Below, one piece after another: positions 1 to 48,966 of a DNA stretch of 48,966 nucleotides; the first letter of the stretch is position 1; every line of letters starts with the position of its first letter. Made by a program: the position numbers and the translations under genes. The notes under the pieces are model-generated. The model ran no database searches. It saw nothing but the letters and a program-made list of their open reading frames with translations, and was not told where the DNA came from. Source of the stretch: an uncultured Eubacteriales bacterium (GTDB taxonomy: Bacteria; Bacillota; Clostridia; Christensenellales; Aristaeellaceae); NCBI GenBank assembly GCA_902798105.1, contig CADBVG010000002.1:1-48966 (forward strand), in the 5' to 3' direction.

Positions 1-26
1 GATTAAGCCTCAAACGGCCACTTAAG

Positions 27-92
27 GGTGGCCGCTGACCCAACGCAAGGTGGCCGCTGGTGTAACGCATCTGCGGCCGCCGGCTAACGCAG
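27..92. repeat. Tandem ~22-bp repeats, probable end of an IS21-like element
   Basis: Three degenerate units follow one another at 27, 49 and about 72. Each starts with a GGTGGCCGCT-like block and ends in a (C/T)AACGCA-like block, with a period of 22-23 bases. An inverted GGCCAC copy precedes them at 16-21. Multiple short terminal repeats of this form are known at the ends of IS21-family elements, so this may be the end of an element whose body lies left of the window. No transposase sequence is visible here, so the family assignment is inference. Confidence 0.45.
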
Positions 93-219
93 AATGCACT
101 TTATCTGTACCTATATCCCATAGGTTGTAAAATATATAAAGTGGGTGCAAAACAATACCCTATCACACGACACATCCTGAATCAAAATGCGTTCTTTTGT
201 TTGGAAGGAGGCGATGATC

Positions 220-765
220 ATGGATGATGAAAAGATACTGGACTTATACTTTGCGCGGTCTGAAAATGCGATTTCGGAGACAGAATTGAAATATGGTCGT
301 CAGGTATGGCGTGTTTCAAATGGTATTCTCAAGAACACCGCAGATGCCGATGAATGTACCAGTGATACATGGTTTCGGGCCTGGAATGCTATTCCCCCTG
401 CGAGACCAAAAGCATTTTTAGCTTGGCTGATGCGAGTGGCTCGAAATCTGAGTTTAGATCGGTTGCGGCGAGCCAAAGCCTTGAAACGTGGAGCAACCGC
501 ATTGGCGTTGGATGAATTGCGGGAAGTTGCGCTCGCTTTGCCGGATACAACGGACGGCGCAATCATACGCGATACCCTCAATCAATTCCTCGAAGGGCAA
601 AGCAAAACCAACAGAATCATATTTGTAAGACGATACTGGTTTATGGACAGCATGCGCACAATCGCAGAGCACACCGGAAAATCGGAAGCAGCCGTCAGGA
701 GTACGCTAAAACGCATGAGGAAGGCATTGAAGAGCAATCTGGAAAAGGAGGGCGTCGCGTTGTGA
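220..765 (+). CDS. ECF-type RNA polymerase sigma-70 factor
   Basis: A small sigma factor that would direct core RNA polymerase to a regulon. The protein has region 2 near its N-terminus (from about SETELKYGRQVW to FLAWLMRVARNLSLDRLRR) and region 4 with a helix-turn-helix at the C-terminus (MRTIAEHTGKSEAAVRSTLK). Upstream in-frame ATGs exist at 187 and 214, but GGAAGGAGG at 203-211 is best spaced for the ATG at 220, giving MDDEKILDLYFAR. The stop overlaps the start of the next gene by four bases (GTGA), so it is co-translated with a membrane-anchored partner that is probably its anti-sigma factor. The target promoters are not evident in the window. Confidence 0.85.
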   Translation: MDDEKILDLYFARSENAISETELKYGRQVWRVSNGILKNTADADECTSDTWFRAWNAIPPARPKAFLAWLMRVARNLSLDRLRRAKALKRGATALALDELREVALALPDTTDGAIIRDTLNQFLEGQSKTNRIIFVRRYWFMDSMRTIAEHTGKSEAAVRSTLKRMRKALKSNLEKEGVAL

Positions 766-2021
766 ACAGCTACAGCTTGATGAAAGCAATAGGAGATATT
801 GATGATAAGTATGTCATGGAAGCATTGAATGACCGCGGTAAGGTAAAGCTTGGCGCAATCCGGAAGCTGATTCTGGTTGCTGTTCTGATCTTCCTGCTGG
901 CCGCAACAGCACTTGCGGTTTATCACTCCCCACTGCTTTCAGTGCTGTTCAGCCGAACCGATGGAGAGCCAACAAAAGCAGCTGAGGAGCATCTTGTGCA
1001 GCCTGATGCCACGAGTCAGCCGAAACCACAGATGGCGGCATGCGATTTCCATATTGATGAATACTTATTGGATGGCGATCACTTATATCTGAGTTATTCA
1101 TTGCAAAACCCTACGGAGGAGCCATTGATTTACGAAGTGAGTCTGCGTGAAAACGGCAGAGCGCTGGGGGGCAACGAAGAGAACCCGCCTGTGCTGGGAG
1201 GAACGCTCGACGACGTCTCTTTGCCCGCAACGATTCAGAAGCAACTGAAGCTCGACCTGGAAGAAACGGCAGGCGACACGCTGGACGCGACCTTGTCCAT
1301 CTATGTCCTGCGACCGATGGCAGACATCATTCAAATGGATGAATCATCGCCCATCGGCACGCCGGTGATCGTATTTGACGCGCGGCGTAAACGCGTGGTG
1401 GATTATAGCAACGGATGGACTTATACCGCGTCAGACAACGGCTGGTTCAGCGATGAAAACTCGACAGGCAGCGGCGGCAACGTGGTTAGCAACCATGACG
1501 ACCTATTTGCGTTGAAGGCGCAAATTGAAGCCTCTGACGATATTCGACTTTCACACTTTCAGGCGCTGGAAAAACTGGGTTATGTTCAGATCGTTGAGCG
1601 GCATAACATCCCTTTGAGATTTGAAAACGGCGCGGCACAGTCACGGGTTGATCCGGACCTATGCCTCGATGCCGGTATCGGCGAACTGGAAATCCATTCG
1701 TTGACCGTCGGAGCCGTTCAAACGCGGCTGACAGCAGTATTGCGTCCTTATGAGGCATGGAAGAGCTTTATGAACGATGATGAGCACATCGTGGAAGCGA
1801 GGGTTTATCTGAACGGGAGTTCGGAACCTGTCGCAGCAGGACGCGGCAACGCGCTCGTTGACTGGGGTTTCGATTTTGACGTAGCAGACCCCGACGTTTA
1901 CCGGTTCGAACTCGAATGGATCAGCCAGGATACCCCCATCCGGGACATCCGTATCGAATTTGTAGATTATTATGAAGCACCGGGCAAGCATTTGGGAAGC
2001 GTGGAATGGAAAGTCGAATAA
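762..2021 (+). CDS. Membrane-anchored probable anti-sigma factor
   Basis: A bitopic membrane protein with a short cytoplasmic N-terminus (about 30 residues, containing IGDIDDKYVMEAL), one transmembrane helix at about residues 31-54 (LILVAVLIFLLAATALAV) and a large extracytoplasmic domain of about 360 residues. The GTG start lies inside the stop of the sigma factor gene. A short N-terminus with an IGDIDD-type motif, one helix and a long outer domain is what Clostridia anti-sigma partners of the DUF4179-like type look like. The cytoplasmic part would hold the sigma factor and the outer domain would sense an envelope signal. The ligand is unknown and no protease site is evident. Confidence 0.65.
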   Translation: MNSYSLMKAIGDIDDKYVMEALNDRGKVKLGAIRKLILVAVLIFLLAATALAVYHSPLLSVLFSRTDGEPTKAAEEHLVQPDATSQPKPQMAACDFHIDEYLLDGDHLYLSYSLQNPTEEPLIYEVSLRENGRALGGNEENPPVLGGTLDDVSLPATIQKQLKLDLEETAGDTLDATLSIYVLRPMADIIQMDESSPIGTPVIVFDARRKRVVDYSNGWTYTASDNGWFSDENSTGSGGNVVSNHDDLFALKAQIEASDDIRLSHFQALEKLGYVQIVERHNIPLRFENGAAQSRVDPDLCLDAGIGELEIHSLTVGAVQTRLTAVLRPYEAWKSFMNDDEHIVEARVYLNGSSEPVAAGRGNALVDWGFDFDVADPDVYRFELEWISQDTPIRDIRIEFVDYYEAPGKHLGSVEWKVE

Positions 2022-2045
2022 TGTTGTTGTGATTGGCGGCCATGC

Positions 2046-2073
2046 GGGACAAGGGAATCCGTTCTCTTGTCCC
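2046..2073 (+). terminator. Hairpin after the sigma/anti-sigma operon
   Basis: GGGACAAG pairs with CTTGTCCC across a 12-base loop, just downstream of the anti-sigma gene. The following bases are AT-rich but not a clean T run, so this is a weak terminator candidate. Confidence 0.3.
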
Positions 2074-2255
2074 ATATTCACGCTTTGTGACGACCCGATG
2101 GAATAAAGATTTGCTTTTATGAACAATAGGCTGTATAATCATTGGTGTCTAACCATCACCGTCAGAACCAAGCGCGGCGCTTTTCCCTCGAGACGCTTAA
2201 TTGTCAAAACTTCTCGTCCCCTCTGAAAGATAAGAAGAATCAGGAGTATGTGATT

Positions 2256-3119
2256 ATGGCAAGGCTTGAGTTGAGCGGTATAACCGTAGCCTATGAGAAA
2301 TTCACATTGTCAAATATCTCATTCTCTTGCAATGGCGGCGATATACTGGCCCTCATCGGCAGGAATGGGGCGGGGAAGACAACGACCATTGATTCCATAA
2401 TGGGTTTGACACCCCTGCAATCTGGTGACATTCGATATAACGGGCAGCCGGTGACAAAGGTAAACGAGCATCAGTTTAAGGAAAAAGTAGGTTATGTCGG
2501 TGCATCACAGGAGTATTATCCTAACATTCGTGTCGGTACTTTTCTCCGCGTTGTCGCAGGATTCTATCCGCAATGGGATAAATCCATAATAGAACAGTAT
2601 TTATCTTCATTCAGTATTGACCCCAGCAAAAAGCTTTCTCAGCTCTCAAGCGGAATGAAAGTGAAACTGTCGTTGGCGATCGCGCTTTCACATTCCGCGG
2701 AGATCTTTCTTCTGGATGAACCTACGGCGGGATTGGACCCCATTGTCCGGGAACAGGTGCTTGAGATCCTGGAGCGTCTGGCCAGAGAAAGAGATGCCTG
2801 TATTCTATTTTCGTCCCATATCACGCAGGATGTCGAGAAGATAGCCTCGCGCGTTCTCTTTCTGGTTGATGGGACAATCGCGCTGGATGCGGACATGAAA
2901 ACCCTGGATGAGCGCTTTGTCAAGCTGCGTATGGATGATTCACACCTGCTCCTGAAGCAAATCAATCAAAAGGGCGTCATTCTCAACGACAGAACCATCA
3001 TCCTGAAAAATGCGGATGCGACGCCTGAGATGCTCGGCCTATGCGAAAGAGCGCCATTGCTGATAGAAGATGTGTTGATCTTCCTGAATGGAGGTGTCCA
3101 CAGTGTTCCAGCTGATTAA
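2256..3119 (+). CDS. ABC transporter ATP-binding protein
   Basis: The ATPase subunit of a two-gene ABC-2 type exporter. Visible motifs are Walker A (GRNGAGKTT), a signature read here as LSSGM, Walker B (EIFLLDEPTAGLDP) and the switch histidine in FSSHI. The chosen ATG has CAGGAG at 2241-2246 at good distance; the frame stays open upstream to 2142, but that part has no ribosome site and looks like leader. The permease gene overlaps its end. The C-terminal 80 residues after the switch region resemble the GntR-linked YtrB/YhaQ-like ATPases of Bacillota, which act in envelope stress or peptide export. No GntR regulator is present, and control by the upstream sigma factor is possible but not shown. 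Confidence 0.88.
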   Translation: MARLELSGITVAYEKFTLSNISFSCNGGDILALIGRNGAGKTTTIDSIMGLTPLQSGDIRYNGQPVTKVNEHQFKEKVGYVGASQEYYPNIRVGTFLRVVAGFYPQWDKSIIEQYLSSFSIDPSKKLSQLSSGMKVKLSLAIALSHSAEIFLLDEPTAGLDPIVREQVLEILERLARERDACILFSSHITQDVEKIASRVLFLVDGTIALDADMKTLDERFVKLRMDDSHLLLKQINQKGVILNDRTIILKNADATPEMLGLCERAPLLIEDVLIFLNGGVHSVPAD

Positions 3120-3732
3120 GAAGGACATACTGTTCAATTGGAAATGGGCGCTTCTGCTGGTTTTGGTGGCTGTCCTGATGCCGGTTTTGTTTTTCATAGA
3201 CCGTGAAGAAACGCGCTACATTCTATGGGTGTATATCATCGGAAACGTGCTGGCCAATTCCCACTTTGTCTCCAAATCCTGCTATTTAGACGACAGCGCG
3301 CAGACGAGGCGGTTCCTGGCTTCTCTGCCTGTCAAGAAGACGCAGCTAATCATGGCAAAATACCTCTTGGGTTTGCTGTGCATGGCTGCTTCAATTAGCC
3401 TGACATCACTGTCATCTTTTGTATTGGGGCTGCACCCGAGCGTTCAGGGAGCGCTTATCGCTTTCCTCTATTTGCTATTGTACTATGCTGTCTTTCTGGG
3501 GGTATTCTTCCACTCCAACTACAGCAACGCGGAAAAGACAAACACCGCTCTGATGATGCTGACAATCATGTCCGTTTTTGTCAAGGACAGGTCCGGGCTG
3601 CGCCTTGACGAGATGTTAATCGAGCCGACGTATATGCTTGCAGGGCTGGGAATATGTATAATGATATTTGCAGCATCCGTGTTCTTTTCCATTCGTTCCT
3701 TCGACCGTTTTCAAGCAGGCAAAAGTAGATAA
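3103..3732 (+). CDS. ABC-2 type transporter permease
   Basis: An integral membrane partner of the preceding ATPase. Hydrophobic segments start right after the short N-terminal helix (WALLLVLVAVLMPVLFF) and recur to the C-terminus, about six in all, as in ABC-2 family permeases with an N-terminal FQLIKKDILFNWK-type helix. GTG at 3103 is preferred because GGAGG at 3090-3094 lies eight bases upstream; an ATG at 3088 is in frame but lacks a ribosome site. The gene overlaps the ATPase gene by 17 bases, which implies translational coupling. The substrate is unknown. The gene converges with the FRG operon across about 100 non-coding bases. Confidence 0.8.
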   Translation: MFQLIKKDILFNWKWALLLVLVAVLMPVLFFIDREETRYILWVYIIGNVLANSHFVSKSCYLDDSAQTRRFLASLPVKKTQLIMAKYLLGLLCMAASISLTSLSSFVLGLHPSVQGALIAFLYLLLYYAVFLGVFFHSNYSNAEKTNTALMMLTIMSVFVKDRSGLRLDEMLIEPTYMLAGLGICIMIFAASVFFSIRSFDRFQAGKSR

Positions 3733-3829
3733 GCCTTTTAATAGACAACGCAGGTTAACACGCTTTCTAAATAGTCCAAGGAAAACGCCAAATCACCATT
3801 AGAAGCGAGTTTGCCAGCCACCCAAGTTA

Positions 3830-4954
3830 TCATTCATATTTTCTTCTGATTTCTTTTGCTGTATATTCTAGTTCAGGATAGATATAATCTGCACCTATTC
3901 CTATACTCGATAAGTCCTTAAGGATCCGCTTTTTATTTTTCGCCTCAATGATTATGCTGCAAAAGGCATCTTGTATTATTGTTCTGCTCAGTTCTTTTAA
4001 TCCTTCCGTCATTAAGAATCTATTGGTCATCTGATCCCAAGTTTTGTCAGGCCCAAACTCTTTATACGAATCATATACTCTCCGAAAATATGTATCTGAA
4101 AGTACCGATGTTTCTTCCAACCCTTTATTATCTTTGGGTTCTATTCTCATCGCTTCCTGAAGCTTCTTTTCATCAATCTTACCTCGGCCATATTGTTTAA
4201 TTGCGTCATTAGTTCCAAGTTCATCTGCATGTTTCAGAACATAATAGTATCTATCACGCAGATTATTAGAAAAAACCATGAAAACACCTGCTTGGTTGGC
4301 AATCCTCTGATTCCAGTATTTAGGTCTCACTACTGTCGTTGTATCATAGACATAGCACTCCGCCATATACTTTTTCAAAGGCATCTTCTCATCACATAGA
4401 TACTCGTCAACATTATAATTGTCATCAAAAGGTTTCTTGATAGCAGCAGAGCATATTGCGTTAACATATACAGATGAATCATTTTTCAGTTCTGTGCCAT
4501 GGCAAAGAATACGCCCATTCTTCGACGGTTTCGACTCGCATGCAAAGTAAAGTGCCACAAGTGGGTTCAGTGAAAAATCGAGCAACCTGGTCGGCAACCC
4601 GTAATGCTGCATCTTTGCAAGAGTATCAAAATCTGTAAGACCACTAAACGCATCAGGACGACGGGTAAGAAAATCATTGATTAAATCCATTTCCATATCA
4701 GGGACTGATTTTTCAATCCTAGCCAATCCAGGAAGCAGATTATAGTTTTCATCAACCATACCCCGATAGATCACTGTTTCCCATTCTATGCCATCTTTGT
4801 ACGCTGAAGAGATCATTGTAATTATTCGAATATAGTCAGACAGATTGCTTATACAAAATGTTGGATGTACATAATACTTCTCATCTTGTTTAACTATGTC
4901 AAAATCCCTTGCTACCCTTTTCTCGACCAATTGAGCAAATGTTATCCTATTCAT
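3830..4954 (-). CDS. FRG domain-containing protein
   Basis: The N-terminal half carries the FRG domain signature: YRG at about residues 63-65 and the block MQHYGLPTRLLDFSLNPL followed by VALYFAC at about 115-139. FRG domains are widespread in accessory DNA and appear in some phage-defence and toxin-like proteins; their biochemical activity is not generally established. No second domain is recognisable in the C-terminal 230 residues. The start is placed at 4954 because GGAG sits six bases upstream; an in-frame ATG at 4966 has no such site. It lies 34 bases after the toxin gene on the same strand and is probably the third gene of a toxin-antitoxin operon. It is clearly AT-richer than the polysaccharide and pilus genes, which suggests transfer. 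Confidence 0.8.
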   Translation of the reverse strand: MNRITFAQLVEKRVARDFDIVKQDEKYYVHPTFCISNLSDYIRIITMISSAYKDGIEWETVIYRGMVDENYNLLPGLARIEKSVPDMEMDLINDFLTRRPDAFSGLTDFDTLAKMQHYGLPTRLLDFSLNPLVALYFACESKPSKNGRILCHGTELKNDSSVYVNAICSAAIKKPFDDNYNVDEYLCDEKMPLKKYMAECYVYDTTTVVRPKYWNQRIANQAGVFMVFSNNLRDRYYYVLKHADELGTNDAIKQYGRGKIDEKKLQEAMRIEPKDNKGLEETSVLSDTYFRRVYDSYKEFGPDKTWDQMTNRFLMTEGLKELSRTIIQDAFCSIIIEAKNKKRILKDLSSIGIGADYIYPELEYTAKEIRRKYE

Positions 4955-4988
4955 TGTATTCTCCATATCATTAATACATCATTTGTCG

Positions 4989-5300
4989 TCAATCAAGGAA
5001 TAATGCCCTCATATAATCCTGCAAGGTGTGCAACACCCTGATGATTTCAACCTGATCTCCCTCACATAGATAGAATATCCGGTAATTCTCACAGACCAGG
5101 AAACGATATTCCGTGTGGACGGAGAGTATCGCGTCCAGCGGCTTGCCGCGCTCCGGCATATCGCTGAGGTTCTCTATGCTGTCACGGAGCAGCTTGAGGA
5201 TGCGCAGGGCGGCGTCGGGATTAGCCAGCTCATCGCTGATGTAATCGCGGATGCCGATCAAATCCCTTCGCGCCGCCGGGGAAACGATCACGTTTGCCAT
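4989..5300 (-). CDS. Type II toxin of the RelE/ParE family
   Basis: A 103-residue protein with the ParE/RelE plan: an N-terminal helix pair (PAARRDLIGIRDYIS), a middle RGKPLD-type turn, and C-terminal strands YRFLVCENYRIFYLCEG and VEIIRVLHTLQDY. ParE-type members poison gyrase and RelE-type members cut mRNA; the sequence alone does not decide which. The gene starts two bases after the antitoxin stop, the usual antitoxin-first arrangement. The length is typical of the family and no truncation is seen. Confidence 0.88.
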   Translation of the reverse strand: MANVIVSPAARRDLIGIRDYISDELANPDAALRILKLLRDSIENLSDMPERGKPLDAILSVHTEYRFLVCENYRIFYLCEGDQVEIIRVLHTLQDYMRALFLD

Positions 5301-5302
5301 GC

Positions 5303-5548
5303 TTACACACCCAGCCCTTCGAAGGCTTCATCGATGGTCAGGCCGCCTTCCCTGCGCAGGGATTCCACGCCCCTGGAGAGCTCGGTAAGCAGGCGGATGG
5401 TCGCCAGCTGCTTTTCGTAGTCCGCGATGCTCTGGACGACATACCTGCCGCGGCCATTCTTGGTGAGGTACACCGGCGAGCCGTCGTCGCAATGGCCCAA
5501 TACCTCGCCATAGTTTTTCAAATCGGATACCGGTATAATGCTCGGCAT
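5303..5548 (-). CDS. Type II antitoxin, Phd/YefM family
   Basis: A short protein starting MPSIIPVSDLKNYGEVLG, the typical Phd/YefM N-terminal DNA-binding segment, followed by GSPVYLTKNGRGRYVV. The C-terminus (LTELSRGVESLRREGGLTIDEAFEGLGV) would wrap the toxin. ATG at 5548 is chosen because AGGAG is nine bases upstream; the in-frame ATG at 5557 abuts it directly. It is first in the operon and by analogy with Phd would repress its own promoter, located at 5634-5662. Confidence 0.88.
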   Translation of the reverse strand: MPSIIPVSDLKNYGEVLGHCDDGSPVYLTKNGRGRYVVQSIADYEKQLATIRLLTELSRGVESLRREGGLTIDEAFEGLGV

Positions 5549-5633
5549 GAAGCTCATCTCCTCTCAATTCGATTGTCGTCGTCTTCCCTGCGGGAGCCGA
5601 CGACCCGGGAAACGTTCCGTTTCCCTAATCAAC

Positions 5634-5662
5634 ATTATACCAGAATTTCACCCGGAATTCAA
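5634..5662 (-). promoter_or_regulatory. Promoter of the antitoxin-toxin-FRG operon
   Basis: On the minus strand TTGAAT (5657-5662) and TATAAT (5634-5639) are separated by exactly 17 bases. This is a near-consensus vegetative promoter about 85 bases upstream of the antitoxin start. Confidence 0.75.
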
Positions 5663-5678
5663 CGGTAAATTTCACCCG
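5643..5678 (-). promoter_or_regulatory. Direct repeats overlapping the promoter, candidate antitoxin operator
   Basis: On the plus strand GAATTTCACCCG (5643-5654) and AAATTTCACCCG (5667-5678) are two copies differing only in the first base, 24 bases apart, flanking the -35 box and covering much of the spacer. Repeated sites over the promoter are typical of Phd-type autoregulation. Binding is inferred. Confidence 0.5.
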
Positions 5679-5931
5679 TAATCAAATCCAACACAAGTTC
5701 CCAGATGAATCAAGACAGTTGTGAAAAAGCGTTTTGCAGGATGCAGGATTATTCCTGCAACTCGCTTTTTCCGTCCTATATCCCATTTTCAGAGCCGTTT
5801 GACACTCCATTTTGCCCGAAAAAGTACTCCGTGCAGATTTTGGTGCACATAATGGAGCAGATGCCATTGAAATCGTGTGTTATATAATAGGATAGTTTCC
5901 CAAAATTTGCCCCCAAATTTGGTATTTCATA

Positions 5932-5970
5932 CCCGGAGTGTCATTGGTTCGAATCCGATCGCCGGTACCA
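5932..5970 (+). pseudogene. 3' fragment of a tRNA gene (T arm and acceptor with CCA)
   Basis: ATTGG-TTCGAAT-CCGAT forms a T arm with a canonical TTCGAAT loop, followed by the acceptor 3' strand CGCCGGT, a discriminator A and encoded CCA ending at 5970. A matching acceptor 5' strand (ACCGGCG) and a D arm are not found in the preceding 80 bases, so only the 3' end is present. This is what an attachment-site remnant of a tRNA-integrating element looks like; a deletion could give the same result. The amino-acid specificity cannot be read. Confidence 0.6.
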
Positions 5971-5974
5971 GCGG

Positions 5975-6007
5975 AACCTGCAAGGTGTTTTATCTTGCAG
6001 GTTTTTT
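5975..6007 (+). terminator. Rho-independent terminator after the tRNA fragment
   Basis: AACCTGCAAG (5975-5984) pairs perfectly with CTTGCAGGTT (5994-6003) across a nine-base loop and is followed by TTTTG. It begins five bases after the tRNA CCA and is the expected end of a tRNA transcript. Confidence 0.8.
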
Positions 6008-6103
6008 GTTTGAATTGCGCTGTGTATTATCGGCTCTTTGGAGTAGCCAGGGGAAGAAAGAATCTGGGTCCCGAATATCATTCAGCGTAATATCATCCGA
6101 AAG

Positions 6104-6148
6104 AGTCCCATTCGACGCGCCACCGGCCGACGAATGGGACTTATTTTG
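6104..6148 (+). terminator. Second terminator-like hairpin
   Basis: AGTCCCATTCG (6104-6114) pairs perfectly with CGAATGGGACT (6131-6141) over a 16-base loop; the plus-strand bases after it are TATTTTGTT. No gene directly upstream explains it, so it may belong to a lost transcript. Confidence 0.45.
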
Positions 6149-6390
6149 TTCGGCTGTAATTCTGTAGCCGAGAAAAAACACCTTGTTATGATGAGATGAT
6201 ATAATAAATATAAGGTTCAAAAAACAGACTTTAGTCTTTATTTCCATTGGACCGATGTCGGAAAAGGAGCGATTCAGCTCGCTCTACAGCGGCGTCCATC
6301 CCGTCCAGGCGAGGGGCAACCGTTGCGAGCCAGCCCCGCTGTTCCCCCTATTTTAGGCTCCTGTATCCATATTTAACAAACGACCCCAGT

Positions 6391-6561
6391 CTACTTAACA
6401 TTCAATGATCGCACTGTCTCCAGCAGGTTCAGCATATCCACGTTGAACCCCGTTTCCGTTCCTGCTTCCATCATCTTTATCAAGCCGTTTCTGGTTAAAT
6501 GACTTTGGTCTGTTAATTCTGCTGTCGAAACAAATATTCTTGATAACCAGATTAACGCACA
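6391..6561 (-). pseudogene. Short open stretch, possible 3' remnant of a gene
   Basis: The minus strand has 56 sense codons ending in TAG at 6391-6393. The predicted residues include LTRNGLIKMMEAGTETGF and LNLLETVRSLNVK, with a composition that looks coding. Stops lie directly upstream (TAA at 6562-6564 and two TGA codons before it), and the first in-frame ATG (6474) leaves only 27 residues. It is best read as a decayed gene end. The family is not recognised. Confidence 0.2.
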
Positions 6562-6671
6562 TTATCATCATATTGCAGTTGGGTACGCCCAGTGGCCATC
6601 GAACATAACCCGCCTTTTTCAGGGCGGAATATCGACGGAACTATGCGAAATTATAGACAGTCGAAATAGCG

Positions 6672-6848
6672 ATGCCGAAGGGCAAGAGCAAAACAGCATT
6701 CGAGTGGGACAAAAAAGGACTCTTCACGGAAACTTGGGGAATAGAGGAGGTCCCCCTCTCCGACCTATGGGCATCTCTCCCCCAAGGCTTTATTCGGCGC
6801 TTGGCTCGCCCCGCGAGGAGGGGCAAACGCCCGGTAAATGTCCAGTAG
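6672..6848 (+). CDS. Possible small basic protein, 58 residues, unknown
   Basis: An ATG-initiated frame of 58 codons starts MPKGKSKTAFEWDKKGLF and ends RRGKRPVNVQ. It has a tryptophan- and acid-containing middle (ETWGIEEVPLSDLW) and a basic tail. The residue pattern is more protein-like than the frames around it, but no good ribosome site precedes it and no family is recognised. The surrounding DNA is rich in hairpins, so chance is a real alternative. Confidence 0.22.
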   Translation: MPKGKSKTAFEWDKKGLFTETWGIEEVPLSDLWASLPQGFIRRLARPARRGKRPVNVQ

Positions 6849-6875
6849 ACTGTTTTCAGTGGTTCGAGCGCCCGG

Positions 6876-7110
6876 AAAACTCTCCAGTAGAGAGTTTTTA
6901 ACGAGAACGGGTCAGCAGACCCCATCGACCGGGGCGGTAGGCCCCCGTGTGCTGGCAGCGTAGCCGTGACTGATACTACTCTCAGGTTAAAACAGCGAAA
7001 GCTGTGTAGCAGATTTTTCGTCCTGGCAAGGAAAGACTCCGCAGGCTTGCTGGCGGCAAGTCAAGGAGAAACTGAGAGGAGTATGAGAGGGAGCATTCCC
7101 AGAAAAAACG
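6876..7110. other. Hairpin-rich non-coding stretch, possible structured RNA
   Basis: Within about 230 bases there are several compact hairpins: AAAACTCT/AGAGTTTT (6876-6898), GGGTC/GACCC with loop AGCA, GGGGC/GCCCC, ACAGC-GAAA-GCTGT with a GNRA tetraloop, and CTTGC/GCAAG. No convincing gene covers it. This could be a small RNA or part of a degraded element; the strand is not certain, though the GAAA tetraloop favours plus. Confidence 0.25.
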
Positions 7111-7126
7111 CGGAGGACCAAAAAAA

Positions 7127-7232
7127 GGCTGTCCCAATATGTGCGCCAGTCGAGAAATGCGAACCCGCAACGGCGGCAATGTGCCGCCGTTGCGGGTTCG
7201 CATTCCCGATGAAACGCCGTCTTGAGACAGCC
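7127..7232. mobile_element. Palindromic miniature element (MITE-like), also terminator-like for the minus-strand operon
   Basis: Imperfect terminal inverted repeats GGCTGTCCCAA (7127) and, on the other strand, GGCTGTCTCAA (ending 7232) match at 10 of 11 positions. They frame a perfect 23-bp inverted repeat (7156-7178 with 7182-7204) separated only by ATG. GGCTGTCTCAA-type ends are common on insertion sequences of Bacillota. Six A's at 7121-7126 give a U run on the minus strand, so the element can also end transcription of the polysaccharide operon. No clear target duplication is seen. From 7233 to 7382 nothing else is recognisable. Confidence 0.5.
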
Positions 7233-7382
7233 TATAAATCAGGGATTATCGCCTGTTCAGTCGAGATTCATGGTTGCAAAAGCGGGATCACGCGCGCTTC
7301 TTCCCATGCACGAAATAGCACCGCTGCTGCAATCTCAGGTTTCACCCATGGTATTGCCCACAAGGCAAAACCAATTCATATA

Positions 7383-8753
7383 TTAAACCACCTCGTGGTT
7401 TACCATGCCGCCGAACAGGGTCTTGAACAGTATCCTTATATCCAGCCCGAAGGACCAATTTTCAATGTACCAAATGTCGTGTTCGATGCGTTTGGGGATG
7501 CTGGTATCTCCCCGGTATCCATTCACCTGGGCCCAGCCGGTGATGCCCGGACGGACCTGGTTTTTCACCATATAAAGCGGTACCGTCTCGCGGAATCGCT
7601 CCACGAAGAAGGGAATCTCCGGCCGCGGCCCCACCAGGCTCATATCCCCCCGCAGCACGTTCCACAGCTGTGGCAGCTCGTCCAGGCTCAGCTTGCGCAG
7701 CAGCGCCCCGAAGGGCGTGCGACGGTCGTCCGCATCGGTAGACCAGGCCGTGTCCTGCCCGTCGTTCACCCGCATACTGCGGAACTTCAGCATTGTGAAG
7801 GGCTTCTTGTTGAGACCCACCCGCTCCTGCCTGAACAGCACCGGGCCCGGACTGGACAGCTTGATCGCGATGGCGATGACCAACAGCAGCGGGCTGAGCA
7901 CAATCAGCGCCAGCGCGCTGACAATGATGTCAAAGGCCCGCTTCAGGCCCGCGTTGAAGGGCTCGTCCAGGGGCGTGGTGCGCAGCTGGATCAGTTTGAT
8001 GGAGCCGATGTTGTCGATATTCGCACGGGTGGGAATCACGTCGTTGTAGAAGGGAATCACGCTGACCTTGGTGCCGCTCTTCTCGCACAGCTGTATGACC
8101 TGTACCGTCACGCCCAGCTCCTCGGGCTCCAAGGCCAGAATCACCTCGTCGATGCCCTCCCCGTGCAGCTGGGCCTCCAGCCATTCGACCCAGTCCTTTC
8201 CCCGGGGTGGAATGATGGCCGCCAGGTGTACGCCCAGTGACTTGTCCTTTTCCACCGCCTCGGCGTAACGCTTGGCCAGATGCCCGCCGCCCACCACCAG
8301 GTTATGCTTGAGGTTGTAGCCCTTTGAACGGTAGTAGCGCAGCGTGTAACGGACCACCAGGCGCTTGCCGATCATCGTAACGACGACGGTGATGTAGTAG
8401 ATACCCAGCACGCCACGGGAGAATTCCTGCAAGCGGAACAGGTACAGCAACGCCGCCGCTGTGACCACCGCGATCAGGTTGCCCAGGGCGATGTTCCGAA
8501 GCTCAGTACTCAGCTTTTTGATGCGCGTGACCCGGTAGACCCGCAGCATTCCAAGCACGATGACCGTCCACACCGCGTATAGCGCAGCCACCATGGCGGT
8601 ACCGTTGCGCAGGTTCGCCAGCGAAGCCATGTTCGGATTCTTCGTCACCACCCCCAGCCACAGCCAGGAAGCGAACACGTAGGACAGGAACACCAGCAGC
8701 GCGTCGGTGAGTATGTTCAGTCGGTTCAGTTGTTTTTGATTGCGTCGTATCAT
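7383..8753 (-). CDS. Polyprenyl-phosphate sugar-1-phosphate transferase (WcaJ/CpsE-type initiating enzyme)
   Basis: This enzyme transfers a sugar-1-phosphate to undecaprenyl phosphate to start repeat-unit or polymer synthesis in the inner leaflet. The N-terminal half has several hydrophobic helices (DALLVFLSYVFASWLWLG onward) and a nucleotide-binding-like CoA_binding_3 region (NLVVGGGHLAKRYAEA). The C-terminal PGT domain starts at KRAFDIIVSALALIVLSP and contains LFRQERVG, FTMLKFRSM, LDELPQLWNVLRGDMS and RPGITGWAQVNG, all typical. The length of 456 residues is normal. It is the last gene of the cluster, 20 bases after the preceding transferase. Its sugar is not predictable from sequence; glucose or galactose phosphate is usual. 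Confidence 0.9.
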   Translation of the reverse strand: MIRRNQKQLNRLNILTDALLVFLSYVFASWLWLGVVTKNPNMASLANLRNGTAMVAALYAVWTVIVLGMLRVYRVTRIKKLSTELRNIALGNLIAVVTAAALLYLFRLQEFSRGVLGIYYITVVVTMIGKRLVVRYTLRYYRSKGYNLKHNLVVGGGHLAKRYAEAVEKDKSLGVHLAAIIPPRGKDWVEWLEAQLHGEGIDEVILALEPEELGVTVQVIQLCEKSGTKVSVIPFYNDVIPTRANIDNIGSIKLIQLRTTPLDEPFNAGLKRAFDIIVSALALIVLSPLLLVIAIAIKLSSPGPVLFRQERVGLNKKPFTMLKFRSMRVNDGQDTAWSTDADDRRTPFGALLRKLSLDELPQLWNVLRGDMSLVGPRPEIPFFVERFRETVPLYMVKNQVRPGITGWAQVNGYRGDTSIPKRIEHDIWYIENWSFGLDIRILFKTLFGGMVNHEVV

Positions 8754-8773
8754 AGTTATTCAAAGCGCCCGCC

Positions 8774-9763
8774 CTAAATGAGGCCGCCGTCGACTGTCTG
8801 TGAGCCATCCCCGGCTGGTTCGTCGAAGTTGATGCGCTCCTGCTCAATCACCAGGGGACGGTTCATGACCCGCTGGTTGATGCTGAGGATATACTCGCCG
8901 ATGATGCCCAGGAAGATGAGCTGCACCGCACCCAGGAAAAACATGCCAATGACGATGGGCGCCGTGCCGGCCACAAAGTTGTTCCAGTTGCACAGCTTCA
9001 GTATCAGGTAGACAAAGGCGATCACCAGGCTGACAATGGCGACCCCCGCCCCGATAAATGTGGCCATGCGCAGGCCGATCTTGGTGTAGGAGGTAAAGCT
9101 GAGCATCGCCGCGTCGTACAGCGAATACCAGTTGTTGTGGGTCTTGCCCGCCCGGCGCTGGGGCTGTTCGTAGGGAATCTCTTTGCGCTTGCCGCCCAGC
9201 TCCGCCACGATGCCGCGTATAAAGGGCGTCGGGTCCTTCAGGTTGCGCAGCACGTCGATAAAGCTGCGGTCATACAGGCCAAAGCCGGTGAAGTGCTCGA
9301 TCTGCTCCACCGACGAATATCTCTTGATCAGCTTGTAATAAATGGTTCGCAGGCGATACATGATGTTGCTCTCCTGGCTGGAGGTCTTCACGCCATGCAC
9401 GATCTGATACCCCTCTTCCCAGTATTTCAGGAAGGTGGGAATCATCTCCACGGGGTCCTGAAAGTCGGCGCAAATCGATATGACGCAGTCGCCCGTGGTC
9501 TGAAGCATACCGTAATACGGACTGTTGAACTGGCCAAAGTTCTTCACGTTGAAGATGGCCTTGATCTTTTTGTTCCGCGCGCAGATCTGCCGCAGCAGCG
9601 GCTGGGTATTGTCCGTGGAGCAGTTGTCAATGAAGAGGATTTCATAGTCGTACCAAGGCAGCGCTTCCATCTGCGCCACGAGCGCCTCGCTGATGGGCAC
9701 CACATTCTCCTCTTCGTTATAACAGGGCACCATGATGCTGACTTTTTTCTTTGAATCCGTCAT
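8774..9763 (-). CDS. GtrB/DPM1-like family 2 glycosyltransferase
   Basis: An inverting GT-A enzyme that usually moves a sugar from a nucleotide donor to polyprenyl phosphate. It starts VSIMVPCYNEEENVVPIS, has FIDNCSTDNTQ and the catalytic-type acidic pair in ICADFQDP, and ends with two transmembrane helices (ATFIGAGVAIVSLVIAFVYL and IVIGMFFLGAVQLIFLGI) followed by the usual GEYILSINQRVMNRP tail. Its start overlaps the stop of the neighbouring epimerase gene (ATGA). Directly following the CDP-sugar genes, it may load the branched sugar onto a lipid carrier for extracytoplasmic addition; this is inference from order. Confidence 0.88.
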   Translation of the reverse strand: MTDSKKKVSIMVPCYNEEENVVPISEALVAQMEALPWYDYEILFIDNCSTDNTQPLLRQICARNKKIKAIFNVKNFGQFNSPYYGMLQTTGDCVISICADFQDPVEMIPTFLKYWEEGYQIVHGVKTSSQESNIMYRLRTIYYKLIKRYSSVEQIEHFTGFGLYDRSFIDVLRNLKDPTPFIRGIVAELGGKRKEIPYEQPQRRAGKTHNNWYSLYDAAMLSFTSYTKIGLRMATFIGAGVAIVSLVIAFVYLILKLCNWNNFVAGTAPIVIGMFFLGAVQLIFLGIIGEYILSINQRVMNRPLVIEQERINFDEPAGDGSQTVDGGLI

Positions 9764-10743
9764 CGGCTCACCAGCCTTTGCCTGTATTGCGCCACGACCT
9801 GGCGAATGCCCACCTCAAAGGGCGTAGCGGGCGCGAAGCCCGTGTCCCGGGAGAGCCCGGATATGTCCGCCTCGAGGTGCATCACCTGGTTCGGCGGATA
9901 GGGAATCTCCCCCAGGCCCAACGGAAGAGTGGGATCCACCGCGTCCCGCAGCATTTCAAAGTATTCCCTGAGCGGCCGGGCTTTTCCATAGCCCACCGGG
10001 TAAATCGCGCCATCCCTGCCGTATTCGGCCATGCGGCACAGCGCCTCGCCCGCATCCTCGGCATAGATGTAGTCCCACAACTGCTCTCCCGCCGTCAGCG
10101 CGGGCTTTTCGCCCTTGAACAGCTTGTCCAGCAGTATGGAAATGACCGACAGCGGCCCGTCGTTGACCCCGTAGACGCTCAGCACCCGAGCCCATACGTG
10201 GCGCATGCCCAACCGATGACATACGGCGCGGGTCATCTGTCCCGCGCACAGCTTCGCCATGCCGTAGCCCGTGGTCGGCGCGCATGGCGTCGAAGCCGTC
10301 ACCTTTCCCTCGAGCCGGCCATGCTCCGCTTGGCTTCCCACGCCCACGAACACCTCGCAACCCAACTGCTTCGCCGTTTGGGCCGCCTCTATCGCGCAGC
10401 GTATGTTTTGGGTTTGCAGCAGCATGTCGTCCCGCTCCGGGCCGATAGTTCCCGCCCATGCCAGGTGAAAGAAGGCATCCACCGGCTCGCCGATCCGCGT
10501 CGCCAGCTTCCCGATTTGCTTCATATCGCATTCAACGGCGTCAACTCCCTCGGGAAGGCGCTCGCGCCGGGGACTGTCGGGCCTGAACACGGCATACACC
10601 CTGACGCACCGCGCCAGCAACCGGTCGATCAGCGCCAGGCCGATCGTACCCAGCGACCCGTTGACTATTGCAGATCTGATTATCGGCCTTTCCCCCGTGG
10701 GCACGTCCGTTTCGACGCACCCCACAGGTTTTATGTCAGTCAT
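9760..10743 (-). CDS. NAD(P)-dependent epimerase/reductase, likely final step of the CDP-sugar pathway
   Basis: An extended short-chain dehydrogenase. The dinucleotide site is IVNGSLGTIG (glycines at about 29, 32 and 35), which departs from the common GATGFIG form but keeps the spacing. The catalytic pair is Y160 and K164 in YGMAK, and FFHLAWAG follows the second Rossmann unit. The first 20 residues before the nucleotide motif are longer than usual, so a later start is possible. It overlaps the TPP-enzyme gene by eight bases. In the known Yersinia route YerF reduces the ketone made by the TPP enzyme YerE, and this gene sits in the right place for that job. A 4-keto reductase (abequose/paratose-like) role is the alternative. 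Confidence 0.75.
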   Translation of the reverse strand: MTDIKPVGCVETDVPTGERPIIRSAIVNGSLGTIGLALIDRLLARCVRVYAVFRPDSPRRERLPEGVDAVECDMKQIGKLATRIGEPVDAFFHLAWAGTIGPERDDMLLQTQNIRCAIEAAQTAKQLGCEVFVGVGSQAEHGRLEGKVTASTPCAPTTGYGMAKLCAGQMTRAVCHRLGMRHVWARVLSVYGVNDGPLSVISILLDKLFKGEKPALTAGEQLWDYIYAEDAGEALCRMAEYGRDGAIYPVGYGKARPLREYFEMLRDAVDPTLPLGLGEIPYPPNQVMHLEADISGLSRDTGFAPATPFEVGIRQVVAQYRQRLVSR

Positions 10744-12571
10744 TCTGCGCCTCCATCAGGGGAATGTACATCTGCCGCTCCAGTTCCTCCCGGGGCAGGA
10801 AGGGGGCCAGGTCCTCCAGCGGCGGGCTGACCAGCGTGCCATTGGGCAAGCGTTTGGTACTGCTCTTGGGCTCCCACACCTGGACCGTGTCGGTAAAGAT
10901 CTCGGCGAATACCGGGCCATCCATCGCCAGCACCTTGTCCACCACCGCCTTCATCCCGGCGTTGCTGTGGGCGCTGAAGTAGGGATAGCCGAAGGCCTCC
11001 GCGATCTTCCTGAACTCCGGGAATGACAAATCGCCGCTCTCCGGGCCAATGCCCACAAAGTTCCTGTTAAACAGGTTCGTTTGGGTGATGCGGATGGAGT
11101 GGTAGCCGCTGTTGTTGATCAGGAAGAGCTTGATCGGCAGGCGATTGGTGATGATCGTCTGCAGTTCCTGCAAATTCATCATGATGCTGCCATCGCCCTC
11201 GAGACAGATCGTATCCCGGCGACCGCCCCCGATGCAGGTGCCAATGGCGGCGGGCAAGCCGTAGCCCATGCTGGCGATGGCGCTGTTGTTGGCCATACGG
11301 CTGCCCTTTTGGATCACATAAGCCTGGTTGCCCACCACGCAGCAGGCGCCGTTGGAAACCGCCGTCAGGCTGTTCTCTGGCAGGCTTTCGGAGAGATAGC
11401 GAATAAACGCATATACGTTGGCGCCCTCGCCGCTGTCCTCCCAGTGACGGGGCAGCACCACGGGATAATCCCGCTTCCAGCGCTGGCAGGCTTCGAGCCA
11501 TTCCCCGCCCCGGAACACCGGCGCAACCGCCGCTTTGGCCAGCTTCCCCAGGAAATCCTTCGCGTCGGCCCAGACGGGCACATCCACGTGAAGCGTGGGC
11601 TTCTTCAGCTCGCCCTGGTCGATATCCACCATGATGACCTCCGCCGCCCGCGCCCAGGTCTTCCAGTTGTAGCCCACCTGGCGGATGGAGATGCGGGAGC
11701 CCACAGCCAGTATAAGGTCTGCGTTCTGAACCGCCCAGTTGCCGGGCCGGTCGCCCATGTTCCCGGAGCGCCCGCAATACAGCGGATGATCGTCTTCAAT
11801 CAGGTCCACTGCGTTCCAATAGGTCACGATGGGAACATTCAGTTTTTCAAGCGCGGCCCGGAAGGCGTCGTAGCCGCCGGACAGCCGTATGCCGTAGCCT
11901 GCGATGAACACAGGCCGCTTCGCGCCGGCAATCCTCCCAAGGACCGCTTGTACGGTAGCTTCCTCCACGGGTGGAGGCAACATGGCGTCGTCCTCGGCGG
12001 AATCGTAACCGGACAGGTCGTCTGTCTCAATATAGCAACCCTGGTAATTGACCGGAATATCGATCCAAACCGGGCCGGGACGCCCCGTGGTGGCCAGGTG
12101 CCATGCCCGCTCCAGATGATAGCGAATGGTCATGGGGTCCTCGATCATCACCGCGTACTTGGTCATCGGCGTCACAGACTTCACGATGTCATATTCCTGA
12201 TCCCCCATGGCCCGCAACACAGCCCCTGTCGCCTTCCCGGCAAAGCGGGCGGTGGTATCGTAGCGCACCTGGCCGCTGATGACGAACATCGGTATGGAAT
12301 CCAGCCAGCCGCCTACTACGCCCGTCAGGGCATTGGTGCCGCCGGGGCCGGTGGTCACACAGACCGCGGCGATGCGGTTGTCCAGGCGGGCATACGCCTC
12401 CGCCGCCATGGCGCAGGCCTGTTCGTGGTGGTTGTAGGTGACCTTCAGGCCCGGGTTGTGCCCCAGCGCGTCGTTCAGGTGCATCGCGCCGCCACCCACC
12501 ACGGAGAACACGTCTGTTACACCACGAGCCACCAGAAAATCAGCCACATAGTCTGCAAGGCGCTGTTTCAT
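10736..12571 (-). CDS. Thiamine pyrophosphate-dependent enzyme, acetolactate synthase-like, probable sugar-branching (YerE-like)
   Basis: The protein has the three-domain acetolactate-synthase fold: a pyrimidine-binding domain with catalytic-type Glu50 (NHHEQACAMAAEAYAR), a central domain, and a PP-binding domain with GDGS at about 459-462 and N466/N486-N487. The length of 611 residues is somewhat longer than YerE or AlsS. It is embedded between a CDP-3,6-dideoxyhexose set and a sugar reductase, with no branched-chain amino-acid genes nearby. The best analogy is Yersinia YerE, which transfers a two-carbon unit from pyruvate to C4 of CDP-3,6-dideoxy-4-ketohexose. An ordinary acetolactate synthase is less likely because of the context; other TPP-dependent sugar enzymes remain possible. 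Confidence 0.8.
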   Translation of the reverse strand: MKQRLADYVADFLVARGVTDVFSVVGGGAMHLNDALGHNPGLKVTYNHHEQACAMAAEAYARLDNRIAAVCVTTGPGGTNALTGVVGGWLDSIPMFVISGQVRYDTTARFAGKATGAVLRAMGDQEYDIVKSVTPMTKYAVMIEDPMTIRYHLERAWHLATTGRPGPVWIDIPVNYQGCYIETDDLSGYDSAEDDAMLPPPVEEATVQAVLGRIAGAKRPVFIAGYGIRLSGGYDAFRAALEKLNVPIVTYWNAVDLIEDDHPLYCGRSGNMGDRPGNWAVQNADLILAVGSRISIRQVGYNWKTWARAAEVIMVDIDQGELKKPTLHVDVPVWADAKDFLGKLAKAAVAPVFRGGEWLEACQRWKRDYPVVLPRHWEDSGEGANVYAFIRYLSESLPENSLTAVSNGACCVVGNQAYVIQKGSRMANNSAIASMGYGLPAAIGTCIGGGRRDTICLEGDGSIMMNLQELQTIITNRLPIKLFLINNSGYHSIRITQTNLFNRNFVGIGPESGDLSFPEFRKIAEAFGYPYFSAHSNAGMKAVVDKVLAMDGPVFAEIFTDTVQVWEPKSSTKRLPNGTLVSPPLEDLAPFLPREELERQMYIPLMEAQND

Positions 12572-12614
12572 ATCCTATTCCCCTTGTTGCGCATCTGAAT
12601 GGATTTCATTTCCG

Positions 12615-13964
12615 TCACGCCTCCAGGGCTTCCCGGATGATCTTCGCCATATAGTCGATCTTATCATCGGTCATGCCCGGATACACGCCCACCCAGAAGG
12701 CATTGCGCATGATAAACTCGGTATTGTCGAGGCCGCCGGTCACCCGATAGGCATCGGTACCGCGAATCGAATCAAAGCAGGGGTGCCTGATCAGATTGCC
12801 GCTGAACAGCAGCCGGGTCTGCACGTTGTGATCCTCGATGTAGCGGGTCACCCGGTTGCGATCCAGCCCAGTTTCCGGCCGGACGCTGGCGATGAAGCCA
12901 AACCAGGAGGGCTCGCTGTACTCGGCGGGCTCCGGCAGGATCAGCCGGTCCTGGACGTCCTCCAAAGCGGCGCGCAGCCGGTCCCAGTTGTGGCGACGAC
13001 GCTCTATGAACGACGGAAACTTTTTCAGCTGTTCCACGCCTATGGCGGCCTGCATGTCCGTGGCCTTCAGGTTGTAGCCGAAGTGGCTGTAGACATATTT
13101 GTGATCGTAGCCCCGGGGCAGCTGGCCGAACTGACCGTCAAATCGGTGGCCGCAGAGGTTATCGTAGCCGGAGGGGCACATGCAGTCCCGTCCCCAGTCC
13201 CTGAAGGACAGCATCAGCCGGTGCAGCAGGGGGTTGTTGGTATACACGCAGCCGCCCTCGCCCATGGTCATGTGATGGGGCGGATAGAAGCTGCTGGTGC
13301 CGATATCGCCCCACGCGCCGGTATAGCGGGTTTCGCCGTCGATGGTGTATTTCGTTCCCAAAGCATCGCAATTGTCCTCGATGAGCCAGAGGCTGTGGGC
13401 CTCGCAAAACGCCCTGACCGCCTTCAGGTCGAAGGGATTGCCAAGCGTATGGGCAATCATGACGGCCTTCGTCCTGTCCGACAGCGCCCCCTCCAGCCGC
13501 GTCACGTCGATGTTGTACTGGGGCACGGTCACGTCCACGAACACCGGCACCGCGCCGTGCAGCAGGATCGGGGTGACGGTAGTCGGGAAGCCGCAGGCCA
13601 CGGTGATAACCTCGTCTCCCCGCCTGATCTGGCGTTCGCCCAGCTCCGGCGCGGTCAGGGTCATAAAGGCCAGCAGATTCGCGGAGGAGCCGCTGTTGAC
13701 CAGATGGGCATATTTCACGCCGATCCAGGCGGCGAATGCCTTCTCAAATTGCTCGGAGAAGCGCCCAGTGGTCAGCCAGAAATCCAGCGCCGAATCCACC
13801 AGCGCACACATCTCCTTTTCATCATAGACCCGGCTGGCATAGGCGACCCGGTCTCCGGGAATAAAGGGTTTATCCTGCTGAGGCCGCTTGAAATCCGCAT
13901 AGTATTCCGCAACCAGTGCTTTGATCTGTTCGCGGGCTTCCGCTTCGCTGTTCCAACGCATCAA
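12615..13964 (-). CDS. rfbH: CDP-4-dehydro-6-deoxyglucose 3-dehydratase (DdhC/E1, RfbH)
   Basis: A PMP-dependent iron-sulfur enzyme that removes the 3-hydroxyl of CDP-4-keto-6-deoxyglucose. The fold is that of DegT-type aminotransferases (VNSGSSANLLAF, RGDEVITVACGFPTTV), but the lysine that would hold PLP is replaced by histidine in SFYPPHHMTMGEGG (H230/H231), the hallmark of E1. The [2Fe-2S] ligands are present: C199 in EDNCDALG, then C261, C263 and C271 in DCMCPSGYDNLCG, with C-X-C-X7-C spacing. It lies 43 bases after the TPP-enzyme start region and one base from rfbG. The E3 flavoprotein reductase (DdhD) needed for turnover is not in the window. Confidence 0.93.
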   Translation of the reverse strand: MMRWNSEAEAREQIKALVAEYYADFKRPQQDKPFIPGDRVAYASRVYDEKEMCALVDSALDFWLTTGRFSEQFEKAFAAWIGVKYAHLVNSGSSANLLAFMTLTAPELGERQIRRGDEVITVACGFPTTVTPILLHGAVPVFVDVTVPQYNIDVTRLEGALSDRTKAVMIAHTLGNPFDLKAVRAFCEAHSLWLIEDNCDALGTKYTIDGETRYTGAWGDIGTSSFYPPHHMTMGEGGCVYTNNPLLHRLMLSFRDWGRDCMCPSGYDNLCGHRFDGQFGQLPRGYDHKYVYSHFGYNLKATDMQAAIGVEQLKKFPSFIERRRHNWDRLRAALEDVQDRLILPEPAEYSEPSWFGFIASVRPETGLDRNRVTRYIEDHNVQTRLLFSGNLIRHPCFDSIRGTDAYRVTGGLDNTEFIMRNAFWVGVYPGMTDDKIDYMAKIIREALEA

Positions 13965-13965
13965 A

Positions 13966-15027
13966 TTATATCTCCTGTTTCAGAAATTCCGCAATCTCCC
14001 GGTCCATCTCCCCGGAAACGTCCCCGCCGTCCAGCCACACCCGCGTCCAGGCACAGGTCATCTCAACGGCCTTGTCGATGTGCCAGGTGGGCTTCCATCC
14101 AAATGCAGACTTGATCTTTGAACAATCCAGCTTCAGGAAGTTCGCCTCATGGGGGCCTTGCCGGTCCGCGAGATCGACCCGCTTCAGGCCCTTGCCCCAA
14201 TGGGACACAAACAAATCCACCAGCTCGCCCGTGGTAACGCAGTCGCACTCGTCCGGGCCGACGTTGTACCAGTCCGCCAGGGACGGGTTCTCCCACTGGC
14301 GCCGGGCGATCATCAGGTAGGCCGCCACCGGCTCCAGCACGTGCTGGTACGGCCGGGTGGAGAAGGGATTGCGCACGACGATGTCCCGCCCCTGCATTGC
14401 GGCGCGCACGCAGTCCGGCACGATGCGGTCATGGGCGAAATCCCCGCCGCCGATCACGTTGCCGGCCCGGGCCGTGGAAATCGCCGGGGCACCGGGGCCG
14501 TTGAAGAAGCTGTTTCTGTAGCTGTGAGTGGCCAATTCCGAGCAGGACTTGGAGTTGGAATAGGGGTCATATCCGTCCAACATCTCGTCCTCACGGTAGC
14601 CCCAGGGCCACTCCCGGTTCAGGTAAACCTTGTCCGTGGTCACGTTCAAGAAGCTGCGCACGCAGCGCGTGTTGCGCGCGCACTCCAGCAGGTTCACCGT
14701 GCCCATTACATTGATCTCATAGGTGGCGCGGGGGTCCCTGTAGCTGTCCCGAACGATGGGCTGGGCCGCCATATGGATGACGATCTCCGGCTGCGCGGCT
14801 TCAAAGGCCGCCCGCAAGGCTTCATAATCCCGGATATCGCCGATCACGCTGGTCATGCGTCCCTCCAGCCCCGCCATTTCAAACAGGCTGGGCGAGGTAG
14901 GCGGCCGCAGAGCATAGCCCGTCAGAACCGCCCCGGCGTTGACCAGCATACGACTCATCCAGGCACCCTTGAAGCCGGTATGTCCGGTCAGGAACACCCG
15001 CTTGCCACGATAGAAACCCATATCCAT
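13966..15027 (-). CDS. rfbG: CDP-glucose 4,6-dehydratase (DdhB, RfbG)
   Basis: An extended SDR that converts CDP-D-glucose to CDP-4-keto-6-deoxy-D-glucose. The N-terminus GKRVFLTGHTGFKGAW is characteristic of the family, with GHTGFKG as nucleotide site; TTDKVY and YSNSK supply the catalytic Thr, Tyr and Lys. MDMGFYRGKRVFLTG from the ATG at 15027 matches the family start and this ATG shares one base with the stop of rfbF (TGATG). An upstream in-frame ATG at 15039 would lengthen it by four residues. Confidence 0.93.
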   Translation of the reverse strand: MDMGFYRGKRVFLTGHTGFKGAWMSRMLVNAGAVLTGYALRPPTSPSLFEMAGLEGRMTSVIGDIRDYEALRAAFEAAQPEIVIHMAAQPIVRDSYRDPRATYEINVMGTVNLLECARNTRCVRSFLNVTTDKVYLNREWPWGYREDEMLDGYDPYSNSKSCSELATHSYRNSFFNGPGAPAISTARAGNVIGGGDFAHDRIVPDCVRAAMQGRDIVVRNPFSTRPYQHVLEPVAAYLMIARRQWENPSLADWYNVGPDECDCVTTGELVDLFVSHWGKGLKRVDLADRQGPHEANFLKLDCSKIKSAFGWKPTWHIDKAVEMTCAWTRVWLDGGDVSGEMDREIAEFLKQEI

Positions 15028-15806
15028 CAGTCGTCCCACACCTTCCAGGGGGCCTTGCCGCTGTTCCAGAGGCGCTCCAGCGCGATCTTCTCACGCTGGG
15101 TGTCCATGCATTGCCAGTAGCCGGAGTGGGAATAACTCATCAGCTGTCCCTCGGCGGCCAGTTTCTCCAGCGGCCCCCGCTCAAATATCACGTCGTCGCC
15201 GCCCAGGTAATCGAAAACCTCCGGCTCGAGGACCATGAACCCGGCGTTGATGGGCGCGCCGTCGCTGATGCTCTTTTCTCGGAAGGACTGCACCGCGTTG
15301 TCGCTGCCGATGTCCAGTATGCCCTTCTGCTGCTGCAAGCGCACGGAGGTCAGCGTGGCCAGTTTGCCGTGGTTCCTGTGGAAGGCCACCAGCTTGCCGA
15401 TGTCCACGTCACACACGCCGTCGCCATAGGTCAGCATGAAGGTCTCGTTGCCAATGTAGGGCTGTATACGCTTGATGCGCCCACCGGTCATGGTGTTCAG
15501 CCCGGTATCCACCACCGTCACCCGCCAGGGCTCCACATGCTGGTTGTGGACGATCATTCGGTTGCCCTGGGTGAAGTCAAAGGTGATGTCGCTGGTGTGC
15601 AGGAAGTAATCCGCAAACCACTCCTTGATCACATGCTGCATGTAGCCGGCGCATACGATGAAATCCGTATAGCCGAAGTGCCCGTAGCCCTTCATGATGT
15701 GCCACAGGATCGGCATGCCGCCGATCTCCACCATTGGCTTGGGCTTGTACTGCGATTCCTCGCTGATGCGCGTGCCGAAGCCGCCGGCCAGCAGAACGAC
15801 TTTCAT
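15027..15806 (-). CDS. rfbF: Glucose-1-phosphate cytidylyltransferase (DdhA, RfbF)
   Basis: This enzyme makes CDP-glucose from CTP and glucose-1-phosphate, the first step of the CDP-dideoxysugar route. The protein begins MKVVLLAGGFGTRISEES with the nucleotidyltransferase motif, then KPKPMVEIGGMPILWHIM, typical of RfbF. TYGDGVCDVDI carries the acidic metal-binding region, and the C-terminus has GYWQCMDTQREK. ATG at 15806 is chosen, with GGAG about ten bases upstream; an in-frame ATG at 15830 lacks one. It is followed without a gap by rfbG. Confidence 0.93.
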   Translation of the reverse strand: MKVVLLAGGFGTRISEESQYKPKPMVEIGGMPILWHIMKGYGHFGYTDFIVCAGYMQHVIKEWFADYFLHTSDITFDFTQGNRMIVHNQHVEPWRVTVVDTGLNTMTGGRIKRIQPYIGNETFMLTYGDGVCDVDIGKLVAFHRNHGKLATLTSVRLQQQKGILDIGSDNAVQSFREKSISDGAPINAGFMVLEPEVFDYLGGDDVIFERGPLEKLAAEGQLMSYSHSGYWQCMDTQREKIALERLWNSGKAPWKVWDD

Positions 15807-15857
15807 GGAATCTCGTCTCCTTTTCCTCATAACGCTTCGGCGCTGTTTGACGAAAGG

Positions 15858-16343
15858 TCAAAACACCCAAAGCTTGCTGACGACATAGTTCAAAAGTATC
15901 ACGATGACCTGCGCCACCACCTTGACTGCCACGCTGTCAAAGCGCATCCACTTGACAAACACAAGCAGTATCGCTTCCTCTACCAACAGTGTAGCAATCC
16001 TGCCCGAGACAAATTTGCCTATCTCCTTGGTCACGGCTTCCCGGGTGGCCGCGTTGCTCTTAAATACCCATGTCCTGTTGGTGACATAGGCAAACGCCAC
16101 CGCCAGTATCCACGAAAAGACATTGGCGATAAGGGCATCCATCCGTAATACCCTGACAAACAGCGCGTAGCTGGCAATGCTGACGACAAACGTCAATCCC
16201 CCGAAAAACAGATAGAGCAGCAATTCCTTGTGCGCTTTGTAAAAGGGCTCCAGCAAATTCAGCAAAGGCAGGCGCATCAGCCGGTCGAACACATCCTCAC
16301 GCGGCAAATGACCTACGGCGCTTCTATCCTTGAACTGGCTCAC
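15858..16343 (-). CDS. GtrA family membrane protein
   Basis: A 161-residue protein with four predicted transmembrane helices (LYLFFGGLTFVVSIASYALF, IANVFSWILAVAFAYVTN, TLLVEEAILLVFVKW, VIVILLNYVVSKLWVF) and the family hallmark VTNRTWVFKS followed by a C-terminal SKLWVF. GtrA proteins are thought to flip or help flip polyprenyl-phosphate-linked monosaccharides. Its ATG overlaps the stop of the adjacent GtrB-like gene, as in phage-type gtr operons, so the two very probably work together. The N-terminal 35 residues are longer than in most homologues. Confidence 0.88.
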   Translation of the reverse strand: MSQFKDRSAVGHLPREDVFDRLMRLPLLNLLEPFYKAHKELLLYLFFGGLTFVVSIASYALFVRVLRMDALIANVFSWILAVAFAYVTNRTWVFKSNAATREAVTKEIGKFVSGRIATLLVEEAILLVFVKWMRFDSVAVKVVAQVIVILLNYVVSKLWVF

Positions 16344-17290
16344 CGGTTATTCCCCCATAGTTTCAATCGCTTCTCACCGGCAACCCGCTGCAGCTGCATC
16401 TCAAAGTCCTGCCGGTTCTTCTGAACCATCGTTTGCAGCATCAATCCCGCGAAAAAAGCGTGTACGGAGGACAGCATTGTAAACCCACATACGATCAGGG
16501 TCGGGAAATTGGGCACCAGTCCCGTCCGGAGATACTCCACCAGTACAGGAATAAAGAATACCAACGAAATCAGCGCCAATATCGTAGCGATAATCCCAAA
16601 GAAGCTCAGCGGCTTGTAATTTCTGTACAGCCGCGCGATGGTTCTGAGCACCCGCATGCCGTCGGAATAGGTGTTCAGCTTCGATTCGCTGCCGGCAGGG
16701 CGATCCCGATAGTTGATCACCACGTTTTCGACATACATGTTCTTGTCCACTGCGTGAATGCTCATTTCCGTCTCGATCTCAAATCCCTTTGAGAGCACCG
16801 GGAAGGTCTTGACAAACTCATAGCTGAAGGCGCGATAACCCGTCATGATGTCCTTGATGCCGTTCTTGAACAGTATGTTGATGCTCTTCCTGACGATCGA
16901 ATTGCCAAAGTTGTGGAAGGGGCGCTTGTTCTCCTCAAAGTAAGTTGACGAAAGCCTGTCTCCCACGACCATGTCGACGTTTTTGTTCAACACGAGCTCC
17001 GCCATCTCCCGGGCGTTCTCGGCGGGGTAGGTGTCATCGCCATCCGTCATGATATAGCACTGGGCGTCTATATCGCGAAACATCCGGCGGATGACGTTCC
17101 CCTTGCCCTGCATATACTCATTGCGAACAATCGCCCCAGCCTTCTCCGCAAGCTCCGCGGTCCTGTCGGTGGAATTGTTGTTGTACACATAGATCGCCGC
17201 TTCGGGCAGCGCTCTCTTAAAATCCCCTACCACCTTCTCCACGGTCTTTTCCTCGTTGTAGCAGGGAATCAATACCGCGATCTTATCCAT
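16340..17290 (-). CDS. GtrB/DPM1-like family 2 glycosyltransferase
   Basis: It begins IAVLIPCYNEEKTVEKVV and contains YNNNSTDRTAELA and TDGDDTYPAENA as donor and metal motifs. A C-terminal hydrophobic hairpin (FFGIIATILALISLVFFIPV and IVCGFTMLSSVHAFFAGLML) anchors it in the membrane. Such enzymes form polyprenyl-phosphate sugars. It shares ATGA with gtrA and precedes it in transcription; 36 bases separate it from the large membrane protein upstream. Together the three match the three-component layout used for adding side sugars outside the membrane. The sugar is unknown. Confidence 0.88.
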   Translation of the reverse strand: MDKIAVLIPCYNEEKTVEKVVGDFKRALPEAAIYVYNNNSTDRTAELAEKAGAIVRNEYMQGKGNVIRRMFRDIDAQCYIMTDGDDTYPAENAREMAELVLNKNVDMVVGDRLSSTYFEENKRPFHNFGNSIVRKSINILFKNGIKDIMTGYRAFSYEFVKTFPVLSKGFEIETEMSIHAVDKNMYVENVVINYRDRPAGSESKLNTYSDGMRVLRTIARLYRNYKPLSFFGIIATILALISLVFFIPVLVEYLRTGLVPNFPTLIVCGFTMLSSVHAFFAGLMLQTMVQKNRQDFEMQLQRVAGEKRLKLWGNNR

Positions 17291-17326
17291 AGCGTCTCTC
17301 TTTCTTATGTTATATAATTATTGCCA

Positions 17327-19504
17327 TCAACCATCTGATCCGTCCATGCCAGGATCTACGTCCGATTTCTCGTACAACACACGGTATACCTTGTAGTCGC
17401 CTTGTCGCGCCACTCTGTCAAAGCGAACGCTTTCAGTATTTAATTTCTGTAAATTATTCTCTGTCAAAATATAATCCACGCCCAATTTCGGCAGATCGTC
17501 CGGGTTCAGCTTCAAAACAAATTGGTCTGGCGCGATGCCATTTTCAAAGCACGTCTCTTCCCCCACCAGTTTCACACTTATGTGCGCATACCGGTTATAT
17601 ACATCCTCATACGCGCCGTCCCTGTCAATTTTTTTCCATAAATCCATGTGGGGATATACATTGGTACTATTGAGGGTCCTTGCGCCAACAACCATTATGG
17701 AATTGATTATAGGATACGAGTTTTCCACAAGCCAGCAGGCATCCTTCGATTCTTCCACAATCGGCTTTACAAGCCGTGTCACAGGATTGTCTGTGATTTC
17801 TGAAGAGCCAACCTGAACAGGGTTCACAAACAAGCCTCCGATTACAGTCACACTGGCCACACATACCCACAAGAGGTTCGCCATATACCGGTTATTCCCG
17901 ATAAAAAACGCGGCCAGGGAAACGCTGAGAGTCAACGCAAATACTATCGCCAGCATTTCCGCCGTATAATAGACTCCAAGATAAACATGCGCGGCATAGG
18001 GAACCGCCACGCTTATGATAAGGGTCAGGAGTATTCCGTAACCCCATTTCACTGAATCCCTTGCAATGGCCATTTCCCGAAACAGCAGTAACATCTGTGC
18101 CATCATCAATATTGGCAGTGCGCGTCCGGCCATTGAAAAGCGCATCAGAGAGATGTTCAGCAGTGTTTCATTAAAGCCTGCAAAGCAATAGAGTCCCAGG
18201 AATACCGATACAATAACAAGCCCTGCGGACAATGCGTCTATCTTCCGTCTGCGCAGGGAATTAAACGCGAACAGAACAAGCCCCAACGGAAAGAAGCTAA
18301 TGAAACTTGCCGCTTCACAGACATTTGAGTTCGGGATATCGCCTCTAAAGGCACTGAACAGTCCGACCGGGTAGGTGAAGAGGCTCCATATGGATATCGT
18401 ATCCATTCCAACCCTTCTGCCCGGATACACCGTATTCATGACAAGCTTGATCGTGTCTTTGGATTTAAAGAACACATATCCCAATCCCAGTGCCATCAGC
18501 ACAATCGTTTCAAGCAAAACCAGAGCGTCTTTTCCTGTCAGCCGCATGGTTTTTCTGTTCCGGATAACCGTCCATATCACAAGAGCAAGCATGACATAGG
18601 AAATGGGCACGAGCCAGGCCGGATAGAACGTCAGTATGTACGATATACCCAGCCACGCAACAATCACGCCATACCGCGCTCTCCTGCCATAATCGGACGT
18701 CTGCAGGTATTGGTTGAAAACCAGAACCGCCGAAAAGCCAAATACCAGCATCTCAACAAGCCCATTGATCGCAAACCACCATTGCACAAACGGCGCAAAC
18801 GCAATCATGAGCGAAAGCATCAGAGACAACCCGCGTTTGTTGTCCAAGATCAGCATGCCCAGGTCGAAGCTTATCAAAACCAATGCCACAAGGCGCGCCA
18901 TCCAAAAAAAGGCCAGCCCCGCCTCTGCGCCCAATAACAAGTAGCCCCAGTGGAACGGTCTGAAGATCGCGGCGATGTCCAATACCGGTTGGCCATAGAC
19001 AATAAACGCATCCAAACCAGCCCCTATGACCGGGGAAAAATAATTGAATCCCGAAGCGGCCTGCGCAAAGGCCATGGGCGTATTCAGCCCCCATTCATCG
19101 CTGCGTATCGGCCGTGACCGGCCAAAAAAAACACCATTCGAGCTTCCACCGAGGTAGTCAGCCCAAATATGGACCGACGAACCGCTCACTTTCAGCGCCA
19201 CCATGACGATAACGAATACGGCCCCGATCACATATCTCCACTTGTAGACAAAATCGGCAATACGGTTTCCGGATCTGCGGCAGATGCGTAACGTCATAAA
19301 TGAAATGACGATCAAGCCAAGAAAAGCAATCAGATGATGTCCGTTCAATACAGGCAAAACAGCCGCCAGACCATCGGCATATTCCACGACGCCCATGGAT
19401 CTCCAGACCACCAGGAACAACGTCGTATATGCCGATACAAGCAGAGCAATGAGCAGATCAAGAAGCAACCGGCTCGTCCTGCTTTGCGAGGTATTGGTTA
19501 CCAT
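17327..19504 (-). CDS. Large polytopic membrane protein, probable GT-C-type glycosyltransferase
   Basis: About 725 residues with a dozen or so hydrophobic helices in the N-terminal two thirds and a soluble, probably extracytoplasmic C-terminus of about 170 residues (from about SSEITDNPVTRL). An acidic and tryptophan-rich first loop (SSVHIWADYLGG, RSDEWGLNTPMAFAQAA) has the look of a GT-C catalytic loop. No named family is certain. Its position before a GtrB-like enzyme and GtrA suggests it is the serotype-specific transferase of a Gtr trio. The start at 19504 has a G-rich ribosome site about ten bases upstream; in-frame ATGs at 19513 and 19525 are alternatives. Confidence 0.7.
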   Translation of the reverse strand: MVTNTSQSRTSRLLLDLLIALLVSAYTTLFLVVWRSMGVVEYADGLAAVLPVLNGHHLIAFLGLIVISFMTLRICRRSGNRIADFVYKWRYVIGAVFVIVMVALKVSGSSVHIWADYLGGSSNGVFFGRSRPIRSDEWGLNTPMAFAQAASGFNYFSPVIGAGLDAFIVYGQPVLDIAAIFRPFHWGYLLLGAEAGLAFFWMARLVALVLISFDLGMLILDNKRGLSLMLSLMIAFAPFVQWWFAINGLVEMLVFGFSAVLVFNQYLQTSDYGRRARYGVIVAWLGISYILTFYPAWLVPISYVMLALVIWTVIRNRKTMRLTGKDALVLLETIVLMALGLGYVFFKSKDTIKLVMNTVYPGRRVGMDTISIWSLFTYPVGLFSAFRGDIPNSNVCEAASFISFFPLGLVLFAFNSLRRRKIDALSAGLVIVSVFLGLYCFAGFNETLLNISLMRFSMAGRALPILMMAQMLLLFREMAIARDSVKWGYGILLTLIISVAVPYAAHVYLGVYYTAEMLAIVFALTLSVSLAAFFIGNNRYMANLLWVCVASVTVIGGLFVNPVQVGSSEITDNPVTRLVKPIVEESKDACWLVENSYPIINSIMVVGARTLNSTNVYPHMDLWKKIDRDGAYEDVYNRYAHISVKLVGEETCFENGIAPDQFVLKLNPDDLPKLGVDYILTENNLQKLNTESVRFDRVARQGDYKVYRVLYEKSDVDPGMDGSDG

Positions 19505-19604
19505 CGCCTTCATTCCCCCCTTCATCCGCGTCCGACATGCACAGCAACGGATTCACGCCTTCGGAACATACCGCACAGTACGGCGGCAGTTTGACCCTTT
19601 GGGT

Positions 19605-20516
19605 TTATTGGATAGCCCTCAGATACCGCCCCACCGCGTCCTTCCAGTCCGGCAGCGGTATGAACCCGTTCTCTGTCAGCTTTTTCTTGTCCAGGCGGCT
19701 GTTGAAGGGGCGGGCGGCCTTGGACAGGCCGTATTCGGCGGTGGTCACCGGGGTGACGGTCACGTTCATGCCGGCCTGGCGGAAGATCTCTTTCGCGAAA
19801 TCGGCCCAGCTGATGTAGCCGCCCTCGTTGGTGGCGTGGTAATAGCCGTACTTTTCCGTTTCGATCATGTCCACCAGCAGGCGGGCCAGGTCGAGGGTAT
19901 AGGTGGGCGTGCCAATCTGGTCGTTGACCACCCGCAGGTTGTCGTGGGTCTGGCCCACCTTCAGCATCGTCTTGATGAAGTTGTTGCCATTCAGGCCGAA
20001 CACCCAGGCGATGCGCACGATGAAGAACTTCTCCACCAGTTTCTTCACCGCCAGCTCGCCGCCCAGCTTGCTCTCGCCGTACACGTTCAGCGGCGCGTAA
20101 TCGGGGCAGTCCGGCTGCCAGGGATCGGTGCCCTGGCCGTTGAACACGTAGTCCGTGCTGATATACATCATCTTGCAACCCAGCGCCCTGCAAACCTCGG
20201 CGATGTGGCGGGTGCCGTCCACGTTGATGGCCCGCACCCTGGGGCGGTTCGCCTCGTCCTCGGCGGCGTCCACCGCCGTCCAGGCCGCGCAGTGGATCAC
20301 CGCGTCCGGCTTCACGTCGTTCAGCACGCGGCTGACCGACGCGGCGTCGGTGATGTCCATCTGCACATAGGGCATGGCGCACACCGCACTGCCGTCCTGT
20401 ATGCCGCTGTAGGCCGGGGCGATATCGCTGCCCACGCCCGCGTGGCCCCGCTTTGCCAGCTCGTTCATCACATCGTGGCCCAGCTGGCCGCCGACGCCCG
20501 TCACAAATATCTTCAT
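19605..20516 (-). CDS. rfbD: dTDP-4-dehydrorhamnose reductase
   Basis: The last step of dTDP-L-rhamnose synthesis. The nucleotide site is KIFVTGVGGQLGHDV, the STDYVF block matches the family's MYISTDYVFNGQG motif, and the catalytic Tyr/Lys are in YGESK. The C-terminal part (GIPTYTLDLAR-like GTPTYTLDLARLL, RPFNSRLDKKKL) is also diagnostic. At 303 residues it is slightly long but complete. It follows rfbB by about 65 bases on the same strand; rfbA and rfbC are about 7 kb upstream in the same cluster. Confidence 0.95.
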   Translation of the reverse strand: MKIFVTGVGGQLGHDVMNELAKRGHAGVGSDIAPAYSGIQDGSAVCAMPYVQMDITDAASVSRVLNDVKPDAVIHCAAWTAVDAAEDEANRPRVRAINVDGTRHIAEVCRALGCKMMYISTDYVFNGQGTDPWQPDCPDYAPLNVYGESKLGGELAVKKLVEKFFIVRIAWVFGLNGNNFIKTMLKVGQTHDNLRVVNDQIGTPTYTLDLARLLVDMIETEKYGYYHATNEGGYISWADFAKEIFRQAGMNVTVTPVTTAEYGLSKAARPFNSRLDKKKLTENGFIPLPDWKDAVGRYLRAIQ

Positions 20517-20582
20517 AGCTTACCTCTTATCGTTCAATTCCAAGTTTCAAGGGACTCCCCTGCTAAGGGAGCAGGGTGAGCA

Positions 20583-21602
20583 TCACCGATTCCCGTACAT
20601 CTTCTCGTAGTAGTTCTGGTACTCGCCGCTGATGATGGTCTCCCACCACTGGCGGTTGTCCAGGTACCACTGGATGGTCTTCTTGATGCCGTCGGCAAAC
20701 TTCGTCTCCGGCAGCCAGCCCAGCTCGTTGTGGATTTTGGTAGGATCGATGGCGTAGCGCATGTCGTGGCCCTTGCGGTCGGTAACGAAGGTGATCAGGC
20801 TCTCGGGCTTGCCCAGCTCCTTGCAGATCAGCTTCACGATGTCGATGTTGCGCATCTCATTGTGGCCGCCCACGTTGTACACCTCGCCCACGGTGCCCTT
20901 GTGGATAATCAGGTCGATAGCCCGGCAGTGGTCCTCCACGTACAGCCAGTCGCGCACGTTTTTGCCTTCGCCGTACACCGGCAGCGGCTTGTCGTTCAGC
21001 GCGTTGGCGATCATCAGCGGGATCAGCTTCTCCGGGAAGTGGTAGGGGCCATAGTTGTTGGAGCAGCGGCTGATGGTCACCGGCAGGCCAAAGGTGCGGT
21101 GGTAGGCCAGCACCAGCAGGTCCGCGCCCGCCTTGCTGCTGGAATAGGGACTGGAGGTGTGGATGGGTGTCTCCTCGGTGAAGAACAGGTCGGGCCGGTC
21201 CAGGGGCAGGTCACCGTAGACCTCGTCGGTGGACACCTGGTGGTAGCGGGTGATGCCATACTTGCGGCAAGCGTCCATCAGGACGCTGGTGCCGATGATG
21301 TTGGTTTGCAGGAAGATACCCGGATCCTCGATGGAGCGGTCCACGTGGCTCTCCGCGGCGAAGTTCACCACGATGTCCGGATGTTCCTCCTCGAACAGTT
21401 TATATACGCCCTCCCGGTCGCAAATGTCCAGCTTCACGAAGCGGAAGTTGGGGTTGTCCATCACGGGGGCCAGCGTGGAGAGGTTGCCCGCGTAGGTCAG
21501 CTTGTCCAGGCAGACGATCCGGTAATCCGGATACTGCTTCAGCATGTGGAAAATGAAGTTGGAGCCAATAAAGCCGGCGCCGCCGGTGACGATGATGGTC
21601 AT
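20583..21602 (-). CDS. rfbB: dTDP-glucose 4,6-dehydratase
   Basis: It converts dTDP-glucose to dTDP-4-keto-6-deoxyglucose. IIVTGGAGFIGSNFIFHM is the NAD site, HVDRSI and STDEVYGDL are family blocks, and YSSSK contains the catalytic Tyr and Lys. SRCSNNYGPYHFPEKLIP and the C-terminal half are as expected. An AGAGGAGG site precedes the ATG. Length and motifs are normal. It is the first gene of the rfbB-rfbD pair. Confidence 0.96.
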   Translation of the reverse strand: MTIIVTGGAGFIGSNFIFHMLKQYPDYRIVCLDKLTYAGNLSTLAPVMDNPNFRFVKLDICDREGVYKLFEEEHPDIVVNFAAESHVDRSIEDPGIFLQTNIIGTSVLMDACRKYGITRYHQVSTDEVYGDLPLDRPDLFFTEETPIHTSSPYSSSKAGADLLVLAYHRTFGLPVTISRCSNNYGPYHFPEKLIPLMIANALNDKPLPVYGEGKNVRDWLYVEDHCRAIDLIIHKGTVGEVYNVGGHNEMRNIDIVKLICKELGKPESLITFVTDRKGHDMRYAIDPTKIHNELGWLPETKFADGIKKTIQWYLDNRQWWETIISGEYQNYYEKMYGNR

Positions 21603-21641
21603 GTGTATAGCCTCCTCTTATTGGAAAAATCAACTTTGTAA

Positions 21642-24557
21642 TTATAACGGATCAAACATCGGTGAATCGAGCGAGAGATTGGGGCTGAAGTACGGGTCGC
21701 CCGCTTCCAAAACGTCGCTCCACTTTTCCCTGAAATGGCCGACTTCCCGCTTGAAGCGTTCAAGCTTTTCGCCCGTTTCGTAGCCGCGGGACGCTGATTC
21801 GTAGTGGTACACCTCAACAAAGGGGGTGAATATGTTCAGGTACCCCTGCGCCCTGAGCTTCAGGCAGAAGTCAACGTCGTTGTAGGCCACCGCGAAATTC
21901 TCGTCAAGGCCACCTACCTCGTCGTATTTGCGCCTTTGTATCATCAGGCAGGCAGCTGTAACGGCTGAAAAATCCTGAGCATAGCACAAGCGGCCCATAT
22001 ATCCGATATGATCGTGATTCGCACCGTAGTAGGCATGGGCCGCAATGCGGTCGTCACCCATCTTGATCACAACGCCGGCGTGCTGAATCCTCCCATCTGG
22101 GAAATACAGCTTCGCGCCAACAGCGCCAACGTCGTCGCGCTGAGCGTACATCATCAGGTTTTCCAGCCAGTCGGGGGTGATGATCTCGGTATCGTTGTTC
22201 AGCAGTACGATGTATTCCCCGTCACATTGACGGACTGCCCAGTTGTTGATCTTCGAATAATTGAACGGGCCCGCATAGCGCAGCACGCGAATATTCCCGA
22301 GCCGTTCAAGCCGTTCATAATATTCGAATATACTATCCGTCTCACTGTTGTTTTCAACGACGACGATTTCATAATTCCGGTAGGTGGATTTTTCGACGAT
22401 GGAGCGAATGCATCGCTCCAGGTCCTCGATGTGATCCTTGTTGGGAATGACAATGCTCACCTTCGCCTGGTCCCGAAGGGGGTATATGATCCGGAAAATC
22501 GTCGGAAACGCCCGTGTGCTCTCTATAACCGTGTCCACATGCTGATAATCCCAAAGGAAATCATGCACGGCGCGCTTGGCCGCGTCCACGGCATACTGCT
22601 TGGCGCCGATGTCCTGGGATACGGACTGCGGATGCGAGCGCCACCAATACAGTACCTTGGGAATGTGAACCACCTTGTTGGCCGCATGGGTCAGCCGGAG
22701 GATGATATCGTGATCCTGGCTGCCGTCATAATCGCTCCTGAAGCCACCAACTTCCTTCAGCAGCTGTGCCGAAAAGGCTGAAAAGTGACAGATATAGTTG
22801 TTGGCCAGCAGATTGTCCGGCGCGTAATCCGGCTTGTAGTGTACCGTAATGAATTTGTTCCGATCTGGCGACGCAAAGGTCACCTCGTCTGTATAGATAT
22901 AATCAGCATCCTGTTCGCAGATTGCCTTCATCATCTCATACAATGCCGAGGGATGCAGCAGATCGTCATGGTCAAACAGCGCAATATAGTTCCCCGTCGC
23001 CATCTCGATGCAGGCGTTTGTATTCCCGGAAATGCCGAGGTTCTTTTCCAGCCTGCGATAGCGAATGCGGCTATCCTTCCTGGCAAGCGAGCGGCAGATT
23101 TTCCCAACGAACGCGTGAGCTTCATCGCTGCCATCCGCCAGGCAGAGCTCCCATTTTCCATAGGTCTGTTCCTGGACGGAATTGATCATCTCATGGAGAA
23201 AATCCTCCGGTGTATTGTAGAGCGGAACCAGTATGCTGAAGGTAATGTCCTTTGGGAAGACTTCACTACGCTGCCTGGCCATTTCCGCCTCGGACGGCCA
23301 TGCATGGGCTCTCAACGCCTTCTGCTTCGCCTCAAGATAGTTCCTGCGGTTTTTCAAAGCGTAACCGGGGCCGTGGCGCATCGTGTCCTTTGCGGTTCGG
23401 GCATACAGATACAAGGTTTCGTTATTCCTGACAAGCCGCTTCAGCCTATCCATCAGCACCCTTGCCGGCTTGGTGATACGCCAGAAGAAAGCGGTGGAAA
23501 TTGTCTGGTAGTCCAAGGTCAGCTTTTGGATCTGGGCATTCTGATTGCCGATATGGACATCCTTATCATGGATGATACCATCCTTCGCCGCGACGAGCGC
23601 CTGCATATCCCGGTTGGCCTCTTCCAGAGAGCCGATATATACATCCTTGTCACGGATGATGCCATCCTTCGCCGCGACGAGCGCCTGCATATCCCGAATG
23701 GTCTTTTCCTGCGAACCGATGTGAACATCCTTGTCGTGGATGATGTTCCTTTTAGCCGCGACATCCGCGCCCATGGCCTGCATTTCCCGCTCCATGTCCC
23801 CGATAAACCGGTTCTGCTTCCTGTAGCGTTCCGAATAAATGTATTTTCGACCCTCACCGTGGACATATTGCTGGAAATGATCATCCATCTTCCAATAGAG
23901 CGCACACTCACGTTCAGAGAAGCCGAACCAGCTGAGCATCTCCTCCAGGCTTGTCCCGTTCAGCATTTCGTGGACCTGAGTCACATACAGGTACAGCAAA
24001 ATCCTATATTTGATATAGGCAAAGGGCACGGGAAAATGACAGACCCATTCGCAATCAATGCAGTACGTGCCGGTGTCGTTTTCAACGAAATTCGTCAGCA
24101 GCGAATCGATGTTGGCAGGATTCAGTGCGGGTACTTCGCCAGGCTCCGCTTCACCAAAGATGGCTTTAAACTCGTCAGTCATCTTGAATGAAACAAAATA
24201 CCTCTCCTGTATGGACAGCACCGTCGCCAGCGCTTCATTCACCCGCGCGACAAAGCGGGCCTTGTCAAAATCCTGTGCTTCGATTCGCTCCGCCAGCGTC
24301 TGGCCCTCGATGCAGGTAAATCTCAGTTCCCCTTCCACCTTCTCAGGCGGCACGACCTTGATCGTCCGATAATAATCCTGGAGAACGATGCTGTTTTTAC
24401 AGATATTCTCCAGGTGATTTTCGGCTGCAGCCTCTGCCGCGCGTTTGCGGACAAAGACACCGTTCGCGTCCTCGCAAAACTCCGTCGTGATGCGAAAATC
24501 AGGTCTGCGCGCCGAGTTGTATTTGGCGTACAGTACCTTGCAAGTCTGATGAGCCAT
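21642..24557 (-). CDS. Kinase-like, coiled-coil repeat and double family 2 glycosyltransferase fusion protein
   Basis: A 971-residue fusion of three parts. Residues 1-245 look like an APH/choline-kinase-type fold: possible nucleotide lysine K38 (VFVRKRA), hinge-like FTCIEGQTL, catalytic-loop-like NIDSLLTN (D151, N156; the usual His is Asn) and IDCEW (D168) in place of DFG. Residues about 245-350 form a coiled coil with near-identical 28-residue repeats (HDKDVHIGSQ, RDKDVYIGSL, HDKDVHIGNQ). Two GT-A domains follow: about 438-640 (FSILVPLYNTPEDF, DHDD at 529-532) and about 698-930 (KVSIVIPNKDHIED, NNDT at 787-790). The gene starts with one shared base after the methyltransferase stop and near wzt/wzm. 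A WbdD-like terminator/ruler joined to a polymerase is the favoured reading; the kinase assignment is inference. Confidence 0.75.
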   Translation of the reverse strand: MAHQTCKVLYAKYNSARRPDFRITTEFCEDANGVFVRKRAAEAAAENHLENICKNSIVLQDYYRTIKVVPPEKVEGELRFTCIEGQTLAERIEAQDFDKARFVARVNEALATVLSIQERYFVSFKMTDEFKAIFGEAEPGEVPALNPANIDSLLTNFVENDTGTYCIDCEWVCHFPVPFAYIKYRILLYLYVTQVHEMLNGTSLEEMLSWFGFSERECALYWKMDDHFQQYVHGEGRKYIYSERYRKQNRFIGDMEREMQAMGADVAAKRNIIHDKDVHIGSQEKTIRDMQALVAAKDGIIRDKDVYIGSLEEANRDMQALVAAKDGIIHDKDVHIGNQNAQIQKLTLDYQTISTAFFWRITKPARVLMDRLKRLVRNNETLYLYARTAKDTMRHGPGYALKNRRNYLEAKQKALRAHAWPSEAEMARQRSEVFPKDITFSILVPLYNTPEDFLHEMINSVQEQTYGKWELCLADGSDEAHAFVGKICRSLARKDSRIRYRRLEKNLGISGNTNACIEMATGNYIALFDHDDLLHPSALYEMMKAICEQDADYIYTDEVTFASPDRNKFITVHYKPDYAPDNLLANNYICHFSAFSAQLLKEVGGFRSDYDGSQDHDIILRLTHAANKVVHIPKVLYWWRSHPQSVSQDIGAKQYAVDAAKRAVHDFLWDYQHVDTVIESTRAFPTIFRIIYPLRDQAKVSIVIPNKDHIEDLERCIRSIVEKSTYRNYEIVVVENNSETDSIFEYYERLERLGNIRVLRYAGPFNYSKINNWAVRQCDGEYIVLLNNDTEIITPDWLENLMMYAQRDDVGAVGAKLYFPDGRIQHAGVVIKMGDDRIAAHAYYGANHDHIGYMGRLCYAQDFSAVTAACLMIQRRKYDEVGGLDENFAVAYNDVDFCLKLRAQGYLNIFTPFVEVYHYESASRGYETGEKLERFKREVGHFREKWSDVLEAGDPYFSPNLSLDSPMFDPL
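23508..23759 (-). repeat. 84-bp in-frame tandem repeats coding for the coiled coil
   Basis: Three copies of an 84-bp unit (28 codons, four heptads) begin at residues 267, 295 and 323 of the fusion protein. On the plus strand GACGAGCGCCTGCATATCCC occurs at 23592 and again at 23676, exactly 84 bases apart, and the sequence around it is nearly identical. The third copy is more diverged. Such repeats can expand or shrink without a frameshift. Confidence 0.85.
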
Positions 24558-25489
24558 TATCGCGTGCCTCCTTCGCAGAGCACAAGGTAGGAATTGGCGA
24601 ACATTTCAAATTTACCCTCCCGGATCAACTCATTCATGACCTTTCCCTCGTCAAAGAAGGAGTAGCGTTCCCTGTCGTAATTGGGGGTGTTGCTTCCAAA
24701 GGGATACACCTTTGGAAGGTGGTATTGGGAGTATATTTCCGTGGGAAGCTTGTAATCCGGCAGTGGATAGTAGAACTCCAGGCCGGTGAAGCCCGCCTCA
24801 CGCAGCAGGGCCTCCAGGCCCTCCTTGGAGAAGGTGCGAACGCGCTCGACCCCCGGATAGCCCATGATGCCGTCCATCAGGTTGCCCGTATGGTCCTCAC
24901 GCGCTCCTGCCCAGTACTTGATGCCATACTTGTTCTCGATCGCGACGATCAGCCTGCCGCCGGGCTTCAGGTAGCTCTTCGCCTTCTTCAGCATGTCCAC
25001 GAAGGGGGATTCGCTGTTGATGTAGTAGATCGAGTACTCGAGCACGCCGATCAGCGTGACATAATCGAACTTTTCCTCAATTTGGATATCCTCGAAATTG
25101 CCGACCATGATCTCCAGGTTGTCAAAATCCCGGTTGCGCGTGGCGTTGATCGTGGACCTGCGCTTGGACAGGTCGATCGCAACCACCCGATCACACTTTT
25201 TGCAGAACAGGCCGGTGATGCCGCCGCAGCCGGCGCCGATCTCCAACAGCGATTTCCCCTCGCCAAAGTCATACCACTCCAGCAGGTTTTCGCGAATCGG
25301 AGAGAGGTGATACAGCAGCGCCCACTCGTTTTCCCGGGCCAGCACGTCCTCATAGGAATCGTTCTGACGGACGATTTGCAGCAGGGTATCCTCGATATCG
25401 CCATCGCTGTACTGGTCTGTCCCCTTGTAGTACTGATAATTCAGTGTGACCTTGCCGATGCTTTCGACGTTCTGATCGGTCATCGTCAT
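24557..25489 (-). CDS. SAM-dependent methyltransferase, possible chain-capping enzyme
   Basis: A class I methyltransferase of 310 residues. Motif I is SLLEIGAGCGGITGLFC, the acidic motif II end is VVAIDLSKRR, and YVTLIGVLEYS and LKPGGRLIVAIENKYG follow. The N-terminus has YYKGTDQYSDGDIEDTLL and a helical lead-in; the C-terminus ends with FANSYLVLCE. It overlaps wzt by four bases and shares one base with the kinase-like fusion gene. In E. coli O9a WbdD a methyltransferase and a kinase in one protein cap the polymer; here the two activities would lie in neighbouring genes. A role in methylating a sugar or a phosphate on the polymer end is inferred from the context. Confidence 0.82.
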   Translation of the reverse strand: MTMTDQNVESIGKVTLNYQYYKGTDQYSDGDIEDTLLQIVRQNDSYEDVLARENEWALLYHLSPIRENLLEWYDFGEGKSLLEIGAGCGGITGLFCKKCDRVVAIDLSKRRSTINATRNRDFDNLEIMVGNFEDIQIEEKFDYVTLIGVLEYSIYYINSESPFVDMLKKAKSYLKPGGRLIVAIENKYGIKYWAGAREDHTGNLMDGIMGYPGVERVRTFSKEGLEALLREAGFTGLEFYYPLPDYKLPTEIYSQYHLPKVYPFGSNTPNYDRERYSFFDEGKVMNELIREGKFEMFANSYLVLCEGGTR

Positions 25490-26799
25490 CTTCCTCCTAT
25501 GGCGTAATCAATCCGGGTCTGCATGTCAAAGAACCCCACCATCATCTTCCCGGAAGCCACGCGAATCAGGCACACATCATACAAGCGGTGATATACTTCA
25601 AAATTGCCGTCGTTGAAGCCTGTGCAGCCCAGGCAGAGCAGGTATTCGCCGCCCTTGAGGTTCATCTGCTGGGTGAAGGAAATGACGCGGATATCCCCAT
25701 CCTTCACATCCCCGGTATTATAGTCCTCATACATCGTATTCGTGCCGCAGATATCCGTGCCCTGCTTGTCCCGCAGGGTCAGCGCGAACACGGGCTCGCT
25801 GAGACTTTGATGGAACTGCACCTTCATACGAACGGTATAGGCCTCGTTTGCGCCGAGCACATTCGTGATGCGGCCCTTTTGATCCATCACGCAATAATCC
25901 AGTATCGTCGCCGCGCCGTTGCCGTAAGTTGAACACTTCGGGTTTTCCTCCATGTGCCTGCGCCACAGCTGATCATCCGAAATGACTGCAGCCGGCACAC
26001 CGGACGCAGCGTCTGTTCCCGACGCCTTTTGTACTTCGTCGGCGGTATCGGGCTCTTCCAGCCCCACCATGACCTTCTTATAGAGGTCGATCATGTCTTT
26101 CGGGGCGCCCTCCGCGAGCTTGCGCCCCTTGTCCAGCAACACGACCCTGTCGCAATACTTCTGGATGCTGCCCAGGTCATGGCTTACAAACAGGATCGTT
26201 CGCCCCTGCCTTTTGAATTCCTCGAATTTATGGTAGCACTTCACCTGGAAGAAGGCATCGCCCACGGACAGCGCCTCGTCGACGATCAGTATCTCGGGGT
26301 CGATGTTGATGGCCACGGCAAACGCCAGGCGCACGAACATGCCGCTGGAATAGGTCTTCACCGGCTGATACACGAAATCGCCGATATCGGCAAAAGCCAG
26401 TATATCGTTCAGCTTTTTGTCGATTTCCTCCCGTGAAAAGCCGATCATGGTGCCGTTCAGGTATACGTTTTCAATACCCGTGTATTCCATGTTGAACCCG
26501 GCACCCAATTCCAGCAATGCGGATATGCGCCCGTTTACGGTTATATTTCCCTCCGTGGGGTTCAATACGCCGGTGATGATCTTGAGTATGGTGGATTTTC
26601 CTGCACCGTTGACACCGATGATACCGACGGTCTCTCCCCGGCCAACCGAGAAACTGACATCCTGAAGGGCGTAATGCTCCTTATAATATACCTTGCGGGT
26701 CAGGGAAAAGGCTTCCTTTATTCTGTCCCTGGGCTTTTCATACAAACGATAGACCTTGCTGACATGGTCCACCTGAATCGTCGTCTCTCCCATCGCCAT
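25486..26799 (-). CDS. wzt: Polysaccharide ABC transporter ATPase with C-terminal glycan-binding-type domain (Wzt)
   Basis: The ATPase of an O-antigen/teichoic-type polysaccharide exporter. Walker A is GVNGAGKST (62-70), the signature is YSSGM (150-154), Walker B is ILIVDEA (170-176), and the switch histidine is H207. The N-terminus begins with the IQVDHVSKVYRLYEKP form found in polysaccharide exporters. An extra domain of about 160 residues (about 280-437) after an alanine-rich linker is of the beta-sandwich type by which Wzt proteins recognise the capped end of the polymer. GGAG seven bases before the ATG at 26799 supports the start. The presence of this domain next to a methyltransferase argues for cap recognition before export. 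Confidence 0.93.
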   Translation of the reverse strand: MAMGETTIQVDHVSKVYRLYEKPRDRIKEAFSLTRKVYYKEHYALQDVSFSVGRGETVGIIGVNGAGKSTILKIITGVLNPTEGNITVNGRISALLELGAGFNMEYTGIENVYLNGTMIGFSREEIDKKLNDILAFADIGDFVYQPVKTYSSGMFVRLAFAVAINIDPEILIVDEALSVGDAFFQVKCYHKFEEFKRQGRTILFVSHDLGSIQKYCDRVVLLDKGRKLAEGAPKDMIDLYKKVMVGLEEPDTADEVQKASGTDAASGVPAAVISDDQLWRRHMEENPKCSTYGNGAATILDYCVMDQKGRITNVLGANEAYTVRMKVQFHQSLSEPVFALTLRDKQGTDICGTNTMYEDYNTGDVKDGDIRVISFTQQMNLKGGEYLLCLGCTGFNDGNFEVYHRLYDVCLIRVASGKMMVGFFDMQTRIDYAIGGR

Positions 26800-26809
26800 C
26801 TCTCAACTC

Positions 26810-27640
26810 CTACAGCACATCGGCAAAATGTTTTTTCAGTCGCTTGAAAATAAGCAGTCCCAGGACCATGACCCCCAGCGCGACCGCCCAGAAATAGATC
26901 GTGAGCCTCGGGGTTTCCCAGAACCAGTGCTTGTTGATCAGCGCGTTCCTGTAGCCGCTTACGATATAATACATGGGGTTCAGCTTCAGTATGGTCTTCA
27001 GTATCCCATCGGATATGGCGGTTTCGATGTTCCACATGATGGGCGTCACCCAGATCAGAATTTGAAGCAATATATTGATGATTTCCGAAAGGTCTCTGAA
27101 AAAACCTACGATTGACGCTGTTATATAGCTCAAGCCCAGTACGAGGACGAATGTGGCAAAGGAATAGTAGACGACCTGCAGGGAATAGAGATCGGGCGCA
27201 TATCCATAAGCCCAGAATATGGCCAGTGTCAGTACCACAAAGAAGATGTGTACATATATGGATGCTACAACCTTGACAACCGGCAATATGCTGATTTTAA
27301 AGACGACCTTCTTGACCAGGTAGCTGTAGCTGATCAGGCTGCCGGTGCCATTCGGCCAGGCATCGGAAAAGTAAAACCAGGGCACAAGACCGGAAATCAG
27401 AAACAGCACAAAGGGCACCTCCACGCCGCCCATTGCCTGCCTGCCGGCGCGCAGGCCCTTCTCAAAGACAAACCAATACACAAATACAGTGATTACCGGC
27501 TGGACAAACGCCCAAAAAACGCCCATCATCGATCCGGCGTAGCGGGTCTTGAAGTCGTTCTTGGAGAGGCTAAAAATCAACTGACGATTGTGCCACAGGT
27601 CTGCGATCATGTTGAAAATCGACTTAATCCTGCGAATCAT
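26810..27640 (-). CDS. wzm: Polysaccharide ABC transporter permease (Wzm)
   Basis: The ABC-2 type membrane subunit that exports the lipid-linked polymer together with Wzt. It begins MIRRIKSIFNMIADLWHNRQ and has the typical LSKNDFKTRYAGSMMGVFWAF lead-in to the first helix. Six hydrophobic segments follow, and the conserved tail region LNPMYYIVSGYRNALI is present. ATG at 27640 has GGAG eight bases upstream; the frame is open further upstream to 27694, but that part has no ribosome site. It ends ten bases before wzt. Confidence 0.92.
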   Translation of the reverse strand: MIRRIKSIFNMIADLWHNRQLIFSLSKNDFKTRYAGSMMGVFWAFVQPVITVFVYWFVFEKGLRAGRQAMGGVEVPFVLFLISGLVPWFYFSDAWPNGTGSLISYSYLVKKVVFKISILPVVKVVASIYVHIFFVVLTLAIFWAYGYAPDLYSLQVVYYSFATFVLVLGLSYITASIVGFFRDLSEIINILLQILIWVTPIMWNIETAISDGILKTILKLNPMYYIVSGYRNALINKHWFWETPRLTIYFWAVALGVMVLGLLIFKRLKKHFADVL

Positions 27641-27700
27641 ACGATCAACTCCACTGTTGCTAATGCATAGCTGCCGCATGGCATACGGCTGCACATGAAA

Positions 27701-28264
27701 TCAGATTTCACCGTATACGAAATTGCAGTCGCTGTCATCCAGCAGCGGCGAAGTGGTGTCCTTCTGGCTGAGCAGCGACTCGACGACCTCGCCCCATTCC
27801 ACGCCGATACTCGGATCGTTGAAGCGGATGCCCCGGTCGCATTCCCTGCTGTATAGGTTGTCCACCTTGTAGCAGAATTCCACGTCATCCGTCAGCGTCC
27901 TGAAGCCGTGGCCAAACCCCCGGGGAATCATCAGCATCCGCTTGTTTTCCGCCGACAGCTCCACGGAAATCCACTGCCTGTAGGTGGGACTTCCCTTTCG
28001 AAGGTCCACGGCCACATCCAGCACCGCACCCCGGGTCACGCGCACCAGCTTGGCCTGGGCCATCGGCGCGTTCTGGAAGTGAATGCCTCTCAATATGCCC
28101 TTCTGGGACGAAAAGGACTGGTTGTCCTGCACGAAGTTATAGTGCAGGCCCATTTCCTCAAAGTTCCGGGTGGACCATGTTTCCATGAAATAGCCGCGCT
28201 GGTCGCCGAACACCTGGGGTTCGATGATATACACGCCAGGCAGCTTTGTCTCTATCTTCTTCAT
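27701..28264 (-). CDS. rfbC: dTDP-4-dehydrorhamnose 3,5-epimerase
   Basis: The cupin-fold epimerase of dTDP-rhamnose synthesis. Family blocks are GVYIIEPQVFGDQRGYFMET, QDNQSFSSQKGILRGIHFQ with the catalytic His, DLRKGSPTY, and MLIPRGFGHGF. The length of 187 residues is normal. Its ATG begins in the last base of rfbA (ATGA-type overlap), so the pair is translated together. Confidence 0.95.
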   Translation of the reverse strand: MKKIETKLPGVYIIEPQVFGDQRGYFMETWSTRNFEEMGLHYNFVQDNQSFSSQKGILRGIHFQNAPMAQAKLVRVTRGAVLDVAVDLRKGSPTYRQWISVELSAENKRMLMIPRGFGHGFRTLTDDVEFCYKVDNLYSRECDRGIRFNDPSIGVEWGEVVESLLSQKDTTSPLLDDSDCNFVYGEI

Positions 28265-29151
28265 CAGTAGCGCACCCTTCCTTCCGCAACCGCCTTCAGA
28301 TGATCACCGTAGGGGCTCTTCCCATAGCGCTGGGCGGATTCCATCAGCTTTTGCTTTGTGATCCAGCCGTTCCTGTAGGCAATCTCCTCCGGCGCGGAGA
28401 TTTTGATGCTCTGCCGCTGCTCGATCATGCGCACGAAATCCGCCGCCTCCACCAGGGAATCCATCGTGCCGGTATCCAGCCAGGCGAAGCCGCGGCCCAG
28501 CAGCTGAACGTCCAGCAAACCCTGCTTCAGGTACATGTCGTTCAGCGTGGTAATCTCCAGTTCGCCACGGGCGCTTGGCGCCACCTGGCGGGCCATTCCA
28601 GATACGCCCTTGGGATAGAAGTACAGTCCCGTGATGGCATAATTGCTCTTGGGCCGTGCCGGCTTCTCCTCCACCGAAACGACCTTCCCTGCCTCGTCGA
28701 ATTCCACGATGCCGAAGCGCTCCGGGTCGTTGACATAGTAGCCGAACACCGTCGCCCGGCCATCTTTTTCAGCGTCTGCCGTGGCAGCCCGCAGGATCTT
28801 ACTGAAGCCGTTGCCATAGAAGATGTTGTCGCCCAGTACCATCGCGCAGGCGTCGTCGCCTATGAAATCCTCGCCCAGAAGGAACGCCTGAGCCAGCCCA
28901 TCCGGCGAAGGCTGCACCACGTAGCTCAAATTCAGGCCAAACTGGCAGCCATCGCCCAACAGATGCTCGAAACGGGGCGTGTCCTCCGGTGTGGAGATGA
29001 TCAGTATCTCCCGAATGCCCGCCAGCATCAGCGTGGAAAGGGGATAGTAGATCATCGGCTTGTCATAGACCGGCAGTAACTGCTTCGACGTCACCATGGT
29101 CAACGGGTATAGCCGCGTGCCGGCGCCGCCGGCGAGTACGATGCCCTTCAT
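28264..29151 (-). CDS. rfbA: Glucose-1-phosphate thymidylyltransferase
   Basis: The first enzyme of dTDP-L-rhamnose synthesis. [18 protein letters not shown] is the nucleotidyltransferase motif, followed by [19 protein letters not shown]. Other family blocks are [27 protein letters not shown], and [16 protein letters not shown] precedes the ATG. The length of 295 residues is standard. Confidence 0.96.
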
Positions 29152-29193
29152 ACCATCATCTCTCCTGTTTCATCTTTCTTTCGCAATGTCCGA

Positions 29194-30558
29194 TCAAATC
29201 GCAACGCAACCGGAAACGTTGGCCGAGCTCATAATCAAAAGCTCCGCCTCGCGCTCAATGTTGTTCAACCGGGAGGCATGTTTCTCCTCCACCATCACGA
29301 CAGCATCCGCCTCGGAAGCGCCGGCAATCGCCGCATTGTTGGTCAGGAAGTCCCCTTCGGCCTCCACTCGGACAGCGTCCTCAAGCCTCGATTGCAGCTT
29401 CTGGCTGAGATTATTGAGCTTGTCCCCCGAAACCGTGCCAGTCAACAGCACCCGCTTGCCGTTGTGGCGCTCCCGGAGGATCGCGACGATCTCCTCAACG
29501 ACCGCGTCGTCGCTGCTCGCATGCTTGAATTCCCATTTCTCAAACAGCTTGTCCAGGCCTTTGCCGGGATGGCGGGCGCGGGATTTCGCAAACTCGCCGT
29601 AGACGGGCAGGCAGTAGTGCTCGGACAGCTCGCTGCCGCTGTGCAGCAAACCGCTCATGATGTACTTCACCGCATAGATGGCCGTCAGCAGGAACGCCCC
29701 GATGATGAAGCCGATCGCCGCGAACTTCTTGATGCCCACGGGCTTCTTGGGCTCTTTCTTGTCCTCCAGCTCGTTCAGCGTCTCCCTCTGCTCCTTGAGG
29801 GAAGTCTGCCAATCGAGGATCTGCTTGTTGATCTCGTCCTGTCTGGCCGACAGGTTGTCGTCGATTCGGGAGCGCACGTCCTCGTCTATCAGGGTCAGGG
29901 TATGGGCCTCCACTGCCTGGGCCTTGGGCGCGCACACGGTGTTCAGGCGGTTGTCGAAGTAGTCCAGCTGCCGGTTGACATCCTCCTCGCTGCCGGCGAT
30001 AACCGAGATGGTGATGGTATTCGAGGCCGCGTCGCTTCCGACGCTCACCAGCTCGTCGATGTATTCCCGCTTGCTTGTGCCCAGCAGCGCCTCCATCTCC
30101 GCGGGATCCAGGCCGCTCTTCAGCGTGGCGGTGTAGGCCGCGGCCACGCGGTCCGCCGGGTCCTCCTGGACGCTCTCCGGCAGCGCGTCCAGCACCGCCT
30201 GGTCCACCTTGATGTAATAGCACCTGTAGGCGTACCATTCGTTCTGGGCGTCCAGGTTCATGTAGACGGATTCGTCCAGGTAGGCGTTCTTCTCCTTGAT
30301 CAGGTTCGTGAAGGTCTTGACATTGTTGCGGGCGTTCCGAAGGGAATCCTGGAATTCCTGCAAATCGACCTCCCACTGCTTCTCAGCCTTCGTCAGCTTG
30401 CCGGCCCTGTGAGTCGTCTCAAGGGTGATGAACTGATAGGTGCCCAGCAGGATCGCGCCGATCAGCGCCGCCACCAGTATGCTCCGCCAGCGGTACAGCA
30501 GATGGAAGAACAAATCCCTGAGGTCGATTACCTGCTCGTATTCCCTGTTGATTTTCAT
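29194..30558 (-). CDS. Wzz/CpsC-like polysaccharide co-polymerase with a degenerate BY-kinase-like tail
   Basis: Two transmembrane helices (SILVAALIGAILLGTYQF near residue 30, FAAIGFIIGAFLLTAIYAV near 300) enclose a long extracytoplasmic part with coiled-coil stretches (KQWEVDLQEFQDSLRNARNN; DEINKQILDWQTSLKEQRE). This is the Wzz/CpsC plan. The C-terminal 120 residues resemble a CpsD-type tyrosine kinase domain, but the expected Walker A lysine region is replaced by VLLTGTVSGDKLNN and no tyrosine cluster is visible at the end. It is probably a non-catalytic regulator. Such proteins usually set chain length with a Wzy polymerase, which is not found in this cluster. Confidence 0.75.
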   Translation of the reverse strand: MKINREYEQVIDLRDLFFHLLYRWRSILVAALIGAILLGTYQFITLETTHRAGKLTKAEKQWEVDLQEFQDSLRNARNNVKTFTNLIKEKNAYLDESVYMNLDAQNEWYAYRCYYIKVDQAVLDALPESVQEDPADRVAAAYTATLKSGLDPAEMEALLGTSKREYIDELVSVGSDAASNTITISVIAGSEEDVNRQLDYFDNRLNTVCAPKAQAVEAHTLTLIDEDVRSRIDDNLSARQDEINKQILDWQTSLKEQRETLNELEDKKEPKKPVGIKKFAAIGFIIGAFLLTAIYAVKYIMSGLLHSGSELSEHYCLPVYGEFAKSRARHPGKGLDKLFEKWEFKHASSDDAVVEEIVAILRERHNGKRVLLTGTVSGDKLNNLSQKLQSRLEDAVRVEAEGDFLTNNAAIAGASEADAVVMVEEKHASRLNNIEREAELLIMSSANVSGCVAI

Positions 30559-30606
30559 GCCATATCCTCCATTTTATATACTGCTATTACGCATCTGTGT
30601 AAAACG

Positions 30607-31794
30607 TCAGCCTTGCCTATGTTTTACGATGCCCTGTGTTCGCGTTATGGCCGCATCCACAAGGCCCGATAGTCCATAGCCCTTTACCTTTGTGACCATG
30701 CGCTTCAGCACATTCCAAACTTTCATAAAGCCCAGCCAACGACACTTGACGGTCCCCGTCGTATCCAACCGCGTCGGATCCGGCAGCGCTGCCTCCAGTT
30801 CTTCGGCGCTTCTTTGCAGGCTCATGTATTCCCCGGCACAGAGTATCGCCTTCCTGCGGCAATCCTCACGCCTGTCTGAATCTTCAATCAGGTCGCTCAG
30901 CGCTTTGATCCAACTCTCGGACGTGTTTTCACAAAGTACCGCACAATTATCAAAGGCCTTGAGCCGCACATAGGGCTGCACATCTGAAAACACCCCCGCA
31001 ACCCCTGCCGCGGCGTATTCGCTGAACTTGTTGTAGTGTTTGCAGGCGTGAAAGGGGGTATCCGGCATCGGCGCCAGTCCGATATCCCACTGCAAGGTAT
31101 TCAACGTCCGCCGGTAGTCATCGTAGGAATCAATATAGGGAATGCACCGCGCGCCCAGGCGTTCGGCAAATCCCGGCTTTGCGCCCAAAAACTCAAAGGC
31201 AACAGCACCACCATACCTGTCCCTGGTCTGTATCAGCGCGTCCCTGAGGACATTCTCTATGTCGCCGATCCGGTCAATCGAGCCCGCGAAGCCGATCTTC
31301 ACCGGCCCGCCGGGCTCCCGCGGGCGGTACGCCACCGGATCGATGGTGGGCTCCTCGACCTGTATCGCCCGCTTGCCCGAAGCGTACTTCTCCAGCAGCA
31401 GCGGGGATGGCGAGATGACGGCGTCGCTGAGGTCGATCATGCCCCGGATATAGGCCTGTATCTGCCTTTGGCCATAATACCTGGCGCTACTGACCTGGGA
31501 CGGAATGTTCAACAGGTCGTCATCCAGAATATAGGCGATGTATCTCCCCGCCCCGCGGGCCATTTGAGCCAACTGATATTCGTACCAGCTGTCCAGCCTG
31601 CCCAGCAGCACGATATCCGCCCAATTGATATCCTGGACCCGGAGCTTCAACTCCTGAACCGCGCGGTATTCCAGCCTGCCCCGGGTCGCCAGGTATTCCA
31701 TCTGGCAGTGGCCGCACAGCCGCACCGACGGGGTCAATGCCCGGTATATCAACAGAACCCGGCGCTTTCCCGCGTTTCTATCCCGCCCGGTCAT
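30607..31794 (-). CDS. GT-B fold glycosyltransferase (family 1/4-like)
   Basis: A cytoplasmic retaining-type transferase. After the N-terminal RRVLLIYRALTPSVRL region come AYILDDDLLNIP and a C-terminal Rossmann half (VKIGFAGSIDRIGDIENVL). HACKHYNKFSEYAAAGVAGVF is the donor-binding helix region with the conserved glutamate typical of GT4 enzymes. ATG at 31794 is preferred to 31893, which would overlap the previous gene by 64 bases; the ribosome site (AAGGA) is close to the ATG, so the start is uncertain. The sugar is unknown, and its place beside rhamnosyltransferases suggests a linker or backbone sugar. Confidence 0.78.
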   Translation of the reverse strand: MTGRDRNAGKRRVLLIYRALTPSVRLCGHCQMEYLATRGRLEYRAVQELKLRVQDINWADIVLLGRLDSWYEYQLAQMARGAGRYIAYILDDDLLNIPSQVSSARYYGQRQIQAYIRGMIDLSDAVISPSPLLLEKYASGKRAIQVEEPTIDPVAYRPREPGGPVKIGFAGSIDRIGDIENVLRDALIQTRDRYGGAVAFEFLGAKPGFAERLGARCIPYIDSYDDYRRTLNTLQWDIGLAPMPDTPFHACKHYNKFSEYAAAGVAGVFSDVQPYVRLKAFDNCAVLCENTSESWIKALSDLIEDSDRREDCRRKAILCAGEYMSLQRSAEELEAALPDPTRLDTTGTVKCRWLGFMKVWNVLKRMVTKVKGYGLSGLVDAAITRTQGIVKHRQG

Positions 31795-31829
31795 TTCCTT
31801 GGCCCTTTCATTCCCATTGTCCGCGACAA

Positions 31830-32765
31830 TCAGCCCAGCAGGGCCATGCCGGCCTTCCGCTTCACGCCGTGTATCAGCCCGAGGTGCCGCCAATAGAAGG
31901 CCAGGCCGCTCCTGGGCTTCTCAAATTGGACCAGGAACCGCTCGTCCTGGGGCCCAAGCTCATCCCGATAGGCCAGACGAAACGCCCGGGCCTGCGCCTT
32001 TTTCCCCAAAATCGAGTGGCGCACGCTGCCAATTGCGCCCAGGCGGTCCAGCGCGTACGCCGCGCTTCCGACATTCTTCGCGCCGACAGCGTTTTCACCG
32101 TGCTGGCGATAGACGCCCAGCGGCTCGTCGATGTAGATAATCTTTCCAAACCGGGCCGCCACAACGGCGAGCCACCAGTCGTGCATGATGATTCCGGGGG
32201 TATCTCCCCTGCCCCCTGCCAGACGGACCAGCGCCTTGTTGACGCCCATCGCGCCGCCGGTGACCACGTTCTGCATCAGCAGGCTTCGATAGTCGAAATG
32301 GCTGAAGTACTGGCCCTGATAGCGCATCAGCGATGGCGCGAGCGGCTTCAGTTCGGCATCGGTGGGGGTCTGGTCGCTGAATACCAGCACCGGCATATCC
32401 CTCCCCCATTCCGTTTCCGCGTCTTCGAGGGCCTTCCGCGTCTTGAGCACCTTGTCGGGATACCACACGTCATCCTGATCGCAGAACAGCATATAATCCG
32501 CGTCACACCGGGCCATCAAGTAAAAGAAATGATCCCGGGCATTGCCGAAGCGCCTGCCGGAGTGGTAACGCGCAATCCGGTCCGGGTACCGGCGAACGTA
32601 GTCGTCGATAATCGCCCCGGAGCCGTCCGTGGACCCGTCGTCGGAAATCGTCAGGCGCCACCGCCCGTCGCTCTGGCACAGTATGGAATCCAGCTGCTCC
32701 GGGAGGAAGGCCTCGCCGTTGTAGACGGCCATCAGGATCTCCAGCGTCCTGTCGCTCCTATTCAT
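31830..32765 (-). CDS. Family 2 glycosyltransferase, rhamnosyltransferase-like
   Basis: About 311 residues. The donor region is ILMAVYNGEAFLPEQLDSIL and ISDDGSTDGSGAIID; FCDQDDVWYPDK carries the DQDD motif common in RgpA/RgpB-type rhamnosyltransferases. A hydrophilic C-terminal region with RAFRLAYRDELG follows. ATG at 32765 overlaps the previous gene by eight bases and has a GGAG site eight bases upstream; the frame extends to 32903 without one. The presence of dTDP-rhamnose genes makes rhamnose the likely donor. Confidence 0.82.
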   Translation of the reverse strand: MNRSDRTLEILMAVYNGEAFLPEQLDSILCQSDGRWRLTISDDGSTDGSGAIIDDYVRRYPDRIARYHSGRRFGNARDHFFYLMARCDADYMLFCDQDDVWYPDKVLKTRKALEDAETEWGRDMPVLVFSDQTPTDAELKPLAPSLMRYQGQYFSHFDYRSLLMQNVVTGGAMGVNKALVRLAGGRGDTPGIIMHDWWLAVVAARFGKIIYIDEPLGVYRQHGENAVGAKNVGSAAYALDRLGAIGSVRHSILGKKAQARAFRLAYRDELGPQDERFLVQFEKPRSGLAFYWRHLGLIHGVKRKAGMALLG

Positions 32766-33747
32766 CACTCCTGCTCCGCGCCCCCGCTTCCCGCCTGCCC
32801 CGACGCTTGCCGGCCCGGTTCCCCAGCAGCCGGGCCCCGCAGTCCAGCCAAAAAGACACCAGTTGGCCTGGGTTTCTCTGACGAACCAACTCTGCGGAGA
32901 CATGGCGCACCAGCCTGAGACCCTCGCCCGTTTCGCCGGTCTGGGCGAAGCGATCGCTGTAGCGCACCAGGAACTCCCCGATCAGCCGGTTGCGGAGATA
33001 CTCCTGCTTCAGCGTATGGTTGTGGGAATGCCATACCCTCGCCTCGGCGCTGTAGGCCAGCCAATACCCCGCGTTCAGCAGGTCGGCGGCAATCAACATG
33101 TCCTCGTTGGTCGAAATCGGATGCTCGAAGCCGCCCACCGCGTCGTAAGCCTTGCGGCGATAGGCCGCGCATACATCGGACAGCAGGTACCCCCGAACAC
33201 CAAGCCTGGGCAGGTCCGCGCTGCTCCAAACGATGCTCTCGTCCGGGTAGCGAAACGCCCGCACAGCCTTCTCACAGGCCCGGGCATCGTTGCGGGCCAC
33301 CTGCCTGCCGCAGACCGCGGCCACGCGCTCATCCCCGAAGGGCGCCAGCAGCGCCGCCGCCCAGTGCGCGTCCGTCGGCAGGGCGTCCTGGGTGAGCAGT
33401 ATCACAAAAGGCGTGTCGCTTGCGCGAATGGCCATGTCTCGGGTACCGCCGTGATCGAAGGTTCTCCGCTTCACGGACATCACCCGCACCCCCGGCATGG
33501 ACGCAGCCAACTCTGCCGTGCCGTCATCGGAGTCGGAATCGATGACGATGATCGCATCGGGAGGCGCGCTCTGGTCCAGGATGGCCTGCACCTGCCGCCG
33601 CAGCGTAGCCGCGGCGTTCAGCGTCGGGATGATCGCCGTATAGCGCCGCGCCGACCCTTGTCCAAGGGTACAGCCCCGCCGTTTCGAATCAGATGCGTAT
33701 TCAGCTTTCCCGCGTTCAGGTCTCTCAGTCACGTTTTTAATAAGCAT
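32758..33747 (-). CDS. Family 2 glycosyltransferase, rhamnosyltransferase-type
   Basis: The N-terminal motif AIIPTLNAAATLRRQVQAIL, IVIDSDSDDGT and especially FDHGGTRD with LLTQDALP match rhamnosyltransferases of the RfbF/WbbL type, where a HGGTR motif is characteristic. NEDMLIAADLLNAG is the acceptor-side block. It is the first gene of the polysaccharide operon. The frame is open to 33882, but the extra 45 residues look like leader and have no family match. ATG 33747 lacks a clear ribosome site and GTG 33732 is an alternative. Confidence 0.8.
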   Translation of the reverse strand: MLIKNVTERPERGKAEYASDSKRRGCTLGQGSARRYTAIIPTLNAAATLRRQVQAILDQSAPPDAIIVIDSDSDDGTAELAASMPGVRVMSVKRRTFDHGGTRDMAIRASDTPFVILLTQDALPTDAHWAAALLAPFGDERVAAVCGRQVARNDARACEKAVRAFRYPDESIVWSSADLPRLGVRGYLLSDVCAAYRRKAYDAVGGFEHPISTNEDMLIAADLLNAGYWLAYSAEARVWHSHNHTLKQEYLRNRLIGEFLVRYSDRFAQTGETGEGLRLVRHVSAELVRQRNPGQLVSFWLDCGARLLGNRAGKRRGRREAGARSRSDE

Positions 33748-34174
33748 AACGGGACCGAACAGGCATGGTTCCGCCCTCCGGCACCCCGGCAATTTTTTTC
33801 TGTCGCTATGTTCACACGCCCTCCCCGCCACTGATGCCCAGCGTTCGCTTTGAGCGCATGTCTGAGTCCTTGCCCCCGTCAATCCTATTGTTGACGAAGG
33901 CAGTCAGGGGTGACGAAGGTCGAATTGCATAATCCGCCTATTATCACCGATACCTAACTATAGTAATAATAGCACAGCACAATTGCGATGTCTACTGTGA
34001 ACCATTAAAATTCAAACACATTTTGCCTTGAAATCATATTCATTTCTTATTGTCTGAGGGGGCTTTTTCGGCCATTTCAGGCCCGCCTCTTCGACAAATT
34101 TTGGCCAGACTATGGACATCCGACGTTGCTTCAGTTATTATAGAATCATCAAACACATCCTAAGGAGGAACACC
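33748..34174. other. Divergent intergenic region
   Basis: About 430 non-coding bases separate the minus-strand polysaccharide operon from a plus-strand gene. They contain AT-rich DNA suited to divergent promoters, but no pair of boxes with good spacing could be fixed. GTTGACGAAGGC occurs near 33890 and is found again at the right end of the window near 48866, at the edge of a palindromic repeat. Otherwise nothing is recognised. Confidence 0.5.
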
Positions 34175-34969
34175 ATGTCAGACAACATCATCGATTTCAG
34201 CAAGCGCCGGCGGGAGCACATGCAGAGCCAACCGGTCAGCGAGGTCTCCATGGAGACGCTGCTGCAGGGGCTCACTTCCGTACCCCGGAACGACCTGATG
34301 GCCAGCGTATCCCAGTCGATCCAGGAGAAGATCACCCGGCTGCTGATCCTGACCGACATCGCCTCGAAGACCTCGGACCTGCTCACCGCCTACGGCTTTG
34401 ATCCCAACAATTTCTACTTGGATGACGCGTCTCTGGACCGCTACCTGTCCGGTATCATGGACGAAGGCGCGAAGGCGCTCTGGAACGGTCCCTTCTTCGA
34501 CTGGGATGCCGACGACAGCCGCAACTCCACCGTGCGCGTGGTCACCACCATCCGCACCATCGAGGAAGACAGCAACGACGTCTCCATCCAGCTTGCCATG
34601 GAACTGTTCAAGCTGGGGGAAAACGACAAGGCCTGGTCCCGCTTCAGCGACGGTGAATGGATTGAGGACGGCCCGCCCGCCGACATTTTTGACGAACTGT
34701 ACCTGGCGGATTCCGATGAGGCTGATGAACCCTGGGACGGGCCCCAGGACGAGGAAGACTGGGAGGACGACGACAACCCGAGAAGCATTTACATGTATGA
34801 CTTCAGCAACGCGGCGATGAAGGCGCTGACCCTGGCCGGCATCGACACCGTGGACCCGCTGAAGGCCATGAGCGACGAACAGCTGGCCGCCATCCCCGGC
34901 CTGAGCGAGAAGGATGCGAAGCGCATCCGAAAGGTGCTTTCCTACGAGGACGAGGATATCTGCGAATGA
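34175..34969 (+). CDS. Acidic cytoplasmic protein of unknown function, with a helix-hairpin-helix-like C-terminus
   Basis: A soluble protein of 264 residues starting MSDNIIDFSKRRREHM with AAGGAGG nine bases before the ATG. There is no signal peptide or membrane helix. An acidic middle (DSDEADEPWDG, DEEDWEDDD) is followed by a short module GIDTVDPLKAMSDEQLAAIP and GLSEKDAKRIRKVL, which resembles a helix-hairpin-helix DNA-binding or helicase-terminal motif. No family is recognised. It lies between the polysaccharide cluster and the pilus locus, with its own terminator-like hairpin. The ribosome site and codon use support it as a real gene. Confidence 0.7.
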   Translation: MSDNIIDFSKRRREHMQSQPVSEVSMETLLQGLTSVPRNDLMASVSQSIQEKITRLLILTDIASKTSDLLTAYGFDPNNFYLDDASLDRYLSGIMDEGAKALWNGPFFDWDADDSRNSTVRVVTTIRTIEEDSNDVSIQLAMELFKLGENDKAWSRFSDGEWIEDGPPADIFDELYLADSDEADEPWDGPQDEEDWEDDDNPRSIYMYDFSNAAMKALTLAGIDTVDPLKAMSDEQLAAIPGLSEKDAKRIRKVLSYEDEDICE

Positions 34970-34980
34970 GCAGCCTTCAC

Positions 34981-35016
34981 AGCGGGCTCTGGAATCGCTT
35001 CAGATTCCGGGCCCGC
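34981..35016 (+). terminator. Long imperfect hairpin after the unknown acidic gene
   Basis: AGCGGGCTC and GGAATC pair with GATTCC and GGGCCCGCT across a six-base loop, with one unpaired T. It lies directly after the stop at 34969. No strong T run follows, so termination would be partial. Confidence 0.45.
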
Positions 35017-35082
35017 TGCCCGTTTCCCGCCTCCACCTCATTTTCTTCACCGCATTGTGCGCCCATTGTCCGCAATTATCCG

Positions 35083-35111
35083 TTGACACCCACGCCCGTT
35101 TGGGATAAAAT
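35083..35111 (+). promoter_or_regulatory. Promoter of the pilB operon
   Basis: TTGACA (35083-35088) and TAAAAT (35106-35111) are separated by exactly 17 bases, about 80 bases before the pilB start. It is close to the vegetative consensus. Confidence 0.85.
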
Positions 35112-35193
35112 GAAATATAATAGGGTAGTTATAAATTACCACAATCAATAGAAAACGATTTCCACAATCCCATCACGAAACCGAGGCGATCCC

Positions 35194-36945
35194 ATGGCAA
35201 TACCGGCAACCAACACCGAAAAGAAGCCGAAAAAGGGCGGCTACCTCCGCCTGGGCGACCTGCTGATCTCGGCGGGTCTGATCACTGAAGAGCAGCTCCA
35301 GGAGGGCCTTCAGCTGCAAAAGGGCACGGGCAAGCGCCTGGGCACCGTTTTGCTGGAAAACGGCTTCATTACCGAGAGTGAATTGATCGAAGCCCTGCAG
35401 ATGCAGCTGGGCATCGAATTCATCGACCTGAGCAAGGTCAACATCCCCACCGAGCTGGTACAGATGGTGCCCAAGAACATCGCCAAGCAGTATCAGGTGG
35501 TGCCCGTGCGCCTCAACCGCGATGAATTGTACATCGCCATGAGCGACCCGCTGAACTTCTACGCCATCGAGGAGGTCCGCAAGGCCGCCCGCCGCAAGGT
35601 GGTACCCATGGTGGCCATGTCCTCGGCGGTGGAGCGGGCCATACAGGTGCTCTACGGCAACGAGGGCGCCGCCAAGGCCATCGAGGAGATGAAGCGCGAG
35701 GCCGCCATCAGCGGCGAGACCACCGCCTCGGTTGACAGCGCCTTCTCCGGAAGCTCCGTCAGCGAGGATTCCGTCAGCCAGGCCCCGGCCATCCGCCTGG
35801 TGAACGCCATCATTGAGCGCGCCATCACCGAGCGGGCCAGCGACATCCACATGGAGCCCCGTGAGACCGAGTTTTCGGTGCGCATGCGCATCGACGGACT
35901 GCTGCGCGACATACTGACCGTCCCCCGGGAGCTGCAGGCCGCCGTCACCAGCCGCGTGAAGGTCATGAGCGGCCTGGACATCACCGAGCGCCGCGTGCCG
36001 CAGGACGGCCGCTTCAACGTGAAGATGCGGGACAAGGACATCGACCTGCGTATTTCCACACTGCCCACCGTGTATGGCGAAAAGATCGTGGCCCGCCTGC
36101 TGGACAAGTCCGGCATGCGCCTCAGCCGCGACAGCATCGGCCTCGTGGGTGACGACATGGAGAAATACAAAAAGCTCATCCGCATCAAGAACGGCGTCAT
36201 ACTGATCGTGGGCCCCACCGGCAGCGGTAAATCCACCACCATGTACACCATGATCGGCGATCTGAACCAGCGGGACGTGAACCTGGTCACGCTGGAGGAC
36301 CCCGTGGAATACAACATCGACGGCGTCAACCAGGTGCAGATCAACGAAAAGGTGGGCATGACCTTCGCCAGCGGCCTGCGCTCCATACTGCGCCAGGACC
36401 CGGACATCATCGCCGTGGGCGAGATCCGCGACGGTGAGACGGCGGACATCGCCATGCGCTCGGCCATCACCGGCCACGTGGTGCTGTCCACCCTGCACAC
36501 CAGCGACGCCCTGGGCACCGTGGAGCGCCTGATCGACATGGGCGTGGAGCCCTACCTGGTGGCCAGCGCGCTGAAGGGCGTGTTCAGCCAGCGCCTGGTG
36601 CGCCGCATCTGCCCCAACTGCTCCCAGCCCTACAACCCCTCTGAGGAGGAACAGAACGAGCTGGGCCTGCCCTATGACCCCAACCGGGTGTTCTATCGCG
36701 GCAAGGGCTGCCCCGAGTGCTTCGACACCGGCTATCGCGGCCGGACCGCCGTGTTTGAAATCTTCCCCCTCACCATCCAGGTGCGCCGCCTGATCGCCAA
36801 GGGCGCGGGCCGCGAGGCGCTGGAGGCCCTGCTGAAGGACCCCTCCATCGGCTTCGTCTCCCTGCGCGAAAACGCCATCCGCCTCGTGGAGGAGGGCAAG
36901 ACCACCGGCGATGAGGTGCTGCGCGTGATCTATGAGGACATCTGA
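35194..36945 (+). CDS. pilB: Type IV pilus assembly ATPase PilB (GspE family)
   Basis: The cytoplasmic hexameric motor that powers pilus extension. Residues 15-150 form the N-terminal MshEN-type domain (GDLLISAGLITEEQLQEGL). The ATPase core has GPTGSGKST (340-348), the Asp box TLEDPVEY (366-373), Walker B in DPDIIAVGEIRD (402-413) and the His box around AITGHVVLSTLHT. Four zinc-binding cysteines are at 473, 476, 506 and 509. At 583 residues it is full length. It heads the pilB-pilT-pilC unit. Confidence 0.95.
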   Translation: MAIPATNTEKKPKKGGYLRLGDLLISAGLITEEQLQEGLQLQKGTGKRLGTVLLENGFITESELIEALQMQLGIEFIDLSKVNIPTELVQMVPKNIAKQYQVVPVRLNRDELYIAMSDPLNFYAIEEVRKAARRKVVPMVAMSSAVERAIQVLYGNEGAAKAIEEMKREAAISGETTASVDSAFSGSSVSEDSVSQAPAIRLVNAIIERAITERASDIHMEPRETEFSVRMRIDGLLRDILTVPRELQAAVTSRVKVMSGLDITERRVPQDGRFNVKMRDKDIDLRISTLPTVYGEKIVARLLDKSGMRLSRDSIGLVGDDMEKYKKLIRIKNGVILIVGPTGSGKSTTMYTMIGDLNQRDVNLVTLEDPVEYNIDGVNQVQINEKVGMTFASGLRSILRQDPDIIAVGEIRDGETADIAMRSAITGHVVLSTLHTSDALGTVERLIDMGVEPYLVASALKGVFSQRLVRRICPNCSQPYNPSEEEQNELGLPYDPNRVFYRGKGCPECFDTGYRGRTAVFEIFPLTIQVRRLIAKGAGREALEALLKDPSIGFVSLRENAIRLVEEGKTTGDEVLRVIYEDI

Positions 36946-36964
36946 TAACAGGAGGAACAGAAAC

Positions 36965-38017
36965 ATGCCTATGACCATCGAACAACTCGTCGTGAAGGCG
37001 CGACAGGACGGCGCGTCGGACATTCACCTGATCCTGAACCTGCCGCCCAAGTACCGCAAGGACGGCCAGCTGGAGAACATGGACGACACCCCGCTGACCC
37101 TGTCCGACTGCGTGGCCTATGCCCGGGAGCTGGCGGGCACGCCGGAGGCCTACGACGATTACCTGCGCACCGGCGAGCTGGACGCCGCCAACACCTACGC
37201 CGGCAACCGCTGCCGTATCCACATCTTCCGCCAGCAGGGCGCGCCGTCGGTGGCGCTGCGCCTGCTGTCCGACCGCATCCCCAAGCTGGACACCCTGGGC
37301 CTGCCCCCGGCGGCGCTGAAGCTGCCGGACCTGCACAAGGGCATCGTGCTGGTCACCGGCGAGACCGGCAGCGGCAAGTCCACCTCCCTGGCCGCGCTGC
37401 TGGACTTCATCAACCACACCCGCAAGGCCCACATCGTGACCCTTGAGGACCCGGTGGAGTACATCTACACCCCCGACAAGTGCGCCATCAACCAGCGCGA
37501 GGTGGGCAAGGACACCATGTCCTTCGCCGCCGGCCTGCGCGCCTCCCTGCGCGAGGACCCCAACGTGATACTGATCGGCGAGATGCGCGACCGCGAGACC
37601 ATCGAAACCGCCATCACCGCCGCCGAGACCGGCCACCTGGTGTTCGGCACGCTGCACACCGGCAGCGCTTCCGACGCCGTGGACCGCATCGTGCAGGTAT
37701 TCCCCGAGGGCATGCAGACCCAGATCCGCCTGCAGCTGTCCATGTGCCTGCAAGCCGTGCTGACCCAGCAGCTGATCCCCAAGAAGGGCGGCGGCCGGGC
37801 GCTGGCCGTGGAAATGATGGTGGTCAACGACGCCATACGCAACCTGATCCGCAACGGCAACACCCCCCAGATCGCCAATACCATCGCCACCAGCGCCGCC
37901 ATCGGCGGCCAGACCATGGACCAGGCCCTGGTGCGCCTGGTGCGCGGCGGCCAGATTTCCAAGGACAACGCCCTGCGCTTCGCCCACGAGACGGAGTACG
38001 TGCGCAAGAACGCATAG
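36965..38017 (+). CDS. pilT: Type IV pilus retraction ATPase PilT
   Basis: It powers retraction of the pilus. GETGSGKST (132-140) is Walker A, TLEDPVEYIYT the Asp box, DPNVILIGEMRD the Walker B region, and AIRNLIRNGNTPQI is the PilT-specific C-terminal signature. ATG at 36965 has AGGAGG nine bases upstream; an in-frame ATG at 36932 inside pilB lacks a site. It starts 19 bases after the pilB stop. Its presence points to twitching or DNA-uptake-type retractable pili. Confidence 0.95.
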   Translation: MPMTIEQLVVKARQDGASDIHLILNLPPKYRKDGQLENMDDTPLTLSDCVAYARELAGTPEAYDDYLRTGELDAANTYAGNRCRIHIFRQQGAPSVALRLLSDRIPKLDTLGLPPAALKLPDLHKGIVLVTGETGSGKSTSLAALLDFINHTRKAHIVTLEDPVEYIYTPDKCAINQREVGKDTMSFAAGLRASLREDPNVILIGEMRDRETIETAITAAETGHLVFGTLHTGSASDAVDRIVQVFPEGMQTQIRLQLSMCLQAVLTQQLIPKKGGGRALAVEMMVVNDAIRNLIRNGNTPQIANTIATSAAIGGQTMDQALVRLVRGGQISKDNALRFAHETEYVRKNA

Positions 38018-38059
38018 ACATGACACAAACATGACCGCTCAGCCCGCGGCGAAGGAAAT

Positions 38060-38087
38060 GTAGCGGCAGCCCCATGGCCGCCGCTGC
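38060..38087. repeat. Intergenic palindromic repeat, copy 1
   Basis: GTAGCGGCAGC faces GCCGCCGCTGC with two G-T wobbles and a six-base loop, between pilT and pilC. It begins with the same GTAGCGGC block as the repeat at 41083. Confidence 0.5.
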
Positions 38088-38132
38088 GCACCCCGGTAAC
38101 GTACAGGACCGAACGGTAATGAAGGAGGCATT

Positions 38133-39353
38133 ATGCCCACCTATAAATACACCGCCGTTTCCCAGGACGGCAAGAAGGTTTCAGGCGTCATCGAGGCCTT
38201 CAACGAGCTGGACGCCGCGGCAAAGATCAAGGAGAACTATTCCATCGTCTCCCAGCTCAGCGAGGTCAAAACCGGCGGCAAGCTGTCCCAGTTCATGAGC
38301 CTGGACGTCGGCGGCAACAAGCTCAACGACAAGGCCTTCACGCTGATGTGCAGCCAGTTTTCGGTCATACTGCGGGCCGGCATTCCCATCTCCCGCACCG
38401 TGGAGCTGATCGCCGACAAGATGACCGACAAGCCGCTCAAGCGCGTACTGGAGCAGGTGGCCAAGGACGTGGAGGGCGGCCGATCGCTGGCCACGGCCTT
38501 CACCGAGCGGGGGCGCAAGCTGTTTCCCGTCACCTTCATCGAGACCGTGCGCGCCGGCGAGGAATCCGGCTCCCTGGACACGGCCTTCGATTCCATCAGC
38601 AAGCACTACGCCAAGCAGAGCAAGATGAAGGGCAAGGTGCGCGGCGCGCTGATCTACCCGATCTTCGTGCTGATCGTAGCCATCATCGTGGTCATCGTGC
38701 TGATGGTCAAGGTGGTGCCCACCTTCACGGCCATCTTTGCCGAGCAGGGCTCCGAACTGCCCATCCCCACCCAGATCCTGATCGGCATGTCAGACTTCTT
38801 CCGAAATAACATACTGGTCATCCTGGGGGTTTTCGCCGCCGTCGGCCTGAGCTACAAGCTCTACGGCAACACCGAGGCCGGTCGCGTGAACCTGGCCAAG
38901 CTGCAGCTGAAGCTGCCGGTGCTGGGCAACATCGCCAACCTGAACGCCGCCAGCCAGTTCGCCAACACCATGACGATGATGCTGCAGGCCGGCCTGCCGA
39001 TGACCAAGTCCATATCCATCACCTCCCGCGTGATGGACAACTACTTCATCAGCCAGGAGGTCGGCAAGATCTCCTCCCGCCTGGAGGAGGGCCACACCCT
39101 GGGCCACTGCCTGCGGGAAGCCGACTGCCTGCCGGCCATACTGGTGGACATGGCCGCCGTGGGTGAGGAATCCGGCGAATTGGCCAACACCCTGGGCATG
39201 ACCGCCGAATACTACGATAACGAGCTGGAGCAGGCCACCGCCGACGCCCTGGCCAAGCTGGAGCCCGCAATACTGGTGTTCCTGGCCGGCTTTGCCGGGT
39301 TCATCGTCATCGCCATCTACATGGCCATGTTTGGCATGTACGCCGGGATGTAA
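38133..39353 (+). CDS. pilC: Type IV pilus inner-membrane platform protein PilC
   Basis: The GspF-family platform on which the motors act. Two GspF domains are visible, each starting with a SQF block (CSQFSVILRAGIPISRTVEL; ASQFANTMTMMLQAGLPMTK). Three transmembrane helices occur near residues 170-190 (IYPIFVLIVAIIVVIVLMVK), 225-245 and the C-terminus (ILVFLAGFAGFIVIAIYMAM). The length of 406 residues is normal. The GAAGGAGG site precedes the ATG. Confidence 0.95.
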   Translation: MPTYKYTAVSQDGKKVSGVIEAFNELDAAAKIKENYSIVSQLSEVKTGGKLSQFMSLDVGGNKLNDKAFTLMCSQFSVILRAGIPISRTVELIADKMTDKPLKRVLEQVAKDVEGGRSLATAFTERGRKLFPVTFIETVRAGEESGSLDTAFDSISKHYAKQSKMKGKVRGALIYPIFVLIVAIIVVIVLMVKVVPTFTAIFAEQGSELPIPTQILIGMSDFFRNNILVILGVFAAVGLSYKLYGNTEAGRVNLAKLQLKLPVLGNIANLNAASQFANTMTMMLQAGLPMTKSISITSRVMDNYFISQEVGKISSRLEEGHTLGHCLREADCLPAILVDMAAVGEESGELANTLGMTAEYYDNELEQATADALAKLEPAILVFLAGFAGFIVIAIYMAMFGMYAGM

Positions 39354-39373
39354 TGCAACGAGAGGCGACCCGT

Positions 39374-40069
39374 ATGAAGCTACGTTCAAACCGCGGCGGT
39401 GTCAACCGCGTGATCGCGGTACTGCTGGCGGCCATCGCCGTGATGCTGGTGGTCGTACTGCTGCCCGCCTGGGACGACCTGCGCCTGCTGTCGCAGCGGC
39501 TTTCCTGCGAGCAGGCCATGAAGTCCGCCAAGGACGGCCTGATCATCGAATACCTGGGCCGCTTCAAGGAGGGCTCGGTCCAGGACGCCATGAACACGCT
39601 GGACCAGGTGATGATCGCCCGCCCCAACATCTGCCCCGCCGGAGGCGAGGTATACCTGATCAAGAACGCCGACGGCATCTACGAGCCCCTGTGCGGCCTG
39701 CACGACAGGGACAAGCGGCAGCGGGTGCGGCTGAACGCCTCCCGGGCGCTGGAGCTGCTGCGGGAAGCGCGGCGCCGCACCCTGCGCATCAGCAAGGGCG
39801 TGGAGCCCGACGCCGTGGACATCACGCTCAACAGCCTGCCGCTGTCCTGCGTGCGGGTGGACAAGGTGCAAAAGCTGCGCCGGGGCACGGGCACCACCGA
39901 CGGCTTCGACGGCGTGGTGGCCTTCTACGGGCTGGCCGGCGAGGGCAGCTTTCCCGCCGAGGACGTGGAGGAGGGCGACATCTTCTACTTCGTCTACGCC
40001 GACGAAAACCACTGCGCCATCTGGAAGGCCGACGACGGCTGGTCCGGCGACGCCTACTGGCAGCAGTAA
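39374..40069 (+). CDS. Membrane-anchored protein of unknown function in the pilus operon
   Basis: About 231 residues with a basic N-terminus (MKLRSNRGGVNR), one hydrophobic helix (VIAVLLAAIAVMLVVVLLP) and a soluble outer domain with several cysteines. It could be a divergent minor pilin, since a short basic leader with GG precedes the helix, but there is no glutamate at position +5 and no FTLxE, so ordinary prepilin processing is doubtful. ATG at 39374 has GAGAGG eight bases before it; one at 39353 overlaps the pilC stop. It is the last gene of the pilB unit. No family is recognised. Confidence 0.7.
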   Translation: MKLRSNRGGVNRVIAVLLAAIAVMLVVVLLPAWDDLRLLSQRLSCEQAMKSAKDGLIIEYLGRFKEGSVQDAMNTLDQVMIARPNICPAGGEVYLIKNADGIYEPLCGLHDRDKRQRVRLNASRALELLREARRRTLRISKGVEPDAVDITLNSLPLSCVRVDKVQKLRRGTGTTDGFDGVVAFYGLAGEGSFPAEDVEEGDIFYFVYADENHCAIWKADDGWSGDAYWQQ

Positions 40070-40194
40070 ACGCACAAACAAAAATCCGCCGCCACACCGA
40101 CCAACCCGGTCATCCCTACTGCCGTTTCCCCGCCCTTCACTGATTTATCCGTAATATTTCTGTAATATGCCATAATATTTTCTACATATCCGTC

Positions 40195-40223
40195 TTGACA
40201 GCAGGGCGGATTTGCATTATAGT
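40195..40223 (+). promoter_or_regulatory. Promoter of the pilD-pilM operon
   Basis: TTGACA (40195-40200) and TATAGT (40218-40223) are 17 bases apart, 50 bases before pilD. From 40070 to 40194 the DNA is AT-rich with no gene. Confidence 0.88.
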
Positions 40224-40272
40224 TAAGGTTGAACCATAAGCTGAGGTAAGAAGAAGTCGAGGGGGGCGCAAA

Positions 40273-41061
40273 ATGTCGATTTATGAATACCGTCCCCTGC
40301 TGATCTTCTGCGTGGTCATGGCCGCCTGCTTCGGCGCGGTGGCGGGTTCGTTCTTGAACTGCGTCGCCTGGCGCATCGTCCACGGCGAACCCTTCATCAA
40401 GGGCCGCAGCCACTGCCCCCACTGCCATCATGTGCTGGGGCCGCTGGAGCTGGTGCCGGTGTTCAGCTGGCTGATCCAGCGGGGCCGCTGCAAAAGCTGC
40501 GGCACGAAAATCTCCGTCCGCTACCCGCTGACCGAGCTCATCTTCGCCCTGGCGACGGTGCTGTGCCTGCTGCGCTTCGACCTGACGGTGCTGTGCCTGC
40601 GCAACTGGGTGTTCCTGGGGTGCCTGTTCCTGCTGACGCTGACGGACCTGGACGCCATGATCATCCCCGACGGCTGCCACATCGTGGCGCTGCTGGCGTG
40701 GCTGGCGGCGCTGCCCTTCGTGGGCATGGGCCGGGGCGAGATCATCACCCACCTCATCGCCGGCGTGGCGATGGGCGGCGGGCTGCTGCTGGTCTCCCTG
40801 GCCATGGACAAAATCATGGGCCGGGACACCATGGGCGGCGGCGATATCAAGCTGATGGCCGTGGTGGGGCTGTACCTGGGCCCCATCGGCGCGCTGTTCG
40901 CGCTGGTGCTGGCCTGCGTGGTCGGGCTGCTGTTCCACGCGCTGCGGCGCGGCGAAGAGGCCCGCGCCTTCCCCTTCGGCCCCTCCATCGCCGTGGCCAC
41001 GGCGGTCATGCTGCTGTTTGGCGCGCCGCTGGTGGCGTGGTACCGGGGACTGCTGATGTAA
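40273..41061 (+). CDS. pilD: Prepilin peptidase and N-methyltransferase PilD
   Basis: This membrane aspartyl protease cleaves the pilin leader and methylates the new N-terminus. The N-terminal GSFLNCVAWRI block is followed by the four zinc cysteines in HCPHCHHVL and RCKSCGTKIS. Catalytic aspartates lie in LTLTDLDAMIIPDG and MGGGDIKLM. About seven hydrophobic helices are present and the length of 262 residues is normal. GAGGGGGGCG precedes the ATG. It is the first gene after its own promoter. Confidence 0.95.
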   Translation: MSIYEYRPLLIFCVVMAACFGAVAGSFLNCVAWRIVHGEPFIKGRSHCPHCHHVLGPLELVPVFSWLIQRGRCKSCGTKISVRYPLTELIFALATVLCLLRFDLTVLCLRNWVFLGCLFLLTLTDLDAMIIPDGCHIVALLAWLAALPFVGMGRGEIITHLIAGVAMGGGLLLVSLAMDKIMGRDTMGGGDIKLMAVVGLYLGPIGALFALVLACVVGLLFHALRRGEEARAFPFGPSIAVATAVMLLFGAPLVAWYRGLLM

Positions 41062-41082
41062 TATGTGACAAACAAACCTGAT

Positions 41083-41147
41083 GTAGCGGCGGCGACTGCG
41101 CCGCCACATGCCATCGGCAAAAATGGCGGCCCGGGGGCCGCCGCTAC
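41083..41147. repeat. Intergenic palindromic repeat, copy 2
   Basis: GTAGCGGCGGC (41083-41093) pairs perfectly with GCCGCCGCTAC (41137-41147) over a 43-base loop, between pilD and pilM. It is related to the copy at 38060 and directly precedes the pilM ribosome site. Confidence 0.55.
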
Positions 41148-41160
41148 AGGAGGATAACCC

Positions 41161-42201
41161 ATGGCAAAGACGATACTGGGCATCGACATCGGCCACGACC
41201 AGCTGAAGCTGGCGCTGGTCAAGGGCAAGCGCGTGTTGCGGGTAGCCACTGCCGACATGCCCGAAAACCTGATGCGGGAAAGCCGAATCACCTCCCGCGA
41301 GTCGATGGCCGAGCTGCTGCGCACCGTGATGAAGCAAAACAAGCTCCGGGCGAACCACGCGGCCTTCGTGCTGCCCAACGAGGTGGTATTCATCAAAAAC
41401 GTGGAAATCCCGCCGATGACGGTGGACCAGCTGGAATACAACCTCCCCTTTGAATTCAACGACTACATCACCGGCGAGCGCAAGGAATACGTGTTTGACT
41501 ACGCCGTGGTGTCGGACTCCAGCCAACAGGCCGCCGGGGCCGAAGCCGTAGCCCCGGAGGGCGAGGAAGGGGCCGAGGCCCCCGAGCCCACCATGGAGCT
41601 GCTGGCCGTGGGCGCGCACCGCTCGCTGCTGGAGGACGCCCAGGAGACCCTGCGCAAGGCCGGCCTGCGGCTGGTGCGCAGCGCCCCGGCGCTGTGCAGC
41701 TACATCGAACTGATCCGCGCCCAAAATGAGTTCCTGTCCGGCTTCGGCGATGAATACGGCATACTGGACCTGGGCAACCAGTCCATCCGCATGTATATGT
41801 TCAAGCGGGACCGGCACGTGGCCACCCGCGTGCTGGAGGTGGGCATGAGTCGGCTGGACGACGTGCTGGCCGACGCCTACGGCGTGGACACCCACCTGGC
41901 CCACACCTACCTGATGAGCAATTACGACAACTGCCAGGACCGGGAGGAATGCCACACCGCCTACGAAAGCATCGCGGTTGAGCTGATGCGGGCCATGAAC
42001 TTCTACCGCTTCAGCAACCCCAACAGCGTGCTTTCCGACCTGTGGCTGTGCGGCGGCGGCGCGGTGATCAAGCCCCTGGCCGACGTAATCGGCGACATGC
42101 TGGATTTGCAGCTGCACCCCGCCACCGAGCTGGTGCCCGGGGGCGACGCCATAGAGTCGTGCAACAGCTTTGTTCAGGCCATCGGCATTGCGATGAGCTG
42201 A
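41161..42201 (+). CDS. pilM: Actin-like pilus assembly protein PilM
   Basis: A cytoplasmic actin-fold ATPase that docks on PilN. ILGIDIGHDQLKLALV is the first phosphate-binding region, YGILDLGNQSIRMYMF the second, and LWLCGGGAVIKPLADVI the adenosine region, in PilM/FtsA order. An alanine- and glutamate-rich insert (about residues 120-140) is unusual. AGGAGG precedes the ATG. It is followed by PilN- and PilO-like genes. Confidence 0.92.
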   Translation: MAKTILGIDIGHDQLKLALVKGKRVLRVATADMPENLMRESRITSRESMAELLRTVMKQNKLRANHAAFVLPNEVVFIKNVEIPPMTVDQLEYNLPFEFNDYITGERKEYVFDYAVVSDSSQQAAGAEAVAPEGEEGAEAPEPTMELLAVGAHRSLLEDAQETLRKAGLRLVRSAPALCSYIELIRAQNEFLSGFGDEYGILDLGNQSIRMYMFKRDRHVATRVLEVGMSRLDDVLADAYGVDTHLAHTYLMSNYDNCQDREECHTAYESIAVELMRAMNFYRFSNPNSVLSDLWLCGGGAVIKPLADVIGDMLDLQLHPATELVPGGDAIESCNSFVQAIGIAMS

Positions 42202-42217
42202 TTTCGGAGGGATAAAC

Positions 42218-43087
42218 GTGGCAGCAAAGAAGGCCAAGCCAAACCAGGGCAAGGGCAAAAGCCTGTTGAAGGGCAAGATGCCCACCAAGCGCTCCATAAA
42301 CCTGGTTTTGGTAGATGAAAACAAAATCAATCCGCTGACGGCCATACTTGGCGTTCTGCTGATCGTGGTGCTGGCGGGGGTTTTCAGCAAGTACATGGTC
42401 ATCGACCGGCTGAACGCCATGTCCCGGGCCCAGGCCCAGGTCGCCACGCTCCAGCGGGACCTGGACAGCGCCATGGACGCCCTGGACAACATCGGCGACA
42501 TCGGCGAAACCTACGCCCACTACACCCTGGAGGGCATGACCGCCGCGGAGCTGAACCTGGTGGACCGCACACTGGTGCTGGCCCTGGTGGACAGCATACT
42601 GCCGGTGGTGGAGCCCGGCCCCACCGAGGATGAAATCGCCGCGATCCTCAAGAGCATGTTCCGCGACGCCCCCGTCACCGACAACGACGGCCTGGTGGAC
42701 GCCCGCCAGCGGGAGCGGCTGGACATGCTGGAGCAGCTGGTGCCCGTGCCGGAGTACATCGTCAACCGGTGGAGCCTGACCGACAACCTGCTCACCATAG
42801 AGGTCAACGGCCAGACCCTGGAGCGGCTGAACGAGCTGCGCCAGCAGGTCGAGCGCAGCCCCATCGTGGACAACTGCGCCATCGTCACCGCCAACCGGGA
42901 CGTCCGCAGGACCAACCAGGAGGGCGTCTGGGCCCGGTTCATCGTGTACCTGCAAAAGCCGGACGGCGAGATCACCGTCGAGGAGGTCGCCGGCGAGGGC
43001 AGCGGCAACAAGCTGCTGGAGGACATGAAGAAGGTCACTCAGTTTGTCGGAGGGGAGGCGAGCACCGGTGAAGATAATGAGCCGTGA
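42218..43087 (+). CDS. PilN-like pilus assembly protein
   Basis: A bitopic protein with a basic cytoplasmic tail of about 50 residues containing the INLVLVDENKINPLT block that would meet PilM. One helix follows (AILGVLLIVVLAGVFSKYMV), then a coiled coil and an outer domain with a ferredoxin-like pattern (LLTIEVNGQTLERLNELRQQ). The length is greater than in Gram-negative PilN (about 190 residues). GTG at 42218 has GGAGG nine bases upstream. Assignment rests on order and plan more than on identity. Confidence 0.82.
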   Translation: MAAKKAKPNQGKGKSLLKGKMPTKRSINLVLVDENKINPLTAILGVLLIVVLAGVFSKYMVIDRLNAMSRAQAQVATLQRDLDSAMDALDNIGDIGETYAHYTLEGMTAAELNLVDRTLVLALVDSILPVVEPGPTEDEIAAILKSMFRDAPVTDNDGLVDARQRERLDMLEQLVPVPEYIVNRWSLTDNLLTIEVNGQTLERLNELRQQVERSPIVDNCAIVTANRDVRRTNQEGVWARFIVYLQKPDGEITVEEVAGEGSGNKLLEDMKKVTQFVGGEASTGEDNEP

Positions 43088-43655
43088 TTTCACCCGCACC
43101 GAAAAGATACTGATCGCGGTGCTGACGCTGATCCTGCTGGGCCTGTTCTACTACCAGTTCGTGGAAAAGACCGTGCGCCAGTCCATCACCAACGCCCAGT
43201 CCGAGGCCCAGATGCTGCAAACGGAGCTGGACGCCGCCCAGGCGCGGCTGGCCGCAGCCCAGGGCATCAAGAACAGCATGGACGCGCTGGAGGCCTCGGG
43301 GCAGAAATCGTGGATGGGCAGCTACAACAACAGCAAGGCCGAGGTGGCCTTCCTGAACACCATACTGGCCGACACGCTGCAATACTCGGTGACCTTTTCC
43401 AACGTCACCCGCGCCGGCGACCAGATCCGCCGCAGCTTCACCCTGGAATACCGCACCGACAGCTATGCCTCCGCCCATGAGATCATGGCCCGGCTGTGCC
43501 AGAGCCACGACCGGTGCATCGTCAGCGACGCCAGCTGCGCCATGGAGAACGACGGCACTGTGGTGGTGCGGCAGGCCGCCACCTTCTACGAGACCATGGT
43601 GGGCGGCACCCCCGACGCCGGCCTCCCCGCCGACAGCGCCGCGGCGAACAGCTAA
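43068..43655 (+). CDS. PilO-like pilus assembly protein
   Basis: The plan is short N-terminus, one helix (ILIAVLTLILLGLFYYQFV), coiled coil (NAQSEAQMLQTELDAAQARL) and an outer ferredoxin-like domain (YSVTFSNVTRAGDQIRRSF). This fits PilO, the partner of PilN. The start is taken as GTG 43068 with GGAGG about 11 bases upstream; ATG 43077 is possible. It overlaps the PilN-like gene by 20 bases. PilP and PilQ are absent, as expected for a single-membrane cell. Confidence 0.82.
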   Translation: MKIMSRDFTRTEKILIAVLTLILLGLFYYQFVEKTVRQSITNAQSEAQMLQTELDAAQARLAAAQGIKNSMDALEASGQKSWMGSYNNSKAEVAFLNTILADTLQYSVTFSNVTRAGDQIRRSFTLEYRTDSYASAHEIMARLCQSHDRCIVSDASCAMENDGTVVVRQAATFYETMVGGTPDAGLPADSAAANS

Positions 43656-43686
43656 ATTACAGGCAAAGAGGTGGACCTTGTGTCAG

Positions 43687-44022
43687 ATGTCAGGTATTCC
43701 TTGGAAGGAATGGGATTTATTTGGGATTCTACCAAAAAATGCCATAAACAAACAAAAACATGGCATAAGCTTTGAAACCGCTGCCCATGTTTTTCTGGAT
43801 AACCTGCGCCTTGATTTCCCGGATCGTACACACAGCACGCCTTTTGAAAATAGGTACTTTACGATTGGACTTGTTCATAATATAATTACTGTAGTCTATT
43901 GTGAGCGAGGCGACGAAGAAGACCCGGATTTTCGCTTGATATCCGCACGTCCTGCTTCACCAGGTGAACGACGCGCTTACGACAACGCTTCTTATGGCAG
44001 AAGGCCACGAATCGATCCATGA
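43687..44022 (+). CDS. brnT: BrnT family toxin
   Basis: About 111 residues with the family pattern: WDLFG region, NKQKHGISFETAAHVFLD, RTHSTPFENRYFTIGLV, and ITVVYCERGDEE then RLISARPASPGERRAY. BrnT is a RelE-like ribonuclease. ATG at 43687 follows AGAGGTGG. It starts 31 bases after the PilO-like stop in AT-richer DNA than its neighbours, so it has probably been inserted into the pilus locus. The antitoxin gene follows at once. Confidence 0.88.
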   Translation: MSGIPWKEWDLFGILPKNAINKQKHGISFETAAHVFLDNLRLDFPDRTHSTPFENRYFTIGLVHNIITVVYCERGDEEDPDFRLISARPASPGERRAYDNASYGRRPRIDP

Positions 44023-44036
44023 TGGAGGTGGAATAC

Positions 44037-44231
44037 ATGGTGCAACGGAAAGAATTGTGCGTTCAGCTTAGCAAAGAACAGATCAAGGAAATAGAGGCAT
44101 CATCACAGATGCCCATTGTAGAGGATGAAGATTGCCCTGAAATTGACCCGCAAAAGACACCGGAATTGTGGGCCGAAATGATGGATGCCTTGGCAAAGCG
44201 CAATCGAAAGATGGCACAACGCATGGCTTAA
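44037..44231 (+). CDS. Putative antitoxin of the BrnT toxin
   Basis: A 64-residue charged protein (MVQRKELCVQLSKEQIKEIE). It has an acidic middle (VEDEDCPEIDPQKTPELWAEM) that resembles BrnA-type antitoxins and ends in a basic helix. GGAGGTGG at 44024-44031 precedes the ATG. It begins 14 bases after the toxin stop; toxin-first order is normal for brnT-brnA. It is shorter than typical BrnA (about 90 residues) and lacks an obvious ribbon-helix-helix at its end, so the exact class is unsure. Confidence 0.7.
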   Translation: MVQRKELCVQLSKEQIKEIEASSQMPIVEDEDCPEIDPQKTPELWAEMMDALAKRNRKMAQRMA

Positions 44232-44290
44232 AGGCCAGAAATCACCCCCTTGAGGGAAGAGTTGTATTCAAAAGAATTTTTGTAAAACTA

Positions 44291-44319
44291 TTGCAAAAAC
44301 CACGCATCTGTGTTACAAT
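44291..44319 (+). promoter_or_regulatory. Promoter of the pilin gene
   Basis: TTGCAA (44291-44296) and TACAAT (44314-44319) are 17 bases apart. The transcript would start near 44327, giving a leader of about 145 bases. Confidence 0.8.
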
Positions 44320-44326
44320 GTAAGAG

Positions 44327-44471
44327 TGAACCCGTGCCAATATATGGCACACCCCCAACCCGCTTTCCCGGCTGTTCCCGGCAGCCAGAAAGATACATAT
44401 CCGGCTCACGCGGCAACCGGCCGTGAGCCGCGTGAGTTCCAACAATCTACATGTAGAAAGGATGACTTGAA
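44327..44471 (+). promoter_or_regulatory. Structured leader of the pilin gene with competing stems
   Basis: The leader holds GTGCCA/TGGCAC (44334-44350), GGCTG/CAGCC (44370-44386) and two mutually exclusive 9-bp stems: CGGCTCACG with CGTGAGCCG (44402-44410/44422-44430) or CTCACGCGG with CCGCGTGAG (44405-44413/44428-44436). Such a layout suggests a switch or a stability element. No known riboswitch class was recognised. Confidence 0.5.
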
Positions 44472-44858
44472 TTGAAGAAGAACAACAATAAGGGCTTTAC
44501 CCTGGCCGAGCTGCTGATCGTCGTCGCGATCATCGCCGTCCTCGTCGCCGTCGCCATCCCGGTGTTCACCACCCAGCTGGAGAAGAGCCGCGAGTCCACT
44601 GATATCGCCAACGTGCGTTCTGCGTACGCTGCTATGGTTGCTGAATACATCACTACCGGCAATGACCAGTCCATGTCGGTCACCGCTAAGCAGGCTCAGA
44701 CTGGCTGGCAGGGCACTTCCGGTGTCCTCATGACTCAGATTGATGGCAAGGAAGGCTCTGTCGCCATACCGGATACCGTCACCAGTGGTAAGACATGGCT
44801 CGTTAAGATCGAGGGATCCGGTAAAGATGTTGCCTCGGTTACAATCACCGCAAACTAA
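44472..44858 (+). CDS. Type IV major pilin (PilA-like)
   Basis: The only prepilin with a clear leader in the window. The start is TTG at 44472 (MKKNNNKG), preceded by GAAAGG about 11 bases upstream. PilD cuts after G8, before FTLAELLIVVAIIAVLVAVA; E at +5 is present. The mature protein is about 120 residues with a C-terminal domain rich in Ser, Thr and Gly and no cysteine pair. Many T-ending codons set it apart from its neighbours, as in strongly expressed or recently acquired genes. Promoter, long leader and terminator isolate it from the adjoining genes. Confidence 0.93.
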   Translation: MKKNNNKGFTLAELLIVVAIIAVLVAVAIPVFTTQLEKSRESTDIANVRSAYAAMVAEYITTGNDQSMSVTAKQAQTGWQGTSGVLMTQIDGKEGSVAIPDTVTSGKTWLVKIEGSGKDVASVTITAN

Positions 44859-44919
44859 TTAGCATGTAGGCCATCTCCGGGAAGGTGGCATATAAGAAGA
44901 TTCCTGCAAAACAGGAATG

Positions 44920-44958
44920 GGCTCCGTCCTTGTATGCGGGACGGGGCCTTTCTTTTTT
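44920..44958 (+). terminator. Terminator of the pilin gene
   Basis: GGCTCCGTCC (44920-44929) pairs with GGACGGGGCC (44939-44948) with one T-G wobble, then TTTCTTTTTT. A small hairpin TTCCTG/CAGGAA sits just upstream. Confidence 0.9.
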
Positions 44959-44996
44959 CCAGTAACATCACATCAACTAACAGCAAGGATGATTCG

Positions 44997-47657
44997 ATGA
45001 AGAAGCGAGCAAGAAAACCACAAGCAGAAGTTAAGACACAGAAACAGCGCCCTTGGTTGTATGTCTGCCTCTCCTTTGCAATCCCTTTCTTTGTGATAGT
45101 TATAGGTGTCATTGGCCTGCGTATCATGCCCTTTGGGGACAAGCACAACCTCGCCATCTCTGACGGCAGATATTACCTGAACACCGTTGCTTTTTTACAG
45201 CGTCTGTTGAGAGGCGAGGAGAACTTCTTCTATTCGCTAAACAATGGCATCGGCGGTAACGAGTGGAGCCTTTTGGCCTGGGGCGGCTTCAACCCGGTGT
45301 TACTGCTGTGCCTGTTCGCCAAACTGGAGACATTGCCTGCCTGGTTTGCCTGGATCAGCATCGTAAACATGGCGGCTTGCGGCCTGACCATGTACATATT
45401 GCTCGCTGGAGTCTATGGCCACAAATCCTCCCACCTGATCTTCTCCACCAGCTACGCCATGATCGGCTTTAGCGTGGTCAACTGCTATCAAACGCTGTTT
45501 TTCATTGGCCCGCAAACGCTGCCACTGGTGATATTGGGCCTCGTGTGGCTGTGCAGGGGAAAATCGCCCCTGCTGTACATACTCTCGCTTGCCTACTGTA
45601 GCTTCTTCAATTTCTACTTCGGCTTCATGCTCTGCGTGGCCTCCGTGGTATTCTTCCTTGCCAAGCTGTATACCGACAACGCCCTTGCGGGAAAGCGCGG
45701 GCGGCTGTTCGGCAAGTGGGCCGTCTCTTCCATCGTCGCCGGTCTGTTGGCCGCGCCGATGTGGCTGCCGGCGCTGAAGGCCTATTCCGGCGGCGGTCGA
45801 ATGAATCAGACCACGCTGGAAAACTACACCTTCACCGAAAAAGCGCCATTCATACAGATATTTTCAAAACTGTACTCCGGCGCGAACAATATCTATGAAC
45901 TGGTGGATGGCCTTCCCAACATATTCTGCGGCATTTTGGCGGTTGCGCTGGTGATACTGTTCTTTATGAACCGGCAGATTTCCAAGCGCAAAAAGACCGC
46001 GGCGGGTGTGGTATTGGGTTTTTATCTGTTGACCTTCTATCTTCCCGTATTTTCCAACATCATGCACGGCTTTACCGTGACCAACTGGTTCCCCTATCGC
46101 TATTCCTTTGTGTTCTCTTTCTGGCTGCTGTACATTGCAGCGGAACAGTTTGAATATATTGATGTCACAACCTTCGGGGATTTGAAGCGTTGCGGCGTGG
46201 TACTCCTTGTGGCCACCATACTTGTTTTCAGCACGAAATACGAATTCATCAGCGGCGGCGCGGTGGTGCTGGACCTGGCGCTGCTGGGCCTGATGGCGCT
46301 GGGATTTTGGCTGTACAAGACCAAGCCCGAGCACACCCCCCGGCGGGTACTCGTAATGTTCCTGCTGCTGGTGGTATGCGGCAATTTATATGCCAACTAC
46401 GTGCTCTCGATCAAGGGTATGCAGGAATGGGAACTGGATTTGGATCAATACCGAGAAAACACCATGACCAACGGAGCGCTCATTGATGCGCTGAACCATG
46501 CGGAAGATGGCTTCTTCCGCATGGAGAAGGAAATATCTGACAGCGTCAGCGTTGGCGCGGACCCCTATCTGTACAACTACAACGGCGTCAGCCACTCCGG
46601 CCCCGGCGAACGCTGGTTTGTTCATCGCGGACTGAATCGCCTGGGTCTAAACCGATTCGACATGCGACACTGGTATTCCAAAGGCATTCCCGCCGCCACC
46701 GACGCATTGCTTGGATTGAAATACGTGATTGCGGAAAACGATCTGGCAAAAATCAAGGGCTATGAGCAGCTCGTTACGCTGGCGGACAAGAGCATTTATG
46801 AAAGCGACAACTTCCTTTCCCCCGCCATACTCGCCGACGCCATCGCATGCAGCATTGAACCGGGCGAGAATCTGTTCGACAACATGAACGACATATGGAA
46901 GGCCATGACCGGCGGCACAGCGGACATCTTCACCCATCAGCCGGACGTGACCTATCACATGCACAGCGACTTCACTGAACAGACTATCACCAGCACCGAG
47001 CTGGCCGAGAGCGCGGCCCTTACCGCCTCCAATGCGGAAAAGGACGAGGGTGGCGAAACGGAGGCTGAACCCACCACCTACATCGAATATACCTTGACTG
47101 CGCCCTCGGACGGGCCGCTGTACTACTTCGATACCTCTATCCCTGATTCTACCGTCGGTCTATCCGAACCCGCCATCCACCTCTGCGGCGTCTACAAGGC
47201 GGGCGAAACCGTGACCGGCAAGATACCGTTGCAGGCTAACATCGGCTCTGGCGACCTGTTGCGGGGCTACTGCGCAAACCTGGTCTTTGCCACCGAGAAC
47301 CTGAACGTGCTGGTCGATTACGCCAGGCAGCTCAACGCCCGGGATTGCAGCTTCAACGTCATCCAGGACAACCACCTCACCGGCGAATTCAACGCCGATG
47401 CCAACCAGCGCATACTCTTCACCCTCCCCTGGGACGAGGGCTGGACCTGCACCATCGACGGGCAGAAGGTTCCCATTGACAAAACGTGGGATTTGTTCAT
47501 GTCCGTTGAAGCACCCGAGGGTAATCACATCTACGAAATGCGGTTCACCCCCGCATGGCTGAACTACGGCCTGTACCTCAGCGCCGCGGCGCTGGTCGGG
47601 CTGGTGGCGCTGATGATCGCGCACCTGCGGGGCAGGCGCAAGGGCAAGCCCGCATGA
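44997..47657 (+). CDS. YfhO family polytopic membrane protein, probable glycosyltransferase
   Basis: A GT-C-type protein of about 886 residues. A first helix is followed by the acidic loop GDKHNLAISDGRYYLNTVA, then about a dozen further helices, an outer domain (about 500-820), a final helix and a basic tail (AHLRGRRKGKPA). The ending DEGWTCTIDGQKVPIDK and the C-terminal helix are typical of YfhO. Such proteins add sugars to lipoteichoic acid or related polymers outside the cell. The start at 44997 has AAGGA eight bases before it. Being directly downstream of the pilin it might instead modify pili, which is a guess. Confidence 0.85.
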   Translation: MKKRARKPQAEVKTQKQRPWLYVCLSFAIPFFVIVIGVIGLRIMPFGDKHNLAISDGRYYLNTVAFLQRLLRGEENFFYSLNNGIGGNEWSLLAWGGFNPVLLLCLFAKLETLPAWFAWISIVNMAACGLTMYILLAGVYGHKSSHLIFSTSYAMIGFSVVNCYQTLFFIGPQTLPLVILGLVWLCRGKSPLLYILSLAYCSFFNFYFGFMLCVASVVFFLAKLYTDNALAGKRGRLFGKWAVSSIVAGLLAAPMWLPALKAYSGGGRMNQTTLENYTFTEKAPFIQIFSKLYSGANNIYELVDGLPNIFCGILAVALVILFFMNRQISKRKKTAAGVVLGFYLLTFYLPVFSNIMHGFTVTNWFPYRYSFVFSFWLLYIAAEQFEYIDVTTFGDLKRCGVVLLVATILVFSTKYEFISGGAVVLDLALLGLMALGFWLYKTKPEHTPRRVLVMFLLLVVCGNLYANYVLSIKGMQEWELDLDQYRENTMTNGALIDALNHAEDGFFRMEKEISDSVSVGADPYLYNYNGVSHSGPGERWFVHRGLNRLGLNRFDMRHWYSKGIPAATDALLGLKYVIAENDLAKIKGYEQLVTLADKSIYESDNFLSPAILADAIACSIEPGENLFDNMNDIWKAMTGGTADIFTHQPDVTYHMHSDFTEQTITSTELAESAALTASNAEKDEGGETEAEPTTYIEYTLTAPSDGPLYYFDTSIPDSTVGLSEPAIHLCGVYKAGETVTGKIPLQANIGSGDLLRGYCANLVFATENLNVLVDYARQLNARDCSFNVIQDNHLTGEFNADANQRILFTLPWDEGWTCTIDGQKVPIDKTWDLFMSVEAPEGNHIYEMRFTPAWLNYGLYLSAAALVGLVALMIAHLRGRRKGKPA

Positions 47658-47687
47658 CCGACCTATGACACCGGGAGGAAAGCACCC

Positions 47688-47853
47688 ATGAAACACCACA
47701 ATTCCGGCCGCGCCTCGGGCCTGGCGCTGGTTTTGATTCTCATCGTCGCGCTGGTCATCGCCTGGCTGGCGGTGACGCAGCTGGGCTTCCTGCGAAGGAC
47801 GGAGAAGGGCCTCTCCGGCCCCCAGTCCACCGACGTCGTGCAACAGGCCCGTA
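47688..47853 (+). pseudogene. Small membrane protein gene cut by an inserted transposase unit
   Basis: It begins MKHHNSGRASGLALVLILIV after GGGAGGAAAG and has one helix (LALVLILIVALVIAWLAV) followed by a hydrophilic tail that reaches VVQQAR just before the inverted repeat at 47854. It then runs on in frame through the repeat into the transposase gene, which is not a natural fusion. The 3' part was not found after the insertion. The native function is unknown; it follows YfhO by 30 bases. Confidence 0.6.
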
Positions 47854-47874
47854 AGTCACCGGGGACGGTTCTTG

Positions 47875-47903
47875 TTGACTCCTCCTTTCTCATGCGCTAT
47901 AAT
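47875..47903 (+). promoter_or_regulatory. Promoter of the transposase gene, overlapping the left inverted repeat
   Basis: TTGACT (47875-47880) lies inside the inverted repeat and TATAAT (47898-47903) is 17 bases downstream. The -35 box is therefore carried by the mobile end itself. Confidence 0.75.
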
Positions 47904-47939
47904 ACAGCCATTCATATCAATCGTCGGAGGGAACATGCA

Positions 47940-48677
47940 ATGCCTAGGCAAGCCAGAAAATTGAGTGAATTTGGATACATGCACTTGATTATTCGAGGAA
48001 TCGGGAAGCAAATCATGTTTGAAGAAAAAGCGGATTATGAACGGTTCCTTTCGGTACTTGAAAGGGTTTGCGGAGAAACGGAAGTCAGGCTTTGCGCCTA
48101 CTGTCTGATGGAGAACCATGTCCATCTGCTTGTCAATGACCAGAAGAAAAGCACACCGCTGTTTATGAAAAAGCTGGGGATCAGCTATGCTCAATATTTC
48201 AACAGAAAGTATCGACGAAACGGGCATCTGCTCCAAGACCGGTATTTGAGCGAACCCGTTGAAGATGATGCATACCTGCTGACGGTTTTTCGATATATAC
48301 TGAATAACCCGAAAAAAGCGGGAATATGCGACGCACGCAGCTATCCCTGGAACAGCTACGCACAATATGATCTCCCCTCCCCCTTCATGGACCTTTCGCT
48401 GATACGCAGCTTGCTTGGAGAACAGGCGATGTATGAGGCATTCATTGACGCACCCAACGACGACCTGTGCCTGGAATGCGACAGGCCGGAGCACGATGAC
48501 AGTTGGGCGCTGGACGTATTGCGCAAATCCCTGGGTGTGGACAGCGGAACTGCCCTGCTGAGCTATGATAGAAAGAAGAGAAACGATGCGTTGCGCAAGT
48601 TAAAGACCAAGGGGCTGACCATTCGCCAAATTGAACGGTTAACGGGAATCAACAGAAACATTGTGCAAAAGGCGTGA
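47940..48677 (+). CDS. REP-associated tyrosine transposase (RAYT, Y1/HUH family)
   Basis: About 245 residues. The HUH motif is H60-V-H62 in MENHVHLLV, and a catalytic-type tyrosine lies in ISYAQYFNRKY. NGHLLQDRYLSEPVEDDAYL and FRYILNNPKKAG are characteristic of RAYTs. A C-terminal helix-turn-helix (LTIRQIERLTGINRNIVQKA) may bind the repeat. GGAGGG sits eight bases before the ATG. RAYTs are usually single-copy domesticated enzymes linked to REP sequences; here the flanking repeats look like a movable unit. Confidence 0.92.
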   Translation: MPRQARKLSEFGYMHLIIRGIGKQIMFEEKADYERFLSVLERVCGETEVRLCAYCLMENHVHLLVNDQKKSTPLFMKKLGISYAQYFNRKYRRNGHLLQDRYLSEPVEDDAYLLTVFRYILNNPKKAGICDARSYPWNSYAQYDLPSPFMDLSLIRSLLGEQAMYEAFIDAPNDDLCLECDRPEHDDSWALDVLRKSLGVDSGTALLSYDRKKRNDALRKLKTKGLTIRQIERLTGINRNIVQKA

Positions 48678-48865
48678 AGGCGTCAAAATGGAGTCATTCA
48701 GAACCGTCCCCGGTGACTCGTGTGCATCCATCGGTGTGCGACACTTCTATGACGGTTCCTGCGCTATAATGCCGCTGTAAGCAAGAGAACAAACGCGACA
48801 AACACGCCGCGTCATACAAGTCTTTTCGTATCTGTTCAGTCAGGTAAAATCTGATTTGTCGAGCT

Positions 48866-48966
48866 GTTGACGAAGGCCCCAAAAGTAGCCTTCCCCCGGT
48901 GGGGAAGGTGGATTTCGGTGAAAACGCTTGCGTTTTTGCCGAAAGACGGATGAGGTCTTCGACGCT
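48866..48966. repeat. Palindromic intergenic repeat of REP type, running off the right edge
   Basis: Nested hairpins are visible: CCTTCCCC/GGGGAAGG (48889-48908), TTTCGG/CCGAAA (48913-48944) and within it AAAACGC/GCGTTTT. GTTGACGAAGGC starts it, and a related inverted end (GGTCTTCGACGC) lies at the window edge. Repeats with this CCTTCCCC-GGGGAAGGTGGA core are frequent in Clostridia genomes. From 48719 to 48865 no gene is seen, only a TATAAT-containing stretch (48765) that resembles the transposase upstream region. Confidence 0.6.

What the first reader, a model, noticed from the sequence alone, without database searches (positions are those of the whole stretch)
21642..27640. Split WbdD-like chain terminator and ruler in an apparently single-membrane bacterium
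Four adjoining genes (wzm, wzt with a C-terminal glycan-binding-type domain, a methyltransferase, and a kinase-like/coiled-coil/double-glycosyltransferase protein) copy the logic of the E. coli O9a system. There WbdD (methyltransferase, kinase, coiled coil) caps the polymer, sets its length and hands it to Wzt. Here the capping methyltransferase is a separate protein, the kinase-like domain and ruler are fused to polymerising-type GT domains, and no outer membrane is indicated. The motifs are seen; the ruler and cap functions are inferred by analogy with WbdD and Wzt.
Basis: partly seen in the sequence, partly recalled or inferred. Interest (0 to 1): 0.88.

Follow-up and report, generated by a model that had tools for sequence, protein, structure and literature searches.

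The report
Split sugar-chain capping enzyme, gut Firmicutes
A rumen-type bacterium with a single membrane carries the parts of a machine that builds a surface sugar chain, appears to cap it with a phosphate-based tag, and hands it to an exporter; the closest tested relative is in Klebsiella, and here the capping enzyme is cut into two proteins.

Summary

The analogy needs correcting. The nearest characterised system is not WbdD but Klebsiella O7 ORF6 (MT-kinase-coil-GT2-GT2, methylphosphate cap on rhamnose). A Pseudomonas protein carrying O7's published SAM-site residues is 40% identical to the window's GT-GT region and collinear through the kinase. Of the 80 best named relatives, 74 are Bacillota and 79 have MT plus kinase, fused in 31; fusion/fission needs 16 changes on a tree, so the split is not special. 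Methyl-capped (Geobacillus) and phosphate-capped (C. difficile) ABC-exported glycans are already known in single-membrane bacteria.

What seems new: candidate capping enzymes for Firmicutes, and coil "rulers" that vary by whole heptads (21-aa unit, 2 versus 6 copies in 88%-identical genes). Function is inferred.

The parts
26810..27640 (-). wzm: ABC transporter membrane subunit, 276 aa
   Evidence: PF01061 E 2.1e-14; NCBIfam galactan_ABC_perm 1.1e-14, below its cut-off
25486..26799 (-). wzt: ABC ATPase with C-terminal glycan-binding-type domain, 437 aa
   Evidence: PF00005 2.3e-23, PF14524 Wzt_C 9.7e-39; best PDB sequence match 8dku E 7e-87
25522..25932 (-). Wzt C-terminal (carbohydrate-binding-type) domain, residues 290-426
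   Evidence: PF14524; profile A6 of 35 tails hits 2r5o E 1.1e-17, 8dku 1.9e-9, 5hno 2.4e-6
24557..25489 (-). MT: SAM-dependent methyltransferase, 310 aa, proposed second capping step
   Evidence: PF08242 3.4e-11; A2 alignment; aligns with a Pseudomonas protein that has the O7 ORF6 SAM-site residues
21642..24557 (-). kinase-coil-GT2-GT2 protein, 971 aa
23823..24557 (-). kinase domain, residues 1-245; K38, D151, N156, D168, E170, W171 invariant
23547..23745 (-). 84-bp (28-aa, four-heptad) tandem repeat in the presumed coiled coil, 2.4 copies, residues 271-337
   Evidence: TRF, 85% matches, score 293; residues; crude period scan 6.4-6.9
22755..23237 (-). first GT2 domain, residues 441-601
   Evidence: PF00535 1.5e-46 for the whole protein
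21792..22460 (-). second GT2 domain, residues 700-922
   Evidence: PF13641 3.4e-23 for the whole protein; GT-GT region 40.5% identical over 531 aa to L105
20583..21602 (-). rmlB-type dTDP-glucose 4,6-dehydratase
   Evidence: PF16363 7.4e-88; 92-97% identical in genus relatives; the name rmlB is recalled
19605..20516 (-). rmlD, dTDP-4-dehydrorhamnose reductase
   Evidence: PF04321 RmlD_sub_bind 1.3e-89
27701..28264 (-). rmlC, dTDP-4-dehydrorhamnose 3,5-epimerase
   Evidence: ORF; name recalled from sequence and place, not searched; 88-91% identical copies in relatives
28264..29151 (-). rmlA, glucose-1-phosphate thymidylyltransferase
   Evidence: ORF; name recalled from sequence and place, not searched; 85-93% identical copies in relatives
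7383..8753 (-). probable initiating polyprenyl-phosphate sugar-phosphotransferase
   Evidence: PF02397 2.6e-72; TIGR03023 WcaJ_sugtrans 436 bits, over cut-off

Best explanation
This is the polymerase-terminator-exporter core of an ABC-transporter-dependent, probably rhamnose-containing surface glycan in a single-membrane Clostridia-class bacterium. It is of the Klebsiella O7 ORF6 kind, here divided into two proteins. A sugar-phosphotransferase starts the chain on a polyprenyl carrier. The two GT2 domains of the 971-aa protein extend it from dTDP-rhamnose. When the chain end reaches past the coil it meets the kinase at the N-terminus, which phosphorylates the terminal sugar. The separate MT, recruited to the kinase, methylates that phosphate. 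Wzt's C-terminal domain recognises the capped end, and Wzm/Wzt exports only finished chains. The coil length sets the minimum chain length. Shown here by sequence or prediction: the domains, the kinase fold, catalytic-type residues, Wzt-tail homology, gene order, fused relatives, heptad-sized repeats. Inferred: phosphorylation of the sugar end, methylation of that phosphate, coil formation and ruler function, recognition by Wzt, rhamnose as the polymerised sugar. The final acceptor is open: the genome has two LCP-family genes, one Wzy_C-family gene on another contig and no SLH domain found.
Against: No biochemistry, no glycan structure; the O7 sequence itself was not available, L105 is a proxy. 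The HRD-type His is replaced. The Geobacillus chain is capped by plain 2-O-methyl (PMC2943079) and the C. difficile one by cyclophosphate (PMC6254364), so methylphosphate cannot be assumed. The coil was not modelled and its 3.5-residue signal is not clear. In 4 of 64 loci with Wzm the linker is short (65-72 aa in L027, L029, L030, L040); behind L027 and L029 no GT partner follows. One of 80 loci (L025) has MT and no kinase after it. L023, a fused family relative, has a Wzt of only 243 aa, too short for a tail. L015 has MT and kinase but no Wzm or Wzt in its 14.9 kb. L104 has E in place of the second catalytic Asp.
Confidence: 0.7

Rival explanations
1. The kinase-like domain is a scaffold or acceptor-binding pseudokinase, and the MT methylates a sugar hydroxyl directly, as Geobacillus WsaE does (2-O-methyl cap).
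For: WsaE: MT plus two GTs, 2-O-methyl cap, ABC export in a Gram-positive (PMC2943079 passages). E. coli O8 WbdD has no kinase (PMC3482155 passages). HRD-type His replaced.
Against: K38, D151, N156, D168 are invariant in 79 of 79 sequences, unlikely for a pseudokinase; closest folds are small-molecule kinases such as APH(3'); the O7 protein has proven kinase activity (PMC11231755).
Confidence: 0.14
2. The kinase makes a phosphate or 2,3-cyclic-phosphate cap, as on the C. difficile SLCT-11 S-layer glycan, and the MT acts elsewhere or on an intermediate.
For: A terminal 2,3-cyclophospho-rhamnose was assigned on a rhamnose-rich, ABC-exported glycan of a single-membrane Clostridia member (PMC6254364, section 14 and passages).
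Against: MT is next to or fused to the kinase in 79 of 80 loci (the loci were chosen by MT), and O7 gives methylphosphate. Whether the SLCT-11 locus encodes this pair could not be tested: that strain was not reached in any collection.
Confidence: 0.12
3. It is a WbdD orthologue split in two.
For: Same order of parts; Foldseek ranks WbdD 4th, 8th, 11th and 27th for the fused relative, alignments running over both domains.
Against: WbdD absent from the rows shown in PDB sequence-profile searches; TM 0.21-0.28 and rmsd 18-19, and a Rickettsia lysine methyltransferase (5dpl, 5doo) gives equally long, equally poor alignments; best kinase folds are APH; an O7-type relative is clearly closer.
Confidence: 0.06
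4. The coil region is only a spacer or dimerisation handle and does not set chain length (compatible with the capping reading).
For: Short linkers in 4 of 64 loci with Wzm; no chain-length data; no dedicated coil prediction.
Against: Repeats in multiples of seven residues in 9 of 11 linkers with repeats; in O9a and O12 the coil is reported as an established ruler (PMC11231755 section 13).
Confidence: 0.3

Closest known systems
Klebsiella pneumoniae O7 ORF6 (methyltransferase-kinase-CBM-coiled coil-GT2-GT2 terminator/polymerase; PMC11231755)
   Different: MT and kinase are separate proteins; only about 25 residues between kinase and repeat, so no place seen for the immunoglobulin-like CBM; single-membrane host; glycan unknown
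E. coli O9a WbdD (4azs; PMC3482155)
   Same: Order MT-kinase-coil in fused relatives, predicted function, Foldseek match E 2e-9 to 3e-8
   Different: No sequence relation found; poor superposition (TM under 0.3); polymerising GTs are in WbdA; WbdD is one protein
Geobacillus stearothermophilus WsaE and the slg cluster (PMC2943079)
   Same: Gram-positive, rml genes, WbaP-type initiation, Wzm/Wzt, MT joined to two rhamnosyltransferases
C. difficile SLCT-11 S-layer glycan locus (PMC6254364)
   Same: Single-membrane Clostridia member, ABC export, rhamnose-rich, phosphate-type cap
   Different: 2,3-cyclophosphate; the main text holds neither 'methyltransferase' nor 'kinase'; locus sequence not available here
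Klebsiella O12 WbbB (PMC11231755 passages)
   Same: Terminator, coil and two polymerising GTs in one chain
   Different: Terminator is a Kdo transferase

Membership tests
O7 ORF6-type methyltransferase-kinase terminator | Class I MT with the Y28/Y66/G91/G93/E112/Y158 SAM-site pattern | tested here: met
   L105 has all six at the same numbers and aligns with the window MT: Y27, Y60, G85, G87, Y152, and D106 for E112
O7 ORF6-type methyltransferase-kinase terminator | Small-molecule-kinase (AmiN/APH-like) domain with catalytic Asp | tested here: met
O7 ORF6-type methyltransferase-kinase terminator | Two GT2 modules C-terminal to the kinase | tested here: met
   two GT2 domains, collinear with L105 and 40.5% identical
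O7 ORF6-type methyltransferase-kinase terminator | Coiled coil between kinase and GT modules | tested here: inconclusive
   four-heptad repeat, but period scan 6.4-6.9 and no coil predictor or model
O7 ORF6-type methyltransferase-kinase terminator | MT and kinase in one polypeptide | tested here: not met
   Separate genes in the window; fused in 31 of 80 named loci. Hence filed as a variant
O7 ORF6-type methyltransferase-kinase terminator | Immunoglobulin-like CBM after the kinase (present in O7; its authors knew of none in other terminators) | tested here: inconclusive
   about 25 residues lie between kinase and repeat; the rest of the linker was not modelled
O7 ORF6-type methyltransferase-kinase terminator | Methylphosphate on the terminal rhamnose, needed for export | not testable with these tools
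   needs enzyme assay or glycan analysis
WbdD (O9a) family | Sequence relation to WbdD | tested here: inconclusive
   not among the rows shown of PDB profile searches (60 of 85; 13 of 13; 60 of 116)
WbdD (O9a) family | MT-kinase two-domain fold | tested here: inconclusive
   Foldseek E 2e-9 over both domains, but TM 0.22/0.28, rmsd 18, and lysine methyltransferase PKMT2 aligns equally long; run on fused relative L030, not on the window pair
Wzt with C-terminal glycan-binding domain | Wzt_C domain | tested here: met
   PF14524 133 bits against cut-off 30.4; profile of tails hits 2r5o E 1.1e-17
Wzt with C-terminal glycan-binding domain | Binds the capped chain end | not testable with these tools
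   needs binding assay
WsaE | MT fused to two GTs in one protein | tested here: not met
   MT is a separate gene in the window; WsaE itself was not available to compare

The most novel reading that the evidence does not exclude
Phosphate-based chain capping with a coiled-coil ruler is a general device of single-membrane gut Firmicutes, and the ruler is genetically adjustable: tandem repeats of whole heptads (21 or 28 aa) are gained and lost between close relatives, so each lineage can reset the length of its surface glycan by repeat number while capping enzyme and exporter stay the same.
Probability: 0.3. Interest if true: 0.75.

Novelty: new variant of a known kind. Interest (0 to 1): 0.57.

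Why it matters
If right, it names candidate enzymes for phosphate-type caps in Gram-positive glycans (a terminal phosphate was reported in C. difficile and, in the parts read, left without an enzyme), extends the polymerase-terminator model, tested in Gram-negative O antigens, to Lachnospiraceae, Paenibacillus and other Firmicutes, and offers natural pairs of genes that differ mainly in ruler length. It also places a domain for which Pfam and NCBIfam list no model.

Tried and rejected
WbdD orthology: profile searches of PDB sequences with A1, A4 and A5 did not list WbdD among the rows shown; the kinase-only VIA list (50 rows) and the fused VIA list (50 rows) do not show it either, which does not exclude it. 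Foldseek does list it for the fused model (ranks 4, 8, 11, 27 of the 50 rows shown), but PKMT2 of Rickettsia (5dpl, 5doo) has equally long alignments with like TM and rmsd, so I do not take it as proof of a shared two-domain fold.

Kinase recognition by sequence alone: no Pfam/NCBIfam kinase match; best PDB profile hit JAK1 E 0.03, not significant.

Coil versus exporter: of 5 loci without Wzm despite more than 8 kb on each side, 3 have almost no linker after the kinase (L074 7, L098 7, L091 25 aa), L037 has 54 and L076 166; the shortest among 64 loci with Wzm is 65. I first tested linker under 80 aa (4 of 5 versus 4 of 64, Fisher p 4e-4), then the near-absent ones (3 of 5 versus 0 of 64, p 2e-4). 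Both thresholds were chosen after looking and the loci are related, so I treat it as a hint. L037's tail looks coiled by eye.

Tree: the 16 changes of the fused/split state are fewer than in shuffled labels (mean 29.7, 0 of 500 as low), so the state is also inherited, not random. The tree is the quick kind, with 34 of 89 inner branches unresolved.

WsaE and C. difficile SLCT-11 sequences: not reached in any collection. PMC10433991 (E. coli group 3 capsules with a gene called wsaE; passages) and PMC3898925 (WsaF; passages) were looked at and not followed. Mann et al. 2019 (Glycobiology), the survey most likely to hold prior art on Firmicutes, is not in the library; I saw it only in a reference list. 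The ruler paper PMC4650267 is not held either.

Rows dropped: L018 (contains X; left out of A2, A3 and the tree); L031 (kinase cut by contig end); L025 (no kinase); L085 and L038 (left out of A4). L013 lies inside L024 and was not counted twice.
Full report
What is there. The window is a whole contig (C2) of a 3.24-Mb, 146-contig genome, 89.7% complete. On the minus strand, 27640 to 21642 encode Wzm (276 aa), Wzt (437 aa), a methyltransferase (MT, 310 aa) and a 971-aa protein with two GT2 domains; rmlC/rmlA lie upstream and rmlB/rmlD downstream (the names rmlC and rmlA are recalled, not searched). Wzt and MT overlap by ATGA, MT and the 971-aa gene by TAATG. The genome has Spo0A; neither Omp85 nor LpxC was found, as expected of a single-membrane Clostridia member. 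The genus relative L013 lies inside L024, titled an uncultured Clostridiales bacterium.

Is the Wzt tail a glycan-binding domain? Wzt_C scores 133 bits against a cut-off of 30.4. A profile of 35 tails (window plus 34 of the 53 cut out) hits 2r5o E 1.1e-17, 7k2t/8dku 1.9e-9 and 5hno 2.4e-6. From memory, 2r5o is the O9a and 5hno the O12 Wzt tail.

Relatives in the same genus and family. Of 60 genomes searched with the kinase domain, 12 match, own genome included. Four of the same genus keep MT separate from the kinase (L013, L014, L015, L022). Six have one MT-kinase protein: L016, L017, L019, L020, L021 (same genus) directly after Wzt, and L023 (same family) one gene after a short, tail-less Wzt. 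One more hit (L018) contains X and was set aside. L014 is split three ways: MT, kinase, coil-GT-GT; L015 shows no Wzm/Wzt. So the window's MT and kinase are halves of what is elsewhere one protein.

Wider relatives. A kinase profile hit follows MT or is fused to it in 79 of 80. Architectures (80 loci): fused MT-kinase without GT 28; fused with GT 3; separate MT with kinase-GT 21 (1 truncated); separate MT with kinase but no GT2 found 27 (1 truncated); no kinase 1. Two of the 'no GT2' proteins are long (L083, L101) and may carry GTs my model missed. Wzm and Wzt within 10 kb: both in 67, Wzt alone in 6, neither in 7; several of these lie at contig ends. In drawn samples the MT is uncommon: 24 of 391 genomes of the window's class, own included, and 8 of 398 of the class of Schinkia, itself included. 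On a 92-row MT tree (91 with a state) the fused/split state needs 16 changes, at least 9 on well-supported branches, against 29.7 for shuffled labels.

WbdD. For the fused relative L030 (31-row alignment, pLDDT 90.2, pTM 0.90), Foldseek lists WbdD 4azt, 4azs, 4ax8 and 4uw0 at E 2e-9 to 3e-8 with 546-616 columns over both domains; most other rows are methyltransferases over about 200-320 columns, but Rickettsia PKMT2 (5dpl, 5doo) also reaches 613-616. TM-scores to WbdD are 0.21-0.28 and rmsd 18-19, so the domains do not superpose as one body. WbdD is a good functional analogy; a shared two-domain fold is not shown.

Prior art in single-membrane bacteria. Geobacillus WsaE caps an ABC-exported polyrhamnan with 2-O-methyl (PMC2943079 passages). 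C. difficile SLCT-11 carries an ABC-exported S-layer glycan ending in 2,3-cyclophospho-rhamnose; its authors compared this with O9a, and in the parts read no capping enzyme is named (PMC6254364 section 14 and passages). My searches listed no paper on a Firmicutes methyltransferase-kinase terminator (listings only, except the papers named); the main survey (Mann 2019) is not held, so novelty is provisional.

The ruler. The window's coil region has a 28-aa repeat. Among 86 kinase ORFs with a linker of at least 30 aa (count), 11 linkers carry a tandem repeat, and 9 of the 11 best periods are multiples of 21 bp, against 27 of 139 array rows elsewhere in the same loci, rows that may overlap (Fisher p 4e-5). 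Exceptions: L067 (30 bp) and L044 (15 bp). L016 and L017 are 87.8% identical over the first 1892 bp, yet one has 2 and the other 6 copies of a 21-aa unit, a difference of exactly 84 aa; L021 has 4, L019 6, L020 none. These are contigs of fragmented assemblies, so collapsed repeats are possible. No dedicated coil predictor was run, and the window's period scan was not classical.

Verdict. A real, well-ordered capping, polymerising and export operon; a split variant of the O7 type, found across many Firmicutes and, so far as I could search, not described there.

Noticed in passing
window 9760-15830 (-): Glucose-1-phosphate cytidylyltransferase, CDP-glucose 4,6-dehydratase, RfbH, an acetolactate-synthase-like TPP enzyme and an epimerase-like gene in a row: looks like a CDP-3,6-dideoxy, branched-chain (yersiniose-type) sugar pathway (recalled), so the glycan may carry such a side sugar.
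   Followed up: partly
window 15858-19525 (-): GtrA-like protein, a GT2 and a DUF7657/DUF7654 protein in a row, resembling a three-component side-branch glycosylation set that would act after export (recalled).
   Followed up: no
window 30607-31893 (-): Protein with only a sub-threshold Pfam hit and no NCBIfam hit, conserved at 49-69% beside the operon in seven relatives (L013, L016, L017, L019-L022).
   Followed up: no
L074, L098, L091: MT and kinase with almost no linker (7, 7, 25 aa) and without Wzm in loci with over 8 kb on each side; L098 carries CDP-glycerol glycerophosphotransferases instead. The pair may also cap non-ABC polymers.
   Followed up: partly
L016 8473-10485 and L017 8561-10825: Close MT-kinase-coil genes (87.8% identical DNA over 1892 bp) with 2 versus 6 copies of a 21-aa coil unit: a natural ruler-length pair.
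   Followed up: yes
L101 and L040: The same gene set in contigs titled Methanomassiliicoccaceae archaeon and Alistipes sp.: gene transfer or wrong binning.
   Followed up: no
window 3830-4966 (-): FRG-domain protein (PF08867, 2e-20), often linked with phage defence (recalled).
   Followed up: no
L104 11959-13908: Citrobacter braakii conjugative plasmid with an rml-bearing ABC-type glycan locus whose MT-kinase-like protein has E in place of the second catalytic Asp.
   Followed up: no
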